NCBI RefSeq assembly: GCF_949628265.1
Contig: NC_088789.1
Coordinates: 32,977,883-33,041,882 of the forward strand
DNA: 64,000 nucleotides
Origin: Cloeon dipterum
Taxonomy: Eukaryota; Arthropoda; Insecta; Ephemeroptera; Baetidae
Direction of reading: 5' to 3'
The notes under the pieces were generated by a model. That model made no database searches, had not been told where the DNA came from, and saw only the letters and a program-made list of their open reading frames with translations. Shown in pieces: positions 1 through 64,000 of the stretch. Position numbers and translations under genes: made by a program. Each line of letters begins with the position of its first letter. Position 1 is the stretch's first letter.

Positions 1-503
1 CACGTTCGGAGCCAGACGAGCGATCCAGCCGAAAACCTTCGTTTAATTTAATAAATCAGTTTGAATTGTTTTAAATGATTAAAAATTAATACTTGGATCA
101 ATGCCGAATTTTCAGGGCTAAAACTGAAGAAGCCATCCAAATCCACTTTTCTGGTGCGAGGACTCAGCAGCTGAGGCAGTGCTTTCAAAAGCTTTTGAAA
201 CTTTTCTGGGCTGCCGTCGATGGAACCCGAGCAGCCGAACTGCAGCACCCTTTGCAAGATCTTTTCTCGCACTTGAATGGCTGTAAATAAAAAATAAAAT
301 GCATAATTTTTCTAAAATACTGTCACCAAGTACTTACGCAGTATTTCAAGTTGGTTTTGTTCAGAGAACAGGTGGATCTTTTCGGCAACGCAGCGGACAG
401 CGAGTTCCTCCAGGCTGTGCTTCATTTTCAGGGCTCCCAGCCTCACCTTCGTGAGCTCAACATATCGAGTTTCGTCGTCCTTCTCCATCACGAGCTCCGC
501 CAT
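1..503 (-). CDS. Leucine-rich protein gene, copy 1 (3' part cut by window edge)
   Basis: Three minus-strand exons are visible: 338-503, 93-280 and 1-36, the last running off the window. The ATG at 503-501 lies directly after a pyrimidine-rich acceptor (TTTGCTTTTTAG), so an untranslated leader exon probably lies upstream. Phases fit (1, then 0). The product starts MAELVMEKDDE, has a helical N-terminal part containing FSEQNQLEILR, a middle part with LPQLLSPRTRKVDLDGFFSF, and then VFGWIARLAPNV, where the leucine-rich part begins. The paralogue at 3384-4233 shows the same exon layout and is complete, which supports this model. The family resembles arthropod F-box/LRR-type adaptors, but no F-box is clear, so no function is assigned. 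It is divergently transcribed from the small membrane-protein gene at 1211. Confidence 0.75.
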
Positions 504-1210
504 CTAAAAAGCAAATCATGCAAACTATATGTATTATCCTCCGAGTGCTTATGGGGTCTTTAATCAAAAATAAAAACAAATTTGGCCAGAATTCGGCGGC
601 CTCATGTCAATTTACGTAAACAATATAAAAAACGTCACTATGTATTTTTATGGAGCCGAAACTATTGCATTCTCTCGATTCATCCGCCATTATGGGCAAT
701 AAAAAAATATATTCACGCTTACCTGACTTAAAAACACGGCTTACTGAAGAGGACAGGCGCCAGGCAAAAATATTTTTATTATTAGTCCCACTAGAGAATT
801 TTTTTAATCTGGCCTTGGGCCTTGCTCTTGCAGCAGGATTTTTAATGATGGCTGCGGCGCTGCGGCTACGCCCTGGCTACGCCCTGGCTACGCCCAATGT
901 CAATGTGGAAAGCGCGGTAAAATTCCGAAAATTCCACCAACATAATTGTGCGTGGGGTGTGGACTGGGCGACAGGGCGTTTAACAGCGCCAAAAATTAGA
1001 TGCGGCGTGCGGCGGCGAATGTGAACACGGAGCGGAAGAATAGAGAACGATCGAAAAATCGCAATCTTTTGGGCAATCCCGCTTCATCCGCGTCGAGCAT
1101 TATCCATCTCCATCTAAATTTACATTTTGGGCTTCTAGAGAAGAAGAAGAGTCGGATAAATTAGATTTTTATTCGCGTTGATTGGCAGAAAAGCGGGAAA
1201 AGCGTGCACG
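504..1210. promoter_or_regulatory. Shared promoter region between divergent genes, copy 1
   Basis: This 707-bp interval separates the start codons of the leucine-rich gene (minus) and the membrane-protein gene (plus); the second unit has exactly the same start-to-start distance. The last 80 bp before 1211 are nearly identical in both units (GGCTTCTAGAGAAGAAGAA, then a GATAAATTAGATTTT stretch and AAGCGGGAAAAGCGTGCA), as expected of a conserved 5' UTR or core promoter. A short tandem repeat of TGGCTACGCCC lies at about 860-893. No TATA box can be assigned. Confidence 0.5.
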
Positions 1211-1910
1211 ATGAGCTTGCTAATTCAAATGGCTCTGCCAGCGCTCGTCCTGGTCCTGTTTGCGGCCCCTGGAATTGGCCATGAGGTGAGTCTGCTGCCG
1301 AATTATCTTATATCTAACCTCATTCTAAAATGTAAGAGGCTTAGATTAAGAGCGGATTTTTAAATCTTTATTTTCAGCTGCAGCTAGGGGATCAGCTGGC
1401 GTTGCCGGGTGGCGGCGCAGACTTGAAGCTGTCCAACAGCGGCGGCACAGATGAAAACCTGAATGAGGTGCAGGAGCAGAAGGTTGGTAATTAGCAACAA
1501 TTTCAAATATTCTTATTTACAGTTCTTAGATAAACTTTACGGCTTCCAATTTACAAATTAATCTGAATTTTCTCTATTACACAATTTGAGCAAAAATATT
1601 AATTTTTTTCCTTTTTAGAATCCTGAAACGACAGCAACTGAGAGTCTCAACTTTGGAAATGAAGCAACTTTTGAGACCGAGGCATCAAAACCTGAAGTCA
1701 AAAGTACCTCAGACGTGGTGAAGAAAAACCAGAAACAATATGCACTGGAATTAAGCATTTTCATTGTCTTTACATGTGAGCAGCCTTTTATACTGTTGAT
1801 TTTCGCGTCTCATAATATAATTTTTCGCAGGGGCATTCTCAATCTGCATAGTTCTGCTGTTTTTGCTGTTGTCTGACTCTGAACCTGCCCAAACCAAGGA
1901 AGCAGTCTAA
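1211..1910 (+). CDS. Small type I membrane protein with signal peptide, copy 1
   Basis: Four exons, 1211-1285, 1378-1482, 1619-1775 and 1831-1910, give a 138-residue protein. The start is chosen because MSLLIQMALPALVLVLFAA is a clear signal peptide and is identical in the paralogue at 4941. A short acidic ectodomain rich in Asn, Glu and Thr follows, then one hydrophobic span (FSICIVLLFLLLS) and a short tail ending KEAV. The exon 2 donor is GTTGGT, weaker than usual; the alternative GTAATT seven bases on would shift frame into a stop. The paralogue has a standard GTAAAA there. I do not recognise the family. The likely location is the secretory pathway or cell surface. The ectodomain differs strongly between copies while the signal peptide does not. 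Confidence 0.75.
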
Positions 1911-3383
1911 TCGAGGAATCTGCTCCCTGACGGCGCGTGTGCTGGCACTTTGACCTTTGTATTGACTATATTACATCGCATCGTTGTTAGATCAAGAAGC
2001 TTGACCAGATTTATTATTAGAATTAATTGAAAATTAATAACTATCTCTTAGTACAATTAAAAATTGTAATATTTATTATTATGAGAACATCTGACCATGC
2101 ATAAAATTAATGTATCCATGAATTAGGTGAAGGTAAATAATGCTATTTGGAGGCAGAACCTACTGGCGAAAGACATTAAAACTACGTTTTCGTTGTAAAA
2201 CATTTTGAGCTGAATGTCAAAATAATTAGTATATCTTACTTAATTATCTGACGCCTAGAATTCACGGACAGGCAATGCACTGGACAAAGCTACGGTGCAG
2301 ATTACTCCTTTCACCAGCGTAAAAATATAAAAAAAGCCCCCATTATATTTATTTTCAATTTTTAACATTTAATGCGCCTCAAAAAAATTAATCCTGATCT
2401 CTTTTTGGCTCTTGTTGCTAATATCATACTGGAAACAAAAAAAAACGATTCTACGTAGCGCTCTAACCAAAAATATAAATTTATTTTTTTAATTAGTTTA
2501 TCTGATTACCTGCAAATGAAGTTTTTCAAGCCAAACAGTCCTCAGGATGGCTTAATTTGCACTCACGTATTTTTGAGATAATGAGAACTTTTATTGGGCC
2601 GATTGTTTGGTGTCAAATTGCAGCGAACGAGCTTCTCTGAATGGCTAGAAAATATTATTTAAATAAAATCATTCAAAACCAATTTAATTGCAAAATAAAG
2701 CTGCTTAAAATCTGCTCATTGAATCCTTGACGTTGATTGGTTAACGTGACCTTTTAAGACTAACATCTGCGGTTGCCTAGCAACAGCAAACATTCATCAT
2801 AAATTGCGCGGAAATTTTTTCGTTCGCATACGTCGACCAATCAGCGTCGAGGATTCATCCTGCAAAGAATTATTCCCTTTTTTCACCAATTTGCGTTTTA
2901 AAAATACTTAATTTATGCGTTTCCTTGTGGATAGACGACTGATAGCTGTAACTAATTGATATTATACAAATTCTTGTTTGCCATTCAGAAAGTTCGTGTA
3001 GTTTGGCAAAATAAATTGCGTATTCATTCGTGATCTGATTTAATTTTACATACTTATTGGACCTTTAGTGATTTATTTTAATTAGCAAGTTAAGAAATTC
3101 AAGCCGTCTGATCGCCAATAAGTTTAAATATACTAACAGTGAAGCTTATTCCTACCTCTCGGTCCTGAGAGGAATTTTTTCCCCTCTGGGAGGAATAGGT
3201 AAAAGTCACTTCACTGAGAGGAAAGCAATGCGACATCTTACTCAAAGGCGCATTAATTAAAATCACAGTGAATAGAAGAAATTAATGATATCTATTAATA
3301 AAGTAACACGAGAGGCCGAGGCCGTCTCTTGACAATATTATTTCTACAATAATAAAACTGGAGCTGTTGAGGTTGAAGAACAA
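1911..3383. other. Intergenic, AT-rich, between convergent genes
   Basis: No coding region is supported here. The stretch holds the inverted-repeat regulatory-like element at 2721-2856 and a GC-rich imperfect hairpin at about 3148-3202 built from CCTCTC/GAGAGG and ATTCCT/AGGAAT pairs. The rest is AT-rich sequence without recognisable features. Confidence 0.5.
2721..2856. promoter_or_regulatory. Inverted CCAAT arms around an RFX X-box-like site, copy 1
   Basis: Arms at 2721-2740 (GAATCCTTGACGTTGATTGG) and 2837-2856 (CCAATCAGCGTCGAGGATTC) are imperfect inverted repeats, each carrying a CCAAT box. Between them, 2772-2784 reads GTTGCCTAGCAAC, which fits the RFX-factor X-box half sites GTTGCC and AGCAAC with a one-base spacer. 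The same arrangement is kept at 6652-6802 while flanking sequence has diverged. It could be a promoter of an unseen transcript or the ends of a short inverted-repeat transposon. Confidence 0.45.
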
Positions 3384-4233
3384 TCAGCGAGTAGCAACGA
3401 TGCAATCAAGATGGGGAGCCACGGTGGCGAGCAATGTGCGGTGGTGCGATCTCCAACGGATTTTCTCGAGCACCCTGAGATTCTGCAAATTTTTCTCGTG
3501 CTCGCTGCCATCTCCCAAATCACGCACCAGACACCAAATGGCGCCGACACTGACCTCTTGCAGACTGGGCAAATCGCCGCACAGCTTGCTCAGGTCGGAG
3601 AAGCGAAACCTGCAGAGTTTGAGCTGCATTTTTCTCAGATTTTTCATTTGGCTGAGTGGCTGAAGCAGAGAATCCACGGGATGGACCCTGATTCCAAATC
3701 TGCGCAAGAACAATTCCTCCACGTTCGGAGCGAGACGAGCGATCCAGCCGAAAACCTGTATATTTAATAAGTTAGTTGGGATTATCTGAAATGAAATATG
3801 TAATGATTAATAATACTTGGATCACAGCAGCAGCTTTCTCAGAATTTTGAGGGTGAAAACTGAAGAAGCCATCCAAATTCACTTTTCTGGTGTGAGGACT
3901 CAGCAGCTGGGGCAGCGCTTTGAAAAGCTTTGGGAACATTTCTGGGTCGACGTTGTTACCCCACCAGCAAAACCACAGCACTCTTTGCAAGACATCATCA
4001 CGCAATTGGTTGGCTGTAAATAAAATAAAATGCACGCATTATTTTGTACAAAAAAATGTTCCAAATATGTAAGACTCACGTAAAATAGCAAATTGGTTTT
4101 GCTCAGAGAAAAGGTCAAAATTGCTGACAACGTAGCCGAGAGCGAGTTTCTCCAGATCCTCCAGTCTCCACCTCCTCCTCATGTCATTCAGCATCTTCTT
4201 AAAGGGAGTAAGGGAGCCAACTTCATTTTCCAT
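3384..4233 (-). CDS. Leucine-rich protein gene, copy 2 (complete)
   Basis: Exons 4080-4233, 3817-4013 and 3384-3755 join in phase to encode 240 residues. The ATG at 4233 is preferred over the upstream in-frame ATG at 4266 because it directly follows an acceptor (TTTTCAG), as in copy 1. The N-terminal third is helical and contains FDLFSEQNQFAILR; the middle has ALPQLLSPHTRKVNLDGFFSF; the last 125 residues hold irregular leucine-rich repeats (LRRFGIRVHP, LSQMKNLRKMQL, LCGDLPSLQEVSV) and end in CIVATR. The shortness and irregular repeats suggest a solenoid adaptor rather than an enzyme. The function is unknown. It is divergent from the gene at 4941 and convergent with that at 1211. Confidence 0.75.
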
Positions 4234-4940
4234 CTGAAAAGCAAAATGCAAATCTAATTCAACCAATAACTTTTAATAAGTGGCCGTAAATCAGGGAAAG
4301 AAAACAAATGTCACAAGAATTGGGCGGCCTTAGGCCGATTTACATGGACAAAAACGATAGCATTCGGCATCGACATAACGCATTATTCGCATACACAGAA
4401 CAGAGCCGAAAGCCGAAATTCTTGCATTCTCTCGATTCATCCGCCGTTGTGAACAATAAAAATGAATTCAGGTCTTTACCTTATTTCCAAAGCGCGTATT
4501 ACTGAAGAGGTCCCAAAAATAGGTTATTTCTTGACACGAGATTTTTTTTCTTTATGTCTGACTAAATGGCTGCCGGCTGAAATAATGACTTTCAAAGATG
4601 GATGTGCAGCGACGGCGAGCTGGGAACGGAAAATTTGCGGGAAAGGTGAAAAAGAGGGAGAACCGGGAAGAACATACCGCAATTGGTCGTGCAATAGCGC
4701 CATCAATTGGATGCGGCGGCTAACGTAAACAAGGGAGTAGGGAAGGGAGTGGGGAGTGAGTAATGGCGAGCAAAGAATAACCAGAGAATCGCAGTTATTT
4801 CGGATATCCCGCTTCATCCGCGTCAAGCAGCATCCGCATTCATCTAGATCTACGTTTTGGGCTTCTAGAGAAGAAGAATATTCGGATAAATTAGATTTTC
4901 ATTCGCGTTGAATGGTAGAAAAGCGGGAAAAGCGTGCATG
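4234..4940. promoter_or_regulatory. Shared promoter region between divergent genes, copy 2
   Basis: The start-to-start interval equals that of copy 1. Conserved blocks include TTGCATTCTCTCGATTCATC (about 4422) and the roughly 80-bp leader before 4941. The middle has diverged. Confidence 0.5.
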
Positions 4941-5701
4941 ATGAGCTTGCTAATTCAAATGGCTCTGCCAGCGCTCGTCCTGGTCCTGTTTGCGGCCTCT
5001 GGACGGGGCCAGGAGGTGGGTCTGCTGCAGCATTAACCTCATCTTTTTAATGCTAAGATTGCGACTTTACAGAATTATTGTTCCTTAAAAGAGAATCTCC
5101 GTGTTAAGTGCCGAGTTTCGTATAATTTTAGATGCAGCGAGGATTCGAGCAGAGGGGGTGGTCATCAGACGGCGACTACAAACTGGTGCGCGGCCCAGAA
5201 GTTAAAAACAACATGGGAAACCTGGACTACAATGACATAGATAGCCAGACAGAAGTACCGGATAAGGTAAAAAGGTTGCAACAATTAGCAACGTTTCGAT
5301 TTTTTCTTCGTTCTCTAATGTACTGCTCCAAGAGGAACTTTTACGATTTTTTTAAATCTGAATTTTCTTAATTCAAAATTAATATTTTTCGTTTTATCAG
5401 GAACTTGACATGATCGACTCTACTGAAGAGGAAGCCACCTTTGAACCTGAAACTGAGCCAGCCAAACCTGTGGTCAAAATTGCTGCGGATGCAGGAAAGG
5501 GAAATCAGAAACAACAGGAAGTCATCACTCTTTTTTATTACTTAGTGGCGACCCTTCTTGCTGGTGAGCAGCCTTTGGTACTGCTAACTATCGTGACTAA
5601 TACAAATTTCCGCAGAGTTCCTCATACTTGCAATTATCATAGTTTTGGGTGAGAGCGCGAAGAAGTTTGGCTCAAAGTCAACCGAAATCGTGGAAGTCTA
5701 A
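4941..5701 (+). CDS. Small type I membrane protein with signal peptide, copy 2
   Basis: Exons 4941-5015, 5132-5266, 5401-5563 and 5616-5701 join in phase to encode 152 residues (153 if the adjacent in-frame ATG at 4938 is used). The signal peptide MSLLIQMALPALVLVLFAA is the same as in copy 1. The ectodomain is unlike copy 1 in sequence (basic start, then acidic, containing NYNDIDSQTE-like and TEEEATFEPETEP stretches) but keeps the same exon phases. A C-terminal hydrophobic span, FLILAIIIVLG, is followed by a basic tail ending TEIVEV. Identical signal peptide with strongly changed ectodomain suggests fast or diversifying evolution of the exposed part. The family is not recognised. Confidence 0.75.
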
Positions 5702-7602
5702 TCGATTCTCCTCTCTGACGATGTTTTCGCGTTTGCTGGCACTTTGATTTTTGAATTGAAACTTATTTCACACCATTGTTGGGCCTAAGAGCTTGACCAA
5801 TTTATTAATTTCTACTTATTATGTTACGTAAGCAGTACTACAAAGTTTGGTTATCTATAAATGTGAACATAATGCAATTCATAAAATAAATAATCCTCAA
5901 AGCAAGAAAATAAATATTCTTTTGGAAAGCATAACCTACTGATGAAAGACGCATGCAACGATAGCCATATTTAGTAGTAATATTATTTTTGACCATATGT
6001 AGACTTTGGTTCTTATAAAAAATCGTTATTAAGCGCCTTGTATTCATGGACATGCAACTTTCTGAACAAACGTGCGATGCAGGTTGCCTATTTCTTCGCG
6101 ATAGATGCGATCTACTCTCTGTTAAAATTGGAATTAAGTTCAATAAAAATCGAACTGGTAAGTGCAAACAATATTTGACCTTTTTACTGCGCTTCAACAA
6201 ATTCAATTCTGCTCTGTCTGTTCTTTGCGTTAAAATGTTTTCTGGAAACCGAAACCGGTTGTGCTCGGCGGCGCTTTACCATGAAATTCCCTTCACCATG
6301 AGATTTTATGCTTCGATGAGCACATTGGACCACAAATTATTTAACGCCTGAACTTCAAGCATAGGCAACTTTCTGGACAAAGCTGCGGTGCAGGGGGCCT
6401 ATATTGCATATATTATCACATTTACTCTGTTAAAATCAGCTTGAATTTTCATAAATGATTTCCTTGGATTCACTTAATTAGGAGAAAATCGCAATTGCAG
6501 CTATTAAAGCTGATTTTTTCGTGTCAAATTGCTGCAAGTGAGTTTTTACTTCGATTCTGAATGGCAGAAACACATTATAAATGGATATCAAACATAATTC
6601 AAAGAAATAAAATACGCAAATTGAAGATCGCTGCTTAAATTCTTTTCTCCAGGAATGCTCGACGCTGATTGGCTCACGTGACCTAGCAAGACTAACAACT
6701 ATCCCGCAGTTGCTTAGCAACAACAACTAAACATTAATTCTTTGTAAATTACGCGGGAGATTTGGTTGATCGCGTACGTCGACCAATCAGCGTCGAGGAT
6801 TCATCCTGCAAAGAATTCTTTCCTCGTTCATCAATTTATGGGATTTTAATCATAGCTAACAATATTAATGTGTTTCCGTGAGGATAAATTTATTGCCCAA
6901 CCCTTTAACTGCAAGAATAGATATCATAATAACCTTTTTTGTTGGCTATTCAGAACGTCCGCCGTCCTCCGCCACGCGAAAATAGATCTCGTTTCTTCAG
7001 GGAAATTATGTATTCTCCCCGGAGTGAAGGAAACTTACAAGTTATGTCATCATCTTGTTGATCATAAATTAGGGAATTAATCAATTTACCGTGGTGATGC
7101 GCTGTTGGGGTAGATCAAATTTGCCTCTGCTATGCTCCACTTTCGGTAAAAATTTTGCTGCGGAGAGCTGGTGAAAATCCTGTCTGCCTTCCTACCTGTA
7201 TTTCCTGAGTTTGGACGCGTAAAACTTCTTTGCCCACGTCCCTGGTGACCCTGGTAGCTGGCAGCCATCGGGAGCGTGAGGACTGCGACCTGAAAAATGT
7301 TTTCTACGCCCTTCTCTGAACAGCTGGATGAGAGGCGATCGAGCTTCAAGAATTCTGGGTGAGGACAATAATCAGAAATTGATTTTGGACCTGGACGTGC
7401 AGAACGTAAGTGTTATTTTTTTTCATTTTCCTCTATTCGAAGCTTTTTGAAACTTGGAAGAAAGATGGACTTTCTTTTTGCCAAAGAAAATTGCTAATTA
7501 AATTTCTTTAATTGGAATTCTGACTGATTTTCTAGATAATAAGTCTTATTTGCCTGAAAGGTGGTAAAATTGAATGAAATGGTGACATTTTAGGTTAAAA
7601 TA
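5702..7602. other. Intergenic region after the tandem duplication
   Basis: This stretch holds the second inverted-repeat element (6652-6802) and otherwise AT-rich sequence. An exon-like stretch ending in a good donor (DLDVQN then GTAAGT, about 7330-7410) has no partner exon I can find. No gene is supported. Confidence 0.4.
6652..6802. promoter_or_regulatory. Inverted CCAAT arms around X-box-like site and E-box, copy 2
   Basis: Arms at 6652-6672 and 6783-6802 are inverted repeats containing CTGATTGG and CCAATCAG. Inside lie CACGTG (6675-6680) and GTTGCTTAGCAAC (6709-6721), an X-box-like palindrome with one mismatch to the RFX consensus. Order and spacing match 2721-2856. Confidence 0.45.
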
Positions 7603-7608
7603 TTTATT
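7603..7608 (-). terminator. Candidate poly(A) signal of the GTPase-like gene
   Basis: AATAAA on the minus strand, about 90 bases past the stop codon at 7699, within an AT-rich 3' region. Confidence 0.5.
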
Positions 7609-7698
7609 TTGAATTGATGCGGAATAGTATATAAAATGTTACAAAGCCCAAAATGATTACATTTCTCGTAGAATTTTAATTATAATAGCCCTGAAAAT

Positions 7699-10600
7699 CT
7701 AAAGAGTCCCAACAAGCTCATAGGTTTTGCTAAGAAGTGTGTTGCAGACGTCAGCACCTTCGTTGACGTAGCTGCCCTTGCCGACGAGGTGCAGGTCAAC
7801 AACAGGAGCCAGTTGCCCCAGTTGGCGGAAAAGTAGCTCAGGGTCTTCTTTGGACTCGTGCCTGAGTCTGAACTTCCAGAGGACGTAGGGACTGAGAGGC
7901 ACGTTGCCTTCGTTTAACTTCTCAACTGCTGCATTGGCTGATACAGGGTTTCCCTGGCGGTTGGTTTCAAAGCTCAGGGTCAGGTTGAGTTCCTCGCCCG
8001 AGACAGCGTATATGCCTGCACCACAGCGATAGTAGCTTCGCTTTCCACGCACCATTTCAAGGTGGAAGTGGTCTAGCAGTTCTCTCAGGGTTTGGGCAAC
8101 CTTCTCGTCTTCGGAGGTGATGTTCAGGGTAACCCAGTTGGCTTTGACGGCGTTTCTGACGCCAACTGACCAAACAGACGCATCCAAGGTGATCTGCTCG
8201 CCCTGGAGGAGTTTTTTAATGCTCGTCTCGTACTCGGAATGGCGCCAAGTGTAAAAGGGATTTGTTGACTTCAACATCGAGAATTCGGTCTTGATGACGT
8301 CAGCGTCCTTTTTGTCTGTCTGCGTTTTTTCAGCCTTCAGCACGTCCCGAATCTGCTCGAGATTATTCTTGAGAATTGTCACCACCCTCTCCTTCGGTGC
8401 TGAGAACAGTTCCAGGATGTTTTTGTCGACCACTGCCTGCACCTTTCCTGTTCCGAACGGAAATGAAACTTGTCGGTACGCGGAGTAGACGAAGCCAAAC
8501 TCGCGCACCAGTTGCCTCAGCTTAACACGTTGCGATGTTTTTTCAAGAGAGTTGCAATCTTCCGTGCTGCACTGGACACCAGATATTTTTCCAAGAAAAT
8601 CAAACAGTTTGATTCTGAACCTCAGCTGCTCGATTTGTTCGTAGGCATCTACCAGAGTGGTCAGAACGTCTAGCAGATCGGTCACAATGATGGAAAATCC
8701 CTCGTCTTTAGCAAAGAAGTCTTGCGTCACTTTCTGTAAGAGTGAAATGAATGCTTTGGCCGTTTGCTTGAGCTCAAGTTTCTGGAAAAGGAGTTCGAAT
8801 GAATTTTTCTGCGTCAATTCCAAAGCTGTCGACTTGAAGGTTTGCAGCATTTGTTCCACGAGGGGTTTGAATGTTTTGTGCAAGTTCTGCTCATATTCAC
8901 CAAGATCTTTCAAAGTCTCCAGATTCTTTTCTATCACATCGTCTATCTGATTCAATTTGGCCTTGTCGTTTGAGTAGCGGAGATATGTATTCCCGATTTC
9001 AGCTGCAGTTCCCAGTGCAACACTATGTCTTCTTAAAGTCTGTCTTGAAGTTTCAAACTTTTTGATTCTACTTTCGTAGTCACTTTCAGACGAAGGTTGA
9101 TATGTTCCAATTTTCGACGCAAAATCAAGGTCCACTGTATCCATCACGCTTTGAAAGTCGATCGCCACATGTGGTGCATCCCTCACAATCAGCCTTTGAA
9201 TCGTCTCTCGGTTTTTGTCGCTCAAGAATTTGTCTGTTGCATCCAACTCCGCCACTGCTTTCATCGCATGAATCATATTTTCACGTTGCTCTTTTTTCTG
9301 ACGCTCCATATTTTGTAAAATAACGTTTGCTAGTTTTATTCTTTCAACATGCTGCGTGTACTGAAGTTCCTTTGGCTGGGGCACAGCTGCATGAACTATT
9401 CCTGACACAGTGGGCCCCACCAATGCAGCTGGAGGAAAGAACAGGCCCGTCAATATTGAGGCTACGTTTACAATGCTCAAACCAATATTTTTTATCATGT
9501 CTCTTTCCACTTCTTTTCGGTGTTCTGCGAGAGTTTTGGCCTGTTTTATGTGATGGAATCTCATAACATCAAATTTTTCAAGAAGACTCCTAAACTCTTC
9601 ATCCGCCTGCCGCTTCATACCTTCAAAGTTACGCTGTTGAACCTTTTCAATCATTTGTGCTGCAGCTTCAATCGTTTTCGCTAATGACTTCTTCTCAGCA
9701 TCCACCAATTCATACTTGCTCACGTCTCTCAGGGCTGTCCCGACGTCATTAAGGCGATGCAGTTGCCACTCAACTAATTCTGCGAGTCGAACAACCTGTT
9801 TTCCATCATTGTATGTCCGCAACGTGTCAAGCAAACTGCTCAGCTCCATTTCCAAAGCGTCTGTTTTGTGGTCACGGTGAATTTCTCTCCACTGACGAAC
9901 TGATTCCAATATGATGGAATAGTACAACAGTTGTGATTTAATCGCGTCGTCGTGTCCGTTGTGTGGTGCTTCTAGGTCAATTTCTGCGGCTTCCAGGAGA
10001 GATGTGTAGGAAAACTGCGTGACGAACTTGTCAGAGTTGAAATAAAATTTCAGAAGTCTTCCTGCGCCTGATTCAGGTACCAGTGGAAGGTTTTGACTGG
10101 AGAGATACTTGCGGAGTTCCAAGACCGTTCCAAATAGGTCACTATCATGAAACTTTTGTTTTCTGGAATTTGTCTCAAGTGAAGGTAAACCATCGGGGCC
10201 TTTAGAAGCATTAACAAGTGCATAGTTGCAATGAGCACTTATGCTTAAGTAAACTAAAGATAATGCCATTGTTTGAACTTGCATTTTCATGCCAAATGTA
10301 AAAATATTTTCTAAATCGAACGGATCCATTTCTTTAATCTGTTTTAACTGACAAGGCCTGCCTGATCCACCCGGGAATCCTCCTCTACCACCTGTGCCTT
10401 GTTTGCCTAATGTGGACCTCGTTTTAATCAAAGGGTTTTCAGTTTTGAGCATAATATGCTGTGTGCCTGCAAGCGCACCAAGCCCCCCTTTTCCCGCGGC
10501 TTGACCATCTGTCGGAACAATAGTCTCGATTGTGCAAATTAGCTCAGGCCCGCAATGTTTATCAACGAGATTTGTGTCGTTCCATGCATTGAATTCGATA

Positions 10601-13600
10601 GCATCGCAACCGTCACCTCCATCTTGACCTCTTCCTCCGTCACCACCTTCCGAAATCACAGTGAGCCAGCCTCCGTTCTGAACTTCAAGCGCCAGAATTG
10701 CCAGGTTCCCTGAACTGTAGCCGTCATGACCTGGTTCACCTTTCTCGGCATCCCAGTGGAGGGGTCCTCTTCTATCAAAATCATTTCCCCTATTACAAGA
10801 CCTCGCCTTTTCTTTCTCCTTGGCATGCTCACCTTTCAAACGTAAGTACGTGTTTTCTTTAACAACGTACACAATCGGAGCTATAAATTTTAGATGGGCG
10901 TGCTGGACCTCGAGGTTGCAATCAACAAAAATCTTTTCGCTCGCCATCACAACGAATTCCCCTTCAGTTGGTCCTTTTTGTTCTATCCTCTGTTTAATTT
11001 GGCTCAAGACCAAGAAACGAGAAAACAGCATGACCGAACCGTTCTTTAAACCTTCTTTGGCCTTTCTTATCTGGAATTCCGATGCCAACTTGTTGAAAAA
11101 CTGGAGGTTCAGGTCAGTGGGGGTCAATGACGCTGCGATGCGAGCGGTTTTGGAGCTAAAGCCCCAATTTCTCAGGTTTGAAGCAAAATCTATGAAGTTT
11201 TCTTTGTCCACTCTCTCGATTTCTTTCTCGACTGCTCCTCCCCTTACTTGAGGTTTATAGTTTCCAAAGTCATGAACCATGCCGTCAAGAAAAGAAGCAA
11301 AGTTCAGCTCTGCGGTTGCGTGATCTTGGATAGATGTCTTCAAGCTCAACATCAATGAGGTTTCAAGCTCGGTAAAGTCCCTGCCGATTAACTGGTAGAA
11401 AAATTTCGCGTTCTCCAGTTGAAACTGCACCTCAGCAAAGTTTCTCCCGTCTCCTTTAATTCTTCTTTTTGCAAACATCAAGAGCTGCTCCAGGTTGTTA
11501 ACGTTTTTCACGGCATTCAGGAAATTTGAACAAAATGCAATTGCATTTCGTGTCATTAGATTCGCCGGCCTCATGTCAACCGTTACTGCTGCGCCGACAT
11601 ATTGGGTCAAATGGTCTTGCAACTTCTGGATTTCGTTTCGGATGGCTGCCTCTGTGGCGGAAGAGAGTTCGTCTCGAATGTAAATCTTCGTTTCTGCTGC
11701 CACAGTTGCTTGGAATTCGTACGAGAATGGCTTTGAAAAATTCAGCCGATCGAACACAAATTTCCGCAGGATCTTCCTATTTCGTTCATCTGGTTCTAGC
11801 TTTTCACTCTGCGGAGCCAGAAAAAGTTGAACATTTGCTCTCAAGTACTCAAGTAGTCGGGCTTTTCTAAGAGAATCTTCAGCCTCTTTGTTGTCATTTC
11901 CTTCCTTAATTTCCTCAAGATGTTTTAAGGTACTGGAAAGATACTGTTTCACCTCTGTAAAAGCGGTTTTTATGTTTTCCATTCTCTCGACTTTCGTGAC
12001 GACTAAACCCATGGAACCCTCCAATTCGTCCAAATTTTCCCCGATCAAATTGGCTGTGTATTTGAGCGTGTTTGGGAACGAGTCGCGACTCCCGTGCTGC
12101 TTGAGGTTCGCGTAATTTTCCACGATGACTATTTTTACCTTGCGGCTCGAGTCCAACAACTTTTTGTTGAAATAGGCAGCCGCCAAATCGACTTTGGACC
12201 CTCTAGTGTCTGTAAATCCTGCGCAATCAACTATATGGATGCCGGTCTCCGAGTCTACGTCCACGTTGGGAACCAGCGTTTTCGATTTATGACTACTGTT
12301 GCTTCCAATTTTCACGTCGCCGTCCGTGAATATCAAACGATAATTTATTTTTTGATCACCGATCGACTGATTTTCTTCCGAGTTCTGGTACCATGACTCA
12401 AGTTCCGAAGTTTCCTTCGCCGATGGTTGAGTTAGGGTGATTTTTTCCACCCTTAGAGTCGGATCACCTCGGATATACTTGGAGAGGGTGCTTTTACCAG
12501 TGCCCGTGTTGCCCAACAGAACGATTGTGTCTTTGCCATCTACAATTTTCGTAGCTTGGTAGGTTTTCTTAAACAGAAACAGGAAAAAATCTAATAACAT
12601 ATCACATTCCCCTATATACTATATGCGTGCTGTGGACGCTATATTCGTGTTTCCATCCACGCCGCCGAAGGTGGCATTCCGTTCGGCACCCTGATTGAAA
12701 ACAATGGCTAGCCGCATTGTGCTCGCATCCGAAAGAGGAAGTTTTCACGGGGGTTGAAAGATCGCTAAAACAATCAGGAAAGTCATACAGGAGGGTAAAT
12801 TGAAGTTTAAAGCTCGTTTTCGGAGTTGAGTTGTAGTGAGCTTCAATTTTTCGACCGTCCGCCCTGAGTTTCTCGGACCCTAAATGCGCAGGCAAACTGA
12901 CCGACTGTTTGGTAAGTGCACATATGATATCAAGATTCGAACGCAGGGTCGAACCCCAGGGGCCCGCGCAGCAGGCTTTCAAACTCTAAAAGTATCGATA
13001 AACCTCGTTTTTTTACTTTAAATATTAATTTCTCCGGCCCTTTGGCTCTAATTTTTCTTAACCTTCGAATATTTTTCTATTAAATTCCGCCTCGAACGGT
13101 GTTTAAATCGACTATTTGGTCTTGGTGTTCATAAGGCCTCTTGGGTTTTATTTATTTTCTTTTTTTGCCGGGCGTGTTGGGTTTTGTTCGATTCATCTTA
13201 AAGAGTGCAATCGATTGAGCATAAATGTATTTATAAATTTGGTACTAATTATTTTAGGGGGCGAAAAGGCAATCTTTCAACCCCTTTTGAATGCAAGCAA
13301 AAAGCGGTTAAGCTTCGTTTACGACCAGGGTCACCAACCAAACGCCACCTTTGGCGGCATCGAAAGAATAATAAAAAACCAACACACTACGCGTATTGTT
13401 AATATAATGGGAGGATGAGTTGTCCGCGAAATAAGTCGCTATTTTTTGGCGTTGAAATTCTAAGGTGAGTATATTATATTAGCTAAAATTTATTGCTAAA
13501 GGATTCATGGTTTCGAACTGAGTGTCTGTCATCTTCGAATATATAGTATGAGAATTCCGGAAAAGACGCTCAGTTAAAAATTAGAATAAAAAATTGGTCT

Positions 13601-13913
13601 TACTCTTAACAGATCGTCAGTTCCAAGTGCGTCTGAAATCCCTTGGTCTATACGGCTGGCAGGGTTGGCAGCTACGGAAAGTATCACGAAGGCGAGCAGC
13701 CCAAGAACCTAGGACAAACGTAAAATATTTTATAAGTTTCTGACACGAAAATTACAAATTTCTATATCTAAAGAATGAACTGGAATATATGGAAACCGCT
13801 CTCTTCTCTACGGCCAACATGACCCTGTCAAAATGTATCGAAAATCACCCAGGAAATATTACCAAAACGTTAGAAAAGTTTAGTATCTAACTCACTTTCC
13901 GTGTTGCAGTCAT
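7699..13913 (-). CDS. Large secretory-pathway P-loop GTPase-like protein with Gly-rich module
   Basis: The model joins three exons in phase 0: 13896-13913 (MTATRK), 13604-13708 (signal-peptide core VLGLLAFVILSVAA) and 7699-12567, giving about 1663 residues. The long exon also has an ATG at 12600, but the 33 bases after it end in TTTTTTCCTGTTTCTGTTTAAG, a textbook acceptor, so that ATG is probably intronic. GTPase motifs follow: G1 GNTGTGKST (about 60-68), G3 DCAGF (about 155), G4-like TKVE (about 232). A Gly-rich, collagen-like but irregular stretch lies near 640-790 (GGDGGRGQDGGDG; GTGGRGGFPGGSG). Long coiled-coil-like helices and a hydrophobic patch (about 1063-1100) follow, then a beta-rich C-terminal part. 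The fold class (TRAFAC/AIG1-like) is inferred; the role is unknown. A signal peptide on a GTPase is unusual because luminal or extracellular GTP supply is unclear. Confidence 0.75.
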
Positions 13914-16369
13914 GCTGCTCCTCCGGGCCGCAATCGACTGGTGCCGGCGTTGAGCCCCTTCTAACCTCTCCAAAAAGGCGATAACCTTTCAGACATGGCA
14001 ATACGCACGTGCATATCACATGAATTCTGATATTTACGCGTCATTTTAGCACGTGGCGGAAAAATAATTATTTTAATTCTCATCCTCGTGATGTGTGTTT
14101 CGCTATAGGATGAATCAAATTTTTATTCAGTCCCGGAGAGATTTTCTATGGTGTGCTATTACTGCCATTTTTACTAGAGCAAGTCGAAAACATCACGATT
14201 ATCACACGAAGCATTTTTGAGGCAAATCTCCCGAAAACTCGGGACAAAATTAAAATATATTAATTTCTCTAACTTTATTTTTTCTGAAAGAAGTACTAAA
14301 TTTGCGTCTAAAGAAGCCAATTTAGATGTCAAACATATTTATTAAATTTAGTTATTTCTTTTTTCTTAATTTAAATTTTTGGAAACAATTATAAAAAATT
14401 TGTTTAATCTCTGACATTGTTCGGATTTAACCAGAATTCCATATTTTTATACCATAGCAGGTATAATTACCGGTATTCTTCAGTTTTGACTCAAGGTGTT
14501 TTTTGCTCCTAAAAAATTGGTAGTTTTTACCGTTAATTACTATAATAGTATAAACACCAACTGGTAAATACTTGCGAACACCCGCCCCTTTTTTATTCAA
14601 AATATCACGGGGTGTTGATTATTACCCTCAGAACATGCTGCATAATGGGGTTCATGACCATCCCTGAGGTCAAATCAGGTAAGAGAAATCGATCCCCGGT
14701 TTCAGGGCAGTCCTACAGCGTGTTTACTCCCAGCCTACCGAGAATTTCGCACACTCGCTTGAAGCATTATGCGCACAGCACGCGTTATCTGCTCATAAAA
14801 AGGTCAAGAGGTGAAAATCATGGACAAAGAAGCGCGTCACCAGACCACTGCGGCTCGGCAGAGCGAGCAGCATGACAACAGAGCCGATATATAATGAGTT
14901 TATTTGTTGATTAAATCGCGTGCCCTGTTTTTTAACTACTCTTTAGTTGAATACTTAATTGCAGCGCAGGTGGAATAAATTTTTTGTCCTCTAGCGCGCG
15001 TTTGAGGTATGTCTCGTTGAGAACCAGATATCGTGTGCAGGCAATCGCGAGAGTGAAATAAAAAACGGTTTGGGTGTGTGTCAATTGCTAGGTCGTCCTG
15101 CTCGCTTTCGGATGTCATGGCCACTCGGAATCCAAAATCCTCCCTTCGACCAATCATAGAGAAGTTAATTTATCAACAATAAAGAGAGCACAATCGGACG
15201 CACACTCTTAAATAATCTTTTTCAACCTCCATCGAATTAGTATTAAAAAAAACTACTTATTTTTCCATGGGGAAAATCATCAGTGCACCAGTGTCGCAAT
15301 TATGTTTCTAATTAAAGACCAGTAAATTAATCCTGGCGTTAAAAACGAGATAAAAGTTCAGGTCGCAAGTTAAAATTTTTAAATTAAAAAAAAATAATTG
15401 GGAAAATCTGAATTTTCATTAAATTATTAATTAATTTACCTTAATGTTAAAAAGGAGCAAGTGGTGAGAATGCAAATTTAAATAAAAGGAAAACCAATTG
15501 AACTGTGACAAAAATAGTTTTGAATTGATTTTTAAAAATCAAATGACATATATGCGCCAATCAACTAATAAATTTATTAGTGCTGCTTCTTTTGGTGAGC
15601 AGGGAAAAAGAATCCGTTATAATAGGTGCTGATAACAAATGAAATAATGAATATTGAGGATGATTTGAGAATTTTAAACCATTTTTGCCCTGTTGCTGCA
15701 GCGCCGCGGTGTTTTTGCGAAGGACAAATTTAGGCTGCCGCCGCGAGTGAGTGTGCGCATATGAATTAAACAGCGACACACTCCTTGTCTAAATCACAGT
15801 GAGTCCGAGTCGCATGGCACACACCAGACAAGCAGGCAGACCCGCTTTTTCTTGGCCGTCGGGAGAGAATAAAATTCACTACGCGCCGCGCTGAGCACAG
15901 TTATTAATCGCAGGCGGTCTCTTCCTTATTTAAACAGACGCATTTGTTTTTATTTTTTTTCCAGCTCTATTGCATTAAAAAAAGCAATGAAACATCTGAT
16001 TAAAAAAAAAAACAATTTTATTTAAAAAGAACCCTCATTAATTTCCCATCCATGCAATCTTTTTCTGGAGCAATTAAATTCAGGAAAATTGTGGAAAATT
16101 CAAGTAAAATCACTGTATACTCACTGAGACCGGCCGGTTTTAACTTTCAACTGGTCAATCAGGGTTTGCTGCAAATTTAATAGCCTAAATTAATTAATAT
16201 CGCAGCCTTAAATTAAAAAAAAAATAATCGTGAGTGGAATGGAATAATGTTTATTTTTAAAAGGACACGAGACTTCAATTTTGACACATTTAAAACCACC
16301 TTGATAAAAACACCCTTAGTTAAGCTTCAGACCAATGTATTTATATTTAAATATCATGTAAACCCCGCG
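13914..16369. other. Intergenic region upstream of the GTPase-like gene
   Basis: The first 150 bases upstream of 13913 (minus-strand sense) are likely promoter, with CACGTG near 14010. The remainder is AT-rich, with runs such as TTTTTTTTCC near 15950, and no coding region that I can support. Confidence 0.4.
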
Positions 16370-16660
16370 GTTCACCGATTCTTTGTGTGAATCACGCGCG
16401 GCCGGCGACAGATGGAGCGTGACTGCTCTCCTGGCAGCTATTTAGATAACATGAATGTGGTCCCTGACGTCATCCCGCATCCCGCTGTCGCTTTTAGACC
16501 TCAAAATAAACGCGAAGAGCCAGTCGCCGAGCCAGCAGCGGCAGTGCGTCTTGTGAATTTCTAGTGAGCCGGCTGTGCGAGAGCAAAAGTGTGTCGCGCG
16601 TCCCGATTTGCGGAGGAAAGGATGAATTAGTACTAGGCGCCCCTTCGACCTGCTCAAGCG
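16370..16660 (+). promoter_or_regulatory. Promoter and untranslated leader exon of NACHT gene A
   Basis: GC-richer block with CRE-like TGACGTCA (about 16465) and a conserved core ending CCCTTCGACCTGCTCAAGCG, directly followed by the donor GTGAGT at 16661. Homologous blocks lie at 39478-39752 and 50786-51026; the latter has the same position relative to gene B. The matching acceptor is at 18871-18874, just before the start codon of gene A. No long conserved reading frame is present, so it is read as a non-coding first exon. Confidence 0.6.
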
Positions 16661-18874
16661 GTGAGTTTGGAAAAAAGCTCATTTCCGACTCTGAATTTAT
16701 CTGTGCAAGAGCAGCGTTTATTTTGTTCTTTCTTTTGCACAAGTAAGACTTTTTAAGTCAATGTTTACCTCTGCGTATCAAGGCTCACTGCTCTAATTTT
16801 GAGCGATATAAAACATGATATCTTCATTTAGTCTAGGACTGTGAAAAAGACGATTTTTAGTAGATGGTCGACTTTTTTACATGACTCTATGACCAATTAA
16901 ATCATTTTTAGGCGTTTTTTGAAAGGTGTAGATGGAGTTTAACATATATGGCACTCAATATTTAGAGCTCGCAAATTTATTTTTAATGATTTTTCGTAAA
17001 TAAAATTTTTTAATTGAAATTTTGCCTTAAATAGTTGCAAATAGCTGCAAAATTTTCTAGCAAAAACCCGGGAGAAACTAGCTGCAAAAAACCGCTTAAT
17101 ACCCATGCCCAGCCCTGCCCAAAATATTTGAAGCTCGGAATAAAAATAGTCGATCGTCTAAATTTCACACAGACCAATTTTAATCTTGTCCCGTCACGCA
17201 GCTGCCGCTAATTCTCTCTTTCTCTCTCTCTCACACACTTTAAGCAGTGGTGGGACAGGCGTGAGGCGTGAAATAAATCTCCGCCACCAGGCCGGCAAGA
17301 GCTTTTTTTGGCCTGCGCTTCGATTTAGCCTTGGCCTTTGAATTAGGAGATCAAGTTTCTTTTTCACGAACAGTTCTCCGGCAAATTTAGTTTAGAGGTC
17401 AATTGGATGCTATTTTTTTGCCGCTGAATATATTAAAGTGACACGCGTGACTCTAATATTTGCTGAACTTGTTAATATAGATAAGGGGGAATTCCAGGTT
17501 TGAAACTCAATAGTGGGAGCGTTCCCTATTTTTTTTGTTATCACAAAAATCCCCGAAAATCTAATTCTAAACTGTAACTCGACTGCGTTGAGGTATCACC
17601 TTGAAATTCGATTCTGAACAACTATTCTGTTTACATAAAATTCGCAGGTCGAAGGTCAAGGTAACATTTTCGGACCTTTTTTTGAAAATTAAAAATTTGT
17701 GGATTAAATAAGCTCACTTCGATTTTTTCGGGGTTCGTGGCTGAAATGTAGCCCGTGAAATTCTGCACAAACGCACCAAATTTCATTAATGCAGTCGCGA
17801 TAGTTTTGCTTCAATTGACCAGTTGCATAAACCCTTAGTGTTTGAAGCCGCCAAGAGATGGCGCAACCACAGACTTTCTTAATAAAATTTGTTTTAAGTG
17901 GTTTTAAGGCACTTCCGCTGCGATTTCAGACTCAATCTAGCTAATTTGCATTCTTCAATTCATTTGCTTTCTTTTGACGTGCTGAAAACCAAAATCGGTT
18001 CAGCCAATCGCCGTAGAAACGTTGGAAAATATATTTTCATTTAAAAAAATAGTTTCTACGGCGATTGGCTGGACTGATTTTGGTTTTCAGCACGTCAAAA
18101 AATATCAAATTAATTTAAGAATGCAAATTAGCTAGATTGAGTCTGAAATCGCAGCGCAAGTGCCTTAAAATCGAAAGTATACGGTGGCGCCATCTGTTGG
18201 TGGCTTCGAACACTTAGGGTTTATGCAACTGGTGAATTCAATTTTGAAAGTTAAAAAATGACTTAAGGCCGCTGGACCGCGCATGCGCAGTACGCCTAGT
18301 ATACATATTTTCTCGCATTTCATTTGCTTAGGCACAACAAGAGGGTCTATGGTTAAACTAGGAAGGTCGAAATCAACCTTCAAGGCCTGTCCCTCACGTG
18401 ACCCTGAGATGAAAAGAATTCGAATGTGTCCAATTTCATCGGGTTTTCAGCACTGTAGAACTCAAATAAAATGCTAAAACTGCAAAATGACGCCTGAAAC
18501 CGGTCATTTAAATAATTGAAGTAGCATTTAATCACGACTTGAAGTTGGAAATCATGTGAATTTTTTAAAAGAATATTTCTTTTATGTAACAGATTGAGTG
18601 TTCAAAATAAATAATATTAATAATACAATAATTAAAGTAAAAAGATTAATAATAGCAATATAAAAAACTACCTTTAAAATCTTTACTTGAACAAAATTTG
18701 AAACCAATACAAAAGACTCGTAAAATTGTCAAAAAAACGTCTAAAATTCACTGCCCTACCTGCTGACACACTAAATGCGATATTCCTTTTCTCGATATTT
18801 CGTGACCAAATAGCATTTATTTGGATTGGAAGTTTGGCATTTATTTGCTAAACAGATAGTCTTTTGTTTTTCAG
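16661..18874 (+). other. Intron 1 of NACHT gene A
   Basis: Bounded by GTGAGT and TTTTTCAG. It contains a CT/CA microsatellite at about 17207-17240, the foldback element at 17818-18233, and otherwise AT-rich sequence with no gene. Confidence 0.5.
17818..18233. mobile_element. Foldback MITE with long terminal inverted repeats (family M1)
   Basis: The element begins ACCAGTTGCATAAACCCTTA and ends with its near-perfect reverse complement (TTAGGGTTTATGCAACTGGT). The arms are about 190 bp each and meet near an inner palindrome around TTTCTACGGCGATTGGCT. There is no coding capacity. A second, interrupted copy lies at 51951-54253 and a lone arm at 51603-51655. The superfamily is unknown. Confidence 0.8.
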
Positions 18875-18899
18875 GTTTATATGCAGATGCTACAATACA

Positions 18900-21800
18900 A
18901 TGGAAGAAATATTGAAAAAAGGTATACTTTGTAGTAAAAGCGGTTTAGACCCTCTCAAATAAGTACATGAAACATATGAGAAATAAGAAAAAATTATTTT
19001 CAAGGTGAAGCAGAAGGTTGTCCCATCGGGCAGGCAAACCTAGGTTTCTTTAAAACGGACGAACAGCAAAATATTCCCGCAAACGAGTAAAAATTTACCA
19101 ATAAAACTTTAACTCTTAAAATTTACTACCTTTTTGTTCAAAGCGTTTTTGTACTTGTCGTCCACTACGATTTTGAGAACCAAGCAATTGCTCGAAAAGG
19201 GGATTCTCATGACGTGCAGAACCTGAAAACAACGTTCGGAAAAAACAGGAATTGCAACTTTCGTAGTCTGAAGTCGCCAAAAAAAGAGCATTTGCTCGAT
19301 TTTCTTGGCGACCAGGACAAGCTCTTACGATTTTTCTCCTCAAAAGGTTTGCTCAGACATTACAAGATTAAATTTTTTAATAAATTTGTTCATTCTTTAG
19401 ATCCCCCAGAGGTATTTCTTCTTTTTGTGCTATCTCATGGATATGAAGATGGAATCATTTATACCGACCATTTCCTCGACGATCAGAAAACTTTCGCTCA
19501 TTTCACGACAGATGAAGTCTTTGACTCGATTAAAAAGTTGACCAAGTTCGAAAACAGCCTCAAACTCATCAATTTCGGCGTAGGTTCCATACTCAATTTT
19601 ACGGTTTACAGTTGTTCAAGGAAAGTACTCTAATTTCCAGCCCTGTCGCGGGGGATTACCCGATCCAAAATTTAACAGGAATAAGGAAGTGTGTGAAGAG
19701 ACGTACAAAAACCGAAACGCCAGTAGGATCACGTTCACTCCAGCAATCCACAATTTGGTGGTTTTCTATTCAACCGTTGAAAGTATGCCTCGACTTATTC
19801 ATAATTCACCTGAATTTTTAAAATTTCATCCATTTTAAAGCAACGCTAGCAAACAGAAATGAACTTGGGTCTTGGTTTGTACAAAAATACTGTGACTGTT
19901 TAAATCATACTGAGGAAAAGCCGTTGTTGATTTTCCTCTCGATGGTGCAGAACAGCATGCACTATACATCCTTGCCTAATTTGAAAACGGGCGAATCCCT
20001 GGGTCAGACGCCAGAGATAAAGATGTTCACTCAAGACCGACAATTCATCATATCAAGGTGCAGTGAGATTAGTTTGATTTAACTTAAATTTTAATTGGTT
20101 TTCTTTAAGGACACTGATTAATCCAGTGACATATCCGAACACTGATGGAAAAATGGCGAAACCTGGGTCAAATACGATACATTCCAAACAATTCACATGG
20201 AAGTCCGATGAAGGACAGAACGTTCGAGGTCGAAACGCATTCATTTTGTATGAGCAACATGATGAACATGTGGAAGAACTGGTTAAGTCAGTTCGCAACT
20301 TGGACTTCGAGACAAGATTATTTCGACTAAACAAACGCTCATTGGACTCCTACTTCAAAATCTGTAAGCTTCCAATTTTTGGTCGATTTCGTAATAGACT
20401 TTGATTCGTACGAATTTCTCAGGTAGCGGGTTAGAACACGACGTCGGCTGCATTTTGACATGCATGTTTTGTGAATTGAGTGAAAAAGATGACAAGGAAG
20501 TTTGCATACTTGTCGACCAAGAGAAGAAATCATTCACAGATATCCTGCACAGCTTCGTTGGCCCGAGAAACGCTCAGTGGATCGGACGGCCAAAAATATT
20601 TGTTCTAATTAATCAAGAGGCATTGGAACGTGACACAGTAAGTCATTGCTCATATTTAGACCTTGAATATAATCTAATTGAGTCCTTCTAAAAGCTTTTA
20701 CCAGAGAGAAAGTTTGATATTTCTGCTACGAATCACAGTGGCTGGCTGGTTCTGATTTTAAAGGATAAAGGTAACGAGAATATAAGCCAATATTTGCGTT
20801 TAAAAGATTTAAAATAATGCTTTCAATAGATTTGTTAGAAAAGCTGATCAGGATCTTCAAATGCGAGGATCTCCAAAAAGGAAAACCCCTTCAAGAACTT
20901 TTGTCTCCTTTGCTGATTTCTGAATCAAAGAAGAACAATGTTTTGCTCAACTCTACGCTGCAATACCTCCTCGACTTCCCCGACTGGCCACGCTCATTCG
21001 TCAGGCTAAGTTTCAGTTTGAGGGAAAATGAAAGCTCGAAGGTCAATATCTTTGAATTTGATGAGATGGTAAAAGAAGCGAAAAAATCATTTGAAAAAGG
21101 TCAAGTTTTGCTCATGAGTTCCGGTGCCGGTGCCGGAAAAACGACAGTTCTTAAAGAAATCACTTACCAACTCGGCAAATCAGACCCTGACTTGAAAATT
21201 TTGTATATCTCGCTGAAGAAACATTCGCTGAATATTTTGAAAATTCGAAACCTCATCAAATTCCTTGCGCATGCAACGCATCATTCCATAGACGATATCC
21301 AAAGGTTGATCGAAGAGAAAAAAGCAGTTGTTTTCTTAGACGGATTCGATGAAATCTGCCCCATTCTCAGAGAAAACGTTATCACACTGTTCCATGCATT
21401 AAAAGAAAGGCGAATTCCTACATTTATCGCAACGAGACCACACGAGGCAGAAATAATCAAGGAACGAATAAATTGCGAAGTACTTGTTGAGGTTGAACCT
21501 CTGGACAAAGAAAAGCAAATCGAGTTTTTGAAAATTGTAGCCGGAATGAATGAAGAGGAATGCATAGAGTTCATAAATGATTTTGAGGAAAAGGATATTT
21601 TGGAGAATCCACTGCACCTTTCACTACTAGCAACAATCAAAGGCGAAGGAAACTTGTATCAGATTTACGAAAAGGTCGTGGAAAAGAAACTTGAGCTCTG
21701 CTTAGTGAGAGATGGATACAATATTGACGACAGGACAACTTTCCCTCTAAAGATGGAATTGGCTTCGAGCCATCTTCAGCTGATTGCTCTGCGCTTCCTG

Positions 21801-24800
21801 AGGAATGACGAGAGCCTGATTGGACAAGGAATAAGTCAAGAAGACTTGGAAAAGATGAATGATTATGGCGTTGCAACTGTTCTGGACGGAGAAGTCACGT
21901 TTTTGCATCAGACATTTGCTGAATTTCTGGCCACAAAGCAATTCTTGAAGAATTTTGATTCGTCACAAGCATTGGATCCGGCCCTGTTCCAAGATAGTAC
22001 TTTTGCGCAGTGCAGGAAGTTTCTGGACATATTCTACTGCACTCTGGAAAAAGAGGAAGATGAAGATTTGATATATCACACTGAAGCTCTACTAGCTGTC
22101 GCCAAATCTATTGGCCCTGTATTATTCTTGAAGAAAGTCGTTGAAGATAACCTAAGACAAGTTTTCAGAATGCTTAAATCCAAAATTTCATTTCACGCAG
22201 AATCAAATGCGTTCATTTGCATAGAAAAGAGCCCAGAACTGTTGATGAGTGCAATCGGCAAAGAAGAAATCGCCGTTCAACTGCTGGAAATGAGAGTTGT
22301 TGATAAAACAGGCTTGGAAGAAATTTTGCCTGATTTGCTGCGAAATATTGAAGAGAATAATGCGGTTGTCATACTGAAGAAATTGAGAATGGAATTTTCG
22401 GATCTTCCACTTATGATTGAAGCCTGCTATTCATACGATTCTGAAACGAGCAAAAGGCTGATGAAAGTTGGATTTACAGCAATTCGAAATGATTTCGACA
22501 TTCTTCTCGACACGCTTATCCAGATTGGAATTCGTGCTGTTGATGCATTTGATGAAGAAGAAAACAGTCTCTTTGCGGCTTGCAGATATGGAAGTGTCAA
22601 GTGCTTGAGAGTTCTGCTCAAACACGGCGCTCAAAAAGTATTTTACGCTAGTACTCGCTATGATCCTTTGAATGTGGCCACAGAATTCGGTCATTTGGAC
22701 CTGGTGAAGTTCCTAATGGAAGAAAATCCCAGCTTATTCAAAAGAGATGAATCCACATTGGTTCTCGATGGGCTGCCAGACATTTGGAATCCTTTCCAAT
22801 ATGCTATCATGTACGGACGCAAAGAAATAGCCGCGTATTTTCTTTCAAAGTGCCCTTGTTTGATCGAAAGTAGAACGAAGGATGGAAAAAACCCAATGCA
22901 ACTGGCAGCTATTTTGAGAAAGTGGGAAGTACTCGAATGGCTAGCTCAGTTACCAAACACTGATATCAAATCTTTGATCCCTGACGGAGACAGTATAAAT
23001 TGGACGCAATTTGATCTTGAAAATTATGAGCACTACTTGATGCTTCAAGGAGAAGTCATTGAAAAAGATGAAAAGGGGAGAAGTGTCCTCCATTATGCTG
23101 CAAAATATGGTTATACTGACCTTGTTGCAAAATTCATCGAGGCCGGTGCCGACATCGAAGCCACGGACGTAGACGGCTGGAACGCGTTACACTTTGCTTG
23201 TCTTTTGGACAAAAATATTGAAACAATTAAGCTACTACATTCACGGAGCAAACAACTTGCTAAGACAAAGACAAGTAAAGGACAAACAGCTTTGCATATT
23301 TTTGCGCAATATTGTGACCAAAATGATTTTGGAAAAGCAATTTCGAGTAGCGTAGACATTGCGAGGTTTTTGTTTGAAGACGCTGGTGTTGATTTAAGTG
23401 CCAGGGACAATGAAGGAGATAGAGCTTCTTTTATAGCTGATGAAAGAGGATTAGACAAATCCATAATAATGTTTCTTACAGCACAACACATTGATCCCTC
23501 TGAAAAGTATGACTTGATGAATTCATCGGTGATTTTTTCCGTATCAGAAGCTGGTGATTTGCTTTCACTGCAACAATGGATTCAACAAGGCGGAGATTTG
23601 TCAATGAGAGATGAATCTGGACGTACGGCACTGCAATTAACGGAAGAGAAAGGGGAGTTTAGATTAATGAAGAAGAACGAAACTGGAGAGAATATACGGT
23701 TCAATGAACAAGAGAGGGAGGGTTCGCTCTTGCTAGCCTGTAAACAAAAGAACTGGGATAAGGTTAAAAATTTGCTTGAATCCAAGAATTTGAGCATCAA
23801 CAGGCAAGACAAAGATGGAAGAACGGCTCTACATTATGCCGCAGAAGAAGGACATTTTGGTTTGGTCTTCCAGTTGCTTAGCCAAAGAGCTGATATGCAT
23901 GTGAAGGATCACAATGGATGGACGGCGTTGCATTACGCCATTCTTACGAACAATACAGATTTGGTTCAAAAGCTGATCGACAGTGGTGCTGATCTCGACT
24001 CGAAAACTAAGAGGGGAGAGACAGCTCTGCACATCGCTGCCTATAAAGGCTTTACAGAATTAACGCAAAAATTGATTGAGTGCGGTGCGGATGTAAATTC
24101 TAAGAACAATCATGGTTTGACATGTTTAAACATCGCCACAGTTAATAGAAATCTGGATTTGTTGGAAGTTCTCTTAAAAAATAAAGCTGATGTAAACAAT
24201 GAATATAAGCTTTTTGGAATTACCCCTCTACACCATGCTGCACTAGAGAACTATCCAGAAATTTTAGAAATGCTTGTCGATCACGGTGCAGATGTGAATT
24301 TTCAAGATAAAGAAGGATGGACACCTCTGCACTTTGCTGCCAGGTATAATCCAGAACTGAGTCAAACGCTACTAGACCATGGTGCAGACGCGAATTCAAA
24401 AGATAATGATGGATGGACAGCTCTGCACTTTGCTGCAAGATTTAATCCAGATCTGAGTCAAATGCTGCTAGACCATGGTGCAGACGTGAATTCAAAAGAA
24501 ATTGATGGATGGACTCCTCTGCTCCTTGCTGCAAGGTTTTATCCAGAGCTGAGTAAAACGCTTTTAAATCATGGTGCTGATGTAAATTCAAATACAAAAA
24601 TGGGATCTTCTCCTCTGCACTTTGCTGCAAGATATAATCCAGAACTAAGTCAAACGCTGCTAGATCACGGTGCTGATGTAAATTCAAAAAATAATAATGG
24701 ATGGACAGCTCTGCACTACGCTGCAAGATTTAATCCAGATCTGAGTCAAATGCTACTAGATCATAGAGCAGACGTGAATTCAAAAGATAATGATGGATGG

Positions 24801-27800
24801 ACAGCTCTGCACTTTGCTGTAAGGTATATTCCAGAACTGAGTCAAACGCTACTAGACCATGGTGCAGACGCGAATTCAAAAGATAATGATGGATGGACAG
24901 CTCTGCACTACGCTGCAAGATTTAATCCAGATCTGAGTCAAATGCTACTAGATCATGGTGGGGATGTTAATGCAAAGACAAAAAGGGGATATACACCCCT
25001 GCACTATGCTGTATGGCATAATCCAGAACTGAGTCAAACGCTACTACATCACGGCGCTGATGTCAATTTGAAAGATAATGATGAATGGACACCTCTGCAC
25101 TTTGCTGCCAGGTATAATCCAGAACTGAGTCAAACGCTACTAGACCATAGAGCAGACGTGAATTCAAAAGATAATGATGGATGGACAGCTCTGCACTTTG
25201 CTGTAAGGTATATTCCAGAACTGAGTCAAACGCTACTAGACCATGGTGCAGACGCGAATTCAAAAGATAATGATGGATGGACAGCTCTGCACTACGCTGC
25301 AAGATTTAATCCAGATCTGAGTCAAATGCTACTAGATCATGGTGCTCAGGTGAATTCAAAGACAAAAGCTAGACGGACTCCTCTTCACTTTGCTGCAAGG
25401 TATAATCCAGAACTGAGTCAAACGCTACTAGACCATGGTGCAGACGTGAATTCAAAAGATAATGATGGATGGACAGCTCTGCACTACGCTGCAAGATTTA
25501 ATCCAGAACTGAGTCAACAGCTCCTAGATCACGGCGCTGATGTCAATTCAAAAGATAATGATGGATGGACAGCTCTGCACTACGCTGCAAGATTTAATCC
25601 AGAACTGAGTCAACAGCTCCTAGATCACGGCGCTGATGTCCATTCAAAAGATAGTGATGGATGGACAGCTCTGCACTTTGCTGCAAGATTTAATCCAGAT
25701 CTGAGTCAAATGCTGCTAGATCATGGTGCTCAGGTGAATTCAAAGACAAAAGCTGGACGGACTCCTCTTCACTTTGCTGCAAGGTATAATCCAGAACTGA
25801 GTCAAACGCTACTAGACCATGGTGCAGACGCGAATTCAAAAGATAATGATGGATGGACAGCTCTGCACTACGCTGCAAGATTTAATCCAGAACTGAGTCA
25901 ACAGCTACTAGATCACGGCGCTGATATCCATTCAAAAGATAATGATGGATGGACAGCTCTGCACTACGCTGCAAGATTTAATCCAGAACTGAGTCAACAG
26001 CTACTAGATCACGGCGCTGATGTCCATTCAAAAGATAATGATGGATGGACAGCTCTGCACTTTGCTGCAAGATTTAATCCAGATCTGAGTCAAACGCTGC
26101 TAGATCATGGTGCTCAGGTGAATTCAAAGACAAAATATGGACGGACTCCTCTTCTCTTTGCTGCCAGATATAATCCAGAACTGAGTCAAACACTACTAGA
26201 CCATGGTGCAGACGCGAATTCAAAAGATAATGATGGATGGACAGCTCTGCACTACGCTGCAAGATTTAATCCAGAACTGAGTCAACAGCTACTAGATCAC
26301 GGCGCTGATGTCCATTCAAAAGATAGTGATGGATGGACAGCTCTGCACTTTGCTGCAAGATTTAATCCAGATCTGAGTCAAATGCTGCTAGACCATGGTG
26401 CAGACGTGAATTCAAAGACAAAAGCTGGACGGACTCCTCTTCACTTTGCTGCAAGGTATAATCCAGATCTGAGTCAAAAGTTGCTGGACCATGGTGCTGC
26501 TGTGTATCTAGACGATAGAGAAGGATGGACAGCTCTGCACGTTGCTGCAAGGTGTAATCCAAAATTAGCACTAAAGCTGATCGACCACGCCATGAATGCG
26601 GATATTTTGGAATCAAAATTCAAAAATGAATGGACTGCGTTGCATCTTGCTATGGAAATGAACTGCCCAGAATCAGTGCAAAAGCTTCTCGTCAAGGGTG
26701 CTGATGTTAATTTACAAAATGGTGATGGATGCAAGGCCCTTCAATTAGCCAAAGCACAGAACTATCGAGCACTGGAGGAAATGCTCCTCGACCAGAGAAT
26801 TTTTAAGAGTTTAAAACTCACGACAGGAACTTCGGCTCTAACACTCGCCATTGAATCAAATAATTTGACAGTTGCTGAAATTCTTATTAATAATGGCGGT
26901 GATTTGACGGTTCAGGACGAGAAAGGAATTAACATTTTACAACATGTTTTGAAGAACTTTGAAATGGTAAAATACTTGCATGAGAAAAACGGTGAATTAG
27001 TGAAGCAAGTGACAAACGATGGAAGCACTTACCTGCACCTTGCAATTGACAACGACGACTGTCCCCTTGAAGTGATCCTTTGGCTCATTGAAGAAATCAA
27101 AATTGATGCTAATGCGACGAATGAATTCGGTGAAACGGCGTTCATGATTGCTTGTAAAAAGAATCGAAGAGACGTCGTCGAATATTTGTTGGCAAACAAG
27201 GGCATAGACTTAAGCAAAGGAGATGGAGATGGGAGGACTGCCCTGCACCATGCCGCCAGATCAGGATGTGTGGATTTAGTGCAAAATCTGCTCGATCATG
27301 GCGCTGATTTAACAAAAAGGGATAATTACAACACAAATGTCCTGTTCTATGGATTGAAAAGTAAGGAAATGATTTTATATCTAAACAGGAAAAATTCGGA
27401 ATTCATAAAAGCAGTGGACACTCTACAAAACACTTTACTTCTGTATGCGATCGAATTTTTTTATATGGTTGATAGGGATGTGGTTCATTGGCTAATCAAT
27501 GAATCCGGAATCGATCTAAATGCCGTGGACGGTGAGGGCAATTCAGCTTTTATTGTGGCCTGTATGAGGAGAAAGTGGGATTTTGTCGAAACTCTATTGA
27601 CGAAGGATGTGGATATCCAAGTTAAAGATGAAGAAGGAAAAAACCCTCTACATTATGCTGCAGAATCAGGATACTTTGATTTGGTGCAGAAGCTTATCGA
27701 ACGTGGTGTCAATCCGACTTTGAAAGACAATCTCGGAAAGAACACAATGCACTACGCATTGCAACACTTGGATATTGTTAAAAGCTTGGACAGAGAACTG

Positions 27801-28874
27801 GCGAAGGAAGTGACCAAAGATAAAAACACTTCCTTGCACATTGCAATCGAGATCTATGATTATTCGATTGAAGTGATTCGGTGGCTCTTAAATGAAGCTC
27901 AAGTAGATGAAAATGCTAAAAATGAAAATGGTGAAACTGCGTTGATGACAGCTTGTTCGAAAAATAGATTTGACGTCTTACAAATTCTTCTGGAAAAAAA
28001 AGCAGACATCAGCATTCAGGACAACCAAGGACAGACTGCTCTGCACCACGCCGCGAGATCGGGACACTTAGACTTAATTAAAATGCTGTTTGATCATTTA
28101 GACTTGAAGAAGGACGAAGATGGCTTTTCAGACATCCATCAGACTCTCGTTGAACTTGTCAAAGAAGTTGACGAGGAGGACAACACATTGTTAATCTTGG
28201 CGATGAAAAGTAGTGAAAAGTTTGACGAGAAGGTGATTGGTTGGTTGGTCGAGGACATCACATTAGATTTGAATGCGGTCAACTGCAATGGTGAATCAGC
28301 GCTTCTTCTCGCTTGCAAGCACAGGAAATGGGACGCTGTTGACATTTTGCTGTCCAGAGACGACACTCACATCGGTTCCAAAGATCAGAAAGAAAGAACT
28401 CCTTTGCACTGGGCCGCAGTGGCTGGAAACCTGGCTGTAGTTCAGAGGCTGGTCGAGCGTGGCGCTGACCTGACTTTGAAGGACAGCGACGGAATGAACG
28501 TGATGCACCATGCCCTGAAACACGTCGAAACGGTAAAATTCCTTCACAATCTGAACAATGGGCTTGTGACGGAAATAACTAAAAACGGAAGCACCTGTTT
28601 GCACCTGGCAGTCATTCGCGGCTCAACTGAAGTGATTCGGTTGTTAGTCGATGAGGGAATCGAAGTCGATCTGGACAAAAGCAATGAGCTGGGTTTGACC
28701 GCGCTTTTGCTTGCATGCCGCAGGAATATGTGGGAGGTCGTCGGTCTTTTGGTGGAGAACAACGTGGACGTCAGCAAAACAGACCGAGCGGGTAAAAATG
28801 TCCTCAACTACGCTGAAGAAGCAGACCATTTCGATTTGGTAGAAAAACTGTATGTGTTAAGCGCTCCTAAGTAA
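18900..28874 (+). CDS. Caspase / pseudo-caspase / NACHT / ankyrin-repeat protein, gene A
   Basis: Nine coding exons join without a phase error or stop: 18900-18921, 19005-19086, 19144-19579, 19641-19782, 19841-20057, 20110-20363, 20423-20637, 20695-20770, 20830-28874; 3162 residues. Residues 36-290 are a caspase (C14): VFVLVVHYDFEN strand, ARKGD, catalytic SHG (H133), CRGG (C182), then YSTV, GSWF and the closing GQTPEIKMF-like p10 segment. Residues about 318-456 repeat the caspase p20 pattern (AFILYEQ, GRPKIFVL) but have FCELS and NQEAL where His and Cys belong, so this second fold should be inactive. NACHT follows: Walker A GAGAGKTT (K585), Walker B FLDGFDE (652-656), sensor IATRP, and FLHQTFAEFLA in the winged-helix part. 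From about 1060 to the end lie some 60 ankyrin repeats, including 23 near-identical 32-residue units. Inferred role: a cytosolic NLR-like sensor with a built-in protease. Whether one mRNA spans all exons needs transcript data. Confidence 0.85.
24315..26522 (+). repeat. 96-bp tandem array, 23 units, in ankyrin region of gene A
   Basis: Twenty-three consecutive in-frame 96-bp units encode 32-residue ankyrin repeats of the type GWTALHFAARFNPDLSQ plus LLDHGADVNSKDND. Each unit is one residue shorter than the usual 33, at the turn between the two helices (NP in place of GH plus one). Units 11/15/19, 12/16/20 and 13/17/21 match each other best, so a 384-bp four-unit higher-order repeat underlies units 11-22; units 5-7 and 9-11 form another four-unit duplication. 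Confidence 0.95.
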
Positions 28875-29640
28875 TTTTATTTTATATTTTCTATTAACTT
28901 TAAAGGGAAAATAATATTTTTGAGCTTTATGTTGCCTTCATATTAATTGAAAATTCGTGTTTTTATCTTGTATAACTAACTTTAAATATTGTATCCTTTA
29001 GTTTGGTTTTTATATATTTTAAAGTGAAAAATTAAATTGTTCATAATATAATATTTGACTTTTAATTTTTAAATCTCTTCACCCACTTACATAAATAAAA
29101 ATGCTGCCTTTCGTAAGCGGGGAATAAATAAAGTAGAACATAAGGCATCTATTTTTTAAAAATGAGATTTGCAAATGAATGCATGTTATACTTACTCCAA
29201 TTATTTTCTCAATTTTTAGTTTTTACCATGCAAAGATTTATTTTGTCAATTGTACAATGTGAAATTCGCTACGACACTTATTTAAACAGAGAAATGAGAT
29301 GATTATAAAAATATTATATTTTAAACTCAGTCTATTATTCACACCAATTTACAATGATTCCACTCTGGCGTGCAATTTATTTCACAAGTTGAGAGTTTAA
29401 AAAGTTTTCTATACATAAAAATGAATGTAAATTTATAAAACAATTTTTCTAAATTTATGTGTCTCTACTAATTTTAAATTGCACTATTAACTATTTATCG
29501 TTAGAAATCCTGGGCAAATTAATGTTACAATATTTGAAGAAATTAAATTTGAGCGTGGTGCATTGAAGGATTGTTTAAAAGAAATGAATAAAGGAAATTT
29601 CAGATTTTTATTATTATTAAAACAATGTCTCACGGCGGAG
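28875..29640 (+). other. 3' untranslated and flanking region of gene A
   Basis: Very AT-rich sequence with AATAAA at 29094-29099 and again at 29123-29128, either of which could be the poly(A) signal. Closely matches 62679-63450. No gene is seen. Confidence 0.6.
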
Positions 29641-29935
29641 GAAAGGAGGATTTTATCTGCAGGGTTGGCGTCGAGGATGACCTTGCTTGTTGAGCTCGGC
29701 CAGAGGCTGCTCGCGGCTCTGCGTCGGCGTGGCTCCGCTTGCTCGCCTCCAGCTGGGGCTGCATCAGCCTGTTGACGTAGGAAACCTCTCCGAGCGCCGA
29801 CTCCTCGCGACTCAGGGCGCACCCGACACTCCGCTCGTTCGCTTCACTTCCTCCAAGCCACTCGACGCCACACCCTCCACTGCCAAAATGATCAATTTGC
29901 AATCGGCTTTCAAAGGGAAAGGTAAGGTCCGCCAT
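29640..29935 (+). other. GC-rich block with candidate first coding exon MINLQSAFKGK, copy A
   Basis: A GC-rich island in AT-rich surroundings. An ATG at 29888 in good insect context (CCAAAATG) opens MINLQSAFKGK and reaches a strong donor, GTAAGG, at 29922. This could be promoter, 5' UTR and first coding exon of a gene whose later exons I cannot identify. The minus strand also has a coiled-coil-like reading frame (ALGEVSYVNRLMQPQLEA), so an alternative is an exon fragment on that strand. The copy at 63450-63760 has a 9-bp insertion in the untranslated part. Confidence 0.35.
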
Positions 29936-29939
29936 TTGT

Positions 29940-30371
29940 AATTCATATATAGAATCATTCAAACTATAAATTGTTATTAGGACTTGTTTTAATATCAATA
30001 TATTTAGCCATTTCTGTTTGTCCAATTTGGCACGTCTGAGGTCTTTAAAGCCACCATATTTTAATGTTTATATAGAACGGTGTACTAACCGTCCGAGATC
30101 ATCTCCCAATTTTAACTTTAGTTGTATTTTTTTACCATTAAATCCCCTTCATTATATGCATTATAAATTTCATTACGGCGTGTTCGAGACCTTGACCTTG
30201 AAGGCCACTATTTTATTTATTTTTTTGAAATGCAACCGTTGTACCGTTTCCTTACTTGTTAATATTACATGGCTTTAGTTCCTATTAGTAATCAAGTTGC
30301 TATTTAACTAACAAATTAGGTGTCTGTGAACTCTCTAAAGCCACCATTCAGTTTATTCTCTTTAGTCATTA
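29940..30371. other. Intergenic, no feature seen
   Basis: AT-rich sequence inside or just past the end of the large duplication. No coding region is supported. Confidence 0.4.
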
Positions 30372-30510
30372 ATCTGTTTTCCGATTGTTCTAGCGCAGAT
30401 GGGGCGGGTCTCTCAGGATTGTCGGCGCCGTCGTCCTGCTCGAGGTTGTGAAGGAAGTGCAGCTGGCCCTTGCGCCTGCGCAGACTGCGTTCGCCCTTTG
30501 TGTAGTCTAG
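30316..30510 (-). other. Exon-like GC-rich fragment on minus strand
   Basis: A minus-strand open frame from a possible acceptor near 30516 (AATTTAG) to a stop at 30316 encodes a charged peptide containing GERSLRRRKGQLHFLHNLEQ. GC content is well above the surroundings. It may be the last exon or a fragment of a gene; I cannot name it. Confidence 0.25.
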
Positions 30511-30715
30511 ATTGTCTAAATTTTTAATAATTTTAAAATGAATCTCTTATGTAACTCTTCGGAATGATCCGCACGACCGGCCGTGAAACAAGAATAACCG
30601 TGTTTTCGTATAAAATTTGCATTTCTTTATTTTTCTTTTAACGTTGCGCGAGCACTGTTTCACTCAAAGTAGTTTTGGCGGCGTCTTCTCCATGCCCCAA
30701 AATGTATTTTTCCAG

Positions 30716-31255
30716 CTTTTAATAAAACCAAAGAGACAAATAAACCTAAGAGCAATTTCACTATTCAACCCCTTTTCTCAGCTGATCTTTGCTAGACTCG
30801 ATTCAAAAACGAAGCAGTACGCGCAGATTTACATTATTCCCAACAAATCACGCAATAACTGAATTAAAATTGATAATTTTCATCGTCTGACTGTGCGAGA
30901 GCAAAATAAATGATCAACGGAAACTCATTCGAAGCTTTAAGTCTCGAGTGAACGCAATTAGATCATTTCGTGGTAAAAGCTAGAGCAAAATCAGTTTCTT
31001 TTTCTCTCATTTTGAGCTCCAAATAAAATTAGAAGATAAAAGTAAGGAATGCCAACATCCACCGGTCCAGCTTTGATGAAATGCAGCCTCCAAAGTCTCT
31101 TTTCCACGAGAAGGGAAAAGATCATCGGTCCCAGGATGCCCAGGACGAGTGACAGGTGAGTGACACTTTTGCTTTAAATCCTGATCCCACTGTCGAGGAA
31201 AAATCACAAAAATATCCAGCTGTTACAATTTCACCGTCAATATTCCTAGCTTATT
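30716..31255 (-). repeat. Duplicated block alpha, copy 1 (start codon lost)
   Basis: Aligned with 33716-34230: shared GACTGTGCGAGAGCAAAATA, CATTCGAAGCTTTA, CAGCCTCCAAAGT and ATCC(T/G)GATCCCACT stretches. In copy 2 the block carries a signal-peptide-like first exon on the minus strand; here the equivalent ATG reads AAA and the frame is broken, so this copy looks non-coding. Confidence 0.6.
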
Positions 31256-31794
31256 TGAGTGCACTCTTACAATTTGGCAAATTTGACTTCAAAAACAAAC
31301 CACACACGATTAATTCTTTTGGTCTTTCTAGCTGACAATGAGATATTCTGCGAATTTTAATCTGCTGCGCTCGAGTTTCGACACTTCAAATCCGAGTTTA
31401 ATGTGAAATAGATGTTAAAAACATCTAGCATGCAGTTTTTTCTCTTCCAGATGCTCTGCTTTTATAATTCCAAAATTAATTCGTCAGCAAAACAGCTTAA
31501 TGGGGTGTAAATATCGCCGCCATCTTCGTCTGTCGATTTCAAATATTTTGTGTTAGAAAAATGGCGGCTTTTCTCGTCCCCAGCATGCATTGCAGGTGTT
31601 AGTTGGTCAGTTATAAAAAAACCGGTTTAAAAAGTCGTTGAATAAAACATTTCCTCATTTATGAGTAATTTAAACCAAAAATCACTAAAATTTTTATGTA
31701 TTACTTTAGATTTTTTGCTTTTAATCCAAAATCATGGTGAAAACAGATTTTTTTCACGGGTTTTCTATCATCTTGATTACCGGTATTAAAATAA
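31256..31794. other. Intergenic, no feature seen
   Basis: AT-rich sequence between duplicated blocks. No coding region or repeat I can support. Confidence 0.4.
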
Positions 31795-32035
31795 ATGCCA
31801 CCGCTAATTTTTGGAGAGGCGGTGCTGCCCTCAAGTAGCAACTGCCAGAGTTTTCTGGAGCGTGCAAGAACTGTGACGTCTCTCAATTCGATCACTCTGG
31901 GCGCGAAAGCCACGTTTTCTCTACGGAAGAGGTGGCAGTTGCTTGTCAATCGCGTCATTTTCAAGAGAGACAAGAAGAAGTAAAGATTAATCATTTAAAT
32001 TAAATAGAAACAACGTCGAAAATCGGACCATGCAA
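31795..32035. promoter_or_regulatory. Duplicated promoter-like block beta, copy 1
   Basis: Matches 36840-37080: GGTGCTGCCCTC, GGCAACTGCCAGAGTTT-like, GCAAGAACTGTGACGTC, AATTCGATC and GGCGCGAAA follow in the same order. TGACGTC (CRE core) and CpG-rich words suggest a promoter. In the second copy it lies just upstream of a mitochondrial EF-Ts first exon on the minus strand. Confidence 0.5.
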
Positions 32036-32729
32036 CATTTTTTAAGTTATGAAATTTTGAAAATTAAATAAAAAAACCTGTTACAAATCTCCCAAAATGA
32101 AAATGGGCTCTGCTCCTGCTGTTTTATAATTTTTGAATCAATTATCAGAGAAGACACGACGAATTATTTCGATTTGAAAATATTACTCGGTTGTTTTTGG
32201 GCAAGGGCACATAACAAATTATTTATTAATCAAACTATAGCTGAGCTGCTGTGATGGTTTTCTTCATTTTGTGACTTTCCACGTTGAAATTAATAATAAT
32301 TAAGCATGGAACGCTTGGGGAAATTAATTCAAGATATAGTTGTTGCTCTGAGCTGCGAAATTTCCACTCTAAACCTTTGCGAGGAATCGAATTAAAAGTT
32401 CTTTGACCGATCACAGAGCCAGCACACGAGTTTGTAAAAAATGAGCGGAGGAAAAATCGAATTTCCTCTCGAGCCACATTATTTGGCGGATGTGCAGCTG
32501 CTTTTCAACATGAAAAAGAAGAGAAACGCGAATTCATGCATCAATTTAGACCTTTAATAAAATTATATCTGGCGGAGGCTTTTTATTTTTAAATTTTAAT
32601 TAGAAGCATAGTTTCGACGCAGAAGAAAATTTTATTTATTCAACTGCGATTATATAAGCCTGAGAAATTTACAAATAAATTCAGGAGATTAGCGAAAATA
32701 AGAGGCTGCGATTGCATTCCGCCTGTTTT
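32036..32729. other. Intergenic, no feature seen
   Basis: AT-rich sequence between blocks beta and gamma; no supported gene. Confidence 0.4.
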
Positions 32730-32967
32730 TTTAATTGGACGCCAAAAGAGGGAAGCTGAATTGCTACACACTCGCGCGCAGCCTGTTTGCCACAAGCCGG
32801 ATAAACGCGGGCAGCGACGAAAATTCTCACTCTTCTCTGTTTCTCTTCGCTGACTGGGAGCACGAGAGAAAAGGAGGTCTAGGCACTTCAGCCGACGGCG
32901 AGGGCCAAACCAGAAGGAAGGACGGATGAGCTTCACCTTTCCCTCTCACAATCAGCAGTTTTCGTAA
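32730..32967 (+). promoter_or_regulatory. Duplicated leader-exon-like block gamma, copy 1
   Basis: Matches 37620-37850: GAGGGAAGCTG, GCAGCCTGTTTGCCA, TCTCACT, AAACCAGAGGAA-like words, ending in a shared donor (TTTTCGTAAGTTTT here, TTTTTGTAAGTTTT in copy 2). Read as a plus-strand promoter and non-coding first exon. Confidence 0.5.
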
Positions 32968-33715
32968 GTTTTCCAGCACTCGTAACTATTTTCCGGAGCT
33001 GAATTATTTGTAATTACGCATGCAAAGCCTAAATGCACAAAAATAATGGTTGTTTTTTAAACAGTATTCTTGTAATTGGAACAAAATATTTTCCTAATTA
33101 AGCCAAGTAATTTTTAAAAGTGTTGCATTATTAAAAAGAATCATTTCAAAAGCTGTGATTTCAAAATTTTGTTTAACCTTATACTGAAGAGATGACGTTT
33201 TACAAAAGGAAAAGAATCTCATCACATTCTCTAATTTTCACCAAAAATTTCCATAGTTTTAATTCCCAACTAGAATTATAAATTTTTGAATTATTTCCAT
33301 CGGAATTTGTCCGAATTTTCGTATCAATAAAAGTCAAAGCTTACGAAAACGCTCGGCTGATAAATGACGACGTGACACCCCAAAAGTGGTGTCAAATCCA
33401 TCCCCCGAGCCTTCAAGGCGGTTCAGTTTTATAATTGATGGCCAATTTCGCGATCGGGAAGTATTTTTCTCTCTGTTGGAGTTTCTCATTGAGCAATAAA
33501 CCAAACTCAAATTTTTTTCTAAGCTAAATTCATGCTTTTTCACAATTTTTGTCCTTCTTGACCAGCAATATAATTGTTGCAAGTTTATTTGGCAGTCACT
33601 TAAACATAATTACTGTTGGATTCCTGCATTGCAACATTTTGCAGCCGGCAATTTTTTCATCACTAAACGCATCGTAGGATGCAGTGAGCCGTTGGTGTAA
33701 ATTTCTGTTTGTATA
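32968..33715. other. Intergenic, no feature seen
   Basis: AT-rich sequence following the block gamma donor; no exon of a dependent gene is found. Confidence 0.4.
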
Positions 33716-34230
33716 AAATAAAATAGACAAATAAACTTGAAAGCTATTTGATTATTCCACCCCTTCTGCGAGCTGATTTTGCTAGACTCGATTTAAACCA
33801 CGAAACAGAACGCGGATTTAAATTATTTCCAACAAAGTAGCACACAAAATAATAATTTCTGACTGTGCGAGAGCAAAATAAATGATAGACTGAAATTCAT
33901 TCGAAGCTTTGACCAAATTAAAAAAAGCGAATTTCGCACTCGAGTGATTGCAATTAGTTCAATTTCTTGATAAAAACAATACCAAAAACTGCTTGCTTTA
34001 TCTCATTTCGAGCCCAAAATAAATTCAAAGGGTTGCCGACACTCACCTTTGAAGAAAAGCCAGCCTCCAAAGTGCGTCTCCACCGCTGAGAAGGGAAAAT
34101 GTGGATCCCAGGACTATTAGTGACAGGTTAGTAACACTCATCGCTTGAAATCGTGATCCCACTCGCAAAATAACCAAAATCCAGCTGCAACAATTTCACC
34201 GTCATTTCCAGCAGACATTTTAATTCGAAT
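33716..34230 (-). repeat. Duplicated block alpha, copy 2
   Basis: Second copy of 30716-31255, in the same orientation, about 3.0 kb away. Blocks alpha, beta and gamma occur in the same order in both sets, so they descend from one duplication, later stretched by insertions. Confidence 0.6.
34048..34141 (-). CDS. Candidate first coding exon with signal peptide (partial gene)
   Basis: The minus-strand ATG at 34141 opens MSVTNLSLIVLGSTFSLLSG, a plausible signal peptide, and continues to a strong donor (AG|GTGAGT) at 34048, phase 1. No following exon can be recognised downstream. The paralogous block at 30716-31255 has lost the ATG, so this may be a relic rather than a working gene. Confidence 0.3.
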
Positions 34231-35519
34231 AGGTGCAAGAATTAATCTGAGTGACCAACCACAGCTGAAGAAGAGCTCCTCTGTGATTGGTCAAGGAAAT
34301 TTTTAGGAAGCCAATCAATCGTCGATATCGGACACGTGGCTAGAATTATTAAATTTAATTTCATCATGAATTTCCTGCTCCGTGCCGACGTTAAAAATGC
34401 ATAAAAATTTAGTTCAAATTCAAATTTGAAACATTATTTGGCTGTCATTTTAAAAATTCATGTCCTTTTATCTAAAAATTATTGTGCGGTTTTTAAGATT
34501 CTGTTAATTGCACTAAATGTAAAATTTTAAAAAGTTTTTAATCATTTTTAAAGTTGATATTGCAAGGAACCACAAGTTTTTCAGCTTATCGTCGTGTAAA
34601 CTTGATAAAACATTAAACAAAATTAACCGTGCAAGTGAACTATTTTATTTATTTACCTCTTTGAGTCTTTTTTACTGAATATTCTCTTTTCAAAACAAAA
34701 ATGCGTGCCAGCCGAGATTAAAGGCATTTACAAATAAAATAGGTGTCTGATTTAAGTTTAAGTTAAATCTCCATTTTAATCAATGCAGAAGTTTCAACTA
34801 ATTCAGTCAAAGCAGCCTGCCGAAATTCAGGTAATTTTGCAGGTTGCGGCTGCATCTTCCCCGCAGAAATAAATTCGCGACCTCCACTGATGTGCTGAAT
34901 CGATTCCTCCTGCTAAACTTTTCAAATAGACAAATTCTCCCTTTTGTTTGGCGATTCTTAAATTTTATTTCCAAATACTTCAGGAATTCACAGCAAAATA
35001 ATGTAAAATCTGTTATTAATTTGTAAAAGCACGGCTGCAAAACCTGCTTTTTTACAATTATCTCGAAATAAAATTAAAATTGGGTTGAAAAAAAAGAAAA
35101 GTCGAGACTTTGGTCAGTTATCGCAGTGAATTTTATATTTGAGAGGTGGATTGAGGGTGGGAGGGGCGGCGAATCACATGCGATGGTTTGGAAGGGTGTC
35201 CCTGGTGAAGCGAGGTGGAACTCGGCCTCGCTCGGCTCGCGGTGCGAGTCGGAGAAGCGGCTCCACGCCACTGCTGCTCACAACTGTAACAAGAGTCGAA
35301 AATTTACATTAAAACCACCCTGAAACCAGCTGGGAACATAGATAACGTTAAAAAACATTCTACCCTGACTCAGGGTATAATAAGGTTGATTCTATTAAAG
35401 GAATATTTACACAAAAAAGGCTAAAAAAACCAATTCGGATAAATTTATGGTCTTTGCCCTGATGTCAGCTCGGGGATTTCTCAGCTTGAAGGGTGGATGG
35501 GTGGATGAGCATACCTGAA
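34231..35519. other. Intergenic, no feature seen
   Basis: AT-rich sequence with a short GC-rich patch at 35140-35290. No gene is supported. Confidence 0.4.
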
Positions 35520-35760
35520 GGTGGTCTCTTCAGTGTGGCTGGAGTAACCTGGCCCTTGCGCCAAGGATAGGACTTGCGGCCGCTCGACAGTCTCAACACC
35601 GACGTCTCGGAGGACCAGGTGGAGTCGCGGAGACGCTGCTCCACCTCCGAGACTCTACTCAGGGTGTCCTTTTCTGCGCACCTTGCTCTACCTCCTGCTT
35701 CTGCCTCATCAGGGTAGCGACCTCCTCACGCAACGGCTACACTCACGCGTCTGCAAATAA
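35515..35760 (-). pseudogene. Broken coiled-coil exon fragment
   Basis: GC-rich minus-strand stretch between an acceptor-like TTTGCAG (about 35755) and a donor-like GTATGC (about 35517). The first part reads LREEVATLMRQKQEVEQ and stops; a second frame continues KDTLSRVSEVEQRLRDS and then a basic tail. The two halves fit one coiled-coil protein only across a frameshift, so this looks like a decayed exon. The parent gene is not recognised. Confidence 0.4.
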
Positions 35761-36059
35761 AATATATTTTTTTAGAGCCGATTTTTAAATTTTTGTTTCA
35801 AAATGCTATTCTGGCCAGTTTGACACCTTGAATATCCGGTTTCCAAACCCGTCAGGTTTCAGCAACAATTTTTAATTCAAGGTTCATCACATCCACGTCA
35901 ACCAAAGCAGCGTTTTTAAACCCTTCCCTTACTTGTCGTACCCTGAGCGAATTAAAAAAGGCTTGAAAATGCGGAAGTTGGTTTAAATCAGGTTTCGTCC
36001 ATTCCGAACAAACCAGATCAACTGTCAAATTTTAAAAGTAATGTTTAAACCTTTCTTAC

Positions 36060-36330
36060 GTCGACGACCTGGTTCAGGGGCTGGACGTGTGCCACCTGCG
36101 GCGCCGTCACAGTCAGCGCCACCCGCATCGCCTCCTCGCCAGCCGAATTATTCACCCAGCACAAATACTTTCCACGCTCCTCCGGGCGAACCTGAATTTT
36201 ATTTAATATAATTAAAGGTGGAAATTCAGGGTCAGGGTAAAACTCACCTTTGAGATTCTTAAAAGACCTGGCGCCATCATGGAGAGTCGCTGACCCACTG
36301 AGTAATAGCTCGCTGTCCTCATGGTACCAC
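36060..36330 (-). pseudogene. Dscam-like immunoglobulin exons, isolated fragment
   Basis: Two minus-strand exons with good splice sites: 36248-36330 (WYHEDSELLLSGSATLHDG) and 36060-36191 (VRPEERGKYLCWVNNSAGEE, then LTVTAP and VVDV). The second carries the D/E-x-G-x-Y-x-C Ig motif and closely resembles the Ig3/Ig4 junction of arthropod Dscam; the first resembles the variable exon-6 type half domain just before it. Joining them directly gives a stop: exon one ends in phase 1 and exon two begins in phase 0. No further Ig exons are seen on either side. Read as a Dscam fragment, probably non-functional. Confidence 0.5.
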
Positions 36331-36593
36331 CTGAAAGGTCGAAAACTATTTATTGTAAGGAAAATTGAGTGCAACCTGGTGGAGTTTCAATGGTGCTCAA
36401 ATTTTATCTTTAAGTAAATTAAATTTTAAAATCAATGAAAATTAAAAAAAGAATTCTTTCAAATCCACGAACTTTCTCAATTTGAAACGCATGGCAGCTT
36501 ATGAACCAACCACTTCAGTTCGAAGGTGCGCCCTGCAGGGTCGAAGGGCCCTTGAAACCTCTGCAGGAGCGAATTTTAGCCTTTTTAATTTAC

Positions 36594-36734
36594 CTTGGCG
36601 ATGTCATTGCCGCAGTTCTCGAGCGCCTTCTTGCACTTTCTGGACGTGTCGCCGGTTTTCTTCCGCATTTTGCCGAGCTCGGCCTTGTCCGGCGGCGCCG
36701 ACAGCGGCGACGACGCGTGCAACAGCCGCTGCAT
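36594..36734 (-). pseudogene. First coding exon of mitochondrial elongation factor Ts (orphan fragment)
   Basis: After an acceptor at 36746 the exon opens MQRLLHASSPLSAP, a mitochondrial-presequence-like start, followed by LGKMRKKTGDTSRKCKKALE and NCGNDIAK, ending in phase 0 at the donor GTAAAT. The (R)KKTG...CKKALE pattern is the N-terminal UBA-like domain of EF-Ts, the guanine nucleotide exchange factor for EF-Tu in mitochondrial translation. The expected next exon (WLHEQA-type) is absent in the following 6 kb of the minus strand, so I read this as a duplicated fragment; if later exons lie far away it could be real. Confidence 0.5.
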
Positions 36735-36839
36735 GCCCGCCGATCCTGTAAAAATCGCGAAAAACGTGCCAATTCGCGACAAAAACACGGCCGCCTGCTC
36801 AATCAGCTGCTCCGCTCGCCGCACCGAGAAGCAAATCGC

Positions 36840-37080
36840 TCGGTCAGAGAGGTGCTGCCCTCGCGTGGCAACTGCCAGAGTTTACTGCTGCGAGCAAGAA
36901 CTGTGACGTCATGCAATTCGATCTCTTTAGGCGCGAAAACCACGTGTTCTCTTTTCAATTAGAAATTGTGGCAGTAGTTGCGTATCGATCGCGTAATTTT
37001 CACACAAGACAAGAGCAAGGAAGGATTAGTCGCGGAAATTAAATAGAAAAAACGTCGAGAATCGAACCAAACAACAATTT
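36840..37080. promoter_or_regulatory. Duplicated promoter-like block beta, copy 2
   Basis: Homologue of 31795-32035, containing TGACGTCA at about 36905 and CACGTG at about 36941. It lies upstream of the EF-Ts-like exon on the minus strand and could be its original promoter. Confidence 0.5.
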
Positions 37081-37619
37081 TTATAACAATAAAAGTCAAA
37101 TAATTTTTTTTTAATTTTCCTGAATTTGTGGGCACTGCTTAATTAATATGGGGTGGCGAAATTTCCCCTCTAATTCCCTCTTTTTTCAAAATTTTGCAGA
37201 GAAAAATTGAAGAATCCAAAATTTTATCATTCATCAAATAAAAAAAATTATTGAAAAAGAGGACAACAATTTTGTTCAATCATTCTACAATTCAAAAAAC
37301 ACATAAATTTGTAACTCAACGCAGTTTTTTCACCTCAAAAATTTTACCAATTTTAAAAAATTTCACACCAGAGTAAAATATTTCCTAAAGCAAATAGAAA
37401 TCTCAAATTATAAATGAAACACTTTGAATTTTTGGGGTAATTTAATTAATGGGAGGTTGCAGTTTTCTTGGATTGTCGCAGTGGAATTAAAAATAGAAAT
37501 AAAACAGACGAGGATGGATTATTCACACGTTTAGTTCTTGCCTAGGTATTAGGTAAGCGTGTGAAATTTAGTTGAGCGGATGAGTTGGTTAACCAAAATG
37601 AGAGAGCGGCTCCCAGTGC
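37081..37619. other. Intergenic, no feature seen
   Basis: Very AT-rich; no gene or repeat supported. Confidence 0.4.
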
Positions 37620-37850
37620 TTTGCGGCTTGTGTTTTTTTCTTCTAAATTGGACGAGGCGTCAAGAGAGGGAAGCTGCTCGGCCACCGCGCACACCGACGC
37701 ACAGCCTGTTTGCCATTCGGCGCGATAAAAAAAGTCTCACTGCTCGCGGAGAGCGAGAAGAGAAACGGAAGCAGGCGCGCACGAGTCGCGAGCGCGAGCA
37801 AAACCAGAGGAAAAGCGGATCGAGCTGCGCGATCAACACTTTTTGTAAGT
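37620..37850 (+). promoter_or_regulatory. Duplicated leader-exon-like block gamma, copy 2
   Basis: Homologue of 32730-32967 with the shared donor TTTTTGTAAGTTTT. An open frame (MSWLTKMRERLPVLCG...) crosses it but is not conserved in copy 1, so it is read as non-coding. Confidence 0.5.
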
Positions 37851-38170
37851 TTTTCAGCACTAAAAAGGATTGAATTTTAAAAATTATTCTCTGGAAATTA
37901 TTGAAGCAAAATTTCGGCGGCCTGATTTATTTTTTTCAATGTCCGAAATTATAATTTGAAGCACTTTTGCGGCCAATTAATTATCACAACGGTGACAAGT
38001 CTCACATTCTACAATTTTGACCAGAATTTTCCACAATTATTGTAATGCAATGCGTTTGACCAGAAGCACCGGAATTTTTCTTATCTAGAAAAGTGCCGCC
38101 CATGGAAACATCCGGCCATGACCCATGAAATCACTGAATCTCGAAAGTCTAACATTTGCATTGCGTCGCG
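37851..38170. other. Intergenic, no feature seen
   Basis: AT-rich sequence between block gamma and the TTAA-flanked element. Confidence 0.4.
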
Positions 38171-39259
38171 TTAAAGTGGAATGATAGTGATTTTTTTATT
38201 TAAAAAATGAAATATCATGTAAAGTTAACCCTAACCGACCTATTTTTTTATGTACTTCTGACCAAAAGTGCCCCAAAATCCAATTTTTCGCATTTTACCG
38301 GTTGCGCCCTCTTTTTTTAGCATAGGAAATTAATTGCTTTCGGGGTGAGAAAAATTATGAAAATTGAACAGTGAGAAGATAAAAAATATTAATTTTGAGT
38401 CTTGAAAGAAATTTTTTATTTTTTCAAAAATTGCAGATTTTCAATAGGGGCTTCATTAAAATTCACTAGTTCATATTAGCGTTAAATACTGCCTAAATTC
38501 AGAGAGCTGATTAAATTTCCAGTTTTCCCTCACTCAGCAAAATTTTCTCAAATTTAAAATTTTCGAAAAAAAAATCGTCTGAAAATTTCAGCTGGCCGTT
38601 AAAGAACGTTTAAAATTTTTTGGGGAAAAAATCAAAATACCCAAAATTAAGTTAATTTACTCAAGAATCATCTCAGAAAAAATGATTTTTTTATTTTAAT
38701 AATTCCAATGATTTTCAGATTCAAACTCGGACCCTTATGGCTATCATAGACTGCGTATAATACAAATAAATTTTTTATTGATTTTCAAGGACAGATTCAT
38801 TCCTTACCACGTGCGAAAATTTCAAATTTTTCTGATAATGAAAACGTAATTAAAATGATAATTGAGTTGCGCGCCGGCCACCTTCTGTAATGCAACCAGA
38901 AGCGACGGCGTGAAACGCCCCCCTCTCTTGGCCAGCAGCGCTGGGCGCTGACCAATCAGATTGTTTTTGCCAATTTTCTCCGAAATGTACAGTGCTGCAC
39001 TATGTTTTCTCACATGATTTAGAATCCTCGGATCAAGATCTATCGGACAGCCAGAGTCTTTTTTTGGGGAAATGCGGAATTTCAGAGAAAATCGCGATTA
39101 CACAATTCCGTTGAAAATTCTCCGTTTAAAACAATGCTAAGTTTGAGGCCGATTTTCTCGAAAATTTATCTATTTTTTTAACTGTACATGCTTTTTAGGA
39201 CCCAATCTGTATGTGTGTTAAAGGATTTTGCGGGGAAATCCACTATCATTCCTCTTTAA
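38171..39259. mobile_element. TTAA-flanked terminal-inverted-repeat element, non-autonomous
   Basis: Both ends read TTAA followed inward by AG(T/A)GGAATGATAGTG: left 38171-38190, right 39240-39259 in reverse complement. TTAA at both borders is the target duplication typical of the piggyBac superfamily. The interior (about 1.08 kb) has no transposase frame. Confidence 0.6.
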
Positions 39260-39477
39260 AAGGCTCCAAGAATCCATTTGATTCGCGACTTATTTTGTGG
39301 AGCAAAAAATGGACTGATTCCGCTTAAATCTGTTCAACATATTTTATTTCTACATTTCCTAAAACACTTATTACCAATTCCCACACATTTTAAAAGCCCA
39401 GATTGGAAATGAAGAAGAGCAAAAGCCGTTTTTGCTTTGATCCCATTTTTTATTTTTTATTTTATTTTAAAGCCGGC

Positions 39478-39752
39478 GGATCACAAAGAATTCTTGTGTA
39501 AATCACGAATCGCGCGGCGGGCGTCAGATGGAGCACGAAGGCTCGCTCGGCACTTTGGCAGCAAACAAGTGGTCTCTGACGTCGTCCTGTTGCTTTTAGG
39601 TGTCGAGAAACGCGGCGAGCAGCGAGCAGTGCGTCGCTTGTGAGTGAGTCGGCCGTCTCAGCGAGCGAAAGTCTCGTGTTGTGATATCGAGGCTTGATTG
39701 ATGGACGAAAAGACGAATTAGGTGCGACCCTTCGATTCGCCCTGCTGAAACG
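39478..39752 (+). promoter_or_regulatory. Orphan copy of the NACHT-gene promoter/leader exon
   Basis: Homologous to 16370-16660 and 50786-51026: GTCAGATGGAGCACGA, CTCTGACGTCGTCC, GCAGTGCGTCGCTTGTGAG and CCCTTCGATTCGCCCTGCTG, ending at the donor GTGAGT (39753). No caspase or NACHT exons follow before the retrotransposon, so this looks like the remains of a third gene copy or a promoter recruited elsewhere. Confidence 0.6.
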
Positions 39753-41097
39753 GTGAGTTTGCAAAAAAAAGCTATTTACCGATTGTGAATCTGTTCTAGA
39801 GCAGTGTACTATTTGTTCTTGAGATATTCCCGAGATAATAATTGTGTAATGTTGTGCAAAAGTAAGACTTTTTTACATTGCATATTTAGCAAACAAACGC
39901 CAGATTTCTAACGCACTTCTCCCTGCTAATTTATAGCTATTTCTTGTTTGATAAATCTATTTTGTGCGGTCCGAAGCGTCGGGTATAAATAATAGGCCCG
40001 GTTTCTCCCAACTCGCATTCGATAGAGCAGAGACATTATTTCAAATTCCTCGAGAGCGCGAGGTCATCAACATTGACCAATTTGATTGCGGGCGGAGAGA
40101 CCTCCTTTCTGCTTTTGGCGGCGACACAGCTGCCGGGCTTGACCGTAGCCCGATATTTTCCAGAGTAGTAGTGTCATTGCTCCCAAACCCTTTTCACATA
40201 CAGCCTCGTTTTTTTTAATTAAAATGCTTAATTTAATTATCGTTTAAGGATATTAAAAAGAGGATTAAAATATAACAACAAGAATCTTTTAGACGCATAA
40301 TTTTCAATTCTAATTCAGTAAAATCAGGTCACATGCGACTCTCTTGAAAAAGCTTTTTAATTATTTTAGGGAAGTTGGGATAAATCCATATTTAGCAACG
40401 CAAATATTCCACCAAACAAAATTACCAAAACTAAAAAATAACTCTGAAAACGGCGCTGAATCCAGCTGCCACTTGCCGCGTTGGTTGGCACCTTGGTTTT
40501 CGAATTGATAAATAAATGAAGAATTTATTTCGCTGCTCCCAGCAGGTCGTCTTCTTTTCCCGAACCGGTTGGCCTCGCCCCTCGCCGCTGTTAATGCTGC
40601 TTCGACTCATCTGTTGTTTGTTGTCTATTGCTCGTGATTTAATTAAATTAGCAGTCAAACAAAATTCGCTGGAATGTGCGAAACAAAAAGTTGATTCGAC
40701 GGTGCGAGCGACCGCCGTTTTCACCCGTGCTCTGAATTTTAAATTAGTTTCGTTAGCCCCGCGTCTATCCGCTCGGTAGGAGAATAGCCATTTCCTGTTG
40801 CCGCCAACTCTTCTTTTCGAAACATATTCCTCGGCGCAGTCGCGAATGTTTTAAGGTCTGTCCGTAGAGGCCTGAGCGCCGCCTTTTTTGCTCAAATTTT
40901 GAGCCAGCCGCAGCCGCAAGTTTTTGCGAGCCGCACCAGCCAGCCGGGTGTACTATTTAAAAACTGACTACCATTGCAAAAATGCTGCTGTGAAGGTTAC
41001 ATTGCGAAAATTTCATTAGGATGGATTTTTTCAAGAAATTCCTTAATTTTAAAGTCGAAAAAATAGGGAAATTTTCAAATTTTGTTATTTTTGCTGC
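39753..41097. other. Region after orphan promoter, no gene seen
   Basis: Contains a GC-richer stretch at about 40040-40210 and a CpG-rich patch at 40790-40960 with a palindrome GCTCAAATTTTGAGC. No exons recognised. Confidence 0.4.
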
Positions 41098-41520
41098 TCG
41101 AAATCTTGAGTTCTAACTATTAGAATTGGAAAATGAAAAAGATACCCAACCGTTGAACTGGTCTCGATTTCCGCTAACCAGCTGAAGGGTTGTGGCGGTG
41201 CTTCCCTCCACCCCTAAAGTGTCTATAATTCAACTTCCTCGAAAAAGTGAAACATTTTACACCTCTCTGGATTTCTATATTAATTTGCATTTCATTTAAA
41301 AAAATAAGAGATATAGTGTTAAAATATAGAAGATTTTTTAGGATAAAATATTTTTAAGCCCAGAGAGGGAGCATGATAAAATTATATTATCAAAATTGTA
41401 GCAATGGGGTTGAAAGGGGGATGGGGTTAAACACATAAGCTTCTTAGTGTTGGTCGAGACAAGTCTAACGGTGGTTATTTTTGCAATTCTAATGGTTAGA
41501 ACCCGAGATTGAAAAAATTA
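41098..41520. repeat. Foldback element with about 115-bp inverted arms, copy 1
   Basis: The left arm starts AAATCTTGAGTTCTAACTAT and contains CCAACCGTTGAACTGGTCTC and CAGCTGAAGGG; the right arm (41403-41520) is its imperfect reverse complement, ending TTAGAACCCGAGATT. No coding capacity. Confidence 0.6.
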
Positions 41521-41564
41521 CGAAATTTAAACATTTCCTAAATATTTTTTCGGTTCTTTGCACC

Positions 41565-41880
41565 TCCAAATCTCGGGTTCTAAGCATCACAATTACAAAA
41601 ACTACCCACTGTAGTACTCGTCTCCACCTACTCCGAGTATCTGAAGGGTTTAGGGGTGTTTTCTCTCCACCCCAAAGTTGACATATGCAGCTTAAAAGAT
41701 GCGCAGTGAGCGGCGCAAGGAAACGGTCGTCGATTATTGTCAAAAATTTAGCGTTGGGGATCAAAGGGGATGGGAGTATGCACCCCCAAACCCCTTCAGC
41801 TGCTCAGAATAGGTCAAGACGAATCTAACGGTTGGTAGTTTTTGAGATTCTGACAATTAGAACCTGAGATTTAGAAGTAC
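41565..41880. repeat. Foldback element of the same family, copy 2
   Basis: The left arm begins AAATCTCGGGTTCTAA, the right arm ends TTAGAACCTGAGATTT. Lies directly after copy 1 in the same orientation, so the cluster is a tandem pair of palindromes. Confidence 0.6.
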
Positions 41881-42239
41881 AAATAATCCAAAAAACCGAA
41901 AAATTTCATTTATTTTTTATTTTTGTAGTGTAATTTCTTGAAATCTAATAAAAAACAATAAAATTATCAGCCTGCTTTTTTTGCTTCGGGGAGAATTGTT
42001 CTTATTAATTTTAATTAAAAAAGAAAGTCCGAAAATTTTTGTTTATTGAAATAATCTCCTGTCTTTTGCCGGTTAAAATATTTTTGGTTCCGTGTGAAAA
42101 TCCGGAAAAGGACCAGATTTCGGTTTCCATTTTCAGTTCCCTGTCTTGAGACAACTTTTATCTGATAGTAAATGTACAAATAAATTAATTAATTAGTGAA
42201 ACCCAATCACTAGCATCTTTAAAAAAGTAATTTTGGGTA
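41881..42239. other. Intergenic, no feature seen
   Basis: AT-rich, no gene supported. Confidence 0.4.
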
Positions 42240-42700
42240 AAAATTGAATTGAGAAACGTGATTTGTGAGTGACTCGAGCCGCGCCGTGAGCCAGCAGCCG
42301 CCTCTATTTTAATATTAGCGAGATTTCCGCGGCTAAGCCGGATGAGCCAGCAGCCGACAAAAATTGGGCGGTTCAGACCTCTATCTGTCGGTTATTCTAG
42401 TCGCGGCCAGTTGATAGCGGCGTTCGGGCCAAGGCCGCGAAAGCGATCAAACACTCGTCCGCGCGCGGGGGCCGCACGACCGCGAGGTTGCCTCCGTTTG
42501 CTAACACAAGTCGACGTTGAAGACGCGCCAATCAAGATTATTTTGTTGCTCGGCCGCAGCTAGAAGCACCGAATTATAGAAATTGTCCTTATTAGGTCGC
42601 GTATGCACCGATCCGACGAGAACACGCGGTGAATTCGCTTTTATTTGAGTCAAATAAACGATTTCGGTGCGGCTTTGTGAGTTAAAATGTTGCAACCACT
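42240..42700. promoter_or_regulatory. CpG-rich island, possible promoter
   Basis: CpG-dense stretch (for example GCGCGCGGGGGCCGCACGA near 42460) in AT-rich surroundings, with an open but unconserved plus-strand frame (MSQQPTKIGRF...). It may be a promoter with untranslated exon. Nothing recognisable is attached to it. Confidence 0.3.
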
Positions 42701-42771
42701 TCGGCAGCAGATGAGCAGATGCTGACGTTTTGCGAGCGCGACGCCTCCCGTGGGTCAGTGGTTTGTGTAGG

Positions 42772-43080
42772 GGTTCCCCAAAACCGAATTTTTCCGGAAA
42801 AAACCTACTGATTCAAAAATAAACTTTTTTTTCGGGGCTTTCTCCAAATTTACGCATCTTTCTGAAACACACACATTTTTTATTTAAGTTCAACAATTCT
42901 CATGATTGATGAACAATAATTAGGAATTTCACAAAATCAGTATATAAATTTGTTGCGAAATGTGATCTTTTCGCGTTTAAAATTCGGAAAATGCCAAATA
43001 AAAACCAAAACTGTTTTACCACCTGTTTTTTATCGCAAAAATCCAGTGAAGCTTTTTTCACATTGCAAAATTGGCGAACC
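42772..43080. mobile_element. Short MITE-like element (family M2), copy 1
   Basis: Begins GGTTCCCCAAAACCG and ends CATTGCAAAATTGGCGAACC. Shares internal words with 52390-52743 (TTCTCATGATTGATGA against TTCTCATGATGGATGA; TTTCACAAAATCA). Short inverted ends GGTTC(G/C)CC. No coding capacity. Confidence 0.6.
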
Positions 43081-45658
43081 ATCTCCTTGCGAAGGACACA
43101 CGGCAGCACTTCTTGGTTGTGCACTCGTGAGCAACAGCGGTCTTCTTTCTATAAATCATTTTATTTTCATATTTTATGAAACACCTGACACGATTAAATA
43201 TTTCATCATTTTTTCTACTGCTCTTTTACTCTTAATAGATATTGCATTGGAGTTAAATTATATTAATTATACTTCTTCTTATTAATTTTTAGCTCGTTAA
43301 AAACATACCTATATTTTATTTCTTTGTATTGAAATTTCTTCGAATTTGAGACGCAGACCAGACGCATCTTACGCGGATGCCAATGCATGCTAGAAGATAC
43401 AATCTTCTATCCTGAATAATGAGAGGTGCACTAAAAATACGTTTTTGTTGATTAAAAAAAAACATACCTTCATATAAAAGAAGAAAGAAGGGCTTGGATC
43501 GTTCTCGCGACGTAAAAACCTGAAGTAAAAAAGACGTGTTTGCTTTATCCCACGTATAGCACGTAGATAAGAAAGCGCTCTCTTGATTTTATGAATGGTT
43601 TTCATTATTCACAAAGTAATTGCACTGTCGGCGCCCCCGGAGCGAACAAATCGGGCTCCATAGACACTCTGGAGGGCGCGGCTGAGGTCAAAATGGCTTC
43701 GCGCCGTCCTATCGACGCGAAAATCGCAGGTCAAGCTTCTCGGACGGTCGAGAGGTCGCCAATTTCTGTTTACCACCCCGTTACGACCCTCCGAGGGGCG
43801 GGTTCCCCCTTTTCTCGAGTTGTTTCTGCCTTGGATGGCAATTCTCTGAATTCTCTCAACGTTATTATTATTAAACTTAAAATACAGGATGTTTTGCTTC
43901 CCCCACCCTATGACATCACATGATCCGTCGCTCGCGGTGGCCATAGATATCGGTTTGCCGCTTTGTTTCCGCACCTTTTTGCCTTGCTGATTTTTTTCGG
44001 CACCTTTGAAGGATTGTTTTGACCAAATAATAGTGTTTTAATTTCTTCCCAACTTCGTGGCATACGCACGAAAGTATGTATGTTTTGCCCGTATAATATT
44101 AATTTCCTCCTAGAACTATAAGAGTTATTGATACATAACCGTCGGATTTTGATCGACTTCTCACTGCGAGATAAGGCGATTAAGAAAATACAAAATAGCT
44201 CGGCTGATAGCTGATAGAAAGAGCGGCGCGTGTTGGCCTTGGAAATATTATCGGCCCCTGCCTAAAGTCTAACTTTTGGATGATATCGCGCGCGTTTAAA
44301 AGAGAGGTGCAGCAAAAAAAGAGGCCCATTTAGTGGAGAAAAATATAGACTGACGCCGCTTCTCATCCACGTCGAGAAGAGTGGTACTGCTACAATACAC
44401 ATATTATGTAAGTACATTGAATCTAGATTGATTTAAAAAATATTAATCTTCGTTTGAGGTAATAATGCTATACAATCATAATGTTACATGTGAAAATGCA
44501 ATAAATTACATAGAGGAGAATGGTCTGACGAAAACTATAATAGCATTTGCAAAAACGATCAATGGTAATGTTATCTCTTGGCACGCTGAGCCCTACATAT
44601 ATTATCAATGAATTGTTCTTCACATATTTTTGCCACAAGCACTATTTATTCTAAGTTCAGAAAAACGTTTCACACAGTAGTCCTTGAGTGTTGGCGGCAG
44701 GTCATTCCATAATGCCTTTTTACCACTCTAAAGGAGAAAGATTTCTGGGATATGAAATTTATGTACCTAATTTCAAAATCTCGAGGGAATTTTTAAGATT
44801 TAAATTTATAATTTAAGAAGATCTTTTGCAGTCTCTCTAAGAAAGACTTTTAAAGCTCTTTATTAATCTTTAACATAATACATAATTTTAGTTCGATTAT
44901 TGTTGAAATTTTAACGTTTTAGAAACAGACATTAAGTATGACGCATAAATTTACTCCCCTCATGCGACTGCAGATGTATCCGAAAAATCGCAATATTTGA
45001 GGTGCATCAGCATAAATATGAAAGGTTTAATTTTTCACATCACGTGACGGCACCACTCACACTTTATTATGATAAGCGCATTTTGGAAAAAGGTAAATGT
45101 AGTAGAAGAGGGAAACAAAAAATAAATTAATCACCTTTTCAAATAATTCACGTGTCTATTTTTTCAAAAGCCAATAATTCCAATAAAAAGTTTTTTTTAA
45201 AAAGAAGAAAGGAAATGTTTGCAAAGGAGCCGTGCTGAAGATAAAATGAGTGCGTGCGCGGCTCGACGCTGCGACGGCGAGCTGATAAACGACTTTTCCT
45301 CCTTTGGCTCAGCGTCAGTCAGCGTGCAGGTCATTTTCAAAGCATCAAAGCTATTTTACTCGCGAGGGAAGTCGAGAAGGAGCAGCGCCTGTTCACCCAT
45401 ATGGATAGTACATGCATGCGCCAGCTAAGAAGTTCTGCAGCCACAAACAGGTGGCAGGTCGATAGGAGTTTGTTGCCTGTTACGCCCACGTGCAAAGGGA
45501 GGCGAAGAGGGGCGTGTACGGAGTTTTTCGTGGGCGATAGGGCGTGCGTGCCATTATCTAAATCTAACACTTTGAAAGCGCACCCTAAAAATACGGGGAG
45601 TAATTTCACTTATTTTTAGGAGCAAATGGCGAGAGACTTACTAGAAATGAGGAAAACT
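43081..45658. other. Intergenic, with CpG-rich patches
   Basis: A CpG-rich patch at about 43620-43820 and GC-rich sequence at about 45215-45600 could be promoters or non-coding exons. Open frames there show no family signature and no conserved partner in the window. Otherwise AT-rich. Confidence 0.35.
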
Positions 45659-45663
45659 ATTTG

Positions 45664-45876
45664 TGATATAATGTTATGTTGGCACGCCACTAGTTGGCAG
45701 CCCTGCGGTAAATAAAAGCTTCAGTTAAACAATGATGCTGAATAAGGGAACACACTCGTTTAATTGTTTCTCCCTTATAAGCCTAAAATCATACTAAGAA
45801 TCAGTCTGGACGTCCGACGAAGGAATCCGGACAACAGCGGCGAATCTCTCAAATAAGATTAGCAGCCGCTGTATCA
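45664..45876 (+). repeat. 5' LTR of the gypsy element
   Basis: 213 bp, TGATATAATG at the start and GCTGTATCA at the end. AATAAAAGCTT inside (about 45711) may act as the poly(A) signal. Identical to the 3' LTR. Confidence 0.95.
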
Positions 45877-45877
45877 A

Positions 45878-45890
45878 TTGGCGACGAGGA
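45878..45890 (+). promoter_or_regulatory. Primer binding site, tRNA-Ser type
   Basis: TGGCGACGAGGAT starts two bases after the 5' LTR and is complementary to the 3' end expected of tRNA-Ser(GCU) (ATCCTCGTCG plus CCA). Confidence 0.75.
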
Positions 45891-45936
45891 TTACCGTGAT
45901 AAATCGCGGTAAAAAAGATCATCACGTGAGTGCAGC

Positions 45937-48900
45937 ATGGCTACAGAACCGGCGAGCATGGCCGACGCGTCTCATCAAAGGCCCGCTTTTGTCTACAATG
46001 ACAAGCCTCGTATTCAGGCGTTTGACCCGAACGAGGACATGAGCTTTCAGGACTACATGCAAAGGTGGGATATGTACTTTCGCTCGCGCCGCATCACAGC
46101 CCCCGAAGACAAACGAAATATCTTTGTCGACAACCAAGACGCGAAAACCTTTCGTGTCATTTTGAAACTCAGCGCGGGTAAGCCGATTGCTGAGATGTCG
46201 TTCGACGACCTGACTTCGAGACTGGCCGTGTACTACCAACGGGTAGAACCTAAGCGCATCGTTTACCAAGACAAGTTCTTCAGGAGGTTCCAGAAGGCGG
46301 GAGAACCGACCGCCGAGTTTATTGCGGACCTTGTTGAGCTAAGCGCGCGTGCCGGCTTCGACGATGACGACCTTAGGGACCTGTTCCTGGTGCCGAAAAT
46401 CATTTCAGGACTCAGCGACGACGTGATTCGGCAGAAGCTGCTGACGGAAGACGACGACAAGCTGACTTTCAAGTATGTAACGTCCTTCATCACAGCACAC
46501 GAGCAGGCGGCAGCAAGTGCCAAATCCCTCTCGCATCCGGCTGTTAAAGAGGTCCTTAAAGTTGGGCCTTCTCGGAACAAGAAAAATTGGCAAAAGGGCA
46601 ATGAGAAGAAAAAGACTGACAAGGAGCAGTCTGACAAATCAGCCACAGAAGCCAAACTCGTGTGCCACACGTGCGGAAAAGCCGGACACACGAGACCAAA
46701 CTGTAAATTTAAGAATGAGAAATGCCACACTTGCAGCAAAAGAGGACACCTAGCGGCGGTGTGCCGTGCCCAATCGCAGAGGTCAAGTACAAACTATGTC
46801 CAGGGTGACTCCGGCGAAGAGGGGGAGGAAGCAGAGGCAGTGGTAAATTATCTACTGCAAATGCAGGGCGTTAGGGATGAGGAAGCTGCTACCCAGAAGG
46901 TGCACCTGAGCATCAAGGTAAACAAGAAGAGGCTGAAGCTTGAGGTGGACAGTGGAGCCACCTACTCGCTGATTGGCTGGTCTACTTTTGAGGAGTTTTT
47001 CCCAAATAAAGCAGCTCTCCGTCCTAGCTCAGTGAAGATGACGGCGTGGGGTCAGAAGAATGAGATCCAAGCCGCTGGTAAGGTTTCCCTCCACCTTGAA
47101 CCCAAAGGACTGCCACCCTGTGACCTCGACTTGCTGATTATGAGCCAGGATGGGCCCTCTCTGCTGGGAAGAAACTGGTTTGCTCCGCTGGGCATTAAGG
47201 TTACGGTTCCAGGGTTGAAGGTGCAGAAGGCGGTCCCAGCTTTGAAGGTGCCGCAGGTCTTGAAGATGACATCTGTACCACCTGAGTTCCAAGACATGGA
47301 AGAAGTTTTCCGCCCTGAGCTAGGGAAGTTTAAGGGTCCGCCAGTGCACATTCCCTTGAAGAAGAACGTCGAGCCTGTGCGGCTGCCGGCTCGAGTTGTG
47401 CCTTATGGGCTGCAGGAAAGGGCCTCTGAAGTGATTCGAGCCTTGGAGAAGAACCAAGTGCTGAAGAAGGTCGTGTTCAGCAGCTGGGCCACGCCCGTGG
47501 TCTGGGTTAAGAAAGGTGATGGAACCTTGCGACTGTGTGCCGACTTTAGCGCCACAGTAAATCCTGCGTGCGAGTCGGCGTCAACCCCAATTCCTAGTGT
47601 GGATGACTTGCTGGTGCAACTGAAACCTGGATATTTCTTTACGAAGCTGGATCTTCTGGACGCCTTCCTTCAACTTGAAGTTGATGACGAGTCCGCCCAG
47701 GTGCTGACGATCAACACACACTTGGGCCTGTTCCAGTTCAAGAGACTCCCGCCAGGTTTGTCGGTTTGCCCTGCTATTTTTCAGAATACCATCAAGTCTC
47801 TCGTCTCTCATTTAAGGGGAGTGTTCGTTTATTTTGACGATCTGCTCCTCTTTGCCGAATCCCAAGAAAAGCTGACGGATCTTACGAGAAAAGTCCTCCA
47901 AGTTTTCTTGTCCAAGGGTCTTCGAGTCAAACTAAGCAAGTGCTGTTTTGGTGTTCCAGAGCTTCAGTATCTGGGGTTCCGTATGACGCCAAAAGGAATC
48001 TTGCCGACCGAGGATAAGCTCCGAGCGGTGCGAGAGATGCCCAAGATTCAAAGCAAAGATGACTTGATGGCTTACCTTGGGTTTGTGAACTATTACGATA
48101 GGTTCATCAGGAACAAGGCGTCAATCTTGGCCCCTGTTTACAGGCTGCTCAAGAAAAACGTCGTGTTTGTCTGGTCAGAAGAGTGCCAGCAGGCTGTTGA
48201 AGAAGTCCAGCACTGCCTTTTGGGTGCCTTCGCCTTGACGTACTACGACTCTCAGAAGGACGTGCGGATCTCGTGTGACGCAAGTAGGCGAGGCCTGGGA
48301 GCTGTCCTTAGCCATGTGAGTGCGGATGGAAGAGAAGAAGTTCCAATCTTATTCATTTCACGCACCTTGCAGAAAGCTGAGAAAAACTACTCCCAAGTAG
48401 AGCTGGAAGCGCTCGCAGTTGTGTGGAGCGTCAGGAAGCTAAAGAAGTATGTATGGGGCAGGCATTTCCAAATTGTGACTGACCATAAGCCCCTGATTAG
48501 CATCTTTGGGAAAGGACACCCAATTTCTGAGGATTTGACCTCAAAATTAGTCCGCTATTGTATCTTTTTGCGGGACTACGACTTTGAAATCCTTTTCAAA
48601 CCGGGGAAACAGCACTCAAACGCAGATGCGCTTTCCAGACTGCCCCTGCCCGGTGAGGAGGACTGCGAGGAGCAGATGGAAGCCCCCGCCATCGCCTTCA
48701 TGAACGTGGTTGATGGGGCCAAGTTTTTGTCAATTGACGAGCTGCAGAAGGCAACGTCTGAAGATGACAGTTTGCTCGCATTGAAAAACTACCTCCTCAA
48801 AGGTATGGGCCCGCAATCTCTTCCAGTCGCCTTCGCCGAATACAAGAAACGCTGGTCGAGGCTGAAATACTCAAATGGAATTTTGACTTTTTCAGACCGG

Positions 48901-50100
48901 GCAGTTATTCCCACTGCTCTACGTCCCCAAGTTCTTGCCCTGCTACACCTCAATCACTTCGGACAGTCTAAAATGAAGAGTCTGGCGAGGCAATTCTTCT
49001 ATTGGCCGAATATGGACGAGCACATCGAAGATATTAGCCGAAACTGCCAGCCGTGTTCGTTATTCAACCGAGCCCCTCCGAAAGCGCCTGTCATCCCCTG
49101 GTCAGTGCCCAATCGTGCCTGGAGCAGAGTCCACCTGGATTTTCTAGAGGTGAAGCGTGGCAAAACATTCATTGTCGCCGCAGATGGCTTGTCAGGCTGG
49201 CTCGACGCCGAACAAACCCGAGGTATGAATGCTGACACGGTGATTCGTTACTGTCGTCGGCTTTTCCGAGTGCAAGGACTATGTGACACCCTGGTCTGTG
49301 ACAACGGTCCAGCCTTTCGCGCGGACACATTCAAGAAATTCTGCGCTCAAAATGGAGTAAACCTGATTTTCTCCCCACCATACAGCCCTCAAACAAATGG
49401 AGTCGCAGAACGTGGAGTACAAACTGTAAAGAACTTCCTGAAAAAGATTCCAGAGGCTGAGTGGCCAGCTAAAATTGATAGTTTCTTGCTGGGCCACAAT
49501 TCAACTCCTCATTCGTCCACTGGAATTGCACCTGCTGAGTTCAACTTGGGACGCAGACCTCTAACAATTCTTTCCAAGTCACAGGTTCCATTGATCCACA
49601 GAGACAAAACAGTTGCCCGAGAAGAGAAAATGCTGGAAGCCCTCCCAAAGCAGCCTAAACCACCTGAGCAGCCTCACCGAGTCGCTGTCCGGAGTTATCG
49701 GGACCCCAAACAGAAGTGGGAGCAAGCGAAGCTGGTGAGAATGCTTGGACCAAGGCGAATTCTGGCAGAAACAGCAGACGGCACTATCCAGAGACACCTG
49801 GACCAAGTGAAGCTCCACCGAGGCCCATTCGAGCCGCTAGTCGAGCAAGACCTCGTGCCGACTCCGGTCGAAGTCGAGTTGTCTTCTCCGGAGCCACCAG
49901 ACAGATCATCCTCTCAATCAAGGGGGGAGAATCCAGAGAGAGCGGAAAAGCCACCTCCTGTTGCTGGACCTGAGCAGGTACCTGAGGCGCCAAATCCTGC
50001 CACACCCAGAGCCAGCATGGAGCTGCCGGCGCCGTCTCCGAGGAAGTCGGCGAGAGTGAAACAGATGCCAAAGAGGTACGAAGACTTTGTGATGACTTAA
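45937..50100 (+). CDS. Gag-Pol polyprotein, single frame
   Basis: 1387 residues without frameshift. Gag occupies about 1-290 and ends in two CCHC zinc knuckles (about 243-277). The protease has DSGA at about 337. Reverse transcriptase has LPPGL and an active site YFDD (about 631-634), with Phe where Val or Ile is usual. RNase H has DASRRG (about 782) and TDHKPL. Integrase has the HHCC zinc finger (about 1004-1040) and the D, D35E triad (about 1067, 1122, 1158) with SPPYSPQTNG between the last two. A proline-rich C-terminal tail follows. All key residues are present, so the element is probably competent. Gag and Pol in one frame means their ratio must be set by processing rather than frameshifting. 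Confidence 0.95.
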   Translation: MATEPASMADASHQRPAFVYNDKPRIQAFDPNEDMSFQDYMQRWDMYFRSRRITAPEDKRNIFVDNQDAKTFRVILKLSAGKPIAEMSFDDLTSRLAVYYQRVEPKRIVYQDKFFRRFQKAGEPTAEFIADLVELSARAGFDDDDLRDLFLVPKIISGLSDDVIRQKLLTEDDDKLTFKYVTSFITAHEQAAASAKSLSHPAVKEVLKVGPSRNKKNWQKGNEKKKTDKEQSDKSATEAKLVCHTCGKAGHTRPNCKFKNEKCHTCSKRGHLAAVCRAQSQRSSTNYVQGDSGEEGEEAEAVVNYLLQMQGVRDEEAATQKVHLSIKVNKKRLKLEVDSGATYSLIGWSTFEEFFPNKAALRPSSVKMTAWGQKNEIQAAGKVSLHLEPKGLPPCDLDLLIMSQDGPSLLGRNWFAPLGIKVTVPGLKVQKAVPALKVPQVLKMTSVPPEFQDMEEVFRPELGKFKGPPVHIPLKKNVEPVRLPARVVPYGLQERASEVIRALEKNQVLKKVVFSSWATPVVWVKKGDGTLRLCADFSATVNPACESASTPIPSVDDLLVQLKPGYFFTKLDLLDAFLQLEVDDESAQVLTINTHLGLFQFKRLPPGLSVCPAIFQNTIKSLVSHLRGVFVYFDDLLLFAESQEKLTDLTRKVLQVFLSKGLRVKLSKCCFGVPELQYLGFRMTPKGILPTEDKLRAVREMPKIQSKDDLMAYLGFVNYYDRFIRNKASILAPVYRLLKKNVVFVWSEECQQAVEEVQHCLLGAFALTYYDSQKDVRISCDASRRGLGAVLSHVSADGREEVPILFISRTLQKAEKNYSQVELEALAVVWSVRKLKKYVWGRHFQIVTDHKPLISIFGKGHPISEDLTSKLVRYCIFLRDYDFEILFKPGKQHSNADALSRLPLPGEEDCEEQMEAPAIAFMNVVDGAKFLSIDELQKATSEDDSLLALKNYLLKGMGPQSLPVAFAEYKKRWSRLKYSNGILTFSDRAVIPTALRPQVLALLHLNHFGQSKMKSLARQFFYWPNMDEHIEDISRNCQPCSLFNRAPPKAPVIPWSVPNRAWSRVHLDFLEVKRGKTFIVAADGLSGWLDAEQTRGMNADTVIRYCRRLFRVQGLCDTLVCDNGPAFRADTFKKFCAQNGVNLIFSPPYSPQTNGVAERGVQTVKNFLKKIPEAEWPAKIDSFLLGHNSTPHSSTGIAPAEFNLGRRPLTILSKSQVPLIHRDKTVAREEKMLEALPKQPKPPEQPHRVAVRSYRDPKQKWEQAKLVRMLGPRRILAETADGTIQRHLDQVKLHRGPFEPLVEQDLVPTPVEVELSSPEPPDRSSSQSRGENPERAEKPPPVAGPEQVPEAPNPATPRASMELPAPSPRKSARVKQMPKRYEDFVMT

Positions 50101-50311
50101 ACATTTTCAGTTTAGTGATTCAAGCCAAAAGTGAAAAGTGAATTTAAAATTAATTAATTGTTAAGCAAGAAAAACCTCAAGATAAATTTTGTGATCTCCA
50201 TTGCATTGTAAGTCAAGCCATCACTCAAGACTATAAATGATGTAATTTATTTCGTGATATTTTCCCTATCAGTCAAATTCCTGATCTCCTCAATTCAAAA
50301 AATTTGATGTC

Positions 50312-50325
50312 TCAAAGGGGGAGGA
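50312..50325 (+). promoter_or_regulatory. Polypurine tract of the gypsy element
   Basis: CAAAGGGGGAGGA just before the 3' LTR, the usual plus-strand primer. Confidence 0.8.
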
Positions 50326-50327
50326 TT

Positions 50328-50540
50328 TGATATAATGTTATGTTGGCACGCCACTAGTTGGCAGCCCTGCGGTAAATAAAAGCTTCAGTTAAACAATGAT
50401 GCTGAATAAGGGAACACACTCGTTTAATTGTTTCTCCCTTATAAGCCTAAAATCATACTAAGAATCAGTCTGGACGTCCGACGAAGGAATCCGGACAACA
50501 GCGGCGAATCTCTCAAATAAGATTAGCAGCCGCTGTATCA
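50328..50540 (+). repeat. 3' LTR of the gypsy element
   Basis: 213 bp, same sequence as 45664-45876 on direct reading. Confidence 0.95.
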
Positions 50541-50545
50541 ATTTG

Positions 50546-50779
50546 AACTATACGCTGTGTTAAATATAGCAATTAATTTATGACTAGATGAGAATAAACA
50601 CAAGTATTAATGATTTCCTTGACAAATGTTATGAACAATCCGATTCTAAACTCCTGTACATATTAAAAAAAACATCTAGATTTAAAATGAAGAATATTTT
50701 ATATAAAATAATAATAATAATATAATTATAAATAAATATAAGAACCTTTTCGCTTTGGTTCTATTTTATCATTTGAAAC
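50546..50779. other. Intergenic, no feature seen
   Basis: AT-rich sequence between the retrotransposon and the gene B promoter. Confidence 0.4.
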
Positions 50780-50785
50780 CCATAG

Positions 50786-51026
50786 TAAACCAATTCTTTT
50801 GTGATTCACACGGCGGGTGACGGGTGACAGATAGAGCGCGATGGCTCTCCTGCTAGCAAACAAGTTGTCTCTAATCTCTTATTATGTAATCCTTGTTGCA
50901 GATCTCGATAGCATCAGACGCGCAGAGCAGCCAGAAGTGCGTCCTGATGAGAGTGAGCCGGCTGTGCCAATAAGTCTCGCATGTTGTGATAAGACGAATG
51001 AGGTGCACCCTTCGCCCTGCTGAAGG
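50786..51026 (+). promoter_or_regulatory. Promoter and untranslated leader exon of NACHT gene B
   Basis: Homologue of 16370-16660: GACAGATAGAGCGCGATGGC, CTCTCCTGCTAGCAAACAAG, GTGAGCCGGCTGTGC and CCCTTCGCCCTGCTGAAGG before the donor GTGAGT (51027). It lies 3.45 kb upstream of the acceptor before the gene B start codon (54476-54477). Copy B lacks the intact TGACGTCA seen in copy A. Confidence 0.6.
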
Positions 51027-51602
51027 GTGAGTGTTAAAAAAAGAGTTAATTTCCGACTATGAATTGATATGGACATGAGCAGATTTATTTGAGCTATAAG
51101 TTGTGTAAATATAAAACTGGCTTACTCTGCGAACGCTAGGTTTTTAACGCGCGCGTCTCTTGAGCATAAAAGCTCAAAGCTTTAATTTTTAACACAGGTC
51201 TCATTGTCAGCTACGACGTTATGGGCGGCGGCTGGCAGGACGGGCATGCCAAATTTTTGCCCGGGGCCGGCGGCTGGCGCGGCAGACAGTACTTTAAACG
51301 TTTCGAAGGTGCTTAACGGCCCGATAGGCCGGAAGACATTTTTTCTCCTGCATTATTTAATTTTGCCCCTTTTTTACTGGCCTTGCTTAGCCATAGCCAG
51401 ATTCGCGGCGGCTGGAATAGAGAGGCTTTTGATCCCGTACCTGTCCCATTATTGTCTCTCGGGTTCATCCCTGTCCCTGTTAGCTCTTAACCTTGTCCCT
51501 GTTTAGTCGCCCCTCGACCCCTTACGAGGTTTTTCAAATTTCTTTTAAACTTTTAAAATTAACCATTTTTTGAGTACAAATAATATAAATACATATCAAT
51601 AC

Positions 51603-51655
51603 ACCAATTGTATGAACCCTTAGTGCTCAAAGTTGCCAACAGATGGCGCCACCTT
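51603..51655 (+). repeat. Solo arm of foldback MITE family M1
   Basis: ACCAATTGTATGAACCCTTA through CCAACAGATGGCGCC matches the outer left arm of the element at 17818. No right arm follows. Confidence 0.55.
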
Positions 51656-51986
51656 ATGTTTTTTTTAATTCAATTCAATTCAAAATAACCTTTATTCCAT
51701 TAATCCGAAATATACATATACAGTTGCGATTTTGGAATACGTCAAAACATCAATTTAAAACAGCAAAATTAATTAATATATGTATCACAAAAAAAACAGT
51801 TTTCTTCTCTGCACTAACTTTCGCCAATGAGTCATAGTTTTTTTACACAGGTACTCGTTTATATCGTAGAAATTATGTTCACTTAGCATGTTTTTCACTG
51901 CACGAGCGAAGACTTTTTCGTCCTGTATTTGTTTAACCTCCGTTGGCAGGTGGTTGTATGGCCATACACCCTTAGTGTCCGAAGAC

Positions 51987-53953
51987 TAGAGCTTTGCGCG
52001 GTTGAAATTTTTCAACCCGCAACCACCGCAAACCGCTTGAGGCAAACCCGCAACCGCACCGCAACCACTTCTACTTCAAATTTTAAAACCGGAACCGCAC
52101 AAAAACCGCGCTATCAAAACCGCAACCAAACCGCGTGCAAACTGCGTCAACAAAACCGCAAGAAAACCGCAAAAAGTGAATTTTTGTCGAAGATAAAGGA
52201 TAAACACTAGGTAAAACTTTGAGTCGCCTTTTCTGTAACTCTCTAAAATAAAGTTTCATTTTATCGTGCCCTAAATTACAAATTTTTGCGCCTTTCTGTA
52301 TCATTGAAATTTTTTAGAAGTAATTCAGTTGCGGTGTTTTGCGTGTTTGTGGCACCCTTATATGTAACCTGCACCTGCAACCTTGCATTGTTCGCAAAAC
52401 CGTATTTTTCTGGAAAAACTAAGTATGCATTGAAAAAAAAATGTTTTTAGCGTTTTTTTTTTCTGCAATTTTGTGCATTTTTTGAAACGCAGGCAATTTT
52501 ATATATTTTATGGTCAAAAGTTCTCATGATGGATGACGAAAAATAGGGATTTTCACAAAATCAATATAAAAACGCCACTCATGGCTTTACCAAAAGACTG
52601 AATATTTTAACTCTTCAATCATCCCAATTTTCCAAAATTACAATCTTTTATGGCTCGAAATATGACTTTTTCATGCTTAAATTCGGAAAAAATTGAGGTT
52701 ACCCCAAAACTGTTTTTTTTGCGCATTGCAAAATTGGCGAACCCTACTCGCAACGTGTTTTTCTAATAATGAAAACAGCTTTCCCCCTAATTCACTTATT
52801 TTATCTGAAAATTTCATTGCTCCTTTATGTTATATTCCAAATATCTACTCAGGTATTTCATGAATGTGAGCACGCAGAGAGTGCGAAGTATGAAATAAAT
52901 TAGTCTATCTCTAGCAGTCAAACTGAGCAGTTCTTTCCTTTCTCCTTCCCGGCCACCCCGCAACAACATACATTTCACTTTAGTCCTAAAATGAAAACTT
53001 AAGTTATGGCAATTTTTAAAGGAAAAACACAGGTGTAATATAAAAAACTTAATGAACTTTACTTTGTCGTCCATTAAGCATAAAAAGGAATTTGCAGCTT
53101 ACCAGGGTTCGCCAATTTTGCAGATTTGCAAAAATTAACCACTGTTTTTTGCGTAAAAAAACAGTTATAAAATCCACCAGTTTTAGGTCTTTCTGTATGA
53201 AAAATTATTCTGAAAAAATGCGCAAAATTTGAAAACTATAGTTGTTTTGCAATGCAGTGTTTTTTTTTTTTGGAAAATGCGGGTTTTTGCGATCTCTGCA
53301 GTGTACGGCGTGCTATACCTCAGTTTCTAGTTGCAACTTTTGAGTTATGCAATCTTTTTTTTACTCTTTTTATCCCTGTCCGAGGACCGGGCAGGGCGCG
53401 CACTGCAATAGCACGAATGCTGGATTCCGAGTGCGAATAACACACCACGAACGGATAACATGGGCGCACCAGGCCGCACAGGGGCCCAGCCCACTGAAGG
53501 GCCACTTGCCTCCGAACCGAGGACTGCATTGAAACGCTAGACATTCGTCCCGTGAAGCCAAATCACGCATGCTGGAAAGGTGCAAAGCAGCCCGTTGAGC
53601 AATTTGAGCATTTCGAGTCACTAAACTAACCACTTTTTGCCATTTCTGACATTGGGTAGCCAGTATTAGATCTCCGAACTGCTCAAATACCTCTCATTGA
53701 TTTGACACTCCTGAGAGTGCCGCTGAACAATGCGAGCCAACAGGCTGGATCTTAAAAGGCTCATATGAACCAGCTTCAAGCTAGCCGCCAGCAAGCCGCC
53801 GACTTCTGTATTGACGGCTTGTAGCCGGAAAGCCAGCGGCAGATCAAATTTTGTGCGGCTCAGATGTCTAGTTGGAAGGATAAAACCGCAACCGCGGTTT
53901 GGTTGCGGTTTTGCGGGTAGAAACCACAAAACCGCAAACCGCGCAAAGCTCTA
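51987..53953. mobile_element. Terminal-inverted-repeat element with AACCGC-rich ends (nested)
   Basis: Ends are TAGAGCTTTGCGCGG and CCGCGCAAAGCTCTA, a 15-bp perfect inverted repeat. Just inside both ends lie dense AACCGC / GCGGTT repeats (52015-52170 and 53885-53945), like subterminal transposase-binding arrays. AAGAC occurs at both flanks and may be an imperfect target duplication. The TAGAG start recalls hAT elements, but no transposase frame is present, so it is non-autonomous. Confidence 0.65.
52390..52743. mobile_element. Short MITE-like element M2, copy 2, inside the AACCGC element
   Basis: Begins GTTCGCAAAACCGTATTTTTC and ends GCATTGCAAAATTGGCGAACC (21 bases counting flanking C; the core ATTGCAAAATTGGCGAAC is shared with 42772-43080). 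A partial inverted relative starts at about 53105 with GGTTCGCCAATTTTGCA. Confidence 0.55.
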
Positions 53954-54499
53954 CAAGACGCCAACAGATGGCACAACCACAGACTTTTTTTAACAAATTG
54001 TTTTAAGTGGTTTTAAGGCATTTCCGCTGCGATTTCAGACTCAATCTAGCTATTTTGCATTCTTCAATTCATTTGCTTTTTTTTTGACGTGCTGAAAACC
54101 AAAATCGGTTCAGCACGTCAAAAAAAGCAAATTAATTGAAGAATGCAGTGGCAGGATTGAGTCCAAAATCGCAACGGAAATGCCTTAAAATTAAATTTAT
54201 ACGGTGGCGCCATCTGTTGGTGACTGCGAGCACTAAGGGTTTATTCAACTGTTCAAATAAGCATGTAATTAGCAAATCGAGGTTATGTGGAAAGAAATTG
54301 GAAGCAAGGGTGCTACAAGCAATAATTCTACTAAGGGAAATCTAGGCACATGTTTGAGTAATAACTTTCAGGTATGCAGGGTACGCCAGCGCACAATCAC
54401 ACACATACAAAAATTTTTTAGGGTTGGAAGTGTTGGTTTTCGGTAAAAATAATCCCTATTTATGGTCTGTATTTTAGGTTTCTATGCAGATGTTAAACA

Positions 54500-57400
54500 A
54501 TGGAGGAGATATTGAAAACAGGTATTGAGCTTTAATTTATAATAATATATTAAATGAATTTAAGTGGGTGATACAGAAAATGTATTACAAAACGGTTAAC
54601 AACATAAACAAATACAAACCATTTTTCCCAAGGTGAAGAAGAAGGTCGTCCAATCGGGAGGGCAAACCTAGGATTCTTTAAAACGGACGCGCTGATAAAT
54701 AACGCAAACGAGTAAAAATATTCCATCAAATCTTCAACTCTGAAATTAACTGCCCTTTTGTTCAAAGCGTCTTTGTCCTTGTCGTCCACTATGATTTTGA
54801 GAACCAAGCAATTGCTCGGAAAGGGGATTATCAAGACGTGCAGAACCTGAAAACATCGTTCGGAAAAAACAGGAATTGCAACTTTCGTGATCTTAAATCA
54901 CCGAAAAAAGAGCATTTGCTCGATTTTCTTGGCGACCAGGACAAGCTCTTACGATTTTTCTCCTCAAAAGGTTTGCTCAGACTTTACAAGATTAAATTTT
55001 TTAATAAATTTGTTCATTCTTTAGATCCCCCAGACGTGTTTCTTCTTTTTGTGCTATCTCATGGATATGAAGATGGAATCATTTATACCGACCATTTCCT
55101 CGACGATCAGAAAACTTTCGCTCATTTCACGACAGATGAAGTCTTCGACTCGATCAAAAAGTTGACCAAGTTCGAAAAGTGCCTCAAACTGATCAATTTC
55201 GGCGTAGGTTCCATACTCAATTTTACGGTTTACAGTTGTTCAAGGAAAGTACTCTAATTTCCAGCCCTGTCGCGGGGGATTACCCGATCCAAAATTTAAC
55301 AGGAATAAGGAAGTGTGTGAAGAGACGTACAAAAACCGAAACGCCAGTAGGATCACGTTCACTCCAGCAATCCACAATTTGGTGGTTTTCTATTCAACCG
55401 TTGAAAGTATGCCTCGACTTATTCATAATTCACCTGAATTTTTAAAATATCATCCCTTTTAAAGCAACGCTAGCAAACAGAAATGAACATGGGTCTTGGT
55501 TTGTACAAAAATACTGTGACTGTTTAAATCATACTGAGGAAAAGCCGTTGTTGACATTCCTCTCGACGGTGCAGAACAGCATGCACTATACATCCTTGCC
55601 TAATTTGAAAACAGGCGAATCCCTGGGTCAGACGCCAGAGATAAAGATGTTCACTCAAGACCGAGAATTCATCATATCAAGGTGCAGTGAGATTAGTTTG
55701 ATTTAACTTAAATTTTAATTGGTTTTCTTTAAGGACACTGATTGCTCCAGTGACATATCTGTACACTGATGGAAAAATGGCGAAACCTGGGTCAAATACG
55801 ATACATTCCAAACAATTCACATGGAAGTCCGATGAAGGACAGAACGTTCGAGGTCGAAACGCATTCATTTTGTATGAGCAACATGATGAACATGTGGAAG
55901 AACTGGTTAAGTCAGTTCGTAACTTGGACTTCGAGACAAGATTATTTCGACTAAACGAACGCTCATTGGACTCCTACTTCAAAATCTGTAAGCATCCAAT
56001 TTTTGGTCGATTTCGTAATAGACTTTGATTCGTACAATATCTCAGGTAGCGGGTTAGAACACGACGTCGGCTGCATTTTGACATGTATGTTTGGTGAAGT
56101 GAGTGAAAAAGATGACAAGGAAGTTTGCATACTTGTCGACCAAGAGAAGAAATCATTTACAGATATTCTGCACAGCTTCGTTGGCCCGAGAAACCCTCAG
56201 TGGATCGGACGGCCAAAAATATTTCTTCTAATTAATCAAGAGGCATTGGAACGTGACACAGTAAGTCATTGCTCATATTTTGAACTTGTAGGAATAATTT
56301 AATTTAACCCTTCTAAAAGCTTTTACCAGAGAGAGTGTTTGATATTTCTGCTACGAATCACAGTGGCTGGCTGGTTCTGATTTTAAAGGATAAAGGTAAC
56401 GAGAATATAAGCCAATATTTGCGTTTAAAAGATTTAAAATAATATTTTTAATAGATTTGTTAGAAAAGCTGATCAGGATCTTCAAATGCGAGGATATCCA
56501 AAAAGGAAAACACCTTCAAGAACTTTTGTATCCTTTGATGATTTCTGAATCAAAGAAGAACAATGTTTTGCTCAACTCTACGCTGCAATACCTCCTCGAC
56601 TTCCCCGACTGGCCACGCTCATTCGTCAGGCTAAGTTTCAGTTTGAGGGAAAATGAAAGCTCGAAGGTCAATATCTTTGAATTTGATGAGATGGTAAAAG
56701 AAGCGAAAAAATCATTTGAAAAAGGTCAAGTTTTGCTCATGAGTTCCGGTGCCGGTGCCGGAAAAACGACAGTTCTTAAAGAAATCACTTACCAACTCGG
56801 CAAATCAGACCCTGACTTGAAAATTTTGTATATCTCGCTGAAGAAACATTCGCTGAATATTTTGAAAATTCGAAACCTCATCAAATTCCTTGCGCATGCA
56901 ACGCATCATTCCATAGACGATATCCAAAGGTTGATCGAAGAGAAAAAAGCAGTTGTTTTCTTAGACGGATTCGATGAAATCTGCCCCATTCTCAGAGAAA
57001 ACGTTATCACACTGTTCCATGCATTAAAAGAAAGGCGAATTCCTACATTTATCGCAACGAGACCACACGAGGCAGAAATAATCAAGGAACGAATAAATTG
57101 CGAAGTACTTGTTGAGGTTGAACCTCTGGACAAAGAAAAGCAAATCGAGTTTTTGAAAATTGTAGCCGGAATGAATGAAAAGGAATGCATAGAGTTCATA
57201 AATGATTTTGAGGAAAAGGATATTTTGGAGAATCCACTGCACCTTTCACTACTAGCAACAATCAAAGGCGAAGGAAACTTGTATCAGATTTACGAAAAGG
57301 TCGTGGAAAAGAAACTTGAGCTCTGCTTAGTGAGAGATGGATACAATATTGACGACAGGACAACTTTCCCTCTAAAGATGGAATTGGCTTCGAGCCATCT

Positions 57401-60400
57401 TCAGCTGATTGCTCTGCGCTTCCTGAGGAATGACGAGAGCCTGATTGGACAAGGAATAAGTCAAGAAGACTTGGAAAAGATGAATGATTATGGCGTTGCA
57501 ACTGTTCTGGACGGAGAAGTCACGTTTTTGCATCAGACATTTGCTGAATTTCTGGCCACAAAGCAATTCTTGAAGAATTTTGATTCGTCACAAGCATTGG
57601 ATCCGGCCCTGTTCCAAGATAGTACTTTTGCGCAGTGCAGGAAGTTTCTGGACATATTCTACTGCACTCTGGAAAAAGAGGAAGATGAAGATTTGATATA
57701 TCACACTGAAGCTCTACTAGCTGTCGCCAAATCTATTGGCCCTGTATTATTCTTGAAGAAAGTCGTTGAAGATAACCTAAGACAAGTTTTCAGAATGCTT
57801 AAATCCAAAATTTCATTTCACGCAGAATCAAATGCGTTCATTTGCATAGAAAAGAGCCCAGAACTGTTGATGAGTGCAATCGGCAGAGAAGAAATCGCCG
57901 TTCAACTGCTGGAAATGGGAGTTCTTGATAAAACAGGCTTGGAAGAAATTTTGCCTGATTTGCTGCGAAATATTGAAGAGAATAATGCGGTTGTCATACT
58001 GAAGAAATTGAGAATGGAATTTTCGGATCTTCCACTTATGATTGAAGCCTGCTATTCATACGATTCTGAAACGAGCAAAAGGCTCAAGAAAGTTGGATTT
58101 GCAGCAATTCGAAATGATTTTGACGTACTTCTCGACATGCTTATCCAGATTGGAATTCGTGCTGTTGAAGCATTTGATGAAGAAGAAAACAGTCTCTTTG
58201 CGGCTTGCAGATATGGAAGTGTCAAGTGCTTTAGAGTTCTGCTCAAAAACAGGGCTCAAAAAGTAATTTATGGCAGTACCCTCTATGATCCTTTGAATGT
58301 GGCCACAGAATTCGGTCATTTGGACCTGGTGAAGTTCCTAATGGATGAAAATCCCAGCTTATTCAAACGAGACGAAGGAACATTGGTTCTTGATGGACTG
58401 CCAGACATTTGGAACCCTTTCCAATATGCAATCTTGTACGGACGCAAAGAAATAGCCGCATATTTTCTTTCAAAGTGCCCATCTTTGAATGATATTAGAA
58501 CGAAGGGTGGAAAAAACCCAATGCAACTGGCAGCTATCTTGAGAAAGTGGAAAATATTGGAATGGCTAGCTCACTTACCAAACACTGATATCAAATCTTT
58601 GATCCCTGACGAAGAGAGTGTACATTGGACGCAATTTGAGCTGGAAAATTATGAGCACTTCTTGATGCTTCAAGGCGGAGTCAAAGAAAAGGATAAAAAG
58701 GGGAGAAGTGTCCTTCATTACGCTGCAAAATATGGTTATGCTGACCTTGTTGCAAAATTCATCGAAGCCGGTGCCGACATCGAAGCCACGGACGTTGACG
58801 GCTGGAACGCGTTACACTTTGCTTGTCTGTTAGACAAAAATATTGAAACCATTAAGCTACTACATTCACGGAGCAAACAACTTGCTAAGACAATGACAAG
58901 TAAAGGACAAACAGCTTTGCATATTTTGGCGCAATATTGCAACCCAAATGATTTTGGAACAGCTATTTCGAGTAACGTAGATATTGCGAGGTTTTTGTTT
59001 GAAGACGCTGGAGTCGATTTAAGTGTCACGGATGGATATGGTAATTCAGTTCCAAGAATAGCTGCTGACAGGGAGCTACACAAATCATTAACCATGTTTC
59101 TAAGAGCACAACACATTGATCCATCTGCAAAGTATGACTTGATGAATTCAACGGTGATTTTCTCCGTATCAGAAGCTGGCGATTTGCTGTCACTGCAGCA
59201 ATGGATTCAACAAGGCGGAGATTTGTCAATGAGAGATGAATCTGGACGTACGGCACTGCAATTAATGGAAGGGAAAGGAGAGTTTAGATTAAAGCAGAAA
59301 AAGAACGAAACTGGACAGAATATTCGGTTCAATGAACAAGAGAGGGAGGGTTCGCTCTTGCTTGCCTGTAAACAAAAGAGCTGGGATAAGGTTAAAAATT
59401 TGCTTGAATCCAAGAAATTGAGCATCAATAGGCAAGACAAAGATGGAAGAACGGCTCTTCACTATGCCGCAGAAGAAGGAAATTTGTGTATAGTTCAACA
59501 GATGCTTAATAAAAAAGCTGATGCACATGTGAAGGATCACAATGGATGGACTGCGTTGCATTGCGCCATTCTAATGAACAATGAAAATTTAGTTCAAAAG
59601 ATGATCGACAGTGGTGCTGATGTCAACTCGAAAACTAAGAGAGGAGAGACAGCTCTGCACCTCGCAGCCTACAAAGGCTATACAGAATTAACGATAAAAT
59701 TGATACAATGTGGTGCGGATGTAAATTCCAAGAACAATCATGGTTTGACTTGTTTAAACATCGCTACAGTTAATAGAAATCTGGATTTGTTTGAAGTTCT
59801 CTTAAAAAATAAAGCTGATGTAAACAATGAATATAAGCTATTTGGAAATACCCCTCTGCACCATGCTGCACTAGCGAACTATCCAGAAATTATAGAAATG
59901 CTGGTCAATCACGGTGCCGATGTGAATTTACAAAATAAAAATGGATGGACAGCTCTGCACTTAGCTGCAAGGCATAATCCAGAACTGAGTCAAACGCTAC
60001 TAGATCACGGAGCTGATGTTAATTCAAAACATAATGATGGATGGACAGCTCTGCACTTTGTTACACAACATAATCCAGAACTGAGTCAAACGCTGCTTGA
60101 TCATGGTGCTGATGTGAATTCAAAAGATAATGATAGATGGACAGCTCTGCACTACGCTGCAATACATAATCCAGAACTGAGTCAAACGCTGATTGATCAT
60201 GGTGCTGATGTGAATTCAAAAGATAATGATGGATGGACAGCTCTGCACGTTGCTGCAAGGTATAATCCAGAACTGAGTCAAACGCTGCTGGACCATGGTG
60301 CTTATGTGTATTTAGAAGATAGTGAAGGAAGGACAGCTCTGCACGATGCAGCAAGGTATAATCCAAAATTAGCACTAAAGCTGATCGACCACGCCATGAA

Positions 60401-62678
60401 TGCGGATATTTTGGAATCAAAATTCAAAAATGAATGGACTGCGTTGCATCTTGGAATGGAAGTGAACTGCCCAGAATCAGTTCAAAAGCTTCTCGTCAAG
60501 GGCGCTGATGTTAATTCACAAAATGGTGATGGATGCAAGGCCCTTCAATTAGCCAAAGCACAGAACTATCGAGCACTGGAGGAAATGCTCCTCGACCAGA
60601 GAATTTTTAAGAGTTTAAAACTCAAGACAGGAACTTCAGCTCTAACACTTGCCATTGAATCAAATAATCTGACCGTTGCTGAGAATCTAATTAATAATGG
60701 CGGTGATTTGACGGTTCAGGATGAGAAAGGGATTAACATCTTACAACATGCTTTGAAGAACTTTGAAATGGTAAAATACTTGCATGAGAAAAACAGTGAA
60801 TTAGTGAAACAAGTGACAAACGATGGAAGCACTTATCTGCACCTTGCAATTGACAACGACGATTGTCCCCTTGAAGTGATCCTTTGGCTCATTGAAGATA
60901 TTAAAATCGATGTGAATGGGACGAATGAATTCGGTGAGACGCCGTTCATGATTGCTTGTAGTAAGAATCGAAGTGACGTCGTCGAATATTTGTTGACAAA
61001 TAAGGGCATCGACTTGAGCAAAGAAGATAGACGTGGAGGGACTGCCTTGCACCATGCCGTCACATCAGGATGTGTGGATTTAGTGCAAAATCTGCTTGAT
61101 CGTGGCGCTGATTTGACAAAAAAGGACAATTACAACAGAAATGTCCTGTTCTATGGATTAAAAAGAATAGAAATGATTTTATATTTAAGCAGGAAAAACA
61201 TGGAATTCGTTAAAGAAGTGGACTCGAATCAAAGCACATTACTTATGTACGCAATCATAGATAGTTATGTGGTTGAAAGAGATGTGGTTCATTGGCTGAT
61301 TGAGGAATCTGGAATCGATCTAAATGCCGTGGACCAAAATGGGAATTCAGCAATAAATTGTGCCTGCGTGAAGAGAATGTGGGATTTTGTTGAAATTCTG
61401 TTGACGAAGGATGTGGATATCCGAATTAAAAATGCAAATGGTGAAAACCTTCTTCACCTCGCTGCAGAATCAGGAAACTCGGATTTGGTGCAGAAGCTGA
61501 TTGAACGTGGTATCAATCCGACTTTGAAAGACAATCTCGGAAAGAATACATTGCACTACGCATTGCAACACTTTGACATTGTTAAACATTTGGACAGAGA
61601 ACTTGCGAAGGAAGTGACAGAAGATAAAAACACTTCATTGCACCTTGCAATCAATATGTATGACTATTCGATTGAAGTGATTCGGTGGCTCTTAGATGAA
61701 GCTCAAGTAGACGTAAACGCTAAAAATGAAAATGGCGAGACTGCGTTGATGACAGCTTGTTCGAAAAATAGATTTGACGTCATCCAAATTCTTCTGGAAA
61801 ATAAAGCAGACGTCAGCATTCAGGACAACAAAGGACGAACTGCTCTGCACCACGCCGCAAGATCAGGTCACTTAGACATGATTAAAATGCTGTTTGATCA
61901 TATGGCCTCAGAGAAGAACGAAGATGGCTCCCTGAACATTACACAGACTCTCGTCGAGCTTGTCAAACACGTTGACAAGGAGGACAACACATTGTTAACC
62001 TTGGCGATGGAAAGTAACAAAAAGTTAGACGAGAAAGTGATTAGTTGGCTGGTCGATGACATCAAATTAGATTTGAATGCGGTCAACTGCAATGGCGAAT
62101 CAGCGCTTCTTCTCGCTTGCAAGCACAGAAAATGGGACGCCGTTGACATTTTGCTGTCCAGAGACGACACTGACATCGGTTCCAAAGATCAGAAAGAAAG
62201 AACTGCTTTGCACTGGGCCGCGGCGTCTGGAAACCTGGCTGTAGTTCAGAGGCTGGTCGAGCGTGGCGCTGATTTAACTTTGAAGGACAGCGACGGAATG
62301 AACGTGATGCACCATGCCCTGAGAGATGTCGAAACAGTAAAAGTCTTTCACAAACTGAACAAAGAGCTTGTGACGGAAATAACTAAAAACGGAAGCACCT
62401 GTTTGCACCTGGCAGTCATTCGCGGCTCACCCGAAGTGATTCGTTGGCTCATCGATGAGGGAATCGAAGTCGATCTGGACAAAAGCAATTATCTTGGTTT
62501 GACCGCTCTTTCGCTTGCATGCCGCAGGAATATGTGGGAGGTCGTCGGTCTTTTGGTGGAGAACAACGTGGACATCAGCAAAACAGACCGAGCGGGTAAA
62601 AATGTCCTCAACTACGCCGAAGAAGCAAAACATTTCGATTTGGTAGAAAAACTGCGTGTGTTAAGCGATCCTAAGTAA
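54500..62678 (+). CDS. Caspase / pseudo-caspase / NACHT / ankyrin-repeat protein, gene B
   Basis: Nine exons join in phase: 54500-54521, 54633-54711, 54768-55203, 55265-55406, 55465-55681, 55734-55987, 56046-56260, 56320-56395, 56455-62678; 2554 residues. Exon lengths equal those of gene A except exon 2 (3 bp shorter) and exon 9. The caspase domain keeps SHG (H132) and CRGG (C181), YSTV and GSWF. The second caspase fold again lacks both catalytic residues (FGEVS and NQEAL at the expected places). The NACHT Walker A lysine is about K584, and FLDGFDE begins near 650. The 32-residue ankyrin array has 4 units against 23 in gene A; the other ankyrin repeats correspond one to one. Two intact copies with all catalytic residues argue that both are under selection. 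Gene B has no ATG at the 5' edge of exon 9, which supports the upstream exons as the true N-terminus. Confidence 0.85.
59943..60326 (+). repeat. 96-bp tandem array, 4 units, in ankyrin region of gene B
   Basis: Four 96-bp units of the same type as in gene A (HNPELSQTLLDHGADVNSK). The flanking divergent repeats on both sides match gene A, so the difference of 19 units (1824 bp) is confined to the array and accounts for essentially the whole length difference of the two proteins. Confidence 0.95.
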
Positions 62679-63450
62679 TTTTATTTTATATTTTCTATTA
62701 ACTCTAAAGGGAAAATTATATTTTGAGCTTTATGTTACCTTCATATTAATTGAAAATTCATGTTTTTATCTTGTATAACTAACTTTAAATATTGTATCTT
62801 TTAGTTTGGCTTTTATATATTTTGAAGTGAAAAATTAAATTGTTTATAATATAATATTTGACTTTATGTTTTTTAAATCTCTTCATCCACTCACATAAAT
62901 AAAAATGCTTCCTTTCGTAAGCGGGGAATAAATGAAGTAGAACATAAGGTATTTTTTTTAAAAATGAGATTTGCAAAATAAATGCATGTTATACTTACTC
63001 CAATTATTTTCTCAATTTTTAGTTTTTACCATGCAAAGATTTATTTTGTCAATTGTACAATGTGAAATTAGAAATTCGCTTCGACACTTTAAACAGAGAA
63101 ATGAAATGATTATAAAAATATTATATTTCAAACACAGTCAATTATGCGCACCATTTTTACAATGCTTCCACTCTTGCGTGCAATTTATTTCACAAGTTGA
63201 GAGTTTAAAAAGTTTTCTTTACATAAAAATGAATGTAAATTTATGAAACAATTTTTCTAAATTTACCTGTCTCTGCTAATTTGAAATTTCACCATTTACT
63301 ATTTATCGTTAGATATCCTGCGCAAATTAATATTACAATATTTGAAGAAATTAAATTTGAGCGTGGTGCATTGAAGGATTGTTTAAAAGAAATGAATAAA
63401 GGAAATTTCAGATTTTTATTTTATTATTAAAACAATATGTCTCGCGGCGG
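62679..63450 (+). other. 3' untranslated and flanking region of gene B
   Basis: AT-rich, close match to 28875-29640. AATAAA at 62898-62903 and again near 62927 are candidate poly(A) signals. Confidence 0.6.
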
Positions 63451-63760
63451 AGGAAAGGAGGATTTTATCTGCAGGGTTGGCGTCGAGGATGACCTTGCTT
63501 GTTGCGCTCGGCCAGAGGCTGCTCGCGGCTCTGCGTCGGCGTGGCTCCGCTTGCTCGCCTCCAGCTGGGGCTGCATCAGCCTGTTGACGTAGGAAACCTC
63601 TCCGAGCGCCGACTCCTCGCGACTCAGGGCGCAGGGCGCACCCGACACTCCGCTCGTTCGCTTCACTTCCTCCAAGCCACTCGACGCCACACCCTCCACT
63701 GCCAAAATGATCAATTTGCAATCGGCTTTCAAAGGGAAAGGTAAGGTCCGCCATTTGTAA
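63450..63760 (+). other. GC-rich block with candidate first coding exon MINLQSAFKGK, copy B
   Basis: ATG at 63707, CDS part 63707-63740, donor GTAAGG; the peptide is identical to copy A. The untranslated part has an extra GGGCGCA-type repeat. The window ends before any second exon could be seen. Confidence 0.35.
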
Positions 63761-64000
63761 TTCATATATAATATCATTCAAACTATAAATTGTTATTAGG
63801 ACTTGTTTTAATATCAATATCTTTAGCCATTTCTGTTTGTCGAATTTGGCGCGTCTGAGGTCTTTAAAGCCACCATATTTTATTTTTATATAGAACGGTG
63901 TACTAACCGTCCGAGATCATCTCCCAATTTTAACTTTAGTTGTATTTTTCACCATTAAATCTCCTTCATTATGTGCATTATAAATTTCATTACGGCGCAT
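63761..64000. other. Window end, duplication continues
   Basis: Matches 29942-30181; no gene seen. Confidence 0.4.

Follow-up and report, generated by a model that had tools for sequence, protein, structure and literature searches.

The window analysed here, a 64,000-nucleotide stretch of the Cloeon dipterum genome, carries two tandem copies of a long gene, "copy A" and "copy B". The spliced open reading frame of copy A runs on the + strand from an ATG at 18900 to a stop ending at 28874, and these gene ends agree to the base with those that the first-pass annotation had reached by hand splicing. It comprises ten exons and nine introns, all GT-AG and 52-83 nt long; exon 10 is one open frame of 8045 nt, and the predicted protein has 3144 residues. 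Between the caspase and the NACHT domain lies another caspase-like domain, in which the catalytic Cys and His motifs are missing (the "pseudocaspase"); an ankyrin array follows the NACHT.

18900..18921, + strand: copy A exon 1, start codon, MEEILKK; start as in the RefSeq model of copy B
19005..19086, + strand: copy A exon 2, caspase region begins
19144..19346, + strand: copy A exon 3, caspase p20; S1-pocket Arg in ARKG
19401..19579, + strand: copy A exon 4, caspase p20 with the catalytic His (SHG motif, S codon at 19433)
19641..19782, + strand: copy A exon 5, catalytic Cys in PCRGG; p10 YSTV
19841..20057, + strand: copy A exon 6, caspase p10, GSWF
20110..20363, + strand: copy A exon 7, linker and start of the pseudocaspase
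20423..20637, + strand: copy A exon 8, pseudocaspase core, without SHG and CRG motifs
20695..20770, + strand: copy A exon 9, pseudocaspase end, strand NHSGWLVLIL
20830..28874, + strand: copy A exon 10, NACHT, NLR-type helical part, ankyrin repeats, stop
19016..20058, + strand: copy A caspase domain by family profile, residues 12-282 (spliced)
20189..20849, + strand: copy A pseudocaspase domain, residues 309-470 (spliced)
21054..22406, + strand: copy A NACHT (PF05729) and the NLR-type region that follows, residues 539-989
21123 and 21327, + strand: copy A Walker A and Walker B, within the NACHT region
24279..26561, + strand: copy A homogeneous ankyrin array, 23.8 units of 96 bp, higher-order period 384 bp
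54500..62678, + strand: copy B, 2536 aa, a tandem paralog sharing the ten-exon structure
59908..60365, + strand: copy B homogeneous ankyrin array, 4.8 units of 96 bp

The tandem duplication extends beyond the genes: the 1.3 kb 3' of the stop (28875-30180 and 62679-63997) is 94% identical between the copies and short matching stretches, some of them inverted, lie upstream of both. Between the copies sits a Gypsy-like LTR element (45664-50543) with a long open frame (45913-50097); its direct repeats of 216 bp (45664-45879 and 50328-50543) match at 100% identity, which makes the insertion a young one. Elsewhere in the window, a single 1639-aa open frame on the - strand (7702-12618) has a GNTGTGKS P-loop and no Pfam family over the cut-off, and an open frame at 36048-36386, also on the - strand, resembles by eye an immunoglobulin-type domain exon.

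Pfam searches of the copy A protein recovered the domains that had been read from the letters alone. The caspase, described earlier as intact, scores 65.9 bits with PF00656 at residues 39-273 (cut-off 21.4) and has the SHG (residue 114), GPCRGG (residue 162), YSTV and GSWF motifs; it possesses both the p20 and the p10 part of the caspase fold as given in the C14A definition. The five PDB sequence matches of this part are all animal caspases (best E 2.1e-4). The proposed NACHT is likewise found, at 36.5 bits with PF05729 (cut-off 26.7). The ankyrin array is present as claimed, but the "about 60" repeats given for it are an upper count from array length, and Pfam marks 42 PF00023 stretches.

The caspase fold, for which structure prediction had been suggested as a check, was found together with an NLR fold in structure models of paralogs. 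A search of the PDB with the NACHT single sequence gave nothing below E 0.15. One paralog model matched NLRC4 (Foldseek E 3e-12) and NOD2 (E 1.4e-10), the former with a low TM-score (0.24) and an rmsd of 9.6 over 379 columns, and the 50 VIA-align matches listed for it are caspases only. The fold-level support for the predicted NACHT is thus this single paralog model.

Metazoan NLRs are defined here as proteins with NACHT and LRR, as in the relevant part of a 2024 survey (PMC11508797). The C-terminal repeats of copy A matched ankyrin families, with no LRR family among the 23 Pfam matches, and because the repeats are ankyrin without LRR we class the predicted protein as NLR-like, not as a strict NLR. 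In copy A the caspase is preceded by only some 35 residues. Pfam gave no match to CARD, PYD, DD or DED in the ten-exon model at E <= 1, and none to death-fold domains in 4/4 paralogs at E <= 0.01; for the exons read, a death-fold prodomain was rejected on these results, though a further exon upstream may exist. The paralogs P0025, P0026, P0030, P0032 and P0007 carry about 110 extra conserved residues N-terminal to the caspase, in a segment that starts ..YFAYCLD.. or alike and has no Pfam match in the three that were scanned.

Several observations make it close to certain that the predicted caspase, pseudocaspase, NACHT and ankyrin parts belong to one protein, as the first-pass annotation had held. 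Residues 1-1325 of copy B are identical to the RefSeq model LOC135943844 (P0159), all nine junctions included; that model diverges after 1325 and ends at 1344 aa, against a 2536-aa open frame in copy B, and we take its end to be an annotation break in the repeats. A record equal to copy A was absent among the matches listed in protein database searches. The paralogs L039-L041 keep nine of nine introns with GT and AG, and the 1004-1007 codons read in them (from exon 2 into the beginning of exon 10) contain zero stops. Two neighbouring genes, one for a caspase and one for a NACHT-ankyrin protein, might nonetheless have been wrongly fused by hand splicing: the fusion hangs on a single short intron predicted from DNA (20771-20829), an in-frame ATG stands directly upstream of exon 10 in copy A, and the matching pseudocaspase-NACHT intron, 59 nt in copy A, is about 2.5 kb in L041 (C2:36079500-36089300). 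However, intron 9 and the frame are kept in copy B and the three paralogs, the ATG before exon 10 is missing from copy B, the RefSeq model of copy B joins caspase and NACHT, and the two are joined in 66/72 annotated or modelled proteins. A poly(A) site belonging to the caspase exons, which would have favoured two genes, was also sought; AATAAA/ATTAAA occurs 0 times in 19535-20830 of copy A and eight times in 28874-30300. The two-gene reading, rejected on the conserved intron 9, the RefSeq model and the paralogs, is in our judgement very improbable.

Copies A and B are themselves a weak test of selection, and farther paralogs were therefore used to estimate dN/dS. Between their NACHT regions (21054-22406 and 56679-58031) there are 0 synonymous differences in 296 sites beside a dS of 0.12 in the caspase part, and this suggests recent gene conversion between the two copies in the NACHT. 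For copy A against L039, L040 and L041, respectively, dN/dS is 0.32, 0.23 and 0.24 in the caspase, 0.24, 0.22 and 0.40 in the pseudocaspase, and 0.24, 0.19 and 0.20 in the NACHT. These estimates from coding sequence show purifying selection on all three predicted domains. The many tandem copies, and the Gypsy-like element between A and B, are what one might expect of a non-functional family that is decaying or driven by mobile elements, but the open frames are long, dN/dS lies at 0.19-0.40 in the caspase, pseudocaspase and NACHT, and the family is conserved across two genera. A pseudogene reading was rejected on the dN/dS values, and we attach next to no probability to it.

The two copies differ by 608 aa in predicted protein length, or 19 x 32. 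In copy A, the 24 units of 32 aa have a mean identity of 80% at the DNA and 72% at the protein level. Judging from these repeats, ankyrin arrays in the family may change length quickly. The difference in repeat number recalls fungal NLRs, for which highly alike ankyrin repeats and repeat-number polymorphism are described in the pertinent part of PMC4986451.

Catalytic residues were counted in the 58 complete caspase domains among 66 family proteins. The catalytic His is kept in 58/58 and the catalytic Cys in 57/58, with Ser in its place in one member; copies A and B have both. The active-site pentapeptide of copy A reads GPCRG, not QACRG, and so departs from QACXG. The Gln of QACXG and two Arg line the caspase S1 pocket. 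Across the family, the Gln position is occupied by Gly in 54/58 domains, Ala in 3 and Glu in 1, and the Ala position by Pro in 52/58. The Arg aligned with R64 is kept in 56/58 (Lys in 2), and the second S1 Arg, aligned with R207, in 40/58; R64 and R207 are what we take to be the caspase-3 numbers of these positions.

The His/Cys dyad speaks for a putative protease, and the S1 pocket change may have altered the cleavage specificity of that predicted enzyme. The Gly and Pro substitutions (54 and 52 domains) and the retention of the second Arg in only 40 could also mean that the receptor is as described but its caspase domain is inactive, or shifted in specificity by GPCRG, and works, alone or together with the pseudocaspase, as a module for oligomerisation or substrate docking, the more so as a clear pseudocaspase in the same protein demonstrates that loss of catalysis occurs in the family. 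Yet a scaffold has no need of a His and a Cys that are this well kept, and dN/dS in the caspase domain is 0.23-0.32 against the three paralogs. We consider this reading, of an inactive or shifted caspase domain serving as a module, rather unlikely, though deserving of attention. The pseudocaspase itself seems to lack the terminal part of p10, the one that holds the dimer strand, because its best match stops at residue 255 of caspase-7.

The family appears, within the reach of the searches, to be a mayfly one. The closest database proteins to copy A, among the matches listed, are from Cloeon dipterum, and precomputed Pfam assigns caspase, NACHT and ankyrin together, among the matches listed, only to proteins of Cloeon dipterum and Neocloeon triangulifer, both Baetidae. 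This species scope covers 36 rows from the best 7998 candidates, 120 of 163 matches, and 62 matches; the profile search covered proteins sharing 5-residue words, with lengths of about 860-2735 aa. These searches place the caspase-NACHT combination, among the matches listed, in these two genera; their scope does not establish absence more widely.

Caspase, pseudocaspase and NACHT occur in that order in 66 of the 72 family proteins (70 from the database plus copies A and B), a count that includes redundancy, as two Cloeon annotation sets, judged by names, are in the database. The other six have pseudocaspase and NACHT (3), NACHT only (2), or caspase and pseudocaspase (1). Clustering 65 of the 66 at 92% identity gave 62 groups, 42 with Cloeon and 20 with Neocloeon. 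A tree of 64 rows, built by a quick method and rooted at the midpoint, requires three species-label changes and contains a set of 42 Cloeon rows, one of 16 Neocloeon rows, a mixed set of four, and two long rows alone. Because the tree shows species sets plus a mixed set, the caspase-NACHT fusion probably predates the Cloeon/Neocloeon split and was amplified separately thereafter.

A genome search with the caspase and pseudocaspase as query gave 231 exon matches, 150 of which form 61 clusters (39 on C4, 15 on C2). NACHT lies downstream within 8 kb of 59 clusters; two are without it. PF05729 has 101 matches in the genome, some of which may not be NLR-like, since this family is unspecific and matched 11/14 control prokaryote genomes, over the cut-off in 3. 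An upstream caspase accompanies 82 of the 101: in 59 cases it is a family caspase on the same strand and no more than 6 kb away, 4 cases were added by Pfam C14, and 19 by a C2-type query, for which 39 of 211 matches were used, on or near C2 and the unpaired NACHT. The 19 that are unpaired among the listed caspase matches may include some with a caspase beyond the matches listed. The control count in opposite orientation is 3, with the qualification that tandem clustering could inflate upstream pairing.

The explanation that best fits these observations, and that we hold on balance to be probable with its mechanism included, is that both tandem genes at the locus belong to a large mayfly family of NLR-like receptors in which the receptor brings its own caspase. 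The ankyrin array would hold the NACHT switch closed in an ADP state and would also bind ligand; binding would lead to nucleotide exchange in the NACHT and to assembly of a ring, a step suggested by domain order. The ring would gather several N-terminal caspase domains, whose proximity would activate them with no need for adaptors bearing CARD, PYD or death domains. Activated caspases would then cut substrates, leading to cell death or an immune output, and the pseudocaspase would position or restrain the caspase. A one-piece, adaptor-free inflammasome mechanism is, on this predicted layout, the most likely reading. To a bolder proposition we give an even chance: a self-contained mayfly inflammasome, with sensor, switch, active caspase and pseudocaspase regulator in one chain, that has expanded into the animal's main type of NACHT receptor (82/101) and has fast-changing arrays.

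Animal NLRs are thought to reach caspase through recruitment domains or adaptors. Here a large insect family has the caspase as part of the receptor itself, and one protein may do the work of a chain of separate proteins. If the predicted protease is active, an adaptor-free one-piece inflammasome works in an animal, and the family offers a natural system for caspase proximity activation and for a pseudocaspase acting in cis, and gives access to intracellular immunity in a winged-insect lineage that branched early. Put into a foreign cell, a single gene product should then suffice to link recognition with proteolysis.

A one-piece caspase receptor might instead serve self/non-self recognition, germline quality control or developmental cell removal. 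The link to immunity is a putative one, and fungal NLRs with similar ankyrin arrays are tied to non-self recognition in the part of PMC4986451 that treats them. Against such a non-microbial use, which we think improbable, copy number is expanded and diverging in both species, and copies A and B differ in repeat number, features that we would regard as usual for pathogen-facing receptors.

STAND or NLR-like receptors are a known kind of protein; the predicted layout of caspase, dead caspase, NACHT and ankyrin was not found described in animals. The open-licence literature, by title and start of abstract and among the matches listed, showed neither a mayfly NACHT protein nor an animal caspase-NACHT protein, in line with the earlier statement that no described animal protein of this order was known. 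According to the relevant passages of each source, NACHT is absent in Drosophila (PMC2575513), arthropod NLRs have no N-terminal effector domain and inflammasomes are for that reason presumed absent from arthropods (PMC11508797), and cnidarian NACHT partners comprise 35 Pfam domains, with caspase not among the examples given there (PMC8260672). Bacterial conflict systems use caspase effectors, with NACHT a more sporadic partner, in the part of PMC7159879 concerned; the literature scope also took in parts of papers on placozoans (PMC6321704) and bacterial systems (PMC8195603), and of PMC2246300. If the predicted mechanism is true, the mayfly family represents a caspase-STAND design that animals invented independently, and contradicts the view, as expressed in that portion of PMC11508797, of arthropods without inflammasome-type NLRs.

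NLRC4 and NOD2 likewise have an N-terminal effector, a central NACHT and C-terminal repeats, but in the mayfly proteins a caspase takes the place of a CARD as effector, a pseudocaspase comes in addition, and the repeats are ankyrin, not LRR. The pairing of an active caspase with a catalytically dead caspase-like domain recalls caspase-8 and cFLIP, whereas the mayfly pair is one chain and, unlike cFLIP, gave no DED match in Pfam searches of copy A and paralogs. Bacterial and fungal caspase-NACHT proteins follow the same logic, with the protease on a STAND switch. The interpretation made at the outset, that the predicted protein resembles such a caspase-on-STAND receptor rather than one that recruits its protease through adaptors, is supported. 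Amphioxus LRR-caspase and TNFR-caspase hybrids, proposed as a direct link from recognition to death, similarly fuse receptor parts directly to caspase; in contrast to the mayfly proteins, their caspases keep QACXG, and the pertinent passages of PMC2575513 give no caspase-NACHT fusion and mention no pseudocaspase. Fungal NACHT-ANK NLRs, as presented in the corresponding part of PMC4986451, share the succession of effector, NACHT and near-identical ankyrin units with change in repeat number; their effectors are PNP_UDP or sesB-like, and "caspase" occurs once in that text. The mayfly receptors differ from these fungal NLRs in that their caspase part matches animal caspases in the PDB and their host is an insect.
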